A stretch of DNA of 64,000 bases from Chrysophaeum taylorii (lineage: Eukaryota > Sar > Pelagophyceae > Pelagomonadales > Pelagomonadaceae). Made by a program: the position numbers and the translations under genes. The notes below the pieces were generated by a model. That model was not told the origin of the DNA and searched no databases. It worked only from the letters and a program-made list of their open reading frames with translations. Every line of letters starts with the position of its first letter. Within the stretch, counting starts at the first letter, position 1. The stretch covers positions 32,007-96,006 of the forward strand of contig JAQMWT010000192.1 in assembly GCA_029834535.1 (NCBI GenBank). Reading direction: 5' to 3'. Positions 1-64,000 of the stretch are shown here, piece after piece.

Positions 1-532
1 ACGACCATGCTGACGGTCCTCGAGGAGTACCTGAGCCTCCGCAACTACTCGTACGAGCGCCTCGACGGCTCGACGGCGACGCGCGACCGCCAGGTCCGCA
101 TCGACCGCTTCAACGCGCCCGGCTCGGACATCTTCGTCTTTTTGCTCTCGACCCGCGCGGGGGGCCTCGGCATCAACCTCGCGACGGCAGACACGGTCGT
201 CATCTACGACGTCGACTGGAACCCCCACAACGACCTCCAAGCCCTCGCGCGCGCCCACCGAATCGGCCAGACCCAGCGCGTCGCGGTCTACCGCCTCGTT
301 TCGCGCGCCTCTGTCGAGGAGCGCATGATCCATGTCGCGAAGCGCAAGCTCTGCCTCGAACACGCCGTCGTCGCCCGCGGCGGCTCGAACAAAGCCGCCG
401 TCTCGCGCAAGGAGCTCGACGACGTCCTGCGCTACGGTGCCGAGCGCCTCTTCAAGGACCAAGACGACGACGATGATGCCGACGGTTCCCAATACATAAC
501 GTGGGACGACCGCGCCCTCGACGCGCTCCTCG

Positions 533-563
<31 letters not shown>

Positions 564-3153
564 CGCCGCGACCAACGGCGGGGCGCTCTCGAACGACGAG
601 GCGCGAGGCGAGAAGACTTCTTTTTTGTCGTCCCTCATGGACTCCTTCAAGGTTGCCAAGATCTCCTTTGCCACCAAGGCGGCCGCCGCCGCCGCCGCCG
701 TCGTCGAGGCTTCCCCCAACAACAACGAAAACGATAACTATGAACACGACGCGAACAACAACAACAACAACAACGAGAACAAAGACGAACCGGAAGACGC
801 CTTAGACGAAGAACGCGGGGCCGAGCCGCCGCGGCCGCCGGCCGAGGTGGAGGACGAGGAGGAGGCGGCCGTGCCGGCAAAGTTCCAGTGGCGCGAGCTG
901 ATCGAGGCGAGCTACAAGCAGCAGTGCGAGGAGCGGTTTACGCGGCTCGGAAAGGGCAAGCGCGAGCGGAGGACGCGGTCCTCGACGACGACGACCTGCC
1001 AGTCCTCGACGTCGCAGGTCGTCGAGATCCCCGACGCGATCGAGGAGCTGCCGCGACGGCGGCGCACGTCCGCCGCGCTCGCGCTGTGCCACCTCGCCAA
1101 CCGGATCGTGGCGCACGGGCTCGTCGGTGCCGTCGGGGGGCGCTGGGATACGACGCACGAGATATTGGGAGCTTGCGAGAGCATCGAGGAGACGCGCGCG
1201 CGGTGCCTCGAGGTGCTCGAGCGATGCCTCGAGAACGACGACGGCGCCGTCGGTCAGGACGCCGCGCGCGTGCTCTCGCGGATCGGCTTCTTCGCGCTCG
1301 TCGAGCGATGCCTCGTCCGCTCCTTCGAGTCGAACGACCTCGTCGTCCGCGGGGACTCCTCGATCTGGGAGCCGCGCGCCGCCGGGGGCAAGTGGACTCG
1401 GCACCACGACCGCCGCCTCCTCGCGGCCGTGTGCTGCCACGGCTACGGCCGCTGGGAGCGGATTCTCGCGGGCGACAGGTTCGGTATTGCGAGCGAGATA
1501 TACGCCGAGCTCGACGCGCGCCAGCGCCGCCGTCGCAGGCAAAACGACGAGGACGAGGTCGTCGACGTCGATTCGCAAGCAGACGAAAAGCAGCGCAAGA
1601 TCGAAGCGTCGTCCTTCCTGCGCGAACGCGTCAAGGCGCTCGAGAAGGCGCTGGTCGCGATCGAGCGTCCGCCGTCAATCGGCGCGACCCGGGTGCTCCA
1701 GGCGTCGCTCGACGATTGGACGGCGCAGATATCGTGCCTTTTGCCTCCGGACCGCGCGACCGTCGTTGGCGCCCAAACGGAAAAAAGTCGCCTCGAGACG
1801 CAGACCGGCGCGCAAGCCGACTCCGACGCCGCCGCGCTCGCCGCGCACTGCGCGCGCCTCTTCCATGCCCACGACCACGTCTCGAAAGCCGAGCGGAACG
1901 CCGAGTCCGGCATCAGGTTCTTGCAGATCGTCGCGGCCGACGTCTCCGTCGACGCCACCGAATCCAACTGGCATCTCGGCGCCGAGGTCACCGACTCCAT
2001 CGGCAAGCAGCTCGCGCATTGCCGCGACGTCGTCGACAACGCCACCAACAACGTCAATATCATCGCCGAGAAGAACCGCCTGCTCGTCGACCTCACTACG
2101 ACCGACCTCTTTGGCGGTGGCGACTCCTCGCCGCGGCCGCTCCTCGACGACGCGGAACTACAAGACAGCCACGACCGATGGTCGCGCCACGAGTGGCGCC
2201 AGAACGACGCAGTCATCCGACGTCGTACGAACGTGGTCAACGCCGCGATCGAGCGCTGGAGACCTTACGCTCGCCAACAAAGAATCCTCGACCCGAGCCC
2301 TACGGTCCCGCCTCCGCCTCCGGCTCCGGCTCCGGCGGCAACTCCTGACGTGCCGCGGAACAAGTTGGGCCCCCCTCCTCTCACCGCTGGGACGGCGGCA
2401 CCGCGACAAACATACAATCTGCACCAGCACCAGCACCAGCAGCAGCAGCAGCAGCTCCCTCCGTGCCCGCAGCGGCAGGCTCCTGCTGATATAGTGGCGA
2501 CGCAACAAACTCCGCAGCAGCAACAACAGCAACAGCAGCAGCACCAGGAGCAACAGCAGCAGCAGGCCGTTCCTCGCCCACAGCCCCAGGTAGCACCTCC
2601 TCAAAACGCTGGGGCGCCGCAACAAAGCCAGCAGGAGCAGCGGAACCCTCCGCGGCCACAACAACAGGCCCAATCTCCTCGCGCTGGGACGACAACGGGA
2701 CCGCATCAAAACCAGCAGCAGCAGCAGCAGCAGGCCCCTCCTCCGCGGGCGCAGCAGCAACAGCGGCAACAGCGGCAGCAACAGCAGGCGATGCCACGGT
2801 CGCAGCAGCAACAGCAGCAGCACTACGCATGGCCGCCGCCGCCAGGGGTGCGTCCGGCACAGCAGATGCAGATGTCCCCGCCACCCGCGCACGCGACGAC
2901 GGTTTCACCGCCTTCGTACCTGCTCCACCCGCAACACCCGCGCATGAACCCGCATAGCCAGACAGGGTACCCCATGGGGCCGGCGGTACCTCAGATGTTT
3001 CAACCACGGAACCCCCCTCAAGAGCACTTCGCGCAGGCTCAGGGCATGGCGCCCCAGCCGTGGCCTGCTCCCGCGTACCACCCGCCACCCCCCACCGATA
3101 GCCACCAAAATGAGTTTTTGCCGTCAGCGTCGATGGCCCCTCCGTATTACTAA
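1..3153 (+). CDS. CHD3/PICKLE-like chromatin remodeller, 5' end outside window
   Basis: C-terminal part of a SNF2-family chromatin-remodelling ATPase; the frame is open from base 1, so the ATG at 7 is internal. Residues ~1-105 are the helicase C lobe, with the [11 protein letters not shown] and ARAHRIGQ motifs. They are followed by [11 protein letters not shown] and an [14 protein letters not shown] segment typical of CHD3/PICKLE proteins rather than ISWI or INO80. [13 protein letters not shown], then [20 protein letters not shown] (~291-322), matches the region after the ATPase in that family. A SANT-like stretch, [21 protein letters not shown], lies near 462-490. The tail (~800-1048) is Gln/Pro-rich low complexity encoded by CAG/CAA runs, with acidic and Asn runs earlier. 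Family knowledge: ATP-dependent nucleosome sliding in the nucleus, often in repressive complexes. Chromodomains or a PHD finger would lie upstream of the window. Confidence 0.9.
2419..2865 (+). repeat. CAG/CAA (polyglutamine) tracts inside the CHD3-like gene
   Basis: Interrupted CAG/CAA/CAC runs encode polyglutamine blocks separated by Pro/Ala-rich spacers. The region is in frame with the remodeller and has no stop, so it is read as part of the protein. Such tracts are length-variable. Confidence 0.85.
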
Positions 3154-3164
3154 TAATCCGCCCC

Positions 3165-3195
3165 GAGCGAGCGAGCGAGCGAGCGAGCGAGCGAG
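3165..3195. repeat. (GAGC)n microsatellite
   Basis: A nearly perfect 4-bp GAGC repeat of about 31 bp, starting just after the stop codon of the CHD3-like gene. Confidence 0.9.
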
Positions 3196-3231
3196 GCCGA
3201 GGCACCAGTCGCGTCTCCACACATAGTCTAC

Positions 3232-3488
3232 AGGGTCGGATAAGAAAGTTCGTACGAGCCGTTAACTATGTTTCAGTTTGTACTAAGACATACTCAACGG
3301 ATCGCTGAGCTATGTTCATTTGTACTCAAGCAGTATGTGCCGCCACGCCGCGAGATCGTCGCGATGGAACCAGTCCCCATAGTGAAGTCGGCATTCTTTC
3401 GTCCCCTCACGCAAAAAAAGGGGAAAGCCCACGCGTTGTAGGACCCGTCGTTGCGGCGCAGGCTAGTCTCGTTTTCTTATCCGACCCT
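3232..3488. mobile_element. 257-bp MITE-like unit with 16-bp terminal inverted repeats
   Basis: AGGGTCGGATAAGAAA at 3232-3247 is perfectly reverse-complementary to 3473-3488. The enclosed 225 bp has no convincing coding capacity. The unit fills the spacer between the CHD3-like gene and the prolyl hydroxylase. A clear target-site duplication was not found (flanks TCTAC and ATCTA), so the size and inverted ends suggest a non-autonomous DNA transposon without proving it. Confidence 0.5.
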
Positions 3489-3604
3489 ATCTATGACATA
3501 GACCCCCTACTACACCGTACAACTTTTAGACGCACCAGCAGCAGCGTTCTCTCACTTTTTGCACCCTGGCCTTGAACCTTCAAAAACCTCCCCGAAAAAG
3601 AAAG

Positions 3605-4879
3605 ATGGGTCGACGACGAGTGGTGGTCGCGTTGATTTCGGCGGTCGCTGGGGCGCTCCAAGGGCGGGGGGTCCCGCCGATCCAGATGGTGTTCGTTAAC
3701 CCATACTTGGAGGCGCGAGAGCTATACTGGATTAGTCCGGGGGGAGAAGTGTCGTTGATGGGGTCGCTGGCGGGGTCCTCAGGTGAGCTGAGCATGACGA
3801 CATACGCTGGGCACGAGTTTGGGTGGCGCGTGGCGTTGGGTGCCAACGAGTGCTCCGCAGAGGAGCTCGAGGGACGCGTAGTCATCGACAAGCGCGCGAC
3901 GCGGTACGTACTCGGGGAGAAAATGGAGACGTCGGTCGACGAGAGCGAGAGCTTCGAGCCGTTTGAGTGCGCGTTCGTCAACCGCAGCCCGCGGCCGATG
4001 ATGGTCAACGAGACCGTTGTCCCCCCCAACGGAAATACGACGGTGGTGGTGCGACGAGGCGAGACGTTTGACTGGACCGACGCTGCGACGGGCGAGCTGC
4101 TGTACCGGTCCGTCGTCGAGCGGCGCGGCCAGACGCCGCAGACGTTCCGCGTCGAGGACCACACGACGCTTTGCAGCGATGCGACGCCCCCGAGCCTCGG
4201 GAGACGCCGCACGACGTACGCAGATGTTACCGAGGGCCGAGATATAGACGTCGACGTCCTCAGCGAAGACCCGTGGATCGTTCTCTTGCGCAACTGGACG
4301 AGCCGCGAAGAATGCGACGATCTCGAGCGCCAGGCCCTCCGCACGGGCCTCTCGGGGGCGCAGGTCTTCGGAGCCACCTCTATCATCGCGGATCGCCGCG
4401 CGCTCTCGGCGAACTTGTACTGGAACGAGCGCGACGACTCGGACGTCGCCAACAGACTCATCCGCCGCGCCTTCGACCTCGCGAGGCACCAGCAAGGCTA
4501 CGATGTCGTCGCGGGACCCGCGCAAGAGCCCTTGAATTTTATCCAATACGCCTACGCCGAGGAGTACCGCCCGCACTGCGACGGCGTCTGCCGCCGTAAG
4601 CCGTATGCCCGCGGCGGCCGCGTCGCCACCCTCATCCACTACTGCAAGGCCCCCACCCTCGGTGGCGCGACCGTCTTTCCCAAGCTCAAACTCAAGGTGA
4701 TTCCCAATGATGACGACGCCCTCCTTTTCGCCTACAAGAGACCCCAAGACGGTTACATGGATGACGGGTTCACCCTCCACGCCGGCTGCCTTCTAAAGTC
4801 CGGCACCAAGCAGATCGTCACCATGTGGATGCGCGAAGACGTTCACCCCGGGGAGCCCTGGTCCGACTTTCTTTCTTAA
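3605..4879 (+). CDS. Prolyl 4-hydroxylase with N-terminal VHL-like beta domains
   Basis: Fe(II)/2-oxoglutarate-dependent prolyl 4-hydroxylase, probably secretory. Start at 3605 is the first ATG in frame and gives MGRRRVVVALISAVAGALQG, a plausible signal peptide. The C-terminal catalytic domain has the HxD pair (H324, D326 in PHCDG), the distal His (H392 in LHAGC) and, ten residues on, K402 that binds 2-oxoglutarate. GGATVFPKLKLKVIP between them is the usual core. The N-terminal half resembles the VHL beta domain twice: FVNPYLEARELYWISPGGE..TTYAGHEFGWR, then a weaker FVNRSPRPMMVN..VPPNGN..GETFDW. VHL beta domains bind hydroxyproline in animals, so reader and writer may be joined in one chain; that role is inference. 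No intron is evident. Confidence 0.85.
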   Translation: MGRRRVVVALISAVAGALQGRGVPPIQMVFVNPYLEARELYWISPGGEVSLMGSLAGSSGELSMTTYAGHEFGWRVALGANECSAEELEGRVVIDKRATRYVLGEKMETSVDESESFEPFECAFVNRSPRPMMVNETVVPPNGNTTVVVRRGETFDWTDAATGELLYRSVVERRGQTPQTFRVEDHTTLCSDATPPSLGRRRTTYADVTEGRDIDVDVLSEDPWIVLLRNWTSREECDDLERQALRTGLSGAQVFGATSIIADRRALSANLYWNERDDSDVANRLIRRAFDLARHQQGYDVVAGPAQEPLNFIQYAYAEEYRPHCDGVCRRKPYARGGRVATLIHYCKAPTLGGATVFPKLKLKVIPNDDDALLFAYKRPQDGYMDDGFTLHAGCLLKSGTKQIVTMWMREDVHPGEPWSDFLS

Positions 4880-4897
4880 ACAACTCGTTGCTGCAAC

Positions 4898-5092
4898 CCG
4901 AGATAGAGCAGCATCTTATTCGGGACCAAGATAGAGAAGCACGTCATCTCAAAACCGAGATAGACCAGCAGACAGATCAGCATGTCATCTCGAAACCGAG
5001 ATAGATCAGCCTGTTATCTCGGGACACCCGAGATAGACCAGCACGTTATCTCGGAACAGCATGTTATCTCGGGACCGAGATAGATCAGACCG
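4898..5092. repeat. Degenerate tandem array of GAGATA...TATCTC hairpin units
   Basis: About six imperfect units of the form CCGAGATAGAnCAGCATGTTATCTCGG follow each other downstream of the prolyl hydroxylase stop. Each contains an inverted GAGATA/TATCTC pair, so single strands could form a row of short hairpins. No coding potential was seen. Confidence 0.7.
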
Positions 5093-6030
5093 ACACTTTA
5101 CCGAATGGAACGAGAACGACCGCCGGATAGAGTAGATGCCCACTCTATGATGAGGTACCCCGGTCATCGCTGACGACGGCATCCGCGTTGTTTGCTCACT
5201 GGCAGCATATAGATCGCGAACGAACACAAAAACTCGCGGAGGGTCCGGGCGCGAGATGGGTACCAGCAAAAATATCTATCGAAAACATCAAAATCGAACC
5301 CGCGTCCACAACCCGCCGCGCGAATTGATTGGTTGATTGAGTTGATTGGCCACGTGTTGCTTTGCGCCGTTGGTATACCACAGCGCTGCGCACACTTACC
5401 CAAACGACGACGCAAGCGAGGCGGCACTCACCCCGCTGTTCGTCGACAGCTCAGCCATCTCCACCTCGCGTTATTGGCTCCGCGCGCTCGCTTATCGCTC
5501 CCGATCCGCTTACGTTTCGGACGACCCTTGCCAGAACCAGCCCGCCGCCTCCGTCGCGAGCGTCTTCTTGGGACGGCGCGTCTACGTCGTCGCAGACGCG
5601 ACCTCCATGACCTCCACGGGCGCAGCGTCAAAAAAAGACGCCGCCGGCAGTAGACGGTCTTGCTCGAGGATTCCGGTCCAGGCTTCTGCGATGCCCCGGC
5701 GCCCACCTATCGAGAGTACCGGGTTGTTTGTCGAAGCACGCGTTGCCGCAGCCACCAGTGGAGCTCGAGGCCGCCTACGCGCCGGTTTTAGATGATCCCT
5801 CGGGCGCCACGCCGGTCGCTTGTTGATCCAGAGCCGCCAAGCGCATACGGGTCGAGACCTGGCATCATGCAGAGGGAGCCCGCATTCGTCTGCGCAGCAG
5901 AGGAAGCAGCGGCAGCTACAAACACGGCGCTGCCTCTACCGTACAGTATCAATTGCCTCCCACCGCGGGCGGCCCGCCTCACGCTGCAGCCAGCGGGCCT
6001 CCAGCGCCTGAGAGATAGATAGATAGATAG
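5093..6030. other. Intergenic stretch without a recognisable gene
   Basis: Contains several mutually overlapping open frames of 60-150 codons (for example 5346-5795), none of which resembles a known family. A cluster of GATTGG/TTGATTGA (inverted CCAAT) motifs lies at 5325-5350. A (GATA)n microsatellite at 6014-6032 abuts the next gene. Confidence 0.5.
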
Positions 6031-7146
6031 ATGACCGTGTTTGCGCAGGGCACCACCATGCCGAAGACGCAGTATCATTCATATAGGCGCAAACACTACT
6101 GCTCCGCACGAGTGGCAAGGGACCTTGCCCGCGACCGTGACGCCAACGGTCGTCGCGCCCTCACTGCAGTCCCCACTTCTCCGAGCTCGCGAAACCCGCA
6201 CGAGCCGCGCCTATACCCTCCTCCTTGTCGTTTTCGCCTGATACTTAACCCCTCTCTTGACGTGGTAGATCTCGGTGCGGCGTTTCCGCACCAATCCCTT
6301 GCCGAAAAGTTCGCCGAGGCCGGCGCCTACACGGAGTACGGGGAAGACGACGTGTATGGCGTCGGCGAAGGGCTGCAGAGGCTGGAGCGCGATGTCGCTT
6401 CGCACTGGGGGTGCGAGGCAGGGCTGTTTTGCGTCTCGGGCGTGATGGCGCAGCTTGTCGCGCTCTGCGCGCACCGCGAGACGACGGGAAGGAACGTTGT
6501 TGTTTTGCACTCGACTTCGCACTTGCTGCTGCACGAGCGTGACGCGGTGAAGGTTCTCTGCGGTTTCGACGTGCGCGTCGCTGGCGACGCGTCGAGACCG
6601 CTCTCGGCAGCGGACGTCGTCGCGGACTATGCGGTACTCGCCGTTATCGTCGAGTGCCCGCACCGGGAGCTCGGCGGCGCGGCGAGATCCTTGGCCGACT
6701 TCAAGGCGATGCGCGAGCAGTGCGAATCGCACGGCGTCATCTTGCACGTGGACGGCGCGAGGCTCTGGGAGGCGAGTCCGTACTACGAAACGAGCATTAC
6801 GGTTTTCTTCAATTCGATATATGTTTCGTTTTACAAGGGGCTCGGGGCATCGGCAGGGGCGATGCTTCTGGGCCCCGACGACTTTGTCGCGAGATGCCGC
6901 CCGTGGCTCCGCCGTTTCGGGGGCAACCTTCACGCCACGGCTCCCTACGCTCTGTCGCGCGCGCGGGGCTTCCGCCTCTACAAGGACGACTTCGACGACC
7001 GCTTCGCCAAGCTCAATGATATCGTCCAGGCCCTCCGCGAGGCGCGGCTTGTTGGCTCGGGAAAAAGACTCAGTCTTGTTCCCGAGGAGCCACAGTCCGC
7101 GATGATCCACTTCGTCGTCCGGGAGTCGCGTCGAGCGCGCCTTTGA
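6031..7146 (+). CDS. Threonine-aldolase-like PLP enzyme, frameshifted near its 3' end
   Basis: Fold-type I PLP enzyme of the beta-eliminating lyase / L-threonine aldolase group, which cleaves beta-hydroxy amino acids to glycine plus an aldehyde. Similarity starts near residue 75. GEDDVYGVGEGLQRLERDVA is the N-terminal signature, D241 in HVDGARLW should contact the PLP ring nitrogen, and K269 in SFYKGLGA is the Schiff-base lysine. The frame ends early at 7146, but homologous-looking sequence continues in the next frame (RAFEQTAAATGIRVYDKL...) to a stop at 7298-7300. This implies a one-base indel in the G-rich stretch near 7117-7125, or an assembly error. The first ~70 residues have no similarity, so the start is uncertain. 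ATGs at 6031 and 6058 are candidates, and a 5' intron is possible. Confidence 0.75.
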   Translation: MTVFAQGTTMPKTQYHSYRRKHYCSARVARDLARDRDANGRRALTAVPTSPSSRNPHEPRLYPPPCRFRLILNPSLDVVDLGAAFPHQSLAEKFAEAGAYTEYGEDDVYGVGEGLQRLERDVASHWGCEAGLFCVSGVMAQLVALCAHRETTGRNVVVLHSTSHLLLHERDAVKVLCGFDVRVAGDASRPLSAADVVADYAVLAVIVECPHRELGGAARSLADFKAMREQCESHGVILHVDGARLWEASPYYETSITVFFNSIYVSFYKGLGASAGAMLLGPDDFVARCRPWLRRFGGNLHATAPYALSRARGFRLYKDDFDDRFAKLNDIVQALREARLVGSGKRLSLVPEEPQSAMIHFVVRESRRARL

Positions 7147-7270
7147 ACAAACTGCGGCCGCCACCGGCATCCGGGTCTATGACAAGCTTCGGTCGCAGGC
7201 GAAGGTGAGCCTTTATTATTGCGAATTCAAGCTGGGTCCGGCGAATACGCGCATACCGACGCACCGTTTT

Positions 7271-7322
7271 GTGACTGGCTGGGCAAAATTTCTCGAGTGA
7301 CTGGCTGGGCAAATTTTCTCGA
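7271..7322. repeat. 26-bp tandem duplication at the 3' end of the aldolase-like gene
   Basis: 7271-7296 and 7297-7322 are near-identical copies of GTGACTGGCTGGGCAAA followed by TTTCTCGA (one A/T difference). The first copy supplies the TGA at 7298-7300. Without the duplication the frame would run a few codons further to a TAG, so the event appears to have changed the C-terminus. Confidence 0.75.
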
Positions 7323-8560
7323 GTACCTCGAGTAGAAAAGAAATTTCCGCCGCACCTCCTCCAGCTTCCGGTATTATGATGATGCTCGCACATACGCCCG
7401 ACTCCTGGCTTTTGACCGTAAGGGAGCTGGGCGACCTCGATCTTTCTCCTAGCCCTTGTCGGATACGAGGTGGCGAGCTGTATTGTTGACGCCCGCGGTC
7501 ACCAGCGATGCTGAGACACACGAGCCGACCTTTTATCTGGAATTTTCTAATGCGCGAAGCGATGGTGTGGAAGAAAGAATGGAATGGGGCTCCAAGCTCG
7601 CCGGTTTCCAGGGTGTATTTTTTTTGGATGAACCCGCGCACGACCGACCGACCGACCGACCGACCGACACAGCGGTCGACTTTTTTCGAGTGCAGCGCGC
7701 ACTCGGACAAAATCCAAAGAGGCCAATGTACCATCAGGACCGGCAAGTATGCCACCTAATGCGGCCGGAGTGCCTTCAAAACCGACCGATGTGCGACGCC
7801 TAGTTGTTACCTCCCAAACTGGCCAGTGGGCCTTCAGAACCGGCCGGAGTGCCAACTATACTACCAAAGAACCCCGAACAACCAAAGAAAGAAAAAAAAA
7901 AGCAGAGAGAGGGAAAATGATCGCTGGCCGATGTGCCGGCATAGAATCAAGGTTGCCATCTCTAAAAAAAGCATGTACCGAATCGGCCGTCGGACATATG
8001 GGCGGACAGACCTATGGCAATAGACACCCGATTTGTCGTTAGGCCCATTCTAAAATTGGAGGCTGTGTTCTGCCGAATGGCCAGTCATCACAGTTTTCGA
8101 GGCCGGTGATAACGCTCTGTGGACACTGCGGATCGGGGCATACATCTCCTTTTGGCTTTGGGTGGAAGTTGCACGGCTACATCCCCGACCCCCAGGAACG
8201 CAAGATGCGGGGTAAATGAAAAGCCCAAGCCTAGTATGGAGACGAAGTGTCGTGTACGGGACCCGAGTCAAGGCGCATATTGGTATATGTGTGGTTGCGT
8301 GTAGAATAGTTGCATTAGGCAAGTGTGCTCTGCTCAACCACGGCGCGAGCCACGAAAGATATGACTAGAGGCGCAAATGATCTGTCTCTCCCGCTACCAG
8401 GCGCGAGTCTGATGCGAGCGAGGGGCATGTGCATGAAAAAGGTGATGAGTTGCTGGCTTCGGTCAATTTTTTTCAAGAGCGCGTTCATCATATTAGTGGC
8501 CGGGGCGACAGGGCATTTGGTTGAAAGTACGTAAGAAACTATATAACACAGCGTTCAAGT
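7323..8560. other. Intergenic stretch with simple and degenerate repeats
   Basis: No gene recognised. It holds a (CCGA)n microsatellite at 7641-7668 and an imperfect repeat of GGCC..GTG..CCTTCA.AACCG.CCG at about 7760-7850. An A-rich run lies at 7880-7905. Open frames here are short and unlike any known protein. Confidence 0.5.
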
Positions 8561-8639
8561 CAGAAGCACTCTGAGGTCAAGGTTCGCCTGCGCAGGCGAT
8601 GGCGACACCTTCGGCGTGGCGGAACGCAAGCGGGACGGC

Positions 8640-8815
8640 GAGGCGCGGGTTCGGGTCGGCGATGGGCGGCGAGTGGTCTCCCGCCTCGCTGACCGCCGGA
8701 CGGTTTGTCTCGTCATCCCGAGCCGCGTGGCGGTCCGCCGTCGCTCGCCACGAAAGCGCGACATGACGGGGTTTATCGCAAAAAAACCGAAAGACGTCCG
8801 AAGCAGTCTTCTATA
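8640..8815. repeat. Dispersed repeat, inverted relative to 15700-15835
   Basis: The segment with GACCGCCGGACGGTTTGTCTC and GGCGGTCCGCCGTCGCTC reappears as its reverse complement at 15700-15835, including the downstream CTATAGG..GCAAGACTGC sequence. In both places it borders Helitron helicase fragments, so it is probably part of the same transposon family. Confidence 0.6.
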
Positions 8816-8841
8816 GGTAAAACAAGTGCAGGCCAGTAAGT

Positions 8842-9129
8842 TCACCTAGGTTGCGAATACTTTAAGCTCGCGATCAAAGTCAGCATGCCGTTGGTTGTCA
8901 GGGAGTCGAAAACTCGACTGTAAAGAGCGAGGCGTCGTCTTCCGACCCAACCTAGTCTGCCGAAAAGAACTCCGATGCCTCGTCTCCGGGAAAAAAAGGC
9001 CGCGGTCATGCGCGCGTTGTCAGCATCGACAACATCGTTTCGACGGGGCGTGAGAATGGCGCGCCGAAAGAGCCGCCGCGGGTCGTGAAAATAGTCTGCG
9101 AGGTCGCCGTAGACGGCTTGGAGGATCAC
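8842..9129 (-). pseudogene. Helitron helicase fragment
   Basis: Minus-strand frame with LADYFHDPRRLFRRAILTPRRNDVVDADNARM, the middle of the Pif1-like helicase of Helitron rolling-circle transposons (RAILTP..N..V..IN motif). The same nucleotide sequence recurs at about 14190-14467 and 15229-15505. Only a fragment remains here; the ATPase N-lobe and Rep domain are absent. Confidence 0.7.
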
Positions 9130-9133
9130 TGTC

Positions 9134-9301
9134 TGTCTTTAAATGTCGACTGCTAAGAGGGGGGGGTGTGTGTGGGGAGCATGAAGGATGTGGGTGGGTT
9201 TGTGGGGTATGAGGGATGTGCCTGACGGGCGGAGATAAGTACGCGGGACCTAGTCGGGGTCATCGCCGAGGCGTGGGGCAGGCGAAGAGAGGACGGGCCC
9301 C
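9134..9301 (+). repeat. Single copy of the TAAA-GTCGACTGCTAAGAG module
   Basis: Begins CTGTCTTTAAATGTCGACTGC and continues through a GTGTGTG/GGATGTGGGTGGG section and GACCTAGTCGGGGTCATCGCC. It is almost identical to modules in the 56.1-58.05 kb array (for example 56518-56700). A (CAAA/CAGA)n tract follows at 9360-9395. Confidence 0.8.
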
Positions 9302-9432
9302 GCCCGTAGGTCGTACACTGTCTGGCTCGCGGGCCAAACTGATCCTTACCCTAAATCGGGGGACAAACAAACAAACAGACAGACAGACAAACATCTGTCG
9401 ATTAGTAGTAAGGACTTCTCTTTCTAGCAAGC

Positions 9433-9717
9433 CGGCGTAGGTTGGCACCTATTCGACTCCCGGGCGGGCCGGTTGGCAGCCGGAACGTTCGCAGTGGGAC
9501 GGGGTATGGCCGGGGGGCGAAGACGGAAGGTTATCGACGAGTTGGTTGTCAGTCACATCGCGGTCTCCTCGTCGCATGGCGACAAGCTTGATGGTCACTC
9601 TCCGCCGACCGACCTTTCGGCACTCCTCGTCTACAGGCCCGTGATTCCGGACTGGCTCCTGTCGGTCCGGCCTGGCTCCCATGCTCGGGAGAGGTCTGAA
9701 GTTAGTTATTTAGTTAG
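9433..9717 (+). mobile_element. SINE-like retroposon, 5'-truncated, with 12-bp target duplication
   Basis: Flanked by TTTCTAGCAAGC at 9421-9432 and 9718-9729 and ending in a GTTAGTTATTTAGTTAGT tail, the form expected of a non-LTR retroposon. The body matches 49643-50021 (opposite strand) and partly 48507-48904. It starts further in than those copies, consistent with 5' truncation. No protein is encoded. Confidence 0.8.
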
Positions 9718-9879
9718 TTTCTAGCAAGCAAAAAGAAAATACGGAAGAACATCGCGATTTACCGCGGCTTCTCTTCGAGAGGGCTAGTTTTTCAACCAAA
9801 GGATTAAAATTCTTTGACAGTCGCCTTGTAGAAGATTTTCCGGCGTGTATTTTCATCGGCAGCGAGCCTGGTAGTGATC

Positions 9880-10601
9880 ATGCCGCTCGAAATCCCGCCG
9901 CCCGACGAGACGACGCTGGGAGACATGAAGTTCACGTGGAAGGCAACAGCCGAGCAGCGGACGATCGAGGAGGGCAACGTCGTCACGGTGAGTGCGGTCA
10001 TGATCCTCGTGACTCGATGTAGATCTACAAGTACGAGATTTCGCACGAAGACGGCACGGTCACGTTCCGCACGGTCACCGATACGAACGGCGAGAAGTCG
10101 ACCGAGGAGCGGCGCGAGAGGAGGGGAGCGGCACCCGAACCGGCGAAGAAACCGATCGAGCCGCCGCGGGGAATGCCAGAGCACGGCACGTTCGACGCTA
10201 AACGCGTCGTATTCACCGACGAAGAAAATGTTGTGACGACCACCATCAACTACACGGTCTACACGGAGGACGGAAAGTGGTGGCAGAAGGAGGTTCACAA
10301 GGACGGCCAGCCGATCGACGTGACAAAAGGACCTATCGAGCCACTATCGGAGGAAGATATCAAGGCGCTCACGGAATCGCCGGCCACCGAGCCGGCCACC
10401 GAGCCTGCGCCGCCACAGCCAGACCAGGCCCCAATGACTATCGTGATCCCACCCCCGCGGCCTGCGGTCAAGAATCCCCCGGGAGACGAGCCCGTCATCG
10501 AGACACGAGCCCCAGAAGAGCCTCCTCCGCGCAGGACTTCCAACTACGGCATTAGGTCCCGCGGCAGCGTCGCCGAACGCTACTTGAAAAATCTCAAGTA
10601 A
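9880..10601 (+). CDS. Two-exon gene, two eIF3g-like N-terminal motifs, function unassigned
   Basis: Proposed CDS is 9880-9987 joined to 10023-10601 (228 residues). The ATG at 9880 opens MPLEIPPPDETTLGD. The first exon is cut at GTGAGT and resumes after TAG, which restores one long frame. The protein contains the pattern NVVT.Y.Y...EDG.......G twice, reminiscent of the short N-terminal motif of translation initiation factor eIF3g. The RRM of eIF3g is missing and the protein is short, so that assignment is weak. The C-terminal half is Pro/Glu-rich and low complexity, ending GSVAERYLKNLK. It lies between a SINE-like insertion and an intergenic stretch. Confidence 0.6.
9988..10022 (+). other. Inferred 35-nt spliceosomal intron
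   Basis: Starts GTGAGT and ends TGTAG, phase 0, length exactly 35. Removing it joins ..EEGNVVT to IYKYEISHEDG.., making a repeat of the motif seen again in exon 2. Reading through gives an unrelated frame. Confidence 0.7.
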
Positions 10602-11615
10602 TATGTCTTTTCTCCTCCTCCACTGAAGACACGTTCTTCTTACAAGCATATTAAGCGACTCCAAGTTCGCACTTCTTCGTGCGATAGGTGAGTTGTGTAG
10701 TACAGTAGACTGCGCCCGTTGAAATAACGAGAGGGTCGCCAGATGAGGATTGAGATGCCTTCGAGTGAAAGTGCTATATGGCGCGACCGATTCTCGGCAT
10801 CACGCTGTACGTGATGTGCACTATTTCGTGCAACATTAATATAGCCCATCCTATGTACTCTTGCTGGTTACTTGTTTCCTTGCGCTCATCCATTCTGGCT
10901 CTTTGAGCCAGCCAGCCAGTTGCAAACCACAATAATAACAATAATATAGCACGCGCGTCGCTTACGGTTCACATGTCCGATGATCGTGTAAGGGTTGCGC
11001 ATCATGATTATTGGTAATACACTCTCGATCCGCATTCTTCCCCAAAAAAGCTACCGATGAAACGTGACGAGATTTCGACGTGATTCTCGAGCATCTATTG
11101 GATGGATGCGCAGTTGATTTTTTTTTTGGTTATCTTGCGCGCACCACCTCTTTAAAAGTTGCGTGGTACCATTCGAGGTTCTCCTCTGTCTGTTTTAGCT
11201 GACTGCGACGGGGGGGCGGGAGGGGGTTGCCTATTGCTGATGTCACAGTGTTTTGTGGGCTCAATGCATACACCAATAACTCCTACTATTGCAGGCAATT
11301 CTCTGGCTTAAATTATTGTGGCCGAGCTTCCCGTGATGGCATACAACGGGAGTGCCGCGCATGGCCGTAGCATCGTGCCTGGCGCTTTTTTTTGGCCTTA
11401 GTGTTACGCCGCTCGATCCGAAGCCGATCGAAGCTTTCGGGACGCTCAACGCGACCAGCTCCGCTCCAACAAACCTAGGAGCTGGCTCGGTCGCGAAATA
11501 CGTGGCAGCAGTTCTTGTAGGTTTTTTATAAGACGCTTGTTAAAACAACGGGGTGCGTGTGGGTGCTTGCTCCTCGATCGTCATCGCGGTTATCGGAGAA
11601 GAGCGCGCCGCCGAG
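10602..11615. other. Intergenic stretch without a recognisable gene
   Basis: More AT-rich than its surroundings, with short homopolymers (T run near 11120, G run near 11210) and only short open frames. No RNA gene or repeat was recognised. Confidence 0.5.
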
Positions 11616-12400
11616 ATGGAGCTCCCGTCCTTACGTTTCGTCCGCAATCTGCGAAGCGAGATGGGACATCTCCACGAGCTTCTCTTAGCCCTCGACCTCA
11701 GCGAGGGCGAGGTGCGCGCGTTCCAATCGGACGCGTCGCCGCTCGACGGCATGGAGCTCATCGGCACGCAACTCCGAATCGACGGCGACCATGGAGTTCG
11801 AGACTGGACCATGGGCGCCACCGAGCTCGCCGACCAGGCCGCTCAAGGCGAATCCCAGGCTATTGCTGCCCGCTTCAGCGACATCCAGAGCGCCCTCGAT
11901 CAGTTTTGTGGGGTGTGCGCGAAGGTTTATGGTCCGGCGGGCGGAATTTCAGCGATTGGTGACGTCGGCGTTCGCAGTCTTGTAGGTGCTGTCGTGACGA
12001 CCGACAACGCAGCGGCGGCCGTGGCAAGCGTCCGAGAGCGGGCCGATGCGCATGTCGTCAAGCGTCAGCGCCGAGCCACCGCCGCTGCCGAAGGAAGACA
12101 GACAAAGATAATATTGGTGGAAGGAAATCCGCCCCCGGTCGTCTCGACCAGCACGACGGCAAGACTGTCACGGCCGTGATTGAAGCAGCACGAATGGGGC
12201 GGCTGGACTTCAAGGCGAAAGCCGACGCTCGTCGCCAAGCAGCGATCGATCGGCACCGTGCGCGAAATGCCGAAACGATCGCGGCGGCGCTCGATCGACG
12301 CGTAAACGATATGACGAGGGCCATGGATGCCATCGAGAATGTGCCCCTTGTCAGCAACCAGGAGCTGGAGGGACAAACCACGCTCGCAGAGTTTGAATGA
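11616..12400 (+). CDS. Unrecognised two-exon gene, Ala/Glu-rich helical protein
   Basis: Proposed CDS is 11616-12116 joined to 12152-12400 (249 residues). 11616 is the first in-frame ATG (MELPSLRFVRNLR). The frame would otherwise end in a short unrelated tail. Excising 12117-12151 (GTGG...CCAG) joins ..GRQTKIIL to HDGKTVTAVIEAARMGRLDFK in phase 0. The product is largely helical and charged, without signal peptide or known motif. After the TGA at 12400 the same frame continues with protein-like sequence (KFDAELRCNSGRCKML) to 12470, so the stop could be a nonsense mutation and the gene longer. Function unknown; a transposon origin cannot be excluded. Confidence 0.45.
12117..12151 (+). other. 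Second inferred 35-nt intron
   Basis: GTGG start, CGACCAG end, phase 0, exactly 35 nt, the same length as the intron at 9988-10022. It links two frames that each look like coding sequence. The donor is less canonical than the first. Confidence 0.5.
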
Positions 12401-12607
12401 AAGTTCGACGCCGAACTCCGTTGCAACAGTGGTCGATGCAAGATGCTCGTCAGCAACATTGTTCGCTAAACCCACGGAATGGGCATGGGTGACCTCAAGC
12501 CCAAGTCCTTCACTTCGACAAAGGACGCACTGGTCGGCCAGTCTGGTTCATAAGCAAATGTTGCCTTTTTAACCTAGCATCTCAAGCAGATCTACCGCAA
12601 GATCAAA

Positions 12608-13115
12608 ATGGAGAGGCGGGCGTTGATGGATGAGCCTGTTGTTCCGCAGCGACGACCGCCGCCGGTGCTTGGTGCGGCAACACAGGAGCGCAGGGCCCTG
12701 GACGCTCGGCGCCTTGTGAGCGACGCTGAGCTCAAGGAAAAAGCAGGGGCTGCTTTGGCCACAAAGCGAGCAAAGCGCAAGCGAGTGGCGAAACGAGACC
12801 AGGTGCCTTCGATTGTCGACTCTCTTGTTGGCCAGCGAGTCGAGGTGTTGTGGGAGCTCGAGGGAGAACCTGGGGCCCATTGGATGATGCCAGGCGAGAT
12901 TGAGGCCGTCTCGGATGCGAATTCAAAGGATGGCCGCGGAAAACTTGGGACTGGGTGGATATTCGTCGGCTACGACGACGGCTCCTTCGGTTGGCTCAAA
13001 GCAAATCGTCCGACGTTTTTTTCAAGGCACCAAACCTGGCTCCTGGCGCTTCGAGCTCGACACCAACGGACACGACGAGGATTTGGATGAAACGGCGGGA
13101 GGCACCTTTTTTTAA
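12608..13115 (+). CDS. Tudor/PWWP-like small protein with frameshift in a T7 run
   Basis: Starts at the ATG at 12608. Residues ~75-140 (VGQRVEVLWELEG..HWMMPGEIEAV..GWIFVGYDDGSFGWL) have the strand pattern of a Tudor/PWWP-like barrel. The N-terminus is basic (TKRAKRKRVAKR). At the T7 run 13016-13022 the frame appears shifted. The following sequence reads as QGTKPGSWRFELDTNGHDEDL in the next frame, ending at the TAA at 13113-13115, whereas the unshifted frame gives an Arg-rich tail to 13090. This may be a homopolymer sequencing error or real decay. Function unknown; chromatin binding is only suggested by the fold pattern. Confidence 0.4.
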
Positions 13116-13540
13116 GAGGACATGGGCGTTTTCTTTCACCGACGAGCTCGCCGATTGACGGGCCGACTGTCGCCAACGGCCAACCAGCCGCCCACATGGT
13201 CGACTTCGCGCCGTGTGCTGGTCATGAATTCTTCGGAGGAACCACATTGTCGAGTGGATTCGCTTTCATGCGTCTTTATCTGGATTTCCACGTAAACTCG
13301 AGCACCCGGTTCCTGCTTACGCTCATCAGCGGGGTTCTAGGAAATAAAGCAGCATAGAATCACGAGTGCGGGAGCTACGAGGGTGGCCTCAGGATCAAAG
13401 TGGCCAGTTGGAAGCCCCTTTCGACGTCTATCGACTTTCCCTGGGCATTCAGTGGCAGGGGGGGGCTGCGCGCATAACCACCTGGTTCCTTAACCCACCC
13501 TACCTATAGGACGCAAGACTGTCTTCCAAACAAGGAAAGA
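13116..13540. other. Spacer without a recognisable gene
   Basis: Nothing recognised except the CTATAGGACGCAAGACTG sequence at 13505, which also occurs beside the other repeat units of this family (near 15680, and inverted near 8800). Confidence 0.4.
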
Positions 13541-14566
13541 CAAGTGCAGGCCAGTAAGTTCACTTACTCCAAATCTCTAACCCCAGTAAGTTCACCTGGT
13601 CCCAGAAAGTTCACCTAGTCCCAATCTCTAACCCCAGTAAGTTCGGCGTAAGCCCACTCGTGCTCACATCCACTCACCCCACTCTCCTTCGAGCCCGTCG
13701 CTCTCACCTCCGCCAATCTAAGCTGCTTTGATCCGTACACGCCGCTAGCATTTGCGTTCACTCTAAAAACCCCAGTAAGTTCACCTGGTCCCAGTAAGTT
13801 CACCTGGTCACTCAGCTCACCTAGTCCCAATCTCCAACCCCAGTAAGTACACGTGGTCCCAGTAAGTTCACCTACAGTGCGCGTGTAGACGCCGGGAGGG
13901 GGCTTATCGGTATTGCGCAGCACGTGTGGGGTAGGGTGGAGTCGTCGACCCAGATGAGTATATCCTTGGGGATGCCGATCGACAGAGAGCCACGTAGAGC
14001 TGGACGTGGCAGAAGACGGGCTTGGGAAAGAGGACGCCGACCTCGCGGGGCGTCTGGCCCTGGCTCTTGTTGATCGTTTGGCGTAGGCGGGCCTTAAGCG
14101 ATACAGGTTGGAGGAGCCTCGGTGACAACGACACGATCGATCATGTATCTGGTACCGTTGCAGTGGCCGTGCGACGGGTCGAGGTTGCGAAGACATTAAG
14201 CTCGCGATCAAAGTCAGCATGCCGTTGGTTGTCAGGGAGTTGAAAACTCTACTGTAAAGAGCGAGGCGTCGTCTTCCGACCCAGCCTAGTCAGCCGAAAA
14301 GAACTCCGACGCCTCGTCTCCGGGAAAAAAAGGCCGCGGTCATGCGCGCGTTGTCAGCATCGACAACATCGTTTCGACGGGGCGTGAGAATGGCGCGCTG
14401 AAAGAGCCGCCGCGGGTCGTGGAAATAGTCTGCGAGGTCGCCGTAGACGGCTTGGAGGATCACTGTCTGGCTCTCGCGCCTACCTGATCCTTACCCTAAA
14501 TCGAGGGACAAACAGACAGACAAACAAACAGACAAACATCTGTCGATTAGTAGTTAGGAAAGAAGA
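13541..14566. repeat. Helitron-derived repeat, first copy of a ~1.03-kb tandem duplication
   Basis: Begins CAAGTGCAGGCCAGTAAGTTC and ends in a (CAGA/CAAA)n tract plus CATCTGTCGATTAGTAGTTAGG. The same order of segments repeats from 14567 with a period of 1026 bp. The first 340 bp is a minisatellite of CCAGTAAGTTCACCTGGTCC-like units. The remainder is Helitron helicase coding sequence on the minus strand. The copy at 8824-9127 lacks most of the middle. Confidence 0.75.
13904..14470 (-). pseudogene. Helitron helicase C-terminal fragment
   Basis: Minus-strand frames encode, in order, RAILTPRRNDVVDADNARM, a decayed NLDPSHGHCNGTR-like stretch and TINKSQGQT..VGVLFPKPVFCHVQLYVALCR. These are the last motifs of the Pif1-like helicase of Helitrons (the TINKSQGQT and QLYVALSR signatures). 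The pieces are in different frames and separated by stops, so the gene is dead. Confidence 0.75.
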
Positions 14567-15640
14567 CAAGTGCAGGCCAGTAAGTTCACCTACTCCCAAT
14601 CTCTAACCCTAGTAAGTTCAGGTCTGGTCCCACTAAGTTCACCTGGTCAGTTAGTTCACTTAGTCCCAATCTCTATCCCGGCGTAAACCCACTCGTGCTC
14701 ACGCCCACTCACCCCACTCTCCTTTGAGCTCGTCGCTCTCACCTCCGCTAATCTAAGCTGCTTTGATCCGCACGCGCCGCCAGCCTTTGAGTTTGAGTTG
14801 TCAAAAAACTCCAGTAAGCTCACCTGGTCTAAGTAAGTTCACCTGGTCACTCAGTTCACCTAGTCCCAATCTCAAACCCCAGTAAGTTCACGTGGTCCCA
14901 GTAAGTTCACTTATAGTGCGCGTGTAGACGCCGGGAGGGGGCTTATCGGTATTGCGCAGCACGTGTGGGGTAGGGTGGAGTCGTCGACTCAGATGAGTAT
15001 ATCCTCGGGGATGCCGATCGACAGAGAGCCACGTAGAGCTGGACGTGGCAGAAGACGGGCTTGGGAAAGAGGACGCCGACCTCGCGGGGCGTCTGGCCCT
15101 GGCTCTTGTTGATCGTTTGGCGTAGGCGGGCCTTAAGCGATACAGGTTGGAGGAGCCTCGGTGACAACGACACGATCGATCATGTATCTGGTACCGTTGC
15201 AGTGGCCGTGCGACGGGTCGAGGTTGCGAAGACATTAAGCTCGCGATCAAAGTCAGCATGCCGTTGGTTGTCAGGGAGTTGAAAACTCTACTGTAAAGAG
15301 CGAGGCGTCGTCTTCCGACCCAGCCTAGTCAGCCGAAAAGAACTCCGACGCCTCGTCTCCGGGAAAAAAAGGCCGCGGTCATGCGCGCGTTGTCAGCATC
15401 GACAACATCGTTTCGACGGGGCGTGAGAATGGCGCGCTGAAAGAGCCGCCGCGGGTCGTGGAAATAGTCTGCGAGGTCGCCGTATACGGCTTGGAGGATC
15501 ACTGTCTGGCTCTCGCGCCTACCTGATCCTTGCTCTCGCGCCTACATGATCCTTACCCTAAATCGAGTGACAAACAGACAGACAGACAGACAAACAAACA
15601 AACAGACAAACATCTGTCGATTAGTAGTTAGGATAAAGAA
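14567..15640. repeat. Helitron-derived repeat, second tandem copy
   Basis: Nearly identical to 13541-14566. It differs by point changes, an extra CTCTCGCGCCTACATGATCC near 15530 and a longer (CAGA/CAAA)n tract at 15572-15612. Confidence 0.75.
14943..15505 (-). pseudogene. Helitron helicase C-terminal fragment, second copy
   Basis: Same motifs and same frame breaks as at 13904-14470 (TINKSQGQT, VFCHVQLYVALCR), so the breaks predate the duplication. Confidence 0.75.
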
Positions 15641-15905
15641 AAAAGATAAGCCGTAAGTAGCTTGCTAGAAAGCGAAATTGCCTATAGGACGCAAGACTGC
15701 TTAGGACATCTTCCGGTTTTTCTCGCGGTATACCGCGTCGTGGCTCGCCCCTTCGTGGAGAGCGACGGCGGACCGCCGCGCGGCCCGGTATGACGAGGCA
15801 AACCGTCCGGCGCTCGGCGAGGCGGGAGATCGTGCGGGAAAACGAAAGAGGCGCAAGTTCCTTTGAAAAGGAACTGGTACTCGAGTGTCCTCGCCCAGGA
15901 GTGGA

Positions 15906-16490
15906 ATGGTTCTCGAGCGCGAACCTGCGGTCCGTTGCGACAAGATGGGGCGCTTGCGGGCCGCTCGTCGTGAAGCTCTTGCCGCCGGCGACAAGGATGC
16001 GGCGATGCTGCTTGAGCGTCAACGCAAGGCCAAGCATATTACAATTGCACAGAGGCGTGATGATCGTCTAGAAGAAGCGCACGCCGGCGACGAGGACGCG
16101 ATGCGCGCGCTCGAGGACGAACGCGAGGCTCATCGTCTGCGCCACGTCGCAAGGCGCGACAAACGTTTAGAAGAAGCGCACGCCGGCGACGAGGACGCGA
16201 TGCGCGCTCTCGAGGACAAACGCGAGAGTGATCGTCTGCGCCACGCCGTATGCGGCAATCGTCGTAGTCACGAGCACCGCTCCTCGCCCTCCCCTCTTTC
16301 TAACTTTCATTTTTTTTTTCAACTAAAGCCCTGCCGCGCCGGCCCTAATCGCTGTGTCGAACACCGCGCCGCTCTTTGCGTCGTTAGAGGACAGGGCGTT
16401 GAAGACGGCGCTACCACTGCCATCATTCTCTACCAGAGGCACAGTGATTTTTACTGTTCTCTAGGTTTGGACCCAGTCGGGTACTGGTAG
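15906..16490 (+). CDS. Coiled-coil repeat ORF, tail replaced by LTR of element A
   Basis: First in-frame ATG is 15906. From ~residue 45 it has two near-identical ~32-residue repeats (RLEEAHAGDEDAMRALED then ERE/KRE), highly charged and predicted helical. The frame runs past 16353 into the LTR of element A, so the last ~45 codons are LTR sequence and the original gene was interrupted or its end lost. No known family; the upstream shared repeat suggests it may belong to a mobile element. Confidence 0.4.
   Translation: MVLEREPAVRCDKMGRLRAARREALAAGDKDAAMLLERQRKAKHITIAQRRDDRLEEAHAGDEDAMRALEDEREAHRLRHVARRDKRLEEAHAGDEDAMRALEDKRESDRLRHAVCGNRRSHEHRSSPSPLSNFHFFFQLKPCRAGPNRCVEHRAALCVVRGQGVEDGATTAIILYQRHSDFYCSLGLDPVGYW
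16353..16463 (+). repeat. 5' LTR of element A (111 bp)
   Basis: Starts TGTGTCGAACACC and ends ACTGTTCTCTA. The sequence that follows (GGTTTGGACCCAGTCGGG) aligns with the one after the copia1 LTR (GGTTATGGGCCCAGTCCCGG) and probably includes the tRNA primer-binding site. Confidence 0.7.
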
Positions 16491-16683
16491 AGAAACGTCC
16501 CTCCGAATGATATCGATCTCGATCGACGTCTCGGACAAAGACCAGGATTTCCAGGTAAGAGCAATCTCCTGAAGTTCCTGAAGTTTCTAAGACCGTAGTC
16601 AAGTCTCATCGCTTGCTACTGGTGAAAAGGTGTGAAAAAATGTGAAAGGCCACTAACAACGCGCAAAAAGCAACCCCAAAACG

Positions 16684-19127
16684 ATGGTGACTCACGAAAT
16701 GCAAGCCCCGAGTCTGGCATTAGCGACGCAATTCGCTACACCACAAGAACCACAAGGACAGCAACCCGACCAGGACGAGCAACTCGAACAGGCTTCCCCA
16801 CCAACTGTTCATACGGCACCCCCCCCCAAGCAGACTTCTCTCGAAGTCGCGACCCAAGACCCGATCATCTCGATGGTCACCCCCCCTCCTGCTGTTCAAC
16901 ACGTTCTCGAACACGGACAAAAACCACCTCCTGCCGTCCACCCCGCCGGATGTCAAACACCCCACGGCCAAGTCTCGGACCCCGCTGCCTTCCCTCCGGA
17001 CCCTGGCATAGCCAAGGTTACTCCACAACCTGGCACACCCCACATTCACGAAGACACTCCACCTTGTTCGAATAGCACCAGCGATGTTGAACACTCCACC
17101 ATCACCACCATTCAACATTACTCCCTTCGCTCCCCCAACTCCACCGGAGCCTCCACCTCCTTCACTGGAGACTAACTCCCCACCGTCGGACCCTCCTGTC
17201 CAATATCCATCATCTTCCGCAAGTCACTCTCCTCAAGACTTTCATCTCCACCCACAAGACCATGCCACCTACGGCCACGACGGCCCCGGCACTTCCATTC
17301 CTACCCAAGCTCCTTCCGCGGCTCAAGCTACTGCCGCCCAACCATCGGACCCTCCTGACCGATCTTCATCACCTTTCGAAAGTCGCTGTCCCCCCGATTT
17401 ACATCTCCACCCGCGTGATTACGCACTCCACGGCAACGACCCTTCTCCCGTCTCCACCCAAGCATCACTCCACATCCTTTCTCCAAGTTCCAATGCACCT
17501 CCGTCTGCGCTCCAACGCGAGTTGGCCACCACCCTGGTTGCACTCCTCTCCCAAACCGCCGAATTGGCCGCAACCAAGGCCACGCTCACTCTCAAGGACG
17601 ACGCTTTGTCTTCCACAGCCGCCAAACTCGCCATAACCGACGCTGCTTTAGCCTTCGTCACAGCCAAGCTCGCCACCCAAGCCGACGAATTGGTCTCCAC
17701 CCACGCGGAACTCCATCTCACACACACCCAGTTCAAGGCACTCGAAACTGCCCACGCTGACATCCGCAACTCCCACTCCGAAACCAACGCCGTCCTCCAC
17801 ACCATTCTTGCCTCCTTACTTGGATGCCACCTACCCCACGCAAGATGCTGCATCGCATCTTTTACCTCCTTTCCCCATTCACCACCTATCTTCATCCCCT
17901 TCCGAACCAACCTCCGATGCCTCTCTCCCGATTCTACCCGAGTATCGTCACCACCTCCACGGATGCCCCGGACCCGGTTCTCCTGGTTCACCACCCGCTC
18001 CGCCTATCTGCTCTCAACCCCCCGCCATCTCTGGCCCCTTCTCCTCTGCCACATCACTCTTCGCCTCTCTGGCACCCCCTGAACCCCTTTGCACCCGCTC
18101 GCCTTCTCAGCCACCTGGTTCATATCAACTCGATCACATCCCCGCGTCCGAGTTGCGAGGGCGTACATCCAACACCGGCGACCGTACCCCTGCCACCGGC
18201 GACGTTCTCAACGTGCAAAGTCACACCAAGAAACAAGACCACCAACATCAAGATTCGACAACTTCGGAATCAGGAACAGACAGCTCTATCTACGACCATC
18301 AAGCTGCCACAGCATGCATAAAGACTTCCTCTCTCTTTGGGCACAACGGTCCAGACAGCAGTCCTGCCGACGTGCAAAGCGAAACCAAGAAGCACAACAA
18401 CGTAGATCAAGAGTCGACAAATTCCGAATTATCAACAGACAGCTCTCTCCCTGATGGTCATGATCACCATCATGCTGCCAAGACATGCACAGGGGCTTCT
18501 TCTCTCTTCGGGCACAACTGCCCAGGAAGCAGTCTTGCCGACGGAACGCCAAGCCGCCTCGTTCCCACGTTCGACAAGTCACAGAACAAGACACCTCGAG
18601 ATGTTCCCGAGTATTACGCCTACATCGACTATGGCAACCACACTCAAGGACCCATGGCTCCACCGTATTCAATGCCCCAGGCACCAGAGCCGCAGGCTAC
18701 TGACAACATCCCCTCGGATTCAGCCCCCCGGTCTGGCGCATACAGTGAAGAAGCAAGACCAACTTCACTAGCCTCGAAGATGGTCTCCCCGACCATTCCA
18801 GATCAGCCGCCTGATCCAAACGCCATCATCAATGCCCCCGCAATGCCGTATCCACAAGGACAAGACACGCTGTCAACGGTCACACGGTCACCATATTCGC
18901 AGGAACTCACCGCACCTGCAGGTATCAGCTCAGATTCACCAGGCACTCCCGCCTTGTTCGATATCTCTCGATCAGCCGCTCCCGATCACTTCGAAGCTGG
19001 TTCCACCTCGCTGCCTTCTTTCCCCAAAGACAGGCGCACGCTGCCGCTCACCGGCGCTCACTGCTGCACCCACCATCCACCTTCTCGGCCGGATGCACTG
19101 GATGACACTGCTCAGCAGGTTGTATAG
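16684..19127 (+). pseudogene. Gag-like coiled-coil region of element A, in three frames
   Basis: Three overlapping frames (16684-17175, 17084-18082, 17808-19127) follow one another with protein-like composition. First comes a Pro/Thr/Ser/His-rich stretch. Next is a long Ala/Leu coiled coil made of repeated ATKATLTLKDDALSSTAAKLA-type heptads, then another Pro/Ser-rich stretch. This layout and the position just after the 5' LTR suggest a structural (Gag) protein broken by two frameshifts. No zinc knuckle or enzyme motif was found. Confidence 0.4.
18215..18545. repeat. Imperfect tandem repeat of ~165-177 bp
   Basis: The string ending in TCTCTTTGGGCACAAC..CCAGACAGCAGTCCTGCCGACG near 18330 recurs at ~18508. 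The preceding CAAAG..ACCAAGAA segments near 18216 and 18376 pair the same way. The repeat is reflected in the protein as TSSLFGHN..G.SLADG. Confidence 0.65.
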
Positions 19128-22100
19128 ACCCATCTGCGATCACCATGTCACGATTCGATGGATGTCATCGCACGAGCATCAGTCGCAGCACATGATCACC
19201 CGCTCTTCAACTCTCAGTCAGAGGACGCACTCCTTTCGGCTGCCGACCCGTGTCTCACCGCGACCAAGCTTCTGGCAAGCCTTCCCCATGACCGCAGTAA
19301 CTGACATAGATTTCGAGAGTTCTGAACGCCCCGATCAGCCGCAAACTATGCACGCTTCTATTGCGACCACTTCGGTCCTTTATGTCCCCTTGCATAGCTC
19401 TCTTCTGGACGCCACACGCTTGCGCTGCCTCCGGAAAATCGATGTTGCGCTCTCAGGAGACATTCTCTGCGCGCACTGCACAGACTCGCTCCACCTGAAC
19501 CGCTTCTGCCAGCATTTTTGCATAACTGGAATGTACGACGAATGTTCCAAGCCAGCTGCCGGCTCCACCGCAAACATGTACCCTAGTCACGCTCGCTGCC
19601 TCCCTCAAAAGCGTCTTATCGCTCGGCACGTCACTCCTCATTCGAGGACGGATGTCACATGCCCGCACCCTCGAATGCACTACTCGCCTATGGGCAACCC
19701 TGGTCACTACGGCACTCGCTGCGATGGTCCCCGCATCTCCGCCATTGAGGATGCACCCAACATGACTGACCCTTCCATCGCCCGCATTTTCCATTTCCCG
19801 CACTGGACTCCACGCATTCCAGGCCGGATATTCTCCACCACGGGATCTCAGCTCACGCGCCCATCCGCACTACCTTGCAGACAGGTCAGCCGCGAACAAC
19901 GCCCCTTTTGGCACTGACTTCGGACCACCCGCATCACGCGCTTTTGCTCTTGGAGCATGACACGCTTCTCGATGCTCTCTGCGTCACCGCCTTAACACCA
20001 AGACACTCGTCATTTCCACCGACGCTCCGCGCCGCCACGTGTCTCACGACCTTCCGATCACCAACATAAGTCCATCGCGCCCGCACCACGTCGCGCACGC
20101 CTTACGAGGGCGTATTTCAATTGGTGATCTCACAGTTCTTTCGATGCATTCTCCGACGTCCGACTTTGAACTTACGAGTCACTTTATGGCAATCTCCAAT
20201 GCCAAGACGTCTGACGCCGCGCAACCATGTCTCTGGAACTCCACGGCCACAGAAACTACCAGACAAGAAAGCACTCAGCTCTCCACAGCTGCTCAACAGC
20301 TACTTCTAGTCTCGCACATAGCAACGAGTACTATCTCGCAGTCTCTCTTGGATGACAAGACGAAAAATAAGACCACAACGGCTTGCTACACCAGTCAGCC
20401 CATTGATGTAGCAGACGAGACAATGCAAACCAAATGTACAGCACGGTTCCAGACTATGCAGACGATGCCCAGGTCCAACGCTCAATTGCTCGACCACGCA
20501 CATGTTCTGTCACCCGACCTTGCACTGCTACTGGCTCCTGTCTCATTCATAGCTGATGCACCCCATCCAATGGATCAGTCCTTCAGATATGTCCCGCTCG
20601 CAGAAGCACCACCGCAGGACGCACAGGTACATCATGAAGATACAGGTAAGCACACCACTATTACGCGCACTAGCTCATTGAGCATATCTGATCACGATGA
20701 GATGAAGCTACAGCTTCGCTTGCTCCCTTCATCTCTGGAAGACAAAGGCCGCCTTCCAGCCTCCCAGACACCTGAACCGCCCCTGTCGCCGCAATCCGCA
20801 CCAGCACAGGCGATCTCGCCTCCCTACACGACGGCAGATCAGGCACTAGCCAATGTCGGCACTCGCCAGAGTTATGCGCACCCGCTGGAATCTTACCAGC
20901 GGCTACCTCAGCCAGACAGGTCACTGCACCACCTCGGTCTCCCCTGACACCAGGTCGACGCATCGCTCATTCGCGACCACCTCATGTCATCCATTGGACG
21001 ACTGTGATCTCGAGCACGAACAAAACTCATCGCAACACTCGAGTCATACCCAAAAAGGAATCATACTTTGGAGTCACCTCAGCCAATCCCACAGAAACTT
21101 TGGCCACCAGACGCCACCCATGTGCTCATGGTTTCTCCATTGGTTTCCTCCAGAGCTTTTGACGGCAGCAGAGACAAAATTCAACCTCCCCATGCGACTA
21201 TACCCGCATTCTCGTTTGGGACACAAGCATTTCCTTCATGTCAGATGTTTACGCTCATATTACCGCCACATACGGCAACCAAGATAGACGTGGACTGCGT
21301 TCCACCCTCATCTCTGAGCGTTACCCCCGACATGCTGCTCCCGGCACTACTAGCCAGTCCCATCACGTCTGATTCAGCTCCCATCGCCTTGTATGACGTC
21401 ATACGTCATATTCCGATTACAGCCCAGACACCGCACAGGCTCCTATGCACTCGCGACGGCACGTTCACCGCCCCTCTCGGTTTAGACTTCCAACATTGCG
21501 CCATCCCCATGGTACACTCACAGTCAACTGAGATGCACGCTCGCTTGTCGCACAGTACGATGCCCGAACACCTTTTGGTTCAGGATAAGCAGAACACTGT
21601 CATCTGAGTCACCGCTGACGTGCCCACTTCGACCGCCGCCCGGCTCTGCGCTCGTTCCGCAACCACGGTCTCTCCGGCTCACCGGCAATTCGAAAATTTC
21701 ACACAGTTCGAATTACGAGGGCGCATTCGTATGATGCCCGAACACCTTTTGGTTCAGGATAAGCAGAACACTGTCATCTCCGTCACCGCTGACGCGCCCA
21801 CTTCGACCGCCGCCCGGTTCTGCGCTCTTTCCGCAACCACTGTCTCTCTGCCTCACCGGCAATTCGAAGATTTCACCCAGTTCGAATTACGAGGGCTCAT
21901 TCGTTTTCCACCGCCGACAAGATCTGTTTCGATTCGTATCAGTCACGTCTCCTATGGCTATTCAGGCTACATCGGAACTCACTTCAAGGCACTTACCGAA
22001 GTCCCTCTTCCTAAGGACCTCTGTTACACGACAAGGCCTGATGAGCACTCGTCGTTTCTCCCCGCTTCGGCACGACTCCCGACGATCCAAGTCCCGACGA

Positions 22101-23564
22101 TTTTTCATGACACTAAGTTCCGTCATCAATGCAATTCCGAGCCTCCCACGCTCTTCCGTCAGTCTCTTGCAGGTCACGCCTCTCAAGTTTCAGCTCGCTC
22201 GATTCCATCCTGCATGCTGCCATATGCAAATGAAGTTCTGTCATGCCAACGCAACATGTCGCAGTTATCGCCAGTCTCGCGCAACAAATGCCCGCCACTA
22301 AATGATAGCCGCGCGCAGTGTCCTTTGCTCGCCCCTTTTAACGTCCCTCCCAGCACTATGCTTGACGTTTAAGCTCTGCACCACTATCGTTCGGTTACAA
22401 CACGACTTCACGCGGCATCCTCGCCCAGTTCTGTTCACGTTTCGCATCTGTCAACATTACTGTCAGAATTCTGCTTCGGACACAGCTCAGACTGCACTCG
22501 CGTATTACGCTCTTACGACGTTCGCTCCTCTCCGTTCACACTGCAGGTTCCATCTTGCAGAACTCTGAGCCCAACAGCCGCCATTGCGATTCGCACCCAA
22601 TCGACATTTTCCGTAGCACCCGCGAGGATAATCCCAATCTCCACAGTTTGGACACGCGCTCTGCTCTCAGCATTCCACCGAATGTCACTGCCGCACACCG
22701 CTAGCCCCACCCAGTTGTGTTACGAATCAAGGGAAGTCAATTGCCATGCCTATCTCTTCCTTCATTCCCGCACACTCGCTGTTAGCCACAGTCTCGCATG
22801 ACTCCTTATTGGACAGTCCTCGCATTATGGATATAACCTCACATCATGTTCATTCTTCGGACATCCCCCGTCCTCACATTAATCCTCTCTTGAAACGTAC
22901 GATCCCTACACGGTGTATACTGTACAGCTCTCGCATATCGACAACACCCTTCTGTCGAATGTCTCACCTTTCAGTCACTGCACGATTCACCAGGGATGCA
23001 CCACGCTCTCTCGCGCTTGTGCATCAAGGGAAGTTTGATTATGGTGAAAACGACTCCGGACATGAAATGAATACTGGATCAGTCGATTGTCACGACTCAG
23101 GATTACTTTGCCGAATAGAACACGAAAGATGCGATTCCGACCATACCTTCGAAGTCAGCTCTCCCCCAGGCAAGGACAAAACCTCAGTCTCAGTCCAATC
23201 ATCTTTCGATGATAGCAAATGGCAACCTCCACCAGACCACAACTCCAGCTCTGCAGCAAATTTATAGTTTTCATATTTATGGCCACCCGCAGACTACTTT
23301 ATCCCGATATCAATATCACACTATGAATATCCGCATATTATTTGCACGCTCATAGTTTAGCTTCAGCTGCCCCACGCTACACTCAGGACGACAGCTTCGA
23401 CACGTATGTGACAGGCAACTATGGCTCTCTCATCTTCCAGGAACAACTCCGCCTTACTCGCTGCCGCTACGACGATTACCTTACCATGTCGAAACCGATT
23501 CGGTTAAATGGTCTAGAGATAGAAAATTTGATTTAGGGTTAGTACCCCACTATCCTAGGATTAG
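19128..23564. other. Interior of element A with no recognisable domain
   Basis: Pyrimidine-rich sequence with several 100-300 codon open frames (for example 20039-20947 and 21620-22372) of Ser/Thr/Pro/His-rich composition. None matches a retroelement enzyme. The motif GAGATAGAAAATTTGATTTAG at 23517 recurs at 36404. Confidence 0.45.
21557..21904. repeat. 174-bp tandem duplication (58 codons, in frame)
   Basis: ATGCCCGAACACCTTTTGG starts at 21560 and again at 21734. Each copy ends in TTCGAATTACGAGGGC. The first copy has a TGA where the second has TCC, so the copies have diverged by point mutation. Confidence 0.85.
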
Positions 23565-23596
23565 CTCTTCTATTCTAGCACCTTTTAATTACTAAC

Positions 23597-23703
23597 AGTG
23601 TTATTCACGCCGTGCTGTCCTCGTTGTTAGAGACAGAACGAGGGCAGACTACCACTGCACTCACTCTGGTGAAGGGTAACACAGTTGAAATGACTGTTCT
23701 CTA
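23597..23703 (+). repeat. Left LTR of copia1 (107 bp)
   Basis: AGTGTTATTCAC...ACTGTTCTCTA. The first base differs from the TG of the right copy. It is followed by GGTTATGGGCCCAGTCCCGG, a likely primer-binding region. Confidence 0.75.
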
Positions 23704-24240
23704 GGTTATGGGCCCAGTCCCGGTATCAGCAGAGTATCAGGATTTCCACTCGAGTTCCGCCCCCCGACGCTCCTGAACCAAAACAAGAAGACGCCGACAA
23801 ATCAAGAAATCCAAAAGGAGATAAAAGATCAAGAGGCAAGGCATCAAAAAGAGATAACCAACATGCAAGCACAAGCAGCCAACCAACAACAAGACATTCA
23901 AGACCTTCGCGACATGATGAGGCAAATGCAAGCTACACAAGGAGCAACACCACCTGCTGTCGCCGCTGCGACTGCTCTTCCCACAGTTCAACAAGACCCC
24001 CAAAACAAACCCAACACCTTCAGTGACCCGCCCAGCTCTGTCCTCAAGTCCATGGACGGCGCTCAAGTCACCCGCAAATGCTCTCGTTTCGCGTTGCGCA
24101 GTTGTTCGTTGAACATCTCGTGCCCGAAACCGGTATTACATAATACTTCCTGCAAGGCTTCTAGAGGTGGGAATCCGTCTTACGCTGATCTAACGATCTA
24201 GCAGACTCTCTCCTAAGCCACTGCAACAAGGAGTACGACA

Positions 24241-25404
24241 ATGACCCCGACACCTATGCCACAGCCGGCAATACTCAAGATTTCCAAGGCCGCTTCGTCT
24301 ACTACAAGGGCGTCTACCGCAAGTTCGGCAAACACTTCCTTGAAACAATTTACGAACCAAAACTCCAAGAACTCAAAAGACCAAGACAAAGATGCGACCG
24401 ATACAACAAAAGGGAAGTTGTATCCGATCACACAACCACATCTTCAAGAAAAAGAAGCCGACTTCATTGTGTATCTTCGCGAGACCGTACACCCCCTCTT
24501 TCGCCGTTTCCTTCACGCCGGCAGCGACTCCGTCAAGCACCCGGCATACGACGAGATAGATGCACTCGGATCCTCCCATCCGATAGGACTCGAATTCGTA
24601 CTACAAGTCCGTCTCGCACTTGACAAGCACACGGGCCAGAACCACGTCCGTTGTGCGCATTATGTCTTCAATACCTTTCTGGACACGCCGTTCAACCCAG
24701 AGGTCCATGAACCAGCGCACCAAATAGATTATATGCGCCACGTTCAACAACAGCTCCGTCAAATCACCGACGACCCTTCTCTCCAACTCAGCGACAAAAC
24801 GATACAACAAGAAACCCACAAGATGCTCCGTTTTAAATATCCCCCAAGCTTACTTGACTCGCGCGCCCCAACCCATATCAAAGGTTTTGCACGTCTTACC
24901 AACTGCCTTCGTACCTCCAGCGACTCGCTGTTACTCGACGAAGACAAAGAAGCGATAAACAATTTGCCCAAGCTGATCGCCCGCATCACGGTTATCTCCA
25001 CCTTTGAGCGCAACTTTTGGTCTAACCTCAAGCCTCACCCCACCCTGAATTTCAAACCGTTGCGATTCGTCACTGACTTCGGTCGTCTGCCGACCAAAGA
25101 TAAAGACAATCCACGTTTTCGCTCCCGCCGTCATGGCCTCCACCTCACCGAAGATGATGACGACACCTCCCCCTCTGAAGATGATATCCCTCCAGATCCT
25201 GATGAAGCATCCCCTGAAGACACCGACCCTGTTGCCGTTTTTCTCACGGAAGCCAACCTCGATCCAGATGACGACACCGATCTCATCCAACATCTTCACG
25301 CTTACCGAAAGAAGCAACTCTCCCGCCACCAAAAGAAACCCCCACCGAAAAAGCCTCCCAATCCTCGTTCACCGTCGTACTATAACATCAACGACAGGCC
25401 TTAA
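24241..25404 (+). CDS. copia1 Gag-like protein
   Basis: 387 codons from ATG 24241. N-terminus is Ser/Thr/Lys-rich. The middle (FIVYLRETVHPLFRRFLHAG to ISTFERNFWSNLKPH) is helical and globular-looking. The C-terminus is acidic then basic (LTEDDDDTSPSEDD...RKKQLSRHQKKPPPKKPP). Position between the LTR and the protease indicates Gag, although no zinc knuckle is present. The same frame continues past the TAA with more helical coding sequence (25462-25803, RKLQTIRNLSQAGRQHTSN...), so the natural protein was probably longer. Confidence 0.6.
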   Translation: MTPTPMPQPAILKISKAASSTTRASTASSANTSLKQFTNQNSKNSKDQDKDATDTTKGKLYPITQPHLQEKEADFIVYLRETVHPLFRRFLHAGSDSVKHPAYDEIDALGSSHPIGLEFVLQVRLALDKHTGQNHVRCAHYVFNTFLDTPFNPEVHEPAHQIDYMRHVQQQLRQITDDPSLQLSDKTIQQETHKMLRFKYPPSLLDSRAPTHIKGFARLTNCLRTSSDSLLLDEDKEAINNLPKLIARITVISTFERNFWSNLKPHPTLNFKPLRFVTDFGRLPTKDKDNPRFRSRRHGLHLTEDDDDTSPSEDDIPPDPDEASPEDTDPVAVFLTEANLDPDDDTDLIQHLHAYRKKQLSRHQKKPPPKKPPNPRSPSYYNINDRP

Positions 25405-25956
25405 CCCAAACCCACCCCTGTCACCCCAACAAGGAACAAACATTCGAAAAACACCACGCCCGTGCTTCTCCTGTCCACCCCAGACAAGCGCGAGCACCCG
25501 CACCTCTGCAAGGTCACTTTTCCCACTCAAACGCACCCCCCAAAGCCGTCCACTCCTGATCAACGGGTCAAGGTCCCCCTCGGTGATGTTCGTCGCAAGC
25601 TCCAGACCATCCGGAACCTTAGTCAAGCCGGCCGCCAACACACCTCCAACTCGGAACGCATGACCAAGCTCATCAACCTCATTACCACTATCTCCGACGA
25701 GATACTCCTCTCCGAGGCTGATTCCGACGCCGCCGAGTTTCTTCAGGTGTTATCATCCGATCCCCTGGATGATCCACCCGATGAGGGCGCAGCCGACGCA
25801 TGACCAAGGCCACCTCAGTTTTTACGATGATCACGGACAGCTATGCCTTTACGACGATCAAATCCCCGAAATAGAAGATGAAGACGACTGCGCCGAAAAC
25901 TACGCACAACGTCACAGCGACTATATGCGTGCTCTACACAAGAGCCAGCTTTTTCG

Positions 25957-26430
25957 ATGACGGTTGACGACGACGCCTGTGCCGCCAACCAAACTTTACT
26001 AAATCAGGCACCAAGCCTCACGATGAAAAATTTCCCAACATCATCGACACTTTCCCCCAGAGTCGCAGAATTTCTTTGTGCCACTTACACTACAGGAAAG
26101 GCCCCCACAAAAACTAACTCTCTACTCGGATGCAATGGACCCGGCACAGAAGTTTCTTTAATTGACGGTGGCGCATCATTTTGCTTCGCTCGCACTATAC
26201 AACACTTTGTTCCCGAGTCCATACGCAGGATTCCCGAACATACCAGCCGCATGGGCAGAGGCACCTTAACCAGCCATTTCATCGGTGTCAAACCGCTGTA
26301 TTTGCAGGCTGCAGGTCTCTCCTAAAAGGATATCAAAGACTCCACGGGCTACGCATTATACTTAGTCTTTTTGGTCGTCCCGGGTTTACAGGTTATAGCG
26401 ACCTCTCAACTGAAAGCTCTGAACGTACAG
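25957..26430 (+). pseudogene. copia1 aspartic protease remnant
   Basis: VSLIDGGASFCFA carries the retropepsin active-site Asp (D-G-G-A-S against the usual D-S-G-A-S of copia). After an in-frame TAA at 26323-26325 the same frame continues DSTGYALYLVFLVVPGLQVIATSQL, which resembles the end of a copia protease. It then runs without a break into the methyltransferase region. The protease and methyltransferase therefore share one frame. Confidence 0.6.
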
Positions 26431-26931
26431 GCAACAGACCCACCGCTGCCGCACGAACCATACTTGTATGAACTTCTGAAAAATTCCACTTCAGATCCTC
26501 ACGATTACAAAAAGCTTCTAGGCACGACCGCAGTAGTTCTCGCCAATCGCCAAACCAATGGTCTCTTGTCACTGCTATCCCATCCAAAGCAAACATTCCG
26601 CGCTGTGATCAGTTTCCACACCGGAACGAAAATGTCCCTCAAGGATGAACTTGCAAACATAACTCAGAACGTCGCAAAGACGCGCTCACAATCTCACCTC
26701 CTCGATTTCGCCAAACTGCAGAACCATTCTGCATTCCTGACGGACTTAATAGGACTGCCGCGTACTGTCGTCCAATATGCATTCACTGGCACAGCGGACC
26801 TCTCTGTGCAAGCACAGCCCCCTCCGCAACACACATCCATTATGGCAGGTGGACTGCACCAAGAGGGTTTCGCCTCTTTTCGCACACGCTTCGACCAACG
26901 CATCATTGTCGTTGCCATCTGCGAAATAAAC

Positions 26932-29824
26932 CAGCGTTGGGAATTCACTTCAGCAAGTGAACATGAACCACTTCACCAGCCACGCAATATTGGTGAAGTG
27001 ATTTGAAGTGAACACGTCACCCTACGAAGCCATCGTGAGCCTTTGTGAAGTGAACGCCACATTTTTTTTTTAATTTATTGCCAGCGCCGGTCCCTGCCGC
27101 GCCCCGTCAGTTCCGTGCACCCCGCGCGCTATTGCCTAGGTCTGGTGCTCGTAGATTCATTCGCGTTTCGGGGCGAAGGAGGAGTTACCGTGGATGGGGT
27201 TCAGTGTTTCTTACTTTAGGCGATGTGAACGACCTCTGTATCTTCGTCTGGTTCTTCCTCATCAACCTCCATCTCCGAAGAGTCTTCGGGGATGGTGCTC
27301 TCGGCGTTTTTGAAAAACTCGGTTTCGTGTCCGAGGTCCCTGTACTTAATCCGGGCCGCCGCAATGAATTTCCTGTTCATGCGCAGTGGGGCAACTTTGT
27401 CCGTCTCGTCCGCGCTGAGCAACGTGTTTCCCTCGGTCAGGACAAGATTTCCAATGCTCAGGCAGCGCTCACAGTAGCTCTGCGCGCCATGTGTACCAAT
27501 TGAACCCTTAGAGGCTCTCGCCATGTGCTGAAGGAGCCCATACTGCTCCTTGGTGAGCGGTCGAAACAGCTTTCCTACGTCGAGCACAGCCAGATCTGCG
27601 ACGCCGACTTCATCCGTCTTCTCAAGTTCAGGATAATGCTCTTTCCAATTGAGCGATCTCGACAGCGTGATCCACTGAGTGAAGACCTGTTCAAACTCCA
27701 CATTGAAATCGGGCATCTGGTTCTCAGGCATAGCAAAAAGAAGGCACGTCGCCACTAATGTCGTCCCAAGCGTCGGATGCGTCGAGTGCCGCCAAGAGAT
27801 TGCGGGCAGGCGCAGGCTCGGAGGGCGGCGCAAGCTCGGAGGAAGTCTTTGCCTTTCGTGGTGGAATGCAGTCCGTGCGTAAATCACATATTCTTGCTTG
27901 AGCAACTTCCTGGCCCGAGCTCTCTGATTGGACGACAGGTGCCGGCAGTTGATAGTCCTAAAGTCAAGAAGGAAGGCAATCAGCTCGCGATCGTTGAATT
28001 CGTAGTCGAAGTGACGCACGTAGTTTCATTATTCCCGCAAAAACCAACGCTCACATTCGAGAATAGCCCGCTCAAGACAGATTTGGCCGGTCTCGCTGAG
28101 GTCGTCAACATCGACAGTCTTACGTGGCATGGATTTCGCAGTTATGTTCGGGAGATCAATGACTTCTAGCGTCCCAGCTCGCAGAGACTCGATCATGTTG
28201 TGCTTGATCAATGCGGTGCACGCCCCCAGGTATAAGTGTTCATGTTGCACGAAAACAACGGCCGCATCCGTTATAGCAAAAATCGCCTCGAATTCAGCCA
28301 ACGCCGCCCATTGCTCATCACTGATTGTCCAGGGGAGTCCAATGTTGGTAGCCGCGTACAGTTTGGGCACGTGGTGCATACGCAGCAAGGAACGAATAAG
28401 TTGGTATCGCGCCCGAAACCTCGTCTTATTGATGTCGAGCTAGAGCTTGAGCTTCGGTGATTTCCCCGACTGTAATGGCAAAAGCGCATGCAGATCCTTC
28501 AAGCGTGTGCCGTAAGAAAAGAACTTGGCTCCATCGTGGGCATTGTTCAGCGGCTCCTGGCCAGCTGGGAATGGATTGATCACCTGCTTGCCTCTGGATC
28601 GTGTCAAGTTGCCACATGCCGCTGCCGAGATTTTTGAGATATCATGCATGTCACTCACGCTTCGACCTCAACAACAAATTCTTCGGCGACGCCAATTGCA
28701 GCCCGGTCTTGAACAATGGTTGCGCCCGCCAAATCGATATCGATTCCCGCACGCTCCGCGACCACAGAACGGAGCAGAGAAGCCGTGCCGGAATCGGTTC
28801 CGTCGTCAGCTGGAACGAGGCCCACGCACACCGTCTCAACGCCACTCCAATCGGGCCAGGTGAAGGATAGGCCAATGGCCTGTCGCTTGAACTTATCCTT
28901 GAGTGTCCGGCCGTCATGCAGCACCTGGCCGAATGGAATGCCGAAAGCCGCTTCATAACACTCCGCAACGACGTGCTTCAAGATTCGAACAAAGCAACGA
29001 TATTCAGCGTCCACCCATTCAAACAGCGCCTTTCGAGTCATGAACGGGCACTTGCATTACCTGCCACCGCCGCGGTAATACGCCTCAATTAGGTTGCGAT
29101 GATCTTCGTCGTCAAAGGTGCGCTTGGAAATCCGCTGCGACGTGTACACGTAGTGCCGAGCCGAGAACGCCATCAGGGAAGAGTGCTTTGCCTGGCTGGG
29201 CATGGCCATGAAGTATCTCGTAATATCCGATTTACCCTTCGAGGCTGCCACAACGCCCACGGCCGTCATAACGCCCTCCTTTTCTTGGTCTGTCTTCTGT
29301 TTCTTGGTGAGCTGTTGACGTCCCAGCTCGTCCTCCGGATGCGCAGACTTGAAGTGGGCCCCAAGAGGGCTTGGTCGTCTGCCATGTGCCTTTCTTGAAG
29401 TCTCTCGTCACCTTCAGGCGCTCCCAGCACCGGATACACACATGCGTCGCCTTCCCACTGACGGGGCCAGGATGATTTTCTTCCTTCAGTCGACGCACGC
29501 AGTCCCACACCTTGGACCTGGTTGATCTTCCACTTTTATTGCCGGGTGTGTTCCACGTCACAACATCGACGTCGCAATCGGCTCGTTCTTGTGAACTTCC
29601 TCCTTCTGTTCCGCGTATTCCTGCTCATCATCAACATTATCCTCCACCTCCAGGTAGCGCGGCTCGACTTCGCTCATCAGACGGGTTCAGGGTCAGGCCA
29701 TCAAAAAGCGAAAGTGAATGAACGTGAAGTGAACGTTGGACTTCGGACGGTGTGTGTGAAGTGAAGTGAAGTGGAGCAACTTCAGTGAACCTAGTGAATT
29801 GAGCCCAGTGAATTCCCAACGCTG
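26932..29824 (-). mobile_element. hAT DNA transposon inside the copia1 methyltransferase
   Basis: Perfect 18-bp terminal inverted repeats (CAGCGTTGGGAATTCACT at 26932-26949, reverse complement at 29807-29824) are flanked by the perfect 8-bp duplication AAATAAAC (26924-26931 and 29825-29832). An 8-bp duplication is the hAT hallmark. Subterminal regions are dense in AAGTGA/TCACTT, typical transposase-binding repeats. The transposase is encoded on the minus strand. Length 2893 bp. Confidence 0.93.
27216..29561 (-). pseudogene. hAT transposase (BED finger, RNase H-like core, hAT dimerisation)
   Basis: Minus-strand blocks in order: a BED-type zinc finger (KVWDCVRRLKEEN..THVCIRCWERL, 29561-29232), and a small linker (29269-29057). 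The core start follows (SGVETVCVGLVPADDG..IDIDLAGATIVQDRAA, 29041-28655), then CDMHDISKISAAACGNL (28658-28440) and a helical block (28388-28029). Last is the C-terminal dimerisation region (HMARASKGSIGTHGAQSYCERCLSIGNLV, within 28019-27216), followed by an acidic tail. The blocks are in different frames. Because the ends are perfect and the gaps short, small introns are an alternative to frameshift decay. Confidence 0.75.
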
Positions 29825-31872
29825 AAATAAACCCCATTATGCGCGCCCGCGCGCAGCAACTTTTCCCGCGCGCTCTGCATTATAAGGATCTCAGAAAGCT
29901 CACCGACGCATTGCAAGCCGGCAAAATACGACAACCTAAACTTGACCTGGCTGTTTTTACTTTGCCTTGTCAACACCTGAGCGTAATGAAAGACTATGAC
30001 GGCTATGCCACTCCGGCAACCACCGACCTCTTCGTCAAAGAAATATTCGCTTTGTTCGTTGCACGCTCCCGACATACACCATTGTCGAGAATGTACCACC
30101 AAACCCGCAAACCCACCACGAGTACGCCCAGGTCGCCAAATGCTATCAAAGCATGGGTTACTTCAGACACTCCGGTGTATACAATGCCTCCGCCTTTGGC
30201 GACGTCATAAGCAAGAACCGCTACCTCGCTGTCTTCGCACGACACCCGCTAAACGGCTACAACCTCGAGAATACCGCTTCTCCCTGGTTAATATCTCCTC
30301 CGAGCATGGTTCCCCTCCTGGACCCAAGTCACACTATCCCCGACGATCTCAGGATAGCCAACCCCGCTCTTCGCGCCACAGTGACCCGCTCCACCTTGGA
30401 TTACTATCAGGACAACGCCACTTTCTCATATGCACCCGCCAATGCTGCTCAACTCTCGATTTCCGAGAATGCACGCATCTGCCAAATGCTTGCACGCTCG
30501 AAGAAGCCCTCCACGGATCTAGGACTGGACGCCGACGGCACCCCCTATGCATCGATGACCACCATCCCACATCTCTTGGTATTTATATTGCGCACAGTCA
30601 TTTGTCGCAACACCCTTCGCCGCCCGGAACACACTCCGCTGCTTTCACGCCTCAGAGTCTCAATGTGCTTACTACCTGGATGGAGCCATCTCCGGCACTG
30701 CCGCCACCGCCGTCGCATGTGGCTACTTCCCGCGCGCATCCCTCACCTGGCATTCACGCTCCCCTCGGATATTGGACTGCTCACACCAACCCGCAGTCTT
30801 CTCCCCAACGCACACATTCTCCCTGAATGTTCCCAAAGGCACCGCCTTTCTGGTCGTCGTCTACACCAACTCCTTGGCAGCCGCTCACAGCTGCTCGCGC
30901 CGCATTCACGTGGGTCCACTACATGAATCGCTCGCATCCCGGATGTGCTGCGATCAACTCACAAGGGCGGATAATCCTCGATGACCCTACGGGACTCATA
31001 ATGTCCGAAGCACGTCCCACCTACGCGGACTATGTTGGCCACATCGGCGACACACTCCAGAAAAGCACCAAGTGCTACTCGGTCACTGGCTCGTACCCAA
31101 CCAACACGAGCTACTCCAACGCACTACTGCTGATCTCTCCCGAACACATCCGATACGCGACTCTCAACGAAATCGCAAAGTTTGGACACCACTCGGACCC
31201 GGAACTGCTTCGCTTGTTCCAACAGCATCCGCCGTACTTCGCGTTTAAGACACTTGCCAACGCCGTCCCGCACAACATGTTGCAAGCTAGTAATGCGCTG
31301 TCCTCACACTCCAAGAATCGCATCACCACTTGAATCTTCACATCGAATGGGCAACCATACGCAACGGCATCCCCAGTCCCGGAGACATCGCTCAGGTTGC
31401 AGAATTCTTCTTGAACATCTCCAGCCGTCTCTTAGCAGTGGAGGACCTCCACCTCACCTCCCTCTTCAATGCTGTTGCAGATGCTCACCATGCTGCGATC
31501 CGTAAGCCACGCAAATCGAAAAACCTCGAGACGCTACTTGCCGAGGCCACAGTTGCTAAAGTCCGAGTGGACAAGCGACCCAGCCCCCCTAGCGCTTCGA
31601 CTGCCGCTCTACCCCCCTTGCACAAGCCCGGCACCACTCAGCACGCGAAAAGAGTGCTTTTTGTCACTCGCTGGCACCGCATACACCACCAACAACCCGA
31701 GATTCTTCGCCGCACGATTGCCGCCAACGTAACGAATCTCCGCCCAGGTGATGATTGATATCTGCAAGAGTGCAGCGAATGCAAGCGCTGTCAATCGCAT
31801 GACAGCTTCAGTCATAAGAACACTTCCTGGTGACAGGATGAACTGGCCTACACTCCTGGCCAACATCTCCAC

Positions 31873-32574
31873 ATGGATGTATCCTACCCGAGCATCAGTA
31901 AATGCTATGGTGGATTCCGCTACATAAAGCACTTCGCGTGTGTTATTTCGGCATACAAATGGGTATACTTCCTGAGGAAACTGGACGCGCAGGACGTTCT
32001 GGCTGGCATCCTCCGCGTGGACAACGGGATTAAGGTCGAATTCGATGTAAGTGTGAAAATCATCTCATCCGATGCTTTTTCCACATTCCGCTCCGAAGCT
32101 TTCCACCCGCTCAAGGTGCAACTCGGTATCCAGTTTCAAATCATTGGTCGCCATCTACACCAGCGGAACTTCGCGGAAAACAGCGTCAAAGAAAATACTC
32201 GAGGCAATGTCGTTCGCATCCTTAACCTGCGCAGCGTCCGCATCGAAGGAAAGCCTATTAGCGCCGAGTATTACCACCCGTTTGCTCTACTGCATAAGAT
32301 CCAAGCAGACAATCAGCGCTCTCATGGATTGCCCTCGCGCACTCACATGCCCTGCACCGTCCCCCGGCGCATTATGTCACCCACGGCACCACTCTTGAAG
32401 CTCCTCCCCTTTGGCGAACCTGTCACATTCGTCTACCCGCAAAGCCAAAAACTGGAACCCTCCAGCGTCTCCGCCTCTTATTTCCACAGCAACAACTATC
32501 TCCCGAATCTCCCTGGCACGGATCGATTTATCCGCGATGTTCACAGCTCTATCCTGCTTGTACATCAAGGGTGA
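31873..32574 (+). CDS. copia1 integrase core
   Basis: DDE integrase of the Ty1/copia type, which joins element cDNA to the target. HMDVSYPSISKCYGGFRYIKHFACVISAYKWVYFL is the first beta-sheet with catalytic Asp. ISSDAFSTF gives the second Asp, and RNFAENSVKENTR the Glu after ~45 residues. It is followed by PLLKLLPFGEPVTFVYPQ, as in copia integrases before the C-terminal region. It lies directly after the methyltransferase and ahead of the RT. The upstream linker (31330-31758) is Lys/Arg/Pro-rich. The frame differs from its neighbours, so the polyprotein is broken. Confidence 0.75.
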   Translation: MDVSYPSISKCYGGFRYIKHFACVISAYKWVYFLRKLDAQDVLAGILRVDNGIKVEFDVSVKIISSDAFSTFRSEAFHPLKVQLGIQFQIIGRHLHQRNFAENSVKENTRGNVVRILNLRSVRIEGKPISAEYYHPFALLHKIQADNQRSHGLPSRTHMPCTVPRRIMSPTAPLLKLLPFGEPVTFVYPQSQKLEPSSVSASYFHSNNYLPNLPGTDRFIRDVHSSILLVHQG

Positions 32575-32619
32575 TATGGAACAATCGTCACCTCGAACGA
32601 CTTCGACGTTGATGCGGAC

Positions 32620-33249
32620 ATGGTAGTCTATCGCAACAAGGAAATTGAGCGGAGTAAAGCACAGGCGCAGATCCCAGCAGAGGCACGGCAAGAGGACCCG
32701 CTCCCAGCTATAAGCGATCAGTCAATGCCGGAACTTAGACAGGAGTCGCAAAATGAGGGCGAGACTCATGATAACAACCATGATGACGAACCCGATGACG
32801 AAGACAAGAATAAGGAACCAGATCAAACCTCTGCTACTGGTCCAAGTCCCGTCAGCGACGAGACACCTGAACAGGACTTTTCGTTCCTCAACAGGCCACC
32901 TCCGCCGGATGGTAGCATTCCGATGCCCAAGCGAAAAGATCGCCTAGAGGTTGTTCTCGACGATTCAGGTTTTACTCCAGTCTTCGTGCATCGCAACCAG
33001 AGTGACAAACTCAAGGCAGATCTCAAGGACGAGCGCGGATTCCGCATTCCCAAAGATCAACTCTATATCGTGAAACGCGTCGACGATGGACAACTATTCA
33101 CCAGACGCATTATCGCACCAGAGTATAGTCGCAACTGGAAATACGGCTCGCGCCACAGCCAACATGTCCAGCACGTTGATGTTTCTTATCAGTGTCAGCG
33201 CTCTGCACCAAGGCCACGCCGCCAGCATCGCATCTCATCTCAACATTAG
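32620..33249 (+). CDS. copia1 linker / integrase C-terminal region
   Basis: Acidic, low-complexity stretch (HDNNHDDEPDDEDKNKEPDQ) then RLEVVLDDSGFTPVFVHRNQSDKL..YIVKRVDDGQLFTRR. The position between integrase core and RT fits the variable C-terminal part of copia integrase. No independent domain recognised. The following block (33170-33724) continues in another frame (CLLAITTQDYGIMGG...). Confidence 0.5.
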   Translation: MVVYRNKEIERSKAQAQIPAEARQEDPLPAISDQSMPELRQESQNEGETHDNNHDDEPDDEDKNKEPDQTSATGPSPVSDETPEQDFSFLNRPPPPDGSIPMPKRKDRLEVVLDDSGFTPVFVHRNQSDKLKADLKDERGFRIPKDQLYIVKRVDDGQLFTRRIIAPEYSRNWKYGSRHSQHVQHVDVSYQCQRSAPRPRRQHRISSQH

Positions 33250-33680
33250 AAGGGACGCTAAGCCGCCAGACGATGTCCCGATAGGATGCCTCCTCGCAAT
33301 TACCACCCAAGACTATGGTATCATGGGCGGCACTGCACTGGATCTGCAGAGAGAAACCGACGCAGAACCCTTGTACGTTAACTTCCCAAGGAAGCCGCAC
33401 CATTCGTCTGTTCTGGTCGATCACCTGGACAACGACAATTCTGTTCTCGAGAACTATGTATGCCATGACGAATTGTCACCGGCAGAGTACTATGCGCGTC
33501 AATGGAACCAAGAATTCTGTTGTATGAGTTCCTCTCTCTTATGGGACATCTCAGCGCATCAGCACTACCACCTAGCTTCTCGTCACAGACGCGCCTTCAT
33601 GCATGATTCTGCCGAACTCGGACACCTTTTTCTAAGTCAAAGTGATCCGAATCAAGACATCCTCCAAGAAATTATGAGCT

Positions 33681-34826
33681 ATGACATACAGCACATCGAC
33701 CTTGTTACAACTCGTGACTGCTGATGACATTGTCTATGAGCCGGAGAAGATCGTCGAACTCAAAGGACTCAGCGAAGAAGATAAGCTTAAGCATGTTGCT
33801 TCGATTCGCAAGGAAATTGAAGGATTGTGCTCCAACGGCGTCTTTCGGCTAGAACCTTTACCGCCAGACCGTTCGTCTATCTCGACGAAACTCGTGCTGA
33901 AGATCAAGTATTTTGCCGACTGCATCCCAGACCGCTACAAGGCTCGTCAAGTTGCCCGAGGTTTCTTGGCACGCGTCGGCATCGACTTTTATGCCACATC
34001 TTCACCAACTGCAATGCTCGCCACTAATCGGTTATTGCTCGCCATCGCTGTGAAACACAAGCTCCCCGTTGCGCACGCGGACATTCCCCAGGCCTTCATC
34101 CAATCGGCACTTGATCGCCCGGTATGGATCGACTTACCTCGTGGGATTCGTGTCTCACAGAACCTTGTCCAGCAGATGCAGGAGAACCACCCAGAGTCCA
34201 AGTTAGCTCTCCGACTCGTCAAGGCTCTCTATGGTCTCGAACAGTCAGCTTTGTTATGGAACATTGAGCTTGGCTCGTTACTTCGACAACATGAGTTTGG
34301 ACGCTCACAAGTCGACACTTGCCTATATATCAGCCGGGATCGATCTATTAACAGACGGGTTCTCATATCCGTCTCTGTCGATGATCTCTTGATCACTGGT
34401 ACCAACACCGCCAAAATCACATCTCTTCGCACCGCTTTGGAGAAGGAATATGGCAAAGGTACTTGGCACGACAATATTCGATCTTTTCTTGGTATCGACG
34501 TCCATTACAATGTCTCCGCTGGTCACCTCACTATGAATGTTGCGGCGAAGATAAACAAAATGCTCGCCGAGCATAAACTTAACCTCCGTAGTTCTGACGT
34601 CCCTTACTCTGACATCCTCACTCAGAAACCTTCTGCTAAGTTTCTTTCCGACTTGGCTCCTACTTTGGAACTATTACGCAAGCATTTTCCCCATTACTGT
34701 GGCACCAGTATCTACTTATCTGTCACATGTTGTCCAGATATTACAACTCTGTCCAACAAATGCTGCAAAGGTATGCACAACCCTGAGCAAACGCATCTTC
34801 TACATTTATTATACTTCGCTACTTGA
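33681..34826 (+). CDS. copia1 reverse transcriptase
   Basis: RVT_2-type reverse transcriptase. KHVASIRKEIEGLCSNGVFRLE is the usual N-terminal copia signature. Next come YKARQVARGF, the HADIPQAFIQSALDRPVWIDLPRG palm segment with the first Asp, LVKALYGLEQSALLWNIEL, and SVSVDDLLITG, the catalytic DD pair (x-V-D-D). FLGIDVHY and the thumb follow. The overlap with the RNase H frame (34823) shows a frame change. Confidence 0.9.
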   Translation: MTYSTSTLLQLVTADDIVYEPEKIVELKGLSEEDKLKHVASIRKEIEGLCSNGVFRLEPLPPDRSSISTKLVLKIKYFADCIPDRYKARQVARGFLARVGIDFYATSSPTAMLATNRLLLAIAVKHKLPVAHADIPQAFIQSALDRPVWIDLPRGIRVSQNLVQQMQENHPESKLALRLVKALYGLEQSALLWNIELGSLLRQHEFGRSQVDTCLYISRDRSINRRVLISVSVDDLLITGTNTAKITSLRTALEKEYGKGTWHDNIRSFLGIDVHYNVSAGHLTMNVAAKINKMLAEHKLNLRSSDVPYSDILTQKPSAKFLSDLAPTLELLRKHFPHYCGTSIYLSVTCCPDITTLSNKCCKGMHNPEQTHLLHLLYFAT

Positions 34827-35533
34827 AGGGTAATCCGAATGATTCTCTCGACTATTCATCCGACAGCCCCTCTATCACGCCCTTTATTCAACATCTTATC
34901 AGCAACTACCCCGAATTGCATCATCTTCGTTCGCCTATTATTTGTTTCAATGATGCCAGTTTCGCTGACCGTTCTGACCCTCGCTTAAGATCTCATTCTG
35001 GTGCATGTATTTTCGTATTTGGCAGCGTCGTATTCTGGTCTACCAAGCGCCAAACTCTTACTGCTAAAAGCTCCATGGAAGCCGAACTCATCGCCGCTAG
35101 CGCAGCCGCTGATGAATGCCAATGGTTTCATAAGATATTCTCCTCTCATCCTTATCTGTTTTCACGTGATCAAGCTCACGCTATCCCCCTGCTTATTGAC
35201 AACGCTAGCGCATTGCATGTCGCTAATCACCCCAAAGTCAGTGCTCCCTCTCGTCATATCAATTTACGAGAATTACGCATTCCTGACTACCAGGCCAACT
35301 CGGTCATTCGTCCCCTCTGGTGTCCTACTCACTACCAGATCGCTGATCATTTTCCAAAACTTCTTTCCCGCAACTTGTTCCACAAGTTCAAGAACGGTTA
35401 CGGTGTTCATTGCACCTCTTCTTCACCACCATCTCATCAAGTTTCTCTTTCCGCTACTCTTCCACCGTACAATTCCGCCCAGAACACTCTTCACATCCTT
35501 GTCGATGGAAACTCGCTAACTCTTCTATTCTAG
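34823..35533 (+). CDS. copia1 RNase H
   Basis: Ty1/copia RNase H: ICFNDASFADRSDPR (first Asp), VVFWSTKRQTLTAKSSMEAELIAAS (Glu in the second motif), LIDNASALHVANHP (third Asp) and HINLRELRIPDYQ (usual H.R.H..R motif altered). It ends shortly before the right LTR. Confidence 0.9.
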   Translation: MKGNPNDSLDYSSDSPSITPFIQHLISNYPELHHLRSPIICFNDASFADRSDPRLRSHSGACIFVFGSVVFWSTKRQTLTAKSSMEAELIAASAAADECQWFHKIFSSHPYLFSRDQAHAIPLLIDNASALHVANHPKVSAPSRHINLRELRIPDYQANSVIRPLWCPTHYQIADHFPKLLSRNLFHKFKNGYGVHCTSSSPPSHQVSLSATLPPYNSAQNTLHILVDGNSLTLLF

Positions 35534-35557
35534 CACCTTTTAATTTCAGAAAAACGC

Positions 35558-35664
35558 TGTGTTATTCACACCGTGCTGTCCTCGTTGTTAGAGACAGAAC
35601 GAGGGCAGACTACCACTGCTCTCACTCTGCTGAAGGGTAACACAGTTGAAATTACTGTTCTCTA
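35558..35664 (+). repeat. Right LTR of copia1 (107 bp)
   Basis: TGTGTTATTCACACC...ACTGTTCTCTA, same length and nearly the same sequence as 23597-23703. It is preceded by TTTCAGAAAAACGC, a weak purine tract. Confidence 0.8.
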
Positions 35665-36455
35665 TGGTCATATCTCCTCATGGGATAACGCTGCCTGTCA
35701 GTCACATCGTCGCACCCTTACTAGCCCAACTTTTGTCACAATAGAATCTCATTCCTATGGCCACTCTCACTATTCGCCTTTCGATCAATCATTGGTCTGT
35801 TGTACACTTCACGACTGCCTGACCCATGATCCCTACTATTGTTATCAGTTAGCCCACCCGTTCTACTACGAGGATCCCTCGGACACTTAGGATTTATCCA
35901 CCCGCACGCACCGTCGTCCTATGTTACGGAACACCCACGACTTAACGCATGCGACTCTCGAATTCAACGATGACACTAGTACACTCGCTTATTCTTCACG
36001 ATATTGTCATTACATCCTTCTTTCATCAGTCACTGAACAAGATGATGATCTGATCTCTAGTACTGAATTCGCCATATTTCACCATTAGCCCACCTAGCAT
36101 CTTCTTCCACGTTCCCTCTTCTTTACGATCGATGCCTCTTTCCCTTTTCGATTATTCGCCTCTTCTTACATTATCCTTTTCATTTTGTTTCCCCTTTTCG
36201 ACCAATTCAACGTTATACTTTGCGCTCTTTCTCCTTTCGCACTCACACTCACCTGCTACTCCGCTCTACTCTATCTCTCTCGTGTACTTCGCACACTTCT
36301 CATTCCACGCCTCCTCACAACTCAACTCTATTTGTCTTTGGCCTGACATTTGTTTGTTTGTTCCAGATTTCGCTCATCACCGAGTTCAATCTGCGAGGGC
36401 GTAGAGATAGAAAATTTGATTTAGGGTTAGTACCCACCCCTCTCACTCACACTCG
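35665..36455. other. Interior of element A between copia1 and copia2
   Basis: Pyrimidine-rich sequence like 19-23 kb, short open frames only. GAGATAGAAAATTTGATTTAG near its end recurs at 23517. Confidence 0.45.
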
Positions 36456-36460
36456 CACCC

Positions 36461-36556
36461 CGTGAGGAAGCTATGACACTTACCCCTGCACCACGTATCT
36501 AGTATCCCTACGTCACTCCCTTGTCACTAGTCTAACGCCCCATTCCAGTTGTCATA
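36461..36556 (+). repeat. Left LTR of copia2 (96 bp)
   Basis: Differs from the right copy at only a few positions. The target duplication CACCC immediately precedes it. Confidence 0.88.
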
Positions 36557-36640
36557 TGGCAGCAGGTGTCCGTCATTTCGATCGACCCTGTGCTTGACTT
36601 CACGGCGACTCTTCATCGGTTCGGTTCGTTGTCGTCAATC

Positions 36641-37801
36641 ATGTCCTCGATCGAAATTAAAGATAGCAAGCTTTCGCAAAAACTCGATGCCTTCAGCGGT
36701 GAGCGACATCTCTTTCATCAGTGGACACGTCGTCTTGAGAACATGATCATCTCCACCGGTGATCATACTATCTTGACCCATGACACTTTGACTAGCCTCT
36801 CGGAATCTGGCTGCTCTGAAGATGAATTTCGGGTCGAGCAACAACGTTGGTACTCTGCGTTGTTCATGGCTCTCCCGATGCATGATACTGATCGTGCAGA
36901 CATTCGTGAAAACCGCGATATGAACTTCACGCGGCTTTACAAGCGCATCACAGATGTCTATATGGGCCACGGGGACCGCGTAGCTCAATCCGCTATTGCT
37001 TCACTGCATACGCTGGTGTGCAACAATATTGATGATCTTGAGAGCCTCCTCAACAAGTTCATCACCGGAGTTCAAGTTGCTCGGCATCATCAAGATTTCC
37101 CTGACGCTCGTGCGTTGCAATTGCTTCAAACGAAAATCCCTGATTCTATTTTGTCCAAAGATCTCATCGCGCTTGATGCTAAACTGCGAACATATGATGG
37201 TTTTGTTGATCGCCTCAACTCCAAAATCTATGAATATCTCCAATCCAAGCCTACACTTGTCAACGTTGCTATCAGCAAGGGCCCCCGCCATCGGGACCGT
37301 GATTCCCACAATCGCTCCAGTGACTCCAACTCTCGTTTTTGCGAAATTTGTGGTCGTCGCAACCATTCAACTGCCCAATGCTTTCGCCGCTCCCGTCACC
37401 ATACTCCCTTGCGCACCAATCCGCACCAACGCCCCGACCAACTTCCCGTTCCAGGCCTCTGCCCCCATTTTACAACACACACAAGCGTGGTCTTTTTCCC
37501 GAACCCAACTATCCTATCACCAAGCGCCCACGCGCCACTGACCTCTGTCACTATTGTGGCATTCCTGGTCATTACAAGAAAGATTGTTGCAAGCGCCAGC
37601 GCTACTTACTCTCCCAAACCACGACCCGACCTCCCCCTCATTCCCAATACCAACCTCGCCCAAATCCACATTATACCAAAACTACCTCTCTGCCCTAACA
37701 CCACTCTTGCCCCCATCTCAACCCTCTCCGCCGCTTCTTGCGTTGCCACCCTCCACCACACCCTCTGTCCCGCCTTCCACGGCCATGCCTTCCCCTACTG
37801 A
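36641..37801 (+). CDS. copia2 Gag with two CCHC zinc knuckles in different frames
   Basis: First ATG in frame is 36641 (MSSIEIKDSKLSQKLDAFSG). Typical copia Gag: FHQWTRRLENMI.., IASLHTLVCNNIDDLESLLNKFI.., IPDSILSKDLIALDAKLRTYDGFVDRL. A CX2CX4HX4C knuckle, CEICGRRNHSTAQC, lies at 37340-37381. A second, CHYCGIPGHYKKDC, lies at ~37548-37590 in the +1 neighbour frame, so a frameshift occurs between the knuckles at about 37440. Zinc knuckles bind element RNA. Confidence 0.85.
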   Translation: MSSIEIKDSKLSQKLDAFSGERHLFHQWTRRLENMIISTGDHTILTHDTLTSLSESGCSEDEFRVEQQRWYSALFMALPMHDTDRADIRENRDMNFTRLYKRITDVYMGHGDRVAQSAIASLHTLVCNNIDDLESLLNKFITGVQVARHHQDFPDARALQLLQTKIPDSILSKDLIALDAKLRTYDGFVDRLNSKIYEYLQSKPTLVNVAISKGPRHRDRDSHNRSSDSNSRFCEICGRRNHSTAQCFRRSRHHTPLRTNPHQRPDQLPVPGLCPHFTTHTSVVFFPNPTILSPSAHAPLTSVTIVAFLVITRKIVASASATYSPKPRPDLPLIPNTNLAQIHIIPKLPLCPNTTLAPISTLSAASCVATLHHTLCPAFHGHAFPY

Positions 37802-38268
37802 CCCACCTTTCCACTGCTGCCACCTATCCGTCTTTCAATTTTCACCTTTTCTCCATATCTCCAACGGTTCACCAAGTCTTGTCTTCCACCAACTCTCTCA
37901 ACGCTTTACTCACCGCCCGTGAACGTGACTATCTTCACTACAACAACCTTCGTCTTGTTGTCTACGATACGGGTTCCAACGTCAATCTCTTTAATTCCCC
38001 TTCTGGATTTACGGACCTCGACAACACCCAACAACACGCCATCACCTCTGCTATTGGCACTGGCTCTGTCTCTGGCTCGGGCACTGCCCACTTAACGTTC
38101 CCTTCTATCGGTCCTATTGACAATCGTGGTCTTCCATCCCCTGCACCCACTCTTTCCGCCCCTCGTGGCATCCATATCATACTCTCATCTCTCCTGGCCC
38201 TGGTGATAAGCGGACTCTTTCTGATCATGCCCTTGAGCAGGCCAGATATGATTGCCATACGATCTTAG
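37738..38268 (+). CDS. copia2 aspartic protease
   Basis: LRLVVYDTGSNVNLF has the retropepsin DTG triad near 37960-37985. SAIGTGSVSGSGTAHLTF follows as the flap-like region. The part before it (Pro/Leu-rich) is probably an out-of-frame Gag linker. The protease would cut the Gag-Pol polyprotein. Confidence 0.75.
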   Translation: MRCHPPPHPLSRLPRPCLPLLTHLSTAATYPSFNFHLFSISPTVHQVLSSTNSLNALLTARERDYLHYNNLRLVVYDTGSNVNLFNSPSGFTDLDNTQQHAITSAIGTGSVSGSGTAHLTFPSIGPIDNRGLPSPAPTLSAPRGIHIILSSLLALVISGLFLIMPLSRPDMIAIRS

Positions 38269-38297
38269 ACACGGGGCCTACCCACCCTCAACGAATC

Positions 38298-38657
38298 TTG
38301 CGTCACCGCCAGACGCATTATGTCATTCCTCTGCTCCGTCGCTGTGGTCTCCTATTGATCGTCTGTTGGATCGGCAATACCACCGCTGCATCCTACACGG
38401 ACTTTGTTTACCCGTTTGTGGCATTTTCTTCCTGCCCTCGCCTACACGACCCTTGCGCCTTTCCCGCGGTGTCTCAACGCACCCAACTTACATTCGACCT
38501 CTGGCATGCTCGCCTTGGTCATTATAGTCCCTCTTACAACCGCCGTTTGTCCTCTCTCGCTGTAGGTGCACCCTTCCAAGTTCCGCGTCTCTTTCTTTTT
38601 GTCCTGCTTGTGCTTTGGGTAAAATGCATGCTGTACATGTTGGCCATCGCAAAACAC
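38298..38657 (+). pseudogene. copia2 pre-integrase zinc-binding region, truncated by a DNA element
   Basis: LTFDLWHARLGHYSPSYNRRL is the GAG_pre-integrase HH motif. The CxxC partner follows in another frame (CPACALGKMHAVHVGHRKT) and is cut at 38657 by the inserted TIR element. Coding resumes at 39499. Confidence 0.75.
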
Positions 38658-39498
38658 GGCTTGGCGAGAGCCGCATCCGAGGGGGGGGGGGGCGCGAGAA
38701 CAGCGTTTTGCTGGGCGAGGGGGCCGCCACCCCCCAGCGCTAAAGTTTTGTGCCCGGGGGGGAGTCTGCGACCTCGCAGCACGAAAGTTTCGTGCTAGGG
38801 GGGTGTCTGACCACCGCGCACGTACTCTAGAAGAGGCCTCGAATGCCTGCCGAGCGCCCACGTGGTCAGCAGAGCTATAGAACTACGGACGGCCACGGGC
38901 TGGGTGCCGGCGACTCGGCCGGGAGGGAGCGCCTCTGCTAGCCTCGCGCTCTTCGCGGGAATAGGCGTTAAAAGAATCGGACAAGAGGAGGCGCGGCTGC
39001 AGGAAAATCACAGTGACTTAGCCATACGCGCGACTCCGAACCGCAAAACTTGTCGGGATATTGTACGCGCCTGTCCTCAAGACGACGATGATGACGACAA
39101 CGAACCGCCCCCCGCGAACATGGCGAGGTCAACGAGCCAGACTCCGTCGACGAGCCCGCCCTCGATGAGGAGGAGGATGAGAGCCCAGCTCCAGAGGAGA
39201 ACCTCCGCGACTACCTCATGGACCTCGGAGACGCCACATTCTACCATGAGGCCGCCACATTTCTTACGACCCATTCAGCGTCGCCAAAGACCCCCCTCGA
39301 AACCCAATTTCCCTGAAAAACTGTAGCCTACATTGTAGAGCCACTCAGGTGCTGCGGTGCCCTGGGGGGGGGGGCGATCCCTCCGCGCTATAGGGGAGGC
39401 CTAGGGCAGGGGATACCCACCCCCCAGCGCTAAGCTTTCGTGCTGGGGGGGCGTTCTTTTCGTGTTCTCGCGCCCCCGGATGCGGCTGTCGCCAAGCC
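38658..39498. mobile_element. 841-bp TIR DNA element inserted in copia2 integrase
   Basis: Left end GGCTTGGCGAGAGCCGCATCC pairs with the right end as an inverted repeat extending ~40 bp (including GCGCGAGAACA). The 3-bp direct repeat CAC flanks it (38655-38657 and 39499-39501). Further inside, CCCCCCAGCGCTAA..TTTCGTGC motifs are repeated at both sides. A plus-strand frame at ~39080-39320 (DEPALDEEEDESPAPEENLR...DATFYHEAATFL) looks like a leftover transposase C-terminus. This is probably a non-autonomous deletion derivative; the superfamily is undetermined. Confidence 0.75.
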
Positions 39499-39501
39499 CA
39501 C

Positions 39502-40300
39502 GTGATCAAGCTCCCAGCTCTCTTCCTGAAAACGAATTTTTTGCCGCGCCCTCGTGCCGTCGCGCCCTATCTTATCATCAACGCTGATCTGATGTTCACC
39601 GGCGCACCTTCTTTCATTTACCAAGACCGTGCCATTTTTACCTTTGTCGATGATCACACGCGCCGCCGTACGCGTTACTTCGCTCCTCGACACGACGCGC
39701 TCACAAACGCTCGTCAACTCGAGCTTTCCTGTGTACTGTGGTTCGACCCTTTGGCTACCGTATCGCTCTTCTTTACACAGATCGTGACAAATCTCTCATG
39801 GGCCAATTTGAAACCTTCTATCTGAGCAACAACATCGCCATCAAACGCTCTCCCGCTGCCCAGTCCAAACATTCCCATGCGCACGCTTTTTCGGGTGTTG
39901 TGGAACGCTCCCATCGTGCAACTGCAGATATTACTCGAACTCTTTTGGTGCATGCACATCGTCCACCTGATTTTGGCGTTGGGCCGTGGAGACAGCTGGC
40001 TTCATCTCCGAGCGGAGGCCCAACGCCTCCAACCCTGGTTACCTGCCACCTTACGAAATATTACACGAAGCCTTGCCTCGCGTCGATTTTCTTCGTGTTT
40101 GGGGCTGTCCCGCAGCTATTCTCACTGGCGACAAATGGCCTAGCAAAGCCATTACTGGAATTTTCATTGGCTATCCCTCTGCTAGTCCCGGTAATCGCAT
40201 CCTTCTTCAACGCGCTACAGGTCCAGTCATTCACACTTCCATCGATGTTACTTTTCGACGAGAGCTTTGCTTTGCGTAAGTCCCTGTCATCCCAGCCCCT
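39502..40300 (+). pseudogene. copia2 integrase core, frameshifted
   Basis: INADLMFTGAPSFIYQDRAIFTFVDDHTRRRTRYF (to ~39740) is the first part of a copia integrase. After a frameshift it continues with LYTDRDKSLMGQFETFYLSNNIAIKRSPAAQSKHSHAHAFSGVVERSHR (second Asp and catalytic Glu). After another shift it reads LPPYEILHEALPRVDFLRVWGCPA. This is the usual order for Ty1/copia. Confidence 0.8.
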
Positions 40301-40779
40301 TCCTCCTCCCCTAGTGGATTCTCGTTTCCCCGATTTGTTCTACTATGACCCTCGTCTGTCTTCCGCTGTTGCTCCCTTGCCCCCTGTTTTTGATGCTCAG
40401 GAGCCGGCCTTATCGGGACGGATCACCCCAGAAACAATACCAGAACCCTCACTTCCGATGAACCCACTGCCATCAGCGAAAAGTGCACAATCACGTCGAG
40501 CCAAACACAGCCGACCGCGCAAAGTCGACAAAAGCGCACACTACTCTGAAACCACTACAACAGTCACTGAAACCATCAACCCTGGCGTTTTGCCACAACG
40601 CACTGTCGATTCTGTGTCATCTCGTGTCGATTCTGTGTCATCTTGTCATTCCCTGTATGTTAATTATGCTTGCTTTCGTTTGTTAGTTCGTTATGTCTTC
40701 CTTCCCCTCTGTCTCGCCCACACCCTTGTTGATCCCCAGTGTGTCGAAGCCCATCGTGTCCTCTACTCTGCTTCCGAAG

Positions 40780-41789
40780 AAGCCTTTCAATATTCCTACA
40801 TTAATGACGGCGCTATCACTCCCACTCAGTTACGCGAAGCTTTAGCCCATACAAACCCTGAACGTCCTGGCTGGTTACAAGCCATTGCCAAAGAATATCA
40901 TTCCCTCGGTCAGCTCGGTTTCTGGGATGTTGTTCGCGTTCCTTCTACTTTTTCTGGCAACATCTGCACTTTGAAGTGGGTCCTCCGCAAGAAGTATGAA
41001 TCTGGTCGGTTCAAATCGTACAAAGCTCGTCTCGTTGTCCGCGGTTACACCCAGGTTCACGGCATTGACCACCATGACACATATTCTCCTGTCGCCAACA
41101 TAGTCACTATACGCTTCTTTCTCACCTTTGTTGCCGTTCATGACTGGGATTTGCATAAGTTGGATGTCAGCTCTGCTTTCATACAAGCACCGATTGCAGA
41201 AGATATCTATGTCTGGCCACCCGAAGGCTATGCTCCAAGCCAACCCAAAGATGGCTCCAAAATCATTTACAAACTACGTCGCTCTTGGTACGGCTGCAAA
41301 CAAGCTTGTCGAAACTGGTGGCTTTACTTAGAACGCTTCCTTGTCAATGATTGTGGTTTTGTCCGCGGATCTGGTGTCACTTGCTGCTACAAGCTCTTGT
41401 TTGATTCTACTGTCGTTCTGCGCCTTGTTCTCGTTGTTGATGATCACCTTGTGGCCCACCCCCCTCATTGCATTGGCCATTACCACGCTTTCATGCTGCG
41501 TTTCGAAGCTTTCACCGATGTCAACGAACTCGATCTCCAAACTTACGTTGGTCTTCGTATCACGCGTGATCGCGCACGTCGCACGATCGCTATCGACCAA
41601 TCACTTGCTATCCGTGAAATCCTCACAGAACATTGTTTCATCAACAGTAAACCCGGGTTGACTCCCGCTCCGAAAGGTCTTTGTCTTTCTGCGGCTGACT
41701 GTCCTGCAGACGGCTCCCCGATCAACTTTATATGGCTCGCATCCCTTTTCGTCGTATTGTTGGTTGTGTCTTGTTTATTTCTGTTATGA
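40780..41789 (+). CDS. copia2 reverse transcriptase
   Basis: RVT_2: WLQAIAKEYHSLGQLGFWDVV, KWVLRKKYESGRFKSYKARLVVRGYTQ, then HKLDVSSAFIQAPIAEDIYVWPPEG with the first Asp. YKLRRSWYGCKQACRNWW follows, then VLVVDDHLVAH (catalytic DD) and YVGLRITRD. The frame opens upstream at 39738 and runs through spacer sequence before the domain. It ends early at 41789 by frameshift. Confidence 0.88.
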
Positions 41790-42026
41790 CACGCCCCGAC
41801 ATCACTTGGAATGTTAATCAGTGTGCGCGTTTTACGGACAATCCGGTAAGCCACACTGGCACGCCTTAAGTCACACGCTCCGCTACCTCAATGGTACTCA
41901 AGATCTTGCCCTCGTTCTTGTCGCGATTCTAACCTTCGTCTCTGTGGTTATTCCGACTCCAGCTGGGCCGACAACCCTGATGATCGCCATTCTACATCTG
42001 GCTACTGTTTTCTGCTTGGTAACTCC

Positions 42027-42398
42027 ATGATCTGTTATTGCTCACGTTCTCAGTATCTGCTCGCGCGTTCATCTTTTGAAGCCGAGTTGCTCGCTCTTTA
42101 TGTAGCCACTGCTGAACTTTCCTGGCTTCTCAAACTTTTTGACGACTTTGATCTCCCTCGTCACACTGCTCCTATGTATGTCGATAACCGCACCACCGTG
42201 ACCCAAGTCCGCCTTCAATGCATGACTCGCCGTACCCGTCACATTGACATTCGCTTTTATAGCACGGCCGAATATCACCGCAATAACATCATTGACCTCC
42301 AACACATTCCCCGTCTTGACAATCTTAGCGATGTCTTCACCCGCAGTACGGAAGCCCACCCCTTCCTTCGGCTTCGTGCTCGCTATCTCACCTCGTGA
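42027..42398 (+). CDS. copia2 RNase H
   Basis: YCSRSQYLLARSSFEAELLALYVATAEL carries the Glu motif, MYVDNRTTVTQ the Asp motif, and RRTRHIDIRFYSTAEY plus DNLSDVFTRS the final motifs. The first Asp motif (CGYSDSSWADNPDDR) lies just upstream in another frame. Confidence 0.85.
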   Translation: MICYCSRSQYLLARSSFEAELLALYVATAELSWLLKLFDDFDLPRHTAPMYVDNRTTVTQVRLQCMTRRTRHIDIRFYSTAEYHRNNIIDLQHIPRLDNLSDVFTRSTEAHPFLRLRARYLTS

Positions 42399-42562
42399 TT
42401 TATCATGGCATCTCCAGTCATATTATGACGCAATATTCAATAATATTGCCCCTCCTGACGTATTTTCACCTCTCCTGACGTATTTTCACCTCTACGCTTC
42501 TCCTTTTTCTTTTGGCTCCTGGTACTTACTCATTTTTCCTATTTTTGCTTTTCCAGAACCTG

Positions 42563-42658
42563 TGTGAGGAAGCTATGACACTTACCCCTACACCACGTAT
42601 CTAGTATCCCTACGTCATTCCCTTATCGCTAGTCTAACGCCCCATTCCAGTTGTCATA
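42563..42658 (+). repeat. Right LTR of copia2 (96 bp)
   Basis: Pairs with 36461-36556; followed by CACCC, the second target-duplication copy. Confidence 0.88.
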
Positions 42659-42681
42659 CACCCAATCTCCAATAAAATCGC

Positions 42682-42703
42682 TGTGTCGAACACCTTGGCG
42701 CTC
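42682..42703 (+). repeat. First part of the 3' LTR of element A, split by gypsy1
   Basis: TGTGTCGAACACC..GGCGCTC matches the start of 16353-16463. The rest resumes at 53150 after gypsy1 and its GCTC duplication. Confidence 0.75.
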
Positions 42704-43035
42704 TGAGGTGATTTTTCTCAGACACCCGCCCCTCTTGGCCAGGCCAGAGGCCTCAACAACCCTTTCTCCCAACCCGAACCGCGGGTGAAACCACCACACG
42801 CCCGATCTCAGCGAAAACACTCACGCCATCTTGAAATCGGACAATCAAAAGAGGGTAATAGCAAGAAGACAGCAAGAAAGCAATACAAATGCCTGGTACA
42901 TTGGGTTCAGTGGAAGCGCAGGTGAGGATGCCAAGATGACACCCCCCCCATAATTGTAAGGTCAGTACCAGGGCAACAATCAGGGTAAGTCAGGTGGCAG
43001 GCAGGCAAGCGGGGGGAATGGGCGTTGCTGCCACA
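42704..43035 (-). repeat. 3' LTR of gypsy1 (332 bp)
   Basis: On the minus strand begins TGTGGCAGCAACGCCC, preceded by the purine-rich GGGGGCTCC (43036-43044), a likely polypurine tract. Nearly identical to 52815-53145. Confidence 0.9.
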
Positions 43036-43070
43036 GGAGCCCCCTACTTGAGATGAAGTCGTCCTCGGCT

Positions 43071-43457
43071 TCAAGGGTGACGAAGGTCACGCTCACGAAT
43101 GATACGATAAGCTCGGTCAGCTACATCAGCAGGAACTTTGTTGCTGTGGAGGCCGAAGTTACTGACGAGGACATCGATTTCATCCGGGCGAAAATCAGTC
43201 ACACATGGTTCACAGCCCTCCATGATTGGTCGTAGGCGTGTGAAGCTACCTCCGTCAGGGTTCTTGTATTCTGGTCTTAAGCGTCGCTCGGCCAGAGGCT
43301 TAGTAGGATCAAAAACACGAGGATCATCGCGCGGTCCCAAATCGGTATAGTAGTGAAGCGCAACTGTATCATTGTCGTGATCATCTTCTTCATAGACTTC
43401 GGCAACGTAGATACGCTTCTTCCACGCATTGGATCGTCCTTTAACCCTGAAAATCAC
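43071..43457 (-). CDS. gypsy1 extra C-terminal module after integrase
   Basis: About 129 codons: KKRIYVAEVYEEDDHDNDTVALHYYTDLGP..RRLRPEYKNPDGGSFT..CVTDFRPDEIDVLV..VPADVADRAYRIIRERD. The same module follows the integrase of gypsy2 (59868-60356) with strong conservation. It takes the place where many gypsy elements have a chromodomain. The first strands (FVIFRVKGR..KRIYVAEVYE....VALHYY) have a BAH/PWWP-like look, but no family is recognised. Target-site recognition is a guess. It may have been fused in frame to the integrase originally. Confidence 0.6.
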   Translation of the reverse strand: MIFRVKGRSNAWKKRIYVAEVYEEDDHDNDTVALHYYTDLGPRDDPRVFDPTKPLAERRLRPEYKNPDGGSFTRLRPIMEGCEPCVTDFRPDEIDVLVSNFGLHSNKVPADVADRAYRIIRERDLRHP

Positions 43458-43461
43458 GAAC

Positions 43462-44026
43462 TTACCATGTTTGAAACGGTCGCGGTCTGAAGGTAAATGC
43501 AGAGGGGCAAGAAGTGTCGATGGTTGGCACTTTCAAAGGCACAATCTGTTGTACAGATACTACAACCGACTCACCATCATCGTCGTTGACGTCTTGAATT
43601 TCGTAAACGACGGGAGAAATCTTTCTGGTAACTATGTACGGCCCGCGCCAAATGGGCCGTAGCTTGTGGCGCGTCTTAGGCACGAAACGCAGAACATAAT
43701 CACCTGGGGAAAACTGGATGTCAATATGGTGGGCATCATAGTTGAGTTTTTGGCTCCTGTGCTCTGCGGTGAGCTCGTGTACCGAGTCGACTATAAAATT
43801 CAAACTTGTTCTCAAAGTCCGTCAAAATTTGTTGACGTGATTGCGGTAGATCACGCTGTTCACTCGAAAGATTGTAATCGGGTGGTAACAGGGGTTGCTT
43901 GCCAGTGCGCATCATGAAAGGTGAAATCTTAGTTCCCGGAATGTACATCCTATTGTACATGAATGCCTCATATGGGAGGAAATTCGACCAATCTGGCTGA
44001 CGCTGTTCATCGATCGCAGCTCTCAA
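43462..44026 (-). pseudogene. gypsy1 integrase C-terminal part with GPY/F module
   Basis: Two overlapping minus frames: FLPYEAFMYNRMYIPGTKISPFMMRTGKQPLLPPD (43736-44026), then LRFVPKTRHKLRPIWRGPYIVTRKISPVVYEIQD (43462-43815). WRGPY is the GPY/F motif of Ty3/gypsy integrases. Both are separated from the main Pol frame by frameshifts near 44025 and 43800. Confidence 0.85.
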
Positions 44027-47000
44027 GAAGGCTTGATAAATCGGTTGACACGTTCAGTGTGGTTACTCTGAGGGTGATACGGAAGGGTAGTACGATAACG
44101 TACGTTGAATTGACGAACAAAGGTGCGAAATAACCTGTTCGCGAACTCATTTCCATTATCCGTGACTATGCACCGTGGGAGACATCCCTCAAGTAAAATC
44201 TTGTCCATAAACGCGTTCAAAATTGAATAATCATGTTTGGTGTTGATCAGAGCCAATTTCAAGAAATGCGACGCTGCATCGTACATCGCGAGTATGTACG
44301 TGTACAGGTCAGCGCCTCGCAGAGGTCCAATCAGATCCATACCTAGGACATAGCAATCTCCGACGCGATTCGGTTGACAGAGCAAGCCATGACGCTTAGG
44401 CATGGTGGATCGAATCTTCTGGCAAATAATCCAGGCATTGACGAACTCGTTAACTGATGATGAGACGTTTGGCCACCAATACCGTTCTAAGATTTGATTC
44501 GCTGTGGAGTCTCGTCCTACATGGCCTCCGAACAATCCTCGGTGATGCATGGTGATTACACGCTTTCGCATCGACTGAGGGACCACAATAAGACGCTGAG
44601 AATCCGAATCATCGACCTTATACAATACGTTGTTATCAACTTCATACAGTACAGATGACTGCTCGTCTTGATCTTTCTGTTCAGAATCGAAATTTCGTCT
44701 GATGCGCTTGCATGTGTCATCTTCAGCTTGTTCGTTCGCTATCTCATCAAGAGTGATCTCATCCTCCGCTAGATCCGCAAAAGGGAGACGTTCGACGGAG
44801 TCAACTGGCTCAGACTCGTACGAGAATTGAGGCGGTTGTACGTTCTGTCGCGTACTAACTGCTGCCATAGCTGCGGTGGGTCCGCTGTCCGTCGGTATAG
44901 GCATCGTCACCGAAGAGGAGGTGAAACGAGCTGTGCCGGGTACATCGATGGGGATTTCTTGGAAGATCAAATAAGCTTCATTGATCGGTTCCTCGTCTTC
45001 GTCTTTCTCGATCAACTTGTCGATAGGGTTGCGCGACAGACAATCCGGGATGCGCATGCCAGGGGAATTTCCAGGCTTGTATCCGAGCTCCCGGTCGAAC
45101 GCAGCAAGCCACATAGCCCATCGTGCTAACTGTCCAGACGTATGCTTCGAATCCCGAAGAAACGTTAAATTACGATGATCCGTTTCTAATTTCGTCTGAT
45201 GACCTTCGATATAAAATCGGAAATTTTCAAGAGCGGAGAGTACTGCGAGGAGTTCCAAGCGCCGAGGATCATACTTCCTAATCGACTTAGGCACGGTTCG
45301 ACTCCAGTACTCAATAACTCTCTCTTCTATTCTTTCTCTTCCATCGTCGTCGACGACTGGCACCTTTTGAAATAGGTAAGCACCCAACCCATGCGCGGAA
45401 GCATCAGTTCGAATGTAGAAAGGCAGCGAGTAATCAGGATGGTAGACACCCTTCGAAGTGACAATAGCCTCGATGATGGCATCCCAAGCTTCCTGACACT
45501 CTTTCGTCCACTTGAATTTCACGTCCGGCAACGTCAGTTGTCTTAATGGCTGCAGAGCAACTTTCGCAAAATTCCTTACATAACGCCGGCAAAAACTCCC
45601 CATTCCAAGGAAAGACCGCACTTGCTTCTTAGAATCAGCATCCGACAAAGTGCCAGGGACTGGCGTGTGTCTAATGGCTTCTAAAGACCTCGGTGATGGA
45701 AGAAGTCCGTTAGGGGTAGATAAATGACCCAAAAACTCAATGACTTCTTGCATGAAGTGGATCTTCTTGATCTTGGGGCTGTACCCTTTCAAGGCGAGAT
45801 GGGGAATAACTTGCACAAGGCACTGCAAATGATTCTTTGTATCCGCGTGACCGGCGAGAATATCGTCGATATATGCCACGAGATCACGATGTAGCCATTT
45901 CGACAAGTCAGTGTTTAGCTGCTTACAAAATAAACTTCCGGTTGGTTTGACTCCCAAAGGTAGACGCATGTAGCTGTACGCTCCCAGAGGACTAGTGAAG
46001 GTTACCACATCTTGTGCATCTAGCGACAATCGTAAATTGTGATAGCCCCAACGAAGATCCAAACTAGAACGACAGAACTTGCCGATGAGAAACATCAACG
46101 CGTCAGCCATGCTCACACTCGACCAGCTATCATCCTTGGGCAATGCATTGAGGCGCCGTAGGTCGACAGCTGCCCTGTAAGCATTGGAAGTGCCAGGCTC
46201 AGCACCTTTCTTAGGCAACATCAAAATAGGGAAACCCCATGGAGAATTCGCGGGACAAATAACTCCGTCTCGGGTCCATTCTTCAATCTGCACCCGCAAG
46301 CATTCAATCCTTTCTTTCGACAACCGATATGGCGAGAGTTTGACGGGAGTCGGGTTCTCTTCTTTGAACCGGAGCGTCACTTCAGGTGAATCAACAGGTC
46401 TCATCACATCATCGAAAAATGCCCACGAATACGAGATTAGATGCTTCATCATCAACTTCTCGTCATCATCTAAAGCAGGATGCTCTGTAATACCCAATTC
46501 AGTCATCACCTCTTCGACCTGCGCGACGGTCGGAGGGATGACCTGCATGCTCTCCTGATCCGCCAAATGAGGAGGCATCACCGGTAAAGGTTGACCATGT
46601 TCGTCGTGAGGCGCGTCCGCCCACGGAACGTCGTACTTATTAAAATACGCAGGTCGCTCCTTCGCGGTGTCTTCTTCTTCAGCAGTTGTGGAAGGCTGGT
46701 TGTTGGCTTGGTTGCTCTGCACAACAGCAGTGGCAACGATGCCCCCTGCAAAAGATTGAGCCGTCCCAGGCGATGTATCCGAAGGTGTTTGTGGGGTGGT
46801 GGTGGCAGCTGATGGTGCAGGACTCGCAGAAGAGTAGAAGTCATCGGGCGAGATCCATGACACACTTCGAGTGGCAGGGTCGAGCGTTGGAATGCGCGCC
46901 TCGACAGCAAAAGGTGAAAACCGTCGAATATGGTGATCGGGTTGGGCTATCGTAGTCGTCGCAATATTCCGCGACTTACCCAAATTTAGAAGTGAAGGGT

Positions 47001-47148
47001 CAAACGAATTGTGCACTGCTAGCGCGATCCGCGTCATAGTCGCGGGTGGCACCATACTGCCAAGCATCTTCATAGCTGCTGTCTCCGAAACTTTCTCACC
47101 CCATTGCCACGTAGCAGGAAGGGTCACAATTTCCTGGTGCATTGGCAA
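44023..47148 (-). CDS. gypsy1 Pol: methyltransferase motif X, RT, RNase H, integrase
   Basis: 1041 codons. Residues ~10-48 (LPATWQWGEKVSETAAMKML, then GSMVPPATMTRIALAV) are motif X of a C5 methyltransferase. A Pro/Ser/Thr linker leads to the conserved YDVPWADAPHDEHGQPLP. RT follows: SPWGFPILMLPKKG, SSLDLRWGYHNLRL and LVAYIDDILAGH (catalytic YIDD). RNase H: FYIRTDASAHGLGAYLFQ, YDPRRLELLAVLSALENF and ETDHRNLTFL. Integrase HHCC finger: MHHRGLFGGHVGRDS..CQKIRS. The DDE core follows (GMDLIGPL, CIVTDNGNEFAN, YHPQSNHTERVNRF). It is one long open frame apart from the frameshifts at both ends. Confidence 0.93.
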   Translation of the reverse strand: MPMHQEIVTLPATWQWGEKVSETAAMKMLGSMVPPATMTRIALAVHNSFDPSLLNLGKSRNIATTTIAQPDHHIRRFSPFAVEARIPTLDPATRSVSWISPDDFYSSASPAPSAATTTPQTPSDTSPGTAQSFAGGIVATAVVQSNQANNQPSTTAEEEDTAKERPAYFNKYDVPWADAPHDEHGQPLPVMPPHLADQESMQVIPPTVAQVEEVMTELGITEHPALDDDEKLMMKHLISYSWAFFDDVMRPVDSPEVTLRFKEENPTPVKLSPYRLSKERIECLRVQIEEWTRDGVICPANSPWGFPILMLPKKGAEPGTSNAYRAAVDLRRLNALPKDDSWSSVSMADALMFLIGKFCRSSLDLRWGYHNLRLSLDAQDVVTFTSPLGAYSYMRLPLGVKPTGSLFCKQLNTDLSKWLHRDLVAYIDDILAGHADTKNHLQCLVQVIPHLALKGYSPKIKKIHFMQEVIEFLGHLSTPNGLLPSPRSLEAIRHTPVPGTLSDADSKKQVRSFLGMGSFCRRYVRNFAKVALQPLRQLTLPDVKFKWTKECQEAWDAIIEAIVTSKGVYHPDYSLPFYIRTDASAHGLGAYLFQKVPVVDDDGRERIEERVIEYWSRTVPKSIRKYDPRRLELLAVLSALENFRFYIEGHQTKLETDHRNLTFLRDSKHTSGQLARWAMWLAAFDRELGYKPGNSPGMRIPDCLSRNPIDKLIEKDEDEEPINEAYLIFQEIPIDVPGTARFTSSSVTMPIPTDSGPTAAMAAVSTRQNVQPPQFSYESEPVDSVERLPFADLAEDEITLDEIANEQAEDDTCKRIRRNFDSEQKDQDEQSSVLYEVDNNVLYKVDDSDSQRLIVVPQSMRKRVITMHHRGLFGGHVGRDSTANQILERYWWPNVSSSVNEFVNAWIICQKIRSTMPKRHGLLCQPNRVGDCYVLGMDLIGPLRGADLYTYILAMYDAASHFLKLALINTKHDYSILNAFMDKILLEGCLPRCIVTDNGNEFANRLFRTFVRQFNVRYRTTLPYHPQSNHTERVNRFIKPS

Positions 47149-47966
47149 CGTGAGTGGTGCATTGGCAACGTGAGTGGACGGGTGTTCGAGAAACGAGGTC
47201 CCATTTGCAATTTGTTGCGCGTCACAGTGAAGGCGGGGCCGGTAGCCGGGCGCGTAGATGAGAAACTATTCACTACAATGGGCGGGTGACCACCTGTAAA
47301 TCTTAACGCTGGCCCAAGACCGTCCCGTAAATTCGGTGGTACACGCGATAATAACGGCAGTTCCAAGCAAACATTGCAAGCAAGTAGGCGCTTGCGCGAG
47401 CACAGCAATTCTGGTGTGATATTATAAAAATCGACAATGCGCGGCACATAAAATTGGTGATGCACGAAAGGGATCACTGATGGTTCCTGCTCGAGCGTCC
47501 ATCGTCCAATTACATAAGGTGCGTTGCGGCAATGACGCAGGACTCAAGAAGTAAAAGTAGCTCCCTTGCGTGCGTCCCTGTAGTGCAAATTGGCAGTCGA
47601 CCCATAGATACGCGGTGGACTTGCGTGAAAATAAGAGTGCTTCCAAAAATCTGAATGTAAATACGACAACACCAAGTCGTATGTACGACGATGAGATTCC
47701 CCCAACTCGTGCAAAACATAGGGAATCTTCGGAAAATTGAGCTCAAAGGTGGCTCGGGCTTGAGGACAAGCATCCAAAGCCAAGACAATGCGAAATGAAC
47801 TGCCATATAGCTCATTGCATCGCCGGATACCCAACGTTGATCCTCCAGCGCCAGCAAAGTAGACGACGACAAAGGTGTAGGTGATGGGTATCCAAACCAA
47901 GGAGGCGTGCTTAGATAGCAGCTCCTTAGCGGTCGCTTCCATCTCCATTTCTGGTGTTTTTTTCAC
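47040..47966 (-). pseudogene. gypsy1 C5 DNA methyltransferase-like domain
   Basis: Minus-strand: VVVYFAGAGGSTLGI is motif I, the S-adenosylmethionine loop (FAGAGG at 47841-47858). IVLALDACPQARATFELNFP is motif II. YFHASPPRIYGSTAN stands where SPPCQ..S is expected, so the catalytic Cys is replaced by Arg (47610-47618). After an in-frame TGA (47544-47546) the frame continues with WTLEQEPS in place of ENV, LLCSRKRLLACN (motif VIII) and STRPATGPAFTVTRNK (the RP..T motif of the target-recognition end). Motif X is at the start of the Pol frame, displaced by a 20-bp tandem duplication. Upstream, only a TAG at 48015-48017 separates it from the preceding frame. The domain sits between protease and RT and is now inactive. 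Confidence 0.82.
47136..47175. repeat. 20-bp tandem duplication causing a frameshift in the methyltransferase
   Basis: GGTGCATTGGCAACGTGAGT occurs twice in a row (47136-47155 and 47156-47175). Twenty is not a multiple of three. Treating one copy as extra puts motif X in the frame of the upstream methyltransferase motifs. Confidence 0.9.
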
Positions 47967-48014
47967 TTCTTCATCTGGAGGTGGCCCAGTAGGGGGTCTG
48001 TCACTTAAGACATC

Positions 48015-48314
48015 CTACTCGACTTCATTCTCGTCAACAGCAGCCGTGAGAGTCGCATGACAAACGTCCTCAGTAGCTTCTAGCTGCATGTTGACACATC
48101 CTTCATGCGACATGATCTCGCCTTCGACCACCGGGACTTCGGGGTCCATACCAATGGGGTCTTCACCAATGTGCTCCAAGGCCACATGAACTTCGTTGGG
48201 CTCGTCGGCAATACGATGAATAGGAGCCAGGTACGAGGCGGAGATCTGGGAGGAATGACCGATGAGGTCGGAATACTTCACCCTTTTCCAGCGGCACATC
48301 GCACTCCATCTCAA
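48015..48314 (-). CDS. gypsy1 spacer between protease and methyltransferase
   Basis: Acidic stretch (DEPNEVHVALEHIGEDPIGMDPEVPVVEGEI...AAVDENEVE) in the same frame as the methyltransferase, ended by TAG at 48015-48017. No domain recognised. Confidence 0.45.
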   Translation of the reverse strand: MRWSAMCRWKRVKYSDLIGHSSQISASYLAPIHRIADEPNEVHVALEHIGEDPIGMDPEVPVVEGEIMSHEGCVNMQLEATEDVCHATLTAAVDENEVE

Positions 48315-48506
48315 AGAAGTACGGTTGGCTCGGAAGAAGAAATCGAGTACTCGTCACGTACGCAAAATGAGGGATGATATCTTCCTCGTCTGCAGGGCAT
48401 TTAAGTTGGTCTTCCGCTTTTTCAGCAGTCTGATCACCGCGATGAGCATGATGGTGATTCGCCCTGGCACGAATAGAGCGCAGCAGGCTGTCATAACTCC
48501 ACAGTT

Positions 48507-48904
48507 TACCTCACTCCTGCGATCGCTAACCGTTGGTTGCGATGGAGGACGGCGCCTAACACGCTTGCTCACTGCGGCGGCCCCGGCCGTCCCGGAGTGA
48601 GACGGTGCCTGCTCGCCTCCCGGGCTGGCCGGTTAGCACCCGGAAAGTCCGCGCTGGGATGGGGTTCGCTCGGTTGGGCAGAACGCGACGGACAGGTCGA
48701 TTGTTCGTGGACCAACACGTCCGCGGCCTGCGACGCTTTTGCACGACCTCGCACAAGACCGCGCGCAGTGGCGGTACACCATCAACAAGTCCGTCCTCGT
48801 CCCTCGTCTCTGCCCCAACTGCGTGATTTTCCTCTGTGATTCCGCACCGGCTCCTGCCGGTCCGGCCTGGCTCCCATGCTCGGGAGAGGTCTGAAGTTAG
48901 TTAC
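48507..48904 (+). mobile_element. SINE-like retroposon copy in gypsy1
   Basis: Shares its start (TACC..TGCGATCGC..GGTTGCGATGGAGGACGG), CTCCCGGGC.GGCCGGTTAGCA and the end GAGAGGTCTGAAGTTAGTTA with the copies at 9433-9717 and 49643-50021. The middle is divergent. It interrupts the end of the protease. No clear target duplication was found. Confidence 0.6.
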
Positions 48905-49442
48905 CAACTGGCGTCCAAGTTTGGATATTCCCATCTTGTATAGCGAGCTTAGCTGTCGGGAACATCTGCACTACCTGCGGAGTCGCATCGAATGCATCAT
49001 TGTAAAGGACAACTCCATGCTGGTCTTGTGGCGAGGCGGAAGTCCGATTCTTGAGAACTCCGATGGTCACTGCAGAACGCCGGAAAATAGCTCTCTCTGT
49101 TGCATGATCAAAAATCTTACCCAAGAGTCGTAATTCTCGTGCTCCCAATAGTAACTGCCCATTAGTTTGACCAACAAAGAACATGAGCAGTATGGATGTC
49201 GTTGGCACTAAGGAGATCAGGAGAATGACCCTTTCTCGAATAGCAGCTCCCGAACCTCCTGACCCATTCAGAGTACGAATCGTAGGGAGTGGCCGACGAT
49301 AGATGATTTTGCCGTCACGATCAAGTTTGCGATACAAGCGGTGATCGATGTAGGGGGAATCAGCCATGCCATCCAAACCGGCAGCGATGATGGAATATTT
49401 TGAACCATCTAGCGAAGAGACAGCCACAGGCACATACGTCAA
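48897..49442 (-). CDS. gypsy1 retropepsin
   Basis: IIAAGLDGMADSPYIDHRLYRKL holds the presumed active-site Asp (D-G-M-A-D against D-T-G-A-D). IRTLNGSGGSGAA.. and FFVGQTNGQLLLGARELRLLGKI resemble the flap and the (I/L)LG..(L/F) segment. The C-terminal part runs into the SINE-like copy. The active-site Thr/Gly change leaves activity doubtful. Confidence 0.6.
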   Translation of the reverse strand: MTYVPVAVSSLDGSKYSIIAAGLDGMADSPYIDHRLYRKLDRDGKIIYRRPLPTIRTLNGSGGSGAAIRERVILLISLVPTTSILLMFFVGQTNGQLLLGARELRLLGKIFDHATERAIFRRSAVTIGVLKNRTSASPQDQHGVVLYNDAFDATPQVVQMFPTAKLAIQDGNIQTWTPVGN

Positions 49443-49642
49443 CGAGGCGAATCTCGTGCCATCTTACCTTACGGCTTTATTTTCACGATGGTCGGGATCC
49501 TGAGTGGTATTCAACGCAGTATGAGGGCAGAAACTCTCGAAATCCGAAGAGATGGAAGGGTGAGCGGCGTAACGCTCGGCGCAGTCGTCCCTCGGTGGCA
49601 CTATATCCGTAGCAACCAAGGTATCTTGTCCCACACGAACGA

Positions 49643-50021
49643 ACTAACTAACTAACTTCAGACCTCTCCCGAGCATGGGAGCCAGGCCGGACCGACAGGA
49701 GCCAGTCCGGAATCACGGGCCTGTAGACGAGGAGCGCCGAAAGGTGGGTCGGCGGAGAGTGATCATCAAGCTTGTCGCCATGCGACGAGGAGACCGCGAT
49801 GTGACTGACAATCAACTCGTCGATAACCTTCCGTCTGCGCCCCCCGGCCATACCCCGTCCCACTGCGAACGTTCCGGCTGCCAACCGGCCCGCCCGAGAG
49901 GCGAATAGGTGCCAACCTACGCCGGGAGGGCGGATGCCCTCGCAAGGCTCAGGATTCATGAGGCACCGTCCTCCATCGCAACCATGCGGTCGGCGATCAG
50001 GGTAAGGGGTATTGTCCCACA
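49643..50021 (-). mobile_element. SINE-like retroposon with 17-bp target duplication
   Basis: TTGTCCCACACGAACGA flanks it at 49626-49642 and 50022-50038. On the minus strand it starts TACCCCTTACCCTGATCGCC and ends in a TTAGTTAGTTAGTTAGT tail. Long target duplication plus simple-repeat tail identify a LINE-mobilised retroposon. It appears to be the most complete of the three copies (379 bp). It separates gag from protease. Confidence 0.88.
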
Positions 50022-50129
50022 CGAACGATCGTATATCCCAATCCGTCGCGATTATCTTCGTCTTCCGGAACTCTGGGTGCAACTCCGGTCACTTCGGTAC
50101 TTTGCCCCTGCTCCTCCACCCACGCATCT

Positions 50130-52369
50130 TCAGTGACGACCAAGAAGGAAGGAGGTTCCATGGGCACCAGGGGAATAGCCTTCTGCAGAGAAGCTATCGT
50201 CATCGCCTCCAACATCGTAATCGTCACCGTCATACACGTTGCTCTCCATGAGCTCAGAATACTGCACAGTGCAGTAGCCCGCTCGCTTAGCGTCACCCTG
50301 GTCTTCGCCAAGCACTTCAAGCCACTGAGCGGCGACACCATCATTGCGCTGGCTAGGGTTTGCTCTCTGCGGCTGTTGCCCTCTAACCGTTGGAGCCGCC
50401 TGCTGTGCTTGACGAAGCAAGCACATCGTGTTGAGAGCCGTAGTCAGATCCTCCAGGCGCACCGAGGTCTGAGCGGTCCGCTGCACTGCGGGCTGCCTTC
50501 GGACCACCTGCTGTTGAGTGCCTGCAACCAAACGCTGTTGAGTGCCTGCAACCAGCTGCTGTTGACCTGCATCCGGAACCTGTGCTGCTGTGTAGACCAC
50601 CTGCGGCTGTTGCACAACGCGCGGCGCTAGCTGAGTCACTGAAGCGTGTCCTGCTGCAGCTAAAAGCGCCCGTCGGTATTGCTCCTGTCCCTCTGGCGTC
50701 GCTGGAAAACCCGCATTCGTCAACGTCTGAGCAGCACGTCTCTTCCTCGAGGGATTGTCCGGCACAGGACACACACCGTTGTCGTGGTAAAAACTACCAT
50801 GCCGGCCGCAACTAAGGCACGTCGTAATTGCTTGACGCGTATTGGTATCTATCCCTTGTGGTAGCCAGATTCCAAATCCCGAGTCAGTAACATAACCAAC
50901 CCGCTGTACTGGCTGCAACTGCTGCATCTGCTGCTCTCTCCTCATCCGTGGTGCGCGCTCCTTTTCCTTCTCCTTCTTAATCGCCTCTTCGATGTTGGCA
51001 GTAGGGTTGGCTTCCAAAATCTTGGAGATCTGGATGGTCAATTGAATGACATCATTGAGCGTTAGAGTAGATGCTTTCATATGAGGTGAGGTCTGAGCAA
51101 GTTCGACACTCTTCCGCAAGCGCTCAGAATTGAGCCCAGCAATGAAGTGCGACAGGAACGCGGCAGGATCAGTATCGCGACCTGACATCGCTCGCCACTG
51201 GCCGAATTTCTGCACCCACCGCGCAATATACTCGTTCAAGCTCCTCAACTGTAGCCCGAGGTGGGCAAGGAAGCTTCGTCGCCTCTTGCATAGCATCCAC
51301 ACAGTCCTCATCATGCTGGCGGCAACTCTTTTAATTTGATGGTCCCTTCCTTGTATTTTTTCCACATCTGCGGCCGTTCGGCTTCCCATTTGCGATAAGC
51401 TTCCATAGGGGCAAGTTAATACTCGCCTCCGATCACGTTCATCGCTATCGAAGGCTTGTCAATTCTGCCTTCCATCATACGCCGCAATTGCATCCACCAC
51501 GCGTCCACCTCCTCCCGGTCCTTAGTAATTTGCCCACTGAGATTCGAAAACGTGATACGAGTCATACCAGCAGCTCCCTTCTTGATCTGAAGTATCTCTT
51601 CTTCGTTACGAGGACGTGCGGAACCGGGGTCAGTATGATGCTGCGGGATAGGCTCCGGTTGACTTCGCGGTGGCTGATCGTCGGTCAGTGCCGATACAGC
51701 GTCATCATCTTCGGGCGTAACGCGCGTGGCATCCGGAGAGGCTGGCCGTGCCTCTCGAGCATGCGCCCGCGTGGATTCCTCCACCATTCGTCGAAGTCGA
51801 TCGTTGTCGATCCGCTGCCGCTCCACTTCTGAGCGTTGTTGTTGCGCGTCGCGGCGGGTGCGCTCAATTTCAAGTAGGACTTCCTCGATCTGCGACTGGC
51901 ACATCTCGAATCGCTCGTTGATGGCCTGCAGAATCTCGGGGTCGGTATCCACTCGAAAATCTGCCGCAGCTCTCGTGTTCGCGGATGGTGGCCTAGGAGG
52001 TGCACTCTCCTCTGGTCCACGCATCGCCGTAGGAACTTCGGGGTCCGCTCGAGATGACTCCGTAGCATTCATCGCACGTTCGTAGGGTCGTGCGTACGGG
52101 AACGTCGGCTCACCCGGTCTTGAGGTTGCGTCTGGCGCAACCGTAGCTCCCCCTTCGCCAGCGCGTGGATCCGGAAGGATGACCACGCTTGGGGGCTTGT
52201 CGAGGCTATCCGATGATCTTGCCTCTCTTCTGATGTCGCTTTCCTCGGCTTCCGGCCGTTGAAAGGGGGTACTGAACGGTATTCTTCCAATAGACGCAAA
52301 TGGAGTCCCTGCACTGAATCGTTGCAGACGCCCCTGTGCGTCCCGAAACCACTGCGGTCGTTCTGTCAT
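50130..52369 (-). pseudogene. gypsy1 Gag, two frames
   Basis: 52369-51416 starts at an ATG (MTERPQWFRDAQGRLQRF) and has a long coiled coil (EILQAINERFEMCQSQIEEVLLEIERTRRDAQQQRSEVERQR). It ends at a TAA, after which the same frame still reads like protein (EAYRKWEAERPQMWKKY). 51389-50130 contains the capsid-like LNEYIARWVQKFGQW..DPAAFLSHFIAGLNSERLRKSV. It also has a CCHC-like CLSCGRHGSFYHDNGVC and a Gln-rich tail with AGTQQ repeats. Together they make one Gag, broken at ~51400. Confidence 0.8.
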
Positions 52370-52767
52370 TGGCCTTTCTGCTCACAACTCACTTGTTGTA
52401 TTCCTTTTCGTCAGACGACACTTGCCGGCAGCCGTCTGACTGCGCGCTGGTACCGGTGCGCTGGACTTACGGAAGTATTTGCCTTGCGCGTGAAGACTAT
52501 AGACGGCCTTCCCGGTGCTGTCGCTCGCCGTCAGGGAGGTGGTCTGCCCCGCGCGAGCTAGGTTAGGGCTTACTTGCTTTTTTGCCTAGGTAGGTCTTAC
52601 AATGCTTTGCCTCGTGGAGTCGTAGTGACTCCGCTCCCCGTTCGATCCGAATCACGTAAAATGAACCCCGCGGCGGTACCCGTGATCCCCTGGATCTTCA
52701 CCCACAAATGCGTCGGCTTCGCACTCACTCGACCGTTACGAACCGACTCGCCGCCGAAAAACAGGAG

Positions 52768-52796
52768 ATCGATAGTCCGGGAGTTGGACTATCGAT
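52768..52796. other. Perfect 11-bp stem hairpin next to the gypsy1 5' LTR
   Basis: ATCGATAGTCC at 52768-52778 pairs with GGACTATCGAT at 52786-52796 around a 7-nt loop. It lies ~20 bp downstream of the 5' LTR on the element strand, just after TGGTCTCAGAAACGGG, the presumed primer-binding site. Confidence 0.7.
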
Positions 52797-52814
52797 TCCC
52801 GTTTCTGAGACCAC

Positions 52815-53145
52815 TGTAGTGGTTTTACTCAGACACCCGCCCCTTATGGCCAGGCCAGAGGCCTCAACAACCCTTTCTCCCAACCCGAACCGCGGGTGAA
52901 ACCACCACACGCCCGATCTCAGCGAAAACACTCACGCCATCTCGAAATCGGACAATCAAAAGAGGGTAATAGCAAGAAGACAGCAAGAAAGCAATACAAA
53001 TGCCTGGTACATTGGGTTCAGTGGAAGCGCAGGTGAGGATGTCAAGATGACACCCCCCAATAATTGCAAGGTCAGTACCAGGGCAACAATCAGGGTAAGT
53101 CAGGTGGCAGGCAGGCAAGTGGGGGGAATGGGCGTTACTGCCACA
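52815..53145 (-). repeat. 5' LTR of gypsy1 (331 bp)
   Basis: Pairs with 42704-43035; outer flank GCTC at 53146-53149. Confidence 0.9.
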
Positions 53146-53149
53146 GCTC

Positions 53150-53237
53150 TTTGTGTCGTTAGAGGACAGGGCGTTAAAGACGGCACTACCACTGCCCTCA
53201 TTCTCTACCAGGGCACAGTGATTTTTACTGTTCTCTA
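53150..53237 (+). repeat. Second part of the 3' LTR of element A
   Basis: TTTGTGTCGTTAGAGGACAGG...ACTGTTCTCTA matches 16373-16463 closely and completes 42682-42703. Confidence 0.8.
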
Positions 53238-54680
53238 ATCACACACGAAGATCTGCACAGCAGCCCACCACTCGGCTGTCCTAGCCTCATCACATACGAC
53301 CGGCAGACATCACCGTCATCTTGACACGACCGGCTCCAATGATGTCGCACCCAATCCCGTGGCCGAAGCGACACTCGACCCGTTCATGACAATCGCGGAA
53401 TTCTCGCGCATCTGGCGCGCCGTCGACCACTTCAACGCCACCAATGACAAGACCGCCAACGCCCGCGCCTTTCGACACAAAAGCACCCGGCTCGCGAATA
53501 TTTTCCCCGGCGCTCTGTGCATCGCGCGCTTACACACCATTTCTCTCCCCTTCCATCGTGTGTCTTCCCTATCCATCGGCACTCCACCACGTCCCCGGAC
53601 GTCCCCGCGCCGCTGCGGGAGAGCAGGAGATCACCGTGCCCCCGCCCTTCCACACCCCGGATTCCACACAGGAGCTCGACTTGTCTCGTAATCCACCGGG
53701 CACTAGACAACGGCCTTCCCCCCCTCACGCTAGCCATTCCTCTGAAGATCCACCTGTGCATGAACAGACACCAGGCAGACACCAGGCAGACTCCAGACAG
53801 ACACAGACGGACAAGTAGGCTTATCCGCCAATTTCCTTGTTATACCCCCACATTCACTTGCGGCCCGTTACCAGTGACGACGAAGGAGGCGGCGGCGGCT
53901 TCGGCTGAGCTGCGCCGTTGATAACGAACCGACATGCTATACCGTCGATTGAGTCTTGCTTTGGTCCCAGGGCGGCTGCTAGAGCGCCGTCCGTCGCCAT
54001 GCCGCCGTGCGATTGGAGATAAACTCAAGACTTGTTCGTCAGCACCATGCCAAGAATATTGGCCACAACGCTGCGCATCGCTCTGAAGGAATGCCGTACG
54101 TGACTTGGGGGCCCCAGAAGACGACGCTACCGAGAACTCTGGATGTTTTAATGATTGGATTGGTTGGATTGCTCAGGTTGGTTGCGTTCGCCTGGTTGGT
54201 TGGTTTCATTTTCTGGGTTCAAAACTTTTCGCCTGGTTGGATGGGTTTGATTTTCTGGGTTCAATATTTTTCGGGTCGTTAGAACGGCCACTTAGTAAAC
54301 GGCTCGGCCAATGACGGTACTGAAAACTTACAAGTAACCCAACGGAACGAGAATACACGCAGTACTATGTACCCAAAAAGTTGATCGTAAATTCGGAGAA
54401 AGAAGGTTGAAATTCAACTAGAATAAAAAAGCGGTGCAACACCGCGCACCTCTTCTCGTCAGCCGCTGAATCCTACTGAGAATCCTACTGAAAGCTTAGA
54501 CTGCTTGTAACCACGAATCTTACTGAAAGCTTAGACTACTTGTAAGCACGAATGAATAACACAATAGAACGAGAATACAACTGCAGACTTCTTATAAACG
54601 ATTTGTACGAAATAAAGAGATATACGTATGTAGCCAAAATGTTGATTGCAAGATCTTAAAAGAAACCCAGCGAGAAGATT
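53238..54680. other. Intergenic stretch without a recognisable gene
   Basis: Open frames at 53359-53691 and 53517-53921 show no similarity to known families. Two local tandem duplications are present: 54190-54230 with 54231-54272 (~41 bp, GCCTGGTTGG...), and 54481-54515 with 54516-54550 (35 bp, AATCCTACTGAAAGC...). The second half is AT-rich. Confidence 0.5.
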
Positions 54681-54726
54681 CATGCACCACACACACACCC
54701 CCCTCTTAGCAGTCGACCTTTAAAGA
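54681..54726 (-). repeat. Inverted copy of the module end, upstream of tyrosinase
   Basis: Read on the minus strand: TAAAGGTCGACTGCTAAGAG then a GTGTGTG tract and TGCATGAA, like the modules at 56.1-58.05 kb. It points away from the tyrosinase gene, as does the first module on the other side (56132 on). Confidence 0.75.
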
Positions 54727-54823
54727 CCAGCGAGAAGATTGCAATGCAACGAGAAGAAGAGGGCGGCGTGAACACCAAGGACCTCGTCTGAAAATACCGA
54801 GATCAGAAGATCTACAAGCCAAG

Positions 54824-55897
54824 ATGATCCTGCTGCTGGTTCCTGCCCTCGTTCAGCCCACCATCGCAATTGTTCTACGCAAGGAGATACGATCGCTGTC
54901 AACCGATGAGTTTTACGAGTGGAGCACAGCGCTTCACAAATTTCGTGACAACAAGATTCCTGATTTTACGTTCCCGAATCTCCAGACGATCACGGCCTTT
55001 CACGCGGCTTTGACTTTGAACGAGACCTACGATCAGGCGCACAAGGGCGCAAATTTTATTCCGCTGCACGCGTTATTGATACGAGCGTTCGAGATGGGGC
55101 TGCAGTACTGGTATCCAAACGCGAGCAGCATTTACTGGGACTGGTCCGACGATCCGAGCGCTATCTTCACGCCCGAGTTGATGGGCGAGTACAACGAGTC
55201 GACGGGAGTGATTCTCAATGGCGCCTTCGCGAACTTTCCGGTGGGATACGTCGCGGAAGTGGCAAACGAAGACTTCCTCGAGTGGGTGCCCGAGAGCCAG
55301 ACTGTGCTTCGCTACGAGTCGCTCCCGCTGAACACGGAGATCGTGGGCCGCATCGCGAATCAGGCTATGTATTACGATCCACCGGCGACAACCGAGATGG
55401 TCGAAGCGTGCGGAAACATGACTTCGTTCCGCGATTTTTGGTGCTGCGTCTATTATGATGAAGATTCGCGGGATTCCTGCGGCTCTACCAGCGGCGCTAG
55501 CGAAAGCCGCCTTCACGGTCAAGTGCACGGGTGGTTTGCTGGCTACGCGACCGTCGGAGATTCGTTAGTGAGATTCGACGGCGCCGACCTCGCCACTTCC
55601 CCAAATGACCCTGTCTTTTACCTTCACCACTCCAACGTCGAACGCTTCTGGCAGGCCTGGGCCTTTAAAACGGGCCGGTTTATGGCGACCATCGCCGATC
55701 CTTGCGGCGGATATGATGAGGAAACACCCGAAGGCCATGGTATCCGCGAGCCATTCTACCCCAAAATTGACATGGTTGACGCCGTGACCGACGAAATTCT
55801 TCCCGACGGGGCCGACGGTGTACCCGACACGCCATATGCCATCTGCAAAGCCATCTACGCCAACCCACCCTATGTGTACGACACCTACCCCTACTAG
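54824..55897 (+). CDS. Tyrosinase / polyphenol oxidase
   Basis: Type-3 copper oxidase that hydroxylates phenols and oxidises o-diphenols to quinones. The ATG at 54824 opens MILLLVPALVQPTIAIV, a likely signal peptide, so the enzyme is probably secreted or vacuolar. CuA site: H60 (FHAAL), H73 (AHKG) and H82 (IPLHALLIRAFE). CuB site: H231 and H235 (HGQVHGW), then LHHSNVERFWQAW with H268/H269. DPVFYLHH is the family signature. Cys pairs at ~195-222 could form disulphides. Length (357 residues) is that of a core domain without a C-terminal shielding lid, which such enzymes often carry as a propeptide. Single exon. It is bracketed by outward-pointing copies of the GTCGACTGCTAAG module. Confidence 0.9.
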   Translation: MILLLVPALVQPTIAIVLRKEIRSLSTDEFYEWSTALHKFRDNKIPDFTFPNLQTITAFHAALTLNETYDQAHKGANFIPLHALLIRAFEMGLQYWYPNASSIYWDWSDDPSAIFTPELMGEYNESTGVILNGAFANFPVGYVAEVANEDFLEWVPESQTVLRYESLPLNTEIVGRIANQAMYYDPPATTEMVEACGNMTSFRDFWCCVYYDEDSRDSCGSTSGASESRLHGQVHGWFAGYATVGDSLVRFDGADLATSPNDPVFYLHHSNVERFWQAWAFKTGRFMATIADPCGGYDEETPEGHGIREPFYPKIDMVDAVTDEILPDGADGVPDTPYAICKAIYANPPYVYDTYPY

Positions 55898-56131
55898 TTC
55901 CCTTCGTCGGAACCCTAACCATCCCCGATTATTTCCTGCTTCTCCATTTGCTCTCCGCTCCCGCCGTCCCCTTTGCTCTTTTCCTGCATACCTGTTCTTC
56001 TCAGGCCTCATCGCACAGGTTTTTTGTTGTTGCATTTTGTAGGACACTGCGCAAGGCGCAAAGCAGCTTCGTATCCTTACTACTAATTGGGAGATGTTTG
56101 TCTGTCTGTCTGTTTGTCTGTCTGTCTTTGA

Positions 56132-58050
56132 AAGGCCGACTGCTAAGAGGGGGGGGGTGTATTTAGTGCATGAGGGATTTGCGTGGGTTTTTGGGGTAGG
56201 AGGGATGTGCCTGACGGGCGTAGATAGGTATGCGGGACCTAGTCGGGGTCATCGCCGAGTCGTGGGGCAGGTGAAGAGAGGACGGGCCCCGCCCGTAGGT
56301 CGTACGCACGCTGCCGCCGGACGTATGTGCGACGAAGGGTGATGTCCTGCTGGGATCGGGCGGCCTGGGTGGGGCTCCCCGAGGCGGCGACATGGGTGAG
56401 GGCGGTGAGGGCACAGCGCGCCCGGCCTAATGCGTTGGCGATCCCCCACTCACGGTAGATGCGGCGAGTTTGGGCCGCCTTCGCCTCTGTGAAGTTGGCT
56501 AAGCCGCCTTGTTTGTCTGTCTTTAAATGTCGACTGCTAAGAGGGGGGGGGTGTGTGTGGGGAGCATGAAGGATGTGGGTGGGTTTGTGGGGTATGAGGG
56601 ATGTGCCTGACGGGCGGAGATAAGTACGCGGGACCTAGTCGGGGTCATCGCCGAGGCGTGGGGCAGGCGAAGAGAGGACGGGCCCCGCCCGTAGGTCGTA
56701 CGCATGCTGCCGCCGGACGTATGTGCGACGAAGGGTGACGTCCTGCTGGGATCGGGCGGCCTGGGCGGGGTTCCCCGAGGCGGCGACATGGGTGAGGGCG
56801 GTGAGGGCACAGCGAGCCCGGCCTAATGCGTTGGCGATCCCCCACTCACGGTAGATGCCTTGTTTGTCTGTCCTTAAAGGTCGACTGCTAAGAGGGGGGG
56901 GGGTTGTGTGGCGCATGAAGGATGTGTGTGGTTTTGTGGGGTAGGAGGGATGTGCCTGACGGGCGTAGATAGGTATGCGGGACCTAGTCAGGGTCATCGC
57001 CGAGTCGTGGGGCAGGCGAAGAGAGGACGGGCCGCGCCCGTAGGTCGTACGCATGCTGCCGCCGGACGTATGTGCGACGAAGGGCGACGTCCTGGTGTCT
57101 GTCTGTAAAGGTCGACTGCTAAGAGGGGTGTGTGTGTGTGGTGCATCAAGGATGTGTGTCTGTCTGTCTTTAAATGTCGACTGCTAAGAGGGGGGTGTGT
57201 GTGGGGAGCATGATGTGTCTGTCTGTCGATGATGTGTCTGTCTGTCTTTAAAGGTCGACTGCTAAGAGGGGTGTGTGTGTGTGGTGCATCAAGGATGTGT
57301 GTCTGTCTGTCTTTAAAGGTCGACTGCTAAGAGGGGGTTGTGTGGCGCATGAAGGATGTGTGTGGTTTTGTGGGGTAGGAGGGATGTGCCTGACGGGCGT
57401 AGATAGGTATGCGGGACCTAGTCGGAGTCATCGCCGAGTCGTGGGGCAGGCGAAGAGAGGGCGGGCCGCGCCCGTAGGTCGTACGCATGCTGCCGCCGGA
57501 CGTATGTGCGACGAAGGGCGACGTCCTGGTGTCTGTCTGTAAAGGTCGACTGCTAAGAGGGGTGTGTGTGTGTGGTGCATCAAGGATGTGTGTCTGTCTG
57601 TCTTTAAAGGTCGACTGCTAAGACGAGGGTGTATGTGTGGGACATGAAGGATGTGGGTGGTTTTGTGGGGTAGGAGGGATGTGCCTGACGGGCGGAGATA
57701 AGTATGCGGGACCTAGTCGGGGTCATCGCCGAGTCGTGGGGCAGGCGAAGAGAGGACTGTCTGTCTTTAAATGTCGACTGCTAAGAGGGGGGTGTGTGTG
57801 GGGAGCATGTCTGTCTTTAAATGTCGACTGCTAAGAAGGGGGTGTGTGTGGGGAGCATGAAGGATGTGGGTGGGTTTGTGGGGTAGGAGGGATGTGCCTG
57901 ACGGGCGGAGATAAGTACGCGGGACCTAGTCGGGGTCATCGCCGAGCATGTCTGTCTTTAAATGTCGACTGCTAAGAGGGGTGTGTGTGGGGAGCATGAA
58001 GGATGTGGGTGGGTGTGTGGGGTAGGAGGGATGTGCCTGACGGGCGGAGA
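56132..58050 (+). repeat. Minisatellite of nested, variably truncated modules
   Basis: About twelve units each begin CTGTCTTTAAA(G/T)GTCGACTGC, at roughly 56132, 56518, 56870, 57103, 57166, 57246, 57314, 57538, 57602, 57766, 57814 and 57957. The first has GAAAGGCCGACTGC. Units share the same order: a G-run, GTGTGTG, GGATGTGGGTGGG, ATGTGCCTGACGGGCG, GACCTAGTCGGGGTCATC and ACGTATGTGCGACGAAGGG. Each stops at a different point (from ~48 to ~390 bp) before the next begins. No convincing protein is encoded. Single related units occur at 9134 and, inverted, at 54681. Confidence 0.88.
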
Positions 58051-58052
58051 GC

Positions 58053-59310
58053 ATGTCTGTCCGCAGACGGGTCGACACTAAAAATCACCCTACAAAAAAT
58101 TACCTGCTATTTCGAAACTCAGCTTCCGCAGCTAGGAAGGCCACCAGAGCAAAGCCGAAGGTGGCGAAGCGCCCCAAGGCACGGAAGGAGCATGGGCGGG
58201 CCCCTTTGACAGCCCGGGAGAAGCGGCAGCGAGAAAAAACGGCTCCGAAGCGAGTTTTCAACAAGATTACGGCTGCGTTGGACGCGGAAAAGAAACGCCA
58301 GCAGCAGAAAGCCTTCGCGGAGGCCTTAGCGTATTGCGAGAAGGAAGGAGTAGGGGCCAAGAAGTGCATGACTGACCACCCTGAGTGGATTGAGCTCATC
58401 ACCTGGAGACAGCTCGACGATAGACTGAAGGAGCGTGTTTTGTTTGATGAAACAGCCGCGACGCACACTCGCTCGGACCGGATGTCGCTCACGCCGAAGG
58501 AGGAGCAGGCGCCTGTGAAATGGATTGTTGAGAGCAACAAGGCCCGCGCCGCGCCAAGCTGCGAAGAGATTGGAGTCAAAGTGCGCCATATTTTACTCAA
58601 TCGTCGACTTCAGAACTGGCGTGGCGTACGCAAGAAAGTCCCGTTCAACAACGCCAACTACAAACTTGTGTGCGGCCATTCGCCCTCGGAAGAATTATTC
58701 ATAGGTTTCTTCGCCCGCAACTCGCACCGGATCAACACGAAGATCAAGCAAAATAATCGATGCGAAGCGTGCCGCCGTGAACTGCGACGAGATGGTCGAG
58801 GAGTACTTTGCGGGCACCCACGGACTTCGCGCCGAGCTCGAGGCCGCGGGGGTTATGGACGAGCACGGCGCCATATCTGACCCCCGCCTTGTCCTGAACC
58901 TCGACGAGACGCCCCAGTTCGTGGACTACGCCGACAACTAAGGGAACGCCAAGACCAAGTTTGGGGCCAGCAAACTCAAGTACTGCGAGATCTGCGGGGA
59001 CCTCAAATGGAAGCGGTGCAGTAAGAAGGCGTGCAAAAAGGCGCTGGATGATCTTGCATTTGCCGTGCCGGATGATGCTGATGCTGATGCTGAAGATGAT
59101 GAGGAAGAGGACAGCAATGCCGAATTCGAGCCCGAGATCGGTCACGATCGTCGCCGCCGTCGGCGACCTCAGCCACGAACCAACCAGCTACATGAGTCCC
59201 GCCCAAAGCAGCTCCCAGGGTCACCACCGACACTTCGGGAGCTACGGTCATGCTTACTTCGACGACTAGTGCCCCAAGTGGGCCATCCTCCCCTTCCTCA
59301 TGCCAGGTAA
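58053..59310 (+). pseudogene. pogo/Tigger-like DDE transposase, internally deleted
   Basis: The ATG at 58053 lies in the last module of the array. A basic N-terminus is followed by a CENP-B/Tc5-type helix-turn-helix (LTPKEEQAPVKWIVESNKAR..EEIGVKVRHILLNRR). After a one-base frameshift near 58755 come AAVNCDEMVEEYFAGTHGLR and RLVLNLDETPQFVDY, the first catalytic Asp of the DDE_1 superfamily. A TAA follows at 58939-58941. In the same frame come KYCEICGDLKWKRCSKKACK, a Cys-rich C-terminal finger, and an acidic tail. The other two catalytic residues are missing, so the middle of the core has been deleted. Confidence 0.75.
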
Positions 59311-59676
59311 TTTTAGTGTCGGGTACTACCAGACATTACCCCGCACCATGCCACGATCACGCCAAACTGGGGTATGGCGTTCCCCAGGTCCGAAAGGAGA
59401 GTGGTTGGGAGTACTCCTGAGCGTCTCACATCGCTCGTCGAGTTCGGTCCATGGTACGGCCCTTGGAACAAAACAGAAATTTTTTTAGTGTCTGTGGCGT
59501 AAGGAGAATTTTAGGGGCTACCTGGCGTGCCTTCGAATCCTGGCTCGCCGATCGCGTCCGTGCCCTTGGTGGGATCACTGGACGAGGATGGCCGTTCTCC
59601 CGCCACGCGACCACAAACAACTCCTGCGCCTGGTCCTCTCAACTTGAGGATCGGCTGTTGCTTTATGATCAAGGAT
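59311..59676. other. Spacer without a recognisable gene
   Basis: No similarity recognised; short open frames on both strands only. Confidence 0.4.
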
Positions 59677-59827
59677 AATCGAAATCAGAAATCAGGGTGA
59701 CACATGTCACGGAAAAGGAAGATGATGTCAGAGAAAACTCTGACATCATCGGAACGGAGTAGGGTGCCCCTGATGAGGGGGGCCCTAGAAGAGGGGTAAG
59801 CCTTAGGAGGCGGGAGTTGCCGCCACA
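59677..59827 (-). repeat. Part of the 3' LTR of gypsy2
   Basis: On the minus strand starts TGTGGCGGCAACTCCCG at 59827, after GGGGAGTCC (59828-59836), matching the gypsy1 layout TGTGGCAGCAACGCCC after GGGGGCTCC. The other end is not determined. Confidence 0.6.
59721..59750. other. Perfect 13-bp stem hairpin with AAAA loop in the gypsy2 LTR
   Basis: GATGATGTCAGAG, AAAA, CTCTGACATCATC. A perfect 13-bp inverted repeat within the presumed LTR; on the element RNA it would form a stable stem-loop. Confidence 0.85.
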
Positions 59828-59867
59828 GGACTCCCCTGGTAAGAATTCGAGCTGCCCCAGCGAGGTG

Positions 59868-60356
59868 CTAGCGCGAGGAGCGCGGCTTCGCCTTACGAGC
59901 ATCTCGTGAACGAATCTTCTGGTAAACGCGGGTGATGATCGGTTCAGGAACTCGACCACTGCGTAAAGTAAACTTGGGGACCAACACGTCAATCTCGTGC
60001 GGAGCGAAATCCGTGACACAAGGAGTTGTGTTGGAGGAAATACGGGACTTGTCGGTGAAACTTCGACCTTCAACGTCCTTGAATTCGGGCTTGAGCTTGC
60101 GGTGCGAAAGGTGAGAGGTCGGCTTGAAATAAGCGACATCATCGTTCGGACCCAAATCGGAATAGAAATGTAGAGCGACACGATCATTTTGGTAATCGTA
60201 AGGCTCGTAAACTTCGGCAACATAAATCTTCTTGCGCCAATCAGAGCGCTTCCGGTCAGGAATCCGGAAAACAACAAACTTACCGTGCTGATAATCATCA
60301 CGGAAGGTTTCTTCGGGTTTTTGGATGGTTTGATCAACGATCGGAGGTACCATCAC
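59868..60356 (-). CDS. gypsy2 extra C-terminal module after integrase
   Basis: Same module as 43071-43457: FVVFRIPDRKRSDWRKKIYVAEVYEPYDYQNDRVALHFYSDLGP..HRKLKPEFKDVEGRSFTD..CVTDFAPHEIDVLV..PEPIITRVYQKIRSRD. Conservation between two diverged elements, against decay of the RT part, suggests function at the protein level. Confidence 0.6.
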   Translation of the reverse strand: MMVPPIVDQTIQKPEETFRDDYQHGKFVVFRIPDRKRSDWRKKIYVAEVYEPYDYQNDRVALHFYSDLGPNDDVAYFKPTSHLSHRKLKPEFKDVEGRSFTDKSRISSNTTPCVTDFAPHEIDVLVPKFTLRSGRVPEPIITRVYQKIRSRDARKAKPRSSR

Positions 60357-61039
60357 CGGCGTGATCTGGTGATCTGACTTACATGAACACGTCGTTCTTC
60401 GGGCGGAGAGTCGAGAGACTCTATCCTATAGGTGACCGGGGAGAGGCGTTCCTTGATAATAAACGGCCCTCGCCATTCCGGTCGAAGTTTGTTCTGAAGG
60501 AAAGGGATGTAGAGCAAAACGTGCGATCCTTCCTTGTATTCAACATCAACATGATCAGCATTATAAGCCAATCGCTGTTTCTTCAAAGCTTTATCACGAG
60601 CCTCGCGGACGAGCTTTGTATAATATTTCAATCGTTCGCGAGTCTCGGCGACTGCATCAGAGCGAGTCTTCGGCAACAATCGTGTATCAAAATCCATGAG
60701 CGTGTAGTCAGTCGGCAGCATCGGCTGACGGTTCAGGCGCAGCATAAAGGGAGAAATCTGCGTGCCTGGAATAAACTTGCGGTTGTAGCAAAACGCAATA
60801 TAATGGGCAAAGTCAGGCCAATCCGTGATGTTCCGGCCTTGAAGGCAAGCACGGAGGAAGGCCTTGATAAATCGGTTGACGCGCTCAGCCGGGTTCGACT
60901 GGGCATGATAAGGAATCGTAGTTTGGTATCGTGTGTTAAAGAGATGGCAAAACTCGCGCATCAACTTGTTCACGAACTCTTTACCGTTGTCGGTACGAAT
61001 CATCTGGGGCAAGTAGCCCTTGAGAAATGTTAATGACAA
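60353..61039 (-). CDS. gypsy2 integrase core and GPY/F module
   Basis: MIRTDNGKEFVNKLMREF (second Asp), YHAQSNPAERVNRFIKAFLRA (Glu), then FIPGTQISPFMLRLNRQP and LRPEWRGPFIIKERLSPVTYRIE (GPY/F motif). The first Asp is in the preceding frame (VLCMDLFGPLPSAG). One frameshift lies near 61040-61117. Confidence 0.9.
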   Translation of the reverse strand: MSLTFLKGYLPQMIRTDNGKEFVNKLMREFCHLFNTRYQTTIPYHAQSNPAERVNRFIKAFLRACLQGRNITDWPDFAHYIAFCYNRKFIPGTQISPFMLRLNRQPMLPTDYTLMDFDTRLLPKTRSDAVAETRERLKYYTKLVREARDKALKKQRLAYNADHVDVEYKEGSHVLLYIPFLQNKLRPEWRGPFIIKERLSPVTYRIESLDSPPEERRVHVSQITRSRR

Positions 61040-61116
61040 AAGACTCGAGGACGGACTCAGCGGTCTTATCGTTCAAACATCCAGAATCAAGAAATGCGAG
61101 AACGGATCAAAAAATA

Positions 61117-61584
61117 CTAGAAGATACGTCTCGGACCAGCGCTGGGCAAGGGTCCAAATAAATCCATGCAAAGAACAGCACCATCACCGTCGTAGACGGG
61201 CTGCTGCAAGAGTCCAGCTCGTTTCGTCTCAGGCGTACGAGCTTTCTGACAAACTAAGCATTCAGCAATGAAGACTCCAACTTCGTTCGACATGTGGGGC
61301 CACCAAAATCGTTCTTGGATAGCCTGGACGGTACTGTGACGTCCCATATGACCACCGTTAACCGGAGTGTCATGATAGAGTCGAATAATGCACTTGCGCA
61401 ACGTAGCAGGTGCAACAATCATCGGGTGCAAATCAGCAGAAATGCGGTAAAGAACATCTTTAACGACTTCGAATCGTTCGTTCGCTCGGGAACGTCGTGG
61501 CGTCTGACCTTGGGCCATTCGGTAGCGAATATCCTCGCACGTAGCATCAGATTCTTGCTCACGTGCGATCTCCGCGAGCGTCAT
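61117..61584 (-). CDS. gypsy2 integrase zinc finger
   Basis: LYHDTPVNGGHMGRHSTVQAIQERFWWPHMSNEVGVFIAECLVCQKAR is the HHCC finger of Ty3/gypsy integrase, followed by the start of the catalytic core (CMDLFGPL). The frame ends by a stop at 61117. Confidence 0.88.
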   Translation of the reverse strand: MTLAEIAREQESDATCEDIRYRMAQGQTPRRSRANERFEVVKDVLYRISADLHPMIVAPATLRKCIIRLYHDTPVNGGHMGRHSTVQAIQERFWWPHMSNEVGVFIAECLVCQKARTPETKRAGLLQQPVYDGDGAVLCMDLFGPLPSAGPRRIF

Positions 61585-61597
61585 ATTATCGGGTATC

Positions 61598-63000
61598 TTA
61601 TCGATATAATCTTTGTAAGCGGCTGCGTCCTGAAGATCTGTGGCTCATCACGCGCACGGTTCTTCCGACGTTGTCTCGTAGCGTGAGACGTAGCCAATTC
61701 ATCGGATCCTTTTCAGGGTCTTCGTCTTCGTCTTCCGGCAGTTCGGTCGTAATAAACGACATTATGAAGTGGCGGCCAGAGACGGGAACTCCTCGGTCAT
61801 CAACAGGTCGGGGAAGCTCTTGGAACACTCAGCTCGGCTCCAGTATTCAACACCGTTCTTTCGAGTCTCTTCCGGCATCGTCCTTGACTTCGACAATTTG
61901 GAAGAGATATGCTCCAAGTCCATCCCAAAGCATCGGATCGGATCTGAAAAGGCAGATCATAATCGGCGTGGTAGACTCCTCGGAATCAACCAAAGCTTCA
62001 ATAACGTATCCCGCTTTCTGACACTCGGGCGTCCACTCGAACTTTACACCTTCGAGGCATATCGTCTCAGCGGTTCCACGATCTTCGAGTAGCCCTTCAT
62101 ATCGCCGGCAGCGCAACTCATGCCGATGTGAAAGATCGTATTGGTCTTCGGGGAAGTATTGGTAAAGTACCTGGAATCGGCATCTTCTGCGCAGCTTCCA
62201 GCGTCTTCGGATTCGGCTTCGCCTTCTGGGGCGAAATGTCCCAGAAATTCTATATCATCCTTGAGAGTTGTGGAACTTCGCGGTTCGACCGCTGTACCCT
62301 CTCTGTGCCAAATGACACATCACTTCGATCAAAACTTGTAAATGTCGATGAAGATCGTCGGATCCCATCATAATATCGTCAACAAACGCAACCAAGTCTT
62401 ATACATCCATTTCGAGCCGTCGCTCGTCATTTGCTTGCAGAGAGCTCCGGCCGTCTTCACACCAGAGGTAATCGCAAGAAACCATGAGCGCCAAGTGGGT
62501 AACCATCGTGACAGCGTCCTGCGCTGCCGGATCCAGACGGCCGTTGTGGTATCCCCATCCATATCAATGCATGTCCGCCATCGTCTCATCGCGAAGCCGC
62601 ATCATCTTGTCGAATGTTGGCCAACTGTCATTGACCAATTGATCGTTGAGCTGACGTAAGTCAACTGCAGCACGAACGCGTTTGACGTTCCAATCTCAGC
62701 CCGGAAGCATCAACACAGGAAAGCCCCAAGGTGAGTTGGCCGGATCACCACCCATCCCGCACACTCACCTGATCTGCTTGCGGAGACAATCGAGCTTCGC
62801 AGGCGTCAATCGGTAGGGCGTCATCTTTATCGGTCGCGGATTCGCGTCTTTGAATCGTAGAGACACAGGAGGCGAGTCCACGTCTCATAACGGGTCGAAA
62901 AAGGCCCAAGAATATTGCACACAGTGACGGAGCATCAGTTTCGCCTCGTCATCTAAGTGCGGATGTCAGGAATTCCCAGCTCCTGAACAACCTTGTCAAC
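61598..63000 (-). pseudogene. gypsy2 reverse transcriptase and RNase H remnants
   Basis: Short minus-strand blocks in several frames: VKFEWTPECQKAGYVIEALVDSEES and DPMLWDGLGAYLFQIVEVKDDAGRD (61847-62116) match the RT-RNase H junction of gypsy1. LPRPVDDRGVPVSGRH..LPEDEDEDPEKDPMNWL (61598-61828) matches the linker after RNase H. Regions 62640-63000 give fragments of the RT fingers. Many frameshifts and stops show advanced decay. Confidence 0.7.
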
Positions 63001-63052
63001 TTCTTCCTTCGTAGGAATTTTAACTTTCATCGCTTCGTTGTCCTTGACATGC

Positions 63053-63349
63053 TCAGGAGTTTGCGGGCGGTGCACCATCGGCATCGCGCGGCGCATCTTT
63101 CCATGGCACATCGAACTTTTTCTCGTATTTTAGTTTCACTTCCGGGTGGCTTTTGTTGATCCCCTTCGCCTTTGACACGAACACTCGGCTCGCTCTTAAT
63201 CTTCGGTTCCCGATCTCGCTCGATCTGGCGGAACGTCTAAATTTGTTGTTCGGGGCAGCAGAAGAAGCATGAGACGTCCCCGGCTCATCTGTTGCAGGCG
63301 GAATCAACGGTACCTCTGGCGTTTCATTTGGTGCGATCTTGGAGATCAT
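63053..63349 (-). CDS. gypsy2 Pol N-terminal linker
   Basis: Ser/Pro-rich start (MISKIAPNETPEVPLIPPAT) and KYEKKFDVPWKDAPRDADGAPP, matching NKYDVPWADAPHDEHGQPLP before the RT of gypsy1. It marks the same position in Pol, downstream of where gypsy1 has its methyltransferase. Confidence 0.6.
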   Translation of the reverse strand: MISKIAPNETPEVPLIPPATDEPGTSHASSAAPNNKFRRSARSSEIGNRRLRASRVFVSKAKGINKSHPEVKLKYEKKFDVPWKDAPRDADGAPPANS

Positions 63350-63352
63350 CAG

Positions 63353-64000
63353 TCGACAATCATCTTACGACGTGTGCGCGTGTTTAACAGCGGAACTTGA
63401 CGTGACGCAAGGGTGGTTTTCACGATTTGCAAATATAATCAACGGTCGGTCTGCGGACTCAACGCTGACGGCGCCGCTGCTCAGTGGAAATCTGTCGCAG
63501 CAGTTGTGCAGATCGACATTAATAAGGTCAATGTCAGGCACGACGGACGGCGTTCAACGCGTCGTCCTGGAGAAGCCGGCCCAATCAAAATCAAGGGGCA
63601 GTCACAACTGAAGTCATTTCAGATTCAGAGATCCGTAATCGGAACGGTGCGGTCCTACGCGAAGCGGGACACGCGTAATAAGTATATTGGCGTTCTGTCG
63701 TGCTCGTGATGATCCTAAATCGTTCATCTGGAAGCGCGTCGTTCGTCGGCGTAATCAAGTGCTCCGGCTAAACTCTTGCTGCATTAATTTACAGTCTTTG
63801 AACTGCGCGCAAATGGCTGGGATGGTGGAAACCAACAATCGCACGCTACCGCTCATCAAACTGCGAGTCGTCGTAAAAATTGACGACGTATACGCGTACT
63901 TTTAAAAGCGAAACGTGCAACGAAACAAAACACCAAGCTCTGCTCTATCGACCACGATGAAGAAACCGTTATCAGCAATACGTAACTGAACGAAGTACGA
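63353..64000. other. Right edge, unresolved part of gypsy2
   Basis: Minus-strand translation gives protein-like but stop-interrupted sequence (VYVVNFYDDSQFDER, PDERFRIITSTTERQYTYY). I could not match it to protease or methyltransferase motifs. Confidence 0.35.

Follow-up and report, generated by a model that had tools for sequence, protein, structure and literature searches.

A decayed Ty3/gypsy element in Chrysophaeum taylorii and its lineage with a predicted C5-cytosine methyltransferase domain in the Pol polyprotein

The window analysed here is a stretch of 64,000 nucleotides (C192:32007-96006) from Chrysophaeum taylorii, and the genome searched for related sequences comprises 70.8 Mb; all positions given below are those of the window. 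Its minus strand carries a Ty3/gypsy retrotransposon of 10.4 kb, bounded by LTRs that are about 97% alike (10 mismatches and one gap over 329 columns) and arranged as direct repeats. The 5' LTR is located at 52815..53145 and the 3' LTR, which reads TG..CA on the plus strand, at 42704..43035, with the exact ends of both placed by eye, and the GCTC repeat at the two outer ends of the element (42700-42703 and 53146-53149) is a putative 4-bp target-site duplication. Two gag-like open reading frames (51416-52381 and 50130-51458, together 50130..52381) were assigned by position; they contain a zinc-knuckle-like stretch, CLSCGRHGSFYHDNGVC, that was seen by eye, and yielded no Pfam family over the cut-off. 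Next on the minus strand come a protease-like frame at 48897..49463 (AAGLDGMADSPYI ... LLGARELRLLG), named from position and motif only and with no Pfam match, and the methyltransferase domain with a charged N-terminal linker (46995..48014), which is broken by a stop codon and a frameshift. The pol frame of 1080 amino acids (44023..47265) contains motif X of the methyltransferase, a linker, the RT (46212-45724; RVT_1, 2.9e-11), the RNase H (45510-45097; RT_RNaseH, 4.7e-26), the integrase zinc domain (44583-44410; Integrase_H2C2, 3.6e-15) and the integrase core (44340-44071; rve, 4.8e-7, at 30.4 bits slightly below the cut-off of 32.6). A minus-strand frame at 43736..44053, with no Pfam family over the cut-off, is by its position an apparent continuation of the integrase in another reading frame. 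Both the direct LTRs and the order of RT, RNase H and integrase are those of Ty3/gypsy elements.

Two insertions, of 390 bp (48511..48900) and 363 bp (49641..50003), are also found within the element. The longer one is absent from the copies L010 and L013, with collinear matches breaking at this place, and contains an arm of the inverted repeat I1. A 68-nt inverted repeat is common to the two insertions, and stretches of similar appearance were seen by eye in other loci, L005 and L034 among them. Outside the element, an open reading frame with a tyrosinase domain (PF00264, 8.5e-22) adjoins it on the plus strand at 54710-55897, and a minus-strand segment at 60738-60995 shares 67% identity with pol sequence of the gypsy copy L040 and probably represents part of another gypsy element. 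A copia element (RVT_2, E 9.5e-40) occupies positions 24217-35533 on the plus strand.

The original prediction described a gypsy-type retrotransposon with methyltransferase motifs fused to the N-terminus of its RT polyprotein. The motifs that it named are indeed present on the minus strand, spread over more than one open frame, and could be read in the sequence as FAGAGG (motif I, 47858-47841), ASPPR (motif IV, 47624-47610), CSRKR (motif VIII, 47402-47388), RPATGPAFTVT (motif IX, ending at about 47220) and LGSMVPP (motif X, 47064-47044). Together with motif II and motif VI (LEQE) they occur in the correct order, where the names of motifs I to X are our own assignment and not the output of a tool. 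The catalytic codon of motif IV (47610..47612) is CGT, for arginine, where 43 other copies have a cysteine. Further downstream in the domain, a premature TGA stop is located at 47544-47546, and, in comparison with copy L010, 20 bp that look like a tandem duplication are inserted near 47177. The stop and the insertion break the frame, so that motif X falls in the frame of the RT and the motifs are spread across two frames. The gypsy copy in the window is thus dead, one of the two options originally considered, by a replaced catalytic residue, a premature stop and a frameshifting insertion. Its own N-terminal piece matches the DNA methylase family PF00145 with an E-value of 0.0045 and 16.9 bits, which is below the cut-off of 22.

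A domain piece of 156 amino acids from the window gave at least 152 matches in the genome, with 150 of 692 candidates scored, and the best 30 of these are 94-100% identical. Many of the matches are free of stops, with open frames of up to 2129 amino acids. The domain is located between the protease-like stretch and the RT in a single long frame in the intact copies, rather than N-terminally in the polyprotein as originally proposed; matches to the domain and to the RT share open frames of equal length on the contigs C311 (2115 amino acids), C225 (2129) and C345 (1812). The order in the lineage is thus Gag-like, protease-like, methyltransferase, RT, RNase H and integrase. By identity to L010 the copies form at least four subfamilies: A, which includes the window copy, B with 81-85%, C with 40-42%, and D, represented by L056 with 38% and assigned by this alignment and by shared motifs. 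Subfamily C was found with the domain piece and through RT relatives of about 60% identity, and D through RT relatives. Reading upstream of the RT in eight related loci, we found the domain in the RT frame of five. In the other three (L057, L058 and L061) the open frame 5' of the RT contains just the C-terminal end of the domain, and in L058 and L061 a PPC motif occurs at another place of the locus. Since it is present across subfamilies and RT-related loci, these sequence comparisons identify the domain as an ancient component of this gypsy lineage.

Whether other copies keep the catalytic cysteine was a question raised along with the original prediction, and the answer is clear. Motif IV was first read in 44 copies, of which 30 are the best matches and 14 are more divergent; the cysteine is present in 43, and the window copy alone has arginine. 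A recount with a looser pattern gave 43 of the 44 loci L009-L052, with L035 dropped for a different residue after IY and with L053, which is the same site as L023, left out. All seven further RT-related loci that have a motif IV also carry the cysteine. Genome-wide, the exact flanking pattern with a cysteine codon occurs at 103 sites, and the pattern with the first two codon bases free at 106 sites, two counts that are not nested because the third base is T or C in the former and T only in the latter; both patterns overlook subfamilies C and D and sites whose flanks differ in further ways. Four of the 100 sites listed from the 106 are non-cysteine, namely those in the window (CGT) and on the contigs C639 (CGT), C334 (AGT) and C95 (TAT), so that replacement by arginine is seen in the window and C639 only among these 100.

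The remaining catalytic positions follow the same pattern. The glutamate of motif VI and the RxR of motif VIII are invariant in the nine domains of alignment A1 and the eight domains of alignment A4, all of which were picked for their open frames. In every aligned copy the glutamate is part of LEQE or IEQE, 38-40 residues past the cysteine, and the PC of motif IV is followed by isoleucine or valine and never by glutamine. Motif I (FxGxG) is conserved in both alignments, and motif X is variable apart from its proline. All four subfamilies, down to 38-42% identity, have kept motif I, PPC, the motif VI glutamate and RxR. The observation that ENV is degenerate was thus correct in that the motif is not ENV; the comparison of copies indicates that EQE is a family trait that retains the glutamate, whereas SPPR reflects the decay of the window copy. 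Activity or target could nevertheless differ from those of classical enzymes, because PC[IV] replaces PCQ and EQE replaces ENV.

The original prediction also considered that the domain may have become a catalytically dead module for binding of SAM or DNA. The arginine in the window copy is compatible with such a loss of catalysis, as is the lack of ENV and of the glutamine of PCQ in every aligned copy. However, binding needs no nucleophile, and the conservation of the cysteine, with 103 sites against four non-cysteine sites among the 100 listed of 106, therefore counts against a binding module, as does the invariance of cysteine, glutamate and RxR over aligned subfamilies that are only 38-42% identical. 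We consider a dead binding module to be improbable for the family.

Profile comparisons indicate that the gypsy domain is homologous to the C5 methyltransferases. PF00145 matches all nine domains of alignment A1 (E <= 1, best 7.1e-10) and seven of the eight in A4, with scores above the cut-off of 22 bits in L010 (38.3), L054 (26.3) and L059 (27.3), whereas subfamily D (L056) gave no match to it even at an E-value of 10. A search of a protein database with a piece of L010, using the domain as the region, had 1134 candidates, and none of them reached E <= 0.001. The A1 profile matched three of 6756 candidate proteins (E 0.09, 1.7 and 7.9), all of which contain PF00145, and two of which, P0121 and P0123, are prokaryotic by name. 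With hhalign over the domain, the probability was 96.4% for A1 against P0121 and 96.9% for A4 against P0123. These bacterial and archaeal enzymes are the best profile matches and have the same order of motifs, but identity to P0121-P0123 is only 24-31% (BLASTP), the gypsy domain has EQE in place of ENV, and a count by eye gives fewer residues from motif VI to motif VIII than in P0121. Sequence matches in the PDB were weak (best E 0.033 and 0.12), and two of two and five of six were to C5 methyltransferases.

The RT has many more relatives, 859 among 7992 scored candidates, and the eight closest are 38-61% identical, with those that are labelled coming from bacterial MAGs. PF00145 is absent from the 120 listed of these 859, and hhalign of A1 against four of the RT-relative proteins revealed no methyltransferase, where several of the proteins begin at or inside the RT on short contigs. 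In IMG/VR, 22 stretches matched the motif pattern and none was confirmed. In a low-confidence structure model of the 156-amino-acid window piece (mean pLDDT 59.8), strands and helices alternate in the expected order as far as motif IV, and the Foldseek matches of the model at E <= 0.001 are two DNMT2 structures and one DNMT1 (TM 0.31-0.39), followed further down by other SAM methyltransferases. The model is not independent evidence, because three DNMTs were included in its alignment and may have steered the fold.

The ratios of dN to dS also point to constraint on the domain. Between subfamilies A and B, dN/dS for the domain is 0.055-0.080 (dN about 0.10-0.12, dS 1.5-1.9), and between two lines of C it is 0.055-0.066, where values of dS above 1 are rough estimates only; the A-C and B-C pairs are saturated and no ratios are given for them. 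For RT and RNase H, the ratio is 0.054-0.088 when A (the window) is compared with B and 0.024-0.028 between the two lines of C, and the lower ratio in the latter means that the domain is less constrained than the RT in C. The stretch of protease and linker upstream is less constrained than the domain, with 61.9% identity between A and B (dN 0.30, dS 1.76). Among recent copies, which show few differences, the ratios are higher (0.14-0.63), as expected for changes that arose after insertion. A dS of 0.40 for the linker between the domain and the RT was dropped as an odd value, probably caused by poor alignment at the linker ends. Overall, the ratios indicate purifying selection on the domain, of a strength similar to that on the RT. 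The idea that the motifs are a chance reading in an unrelated polyprotein, for which the sub-threshold score of the window piece could be cited, is refuted by the profile matches, the conserved residues and these ratios, and we give it practically no weight; the domain is also present in related copies, contrary to what a chance frame would predict.

The original prediction called the domain second and independent, with reference to that of the copia element. The latter lies ahead of the integrase and RVT_2 and has the classical LPCQ and IVENV motifs, seen in the window as LPCQHLS near 29962 and IVENVPP near 30084, in a copy that is broken, occupies two frames and scores below the cut-off with PF00145 (0.0068). 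The copia family (L003-L008) accounts for six of the eight best-scoring PF00145 matches in the genome, and two copies that were scanned scored 39-41 bits. We observed no profile similarity between the gypsy and copia domains with hhalign (probability 0.06 and 0.04), a comparison of low power since the copia domain gives just 3.8% against P0121. In a tree of 12 domains, with no Dnmt3 sequence included, the gypsy domains form one clade (100/99) and the deep branches are not resolved. AU tests rejected none of three groupings: gypsy with copia (0.098), with DNMT5 (0.165) and with P0121 (0.056). The independence of the two domains is thus weakly supported, by their dissimilar profiles and not by the tree, in which a joint clade is not rejected. 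Taken together, separate acquisitions are likely.

The other two of the eight best PF00145 matches are genes of the host. At least 57 matches were obtained in total (123 of 474 candidates scored), in a six-frame search that can overlook host enzymes split by introns. One is a DNMT5-like protein, encoded by a frame of 2086 amino acids (L062, 168-6425) with DNA_methylase (9.1e-17) and SNF2 (3.3e-13) domains, and the other a 326-amino-acid piece that we named Dnmt2-like by eye. DNMT5 is described as a maintenance enzyme, and Cryptococcus neoformans, which uses it, as being without de novo activity (PMC10538959).

No mutational footprint of CpG methylation was seen in the gypsy copies. The ratio of observed to expected CpG is 1.05 in the element and 1.11 in the window, which means no depletion, even though the genome has at least 152 matches to the gypsy domain and at least 57 to PF00145, two sets that may overlap. 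In 30 copies, compared over their first 468 bases, there were five private transitions over 39 CpG sites versus 29 over 167 other C/G sites, and six versus nine private transversions; no CpG hypermutability was seen. Pairwise differences of the C-to-T type in the same bases and copies were most frequent before T (0.0743), followed by G (0.0581), C (0.0454) and A (0.0195). A count over all columns (transitions per site 0.0743 for CpG versus 0.069, transversions 0.0651 versus 0.0366) was dropped because of stretches shifted by indels. The missing footprint fits with no lasting CpG methylation, with methylation in another context, or with efficient repair.

Our preferred interpretation, to which we assign a probability of roughly 0.6, is that the window contains a decayed copy of a gypsy lineage that long ago gained a C5-methyltransferase domain in Pol, predicted to be active on cytosines of the element. 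The lineage keeps this domain under strong selection, and the element may therefore methylate nucleic acid itself. Live copies, in which the PPC cysteine, the motif VI glutamate and RxR are all present, would make an active enzyme, either freed from the polyprotein or working within it, that methylates cytosines in nucleic acid of the element itself. By analogy, its substrate would most likely be fresh cDNA before or at integration, in or near the integration complex. Methylated cDNA might thereby pass as host-like DNA or be protected, and after integration the marks could be copied by the host's maintenance enzyme of the DNMT5 type.

The enzyme might instead methylate RNA, such as the genomic RNA of the element or the tRNA primer. 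The absence of a CpG footprint would agree with this, as would the hhalign match to the Dnmt2-like protein of the host (71%), which is however weaker than those to the prokaryotic enzymes, and an RNA role has been discussed for a LINE-borne enzyme by de Mendoza et al. (PMC5890265). In the tree, the gypsy domain is apart from the Dnmt2-like protein, although at a depth where branches are not resolved, and its place beside the RT equally suits a DNA substrate. We view an RNA target as rather unlikely. We judge similarly, as a minor possibility, that the enzyme serves to limit or shape the element's own expression after integration, by self-silencing or choice of chromatin, and not to protect its cDNA. 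Marks placed by the element could be maintained by the DNMT5-like and SRA proteins of the host, but such lasting methylation of CpG would have to have occurred without a mutational sign. Modification of the cDNA remains the interpretation that we favor.

Retrotransposons with cytosine methyltransferases are known from gypsy, DIRS and LINE elements, as published in 2018 (PMC5890265, cited in PMC6338049). DNMT3 in "LTR Copia and DIRS" elements is also referred to in a paper of 2025, which cites the 2018 work (PMC12344493). The element described here shares with these systems a domain in the same frame as the RT, many copies and purifying selection. Most similar is KnitGypsy-Dnmt3 of Klebsormidium nitens, in which the Pol frame of a gypsy element likewise contains a C5 methyltransferase with the key residues kept and with Ka/Ks below 0.2 (PMC5890265). 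In yeast, no methylation was reported for this enzyme, in a test that the authors considered inconclusive. It is a relative of Dnmt3 in an element with repeats arranged as in DIRS (PMC5890265), whereas the element here has plain direct LTRs and a domain with EQE for ENV and PC[IV] for PCQ, for which a close relative was not found. SymbioDIRS-Dnmt3 and SymbioLINE-Dnmt of Symbiodinium are also many-copy, retrotransposon-borne C5 methyltransferases, and SymbioDIRS-Dnmt3 likewise has methyltransferase and RT in one frame; in yeast, the DIRS enzymes of Symbiodinium act as de novo methyltransferases on CG (PMC5890265). These belong to the DIRS and LINE classes and not to LTR gypsy elements. Furthermore, the abundant Copia elements of Symbiodinium are described as being without a DNMT (PMC5890265), in contrast to the DNMT-bearing copia family in the genome studied here. 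Within the window, the gypsy and copia domains are alike in being PF00145-type domains of many-copy LTR retrotransposons and differ in the motifs and position described above.

A literature search that covered few subscription papers retrieved no report that we recognised as this gypsy lineage. We regard it as a further example of the known phenomenon, distinguished by a divergent enzyme, classical LTRs, a DNMT5-bearing host and the presence of methyltransferase domains in two LTR superfamilies of the same genome. Provided that live copies are active, these two superfamilies would carry different cytosine methyltransferases in a host of the DNMT5 type. The reasons why retrotransposons keep such enzymes, be it protection of cDNA, self-marking or methylation of RNA, would then become testable, and the divergent motif VI would widen the range of working C5 methyltransferases. 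A more speculative idea, which we consider doubtful, is that the host has DNMT5-type maintenance and lacks a de novo enzyme of its own, such that new methylation arises only through the gypsy and copia enzymes. The transposons would in that case represent the de novo arm of the host methylation system. Another host locus, L063 (1148-3874), encodes a 2OG-Fe(II) oxygenase domain, AlkB-like by eye, together with an SRA domain, the only one found, and a PHD-like zinc domain slightly under the cut-off. The combination of a methyl-reading domain with one of possible function in oxidation or repair is unusual for a single protein.
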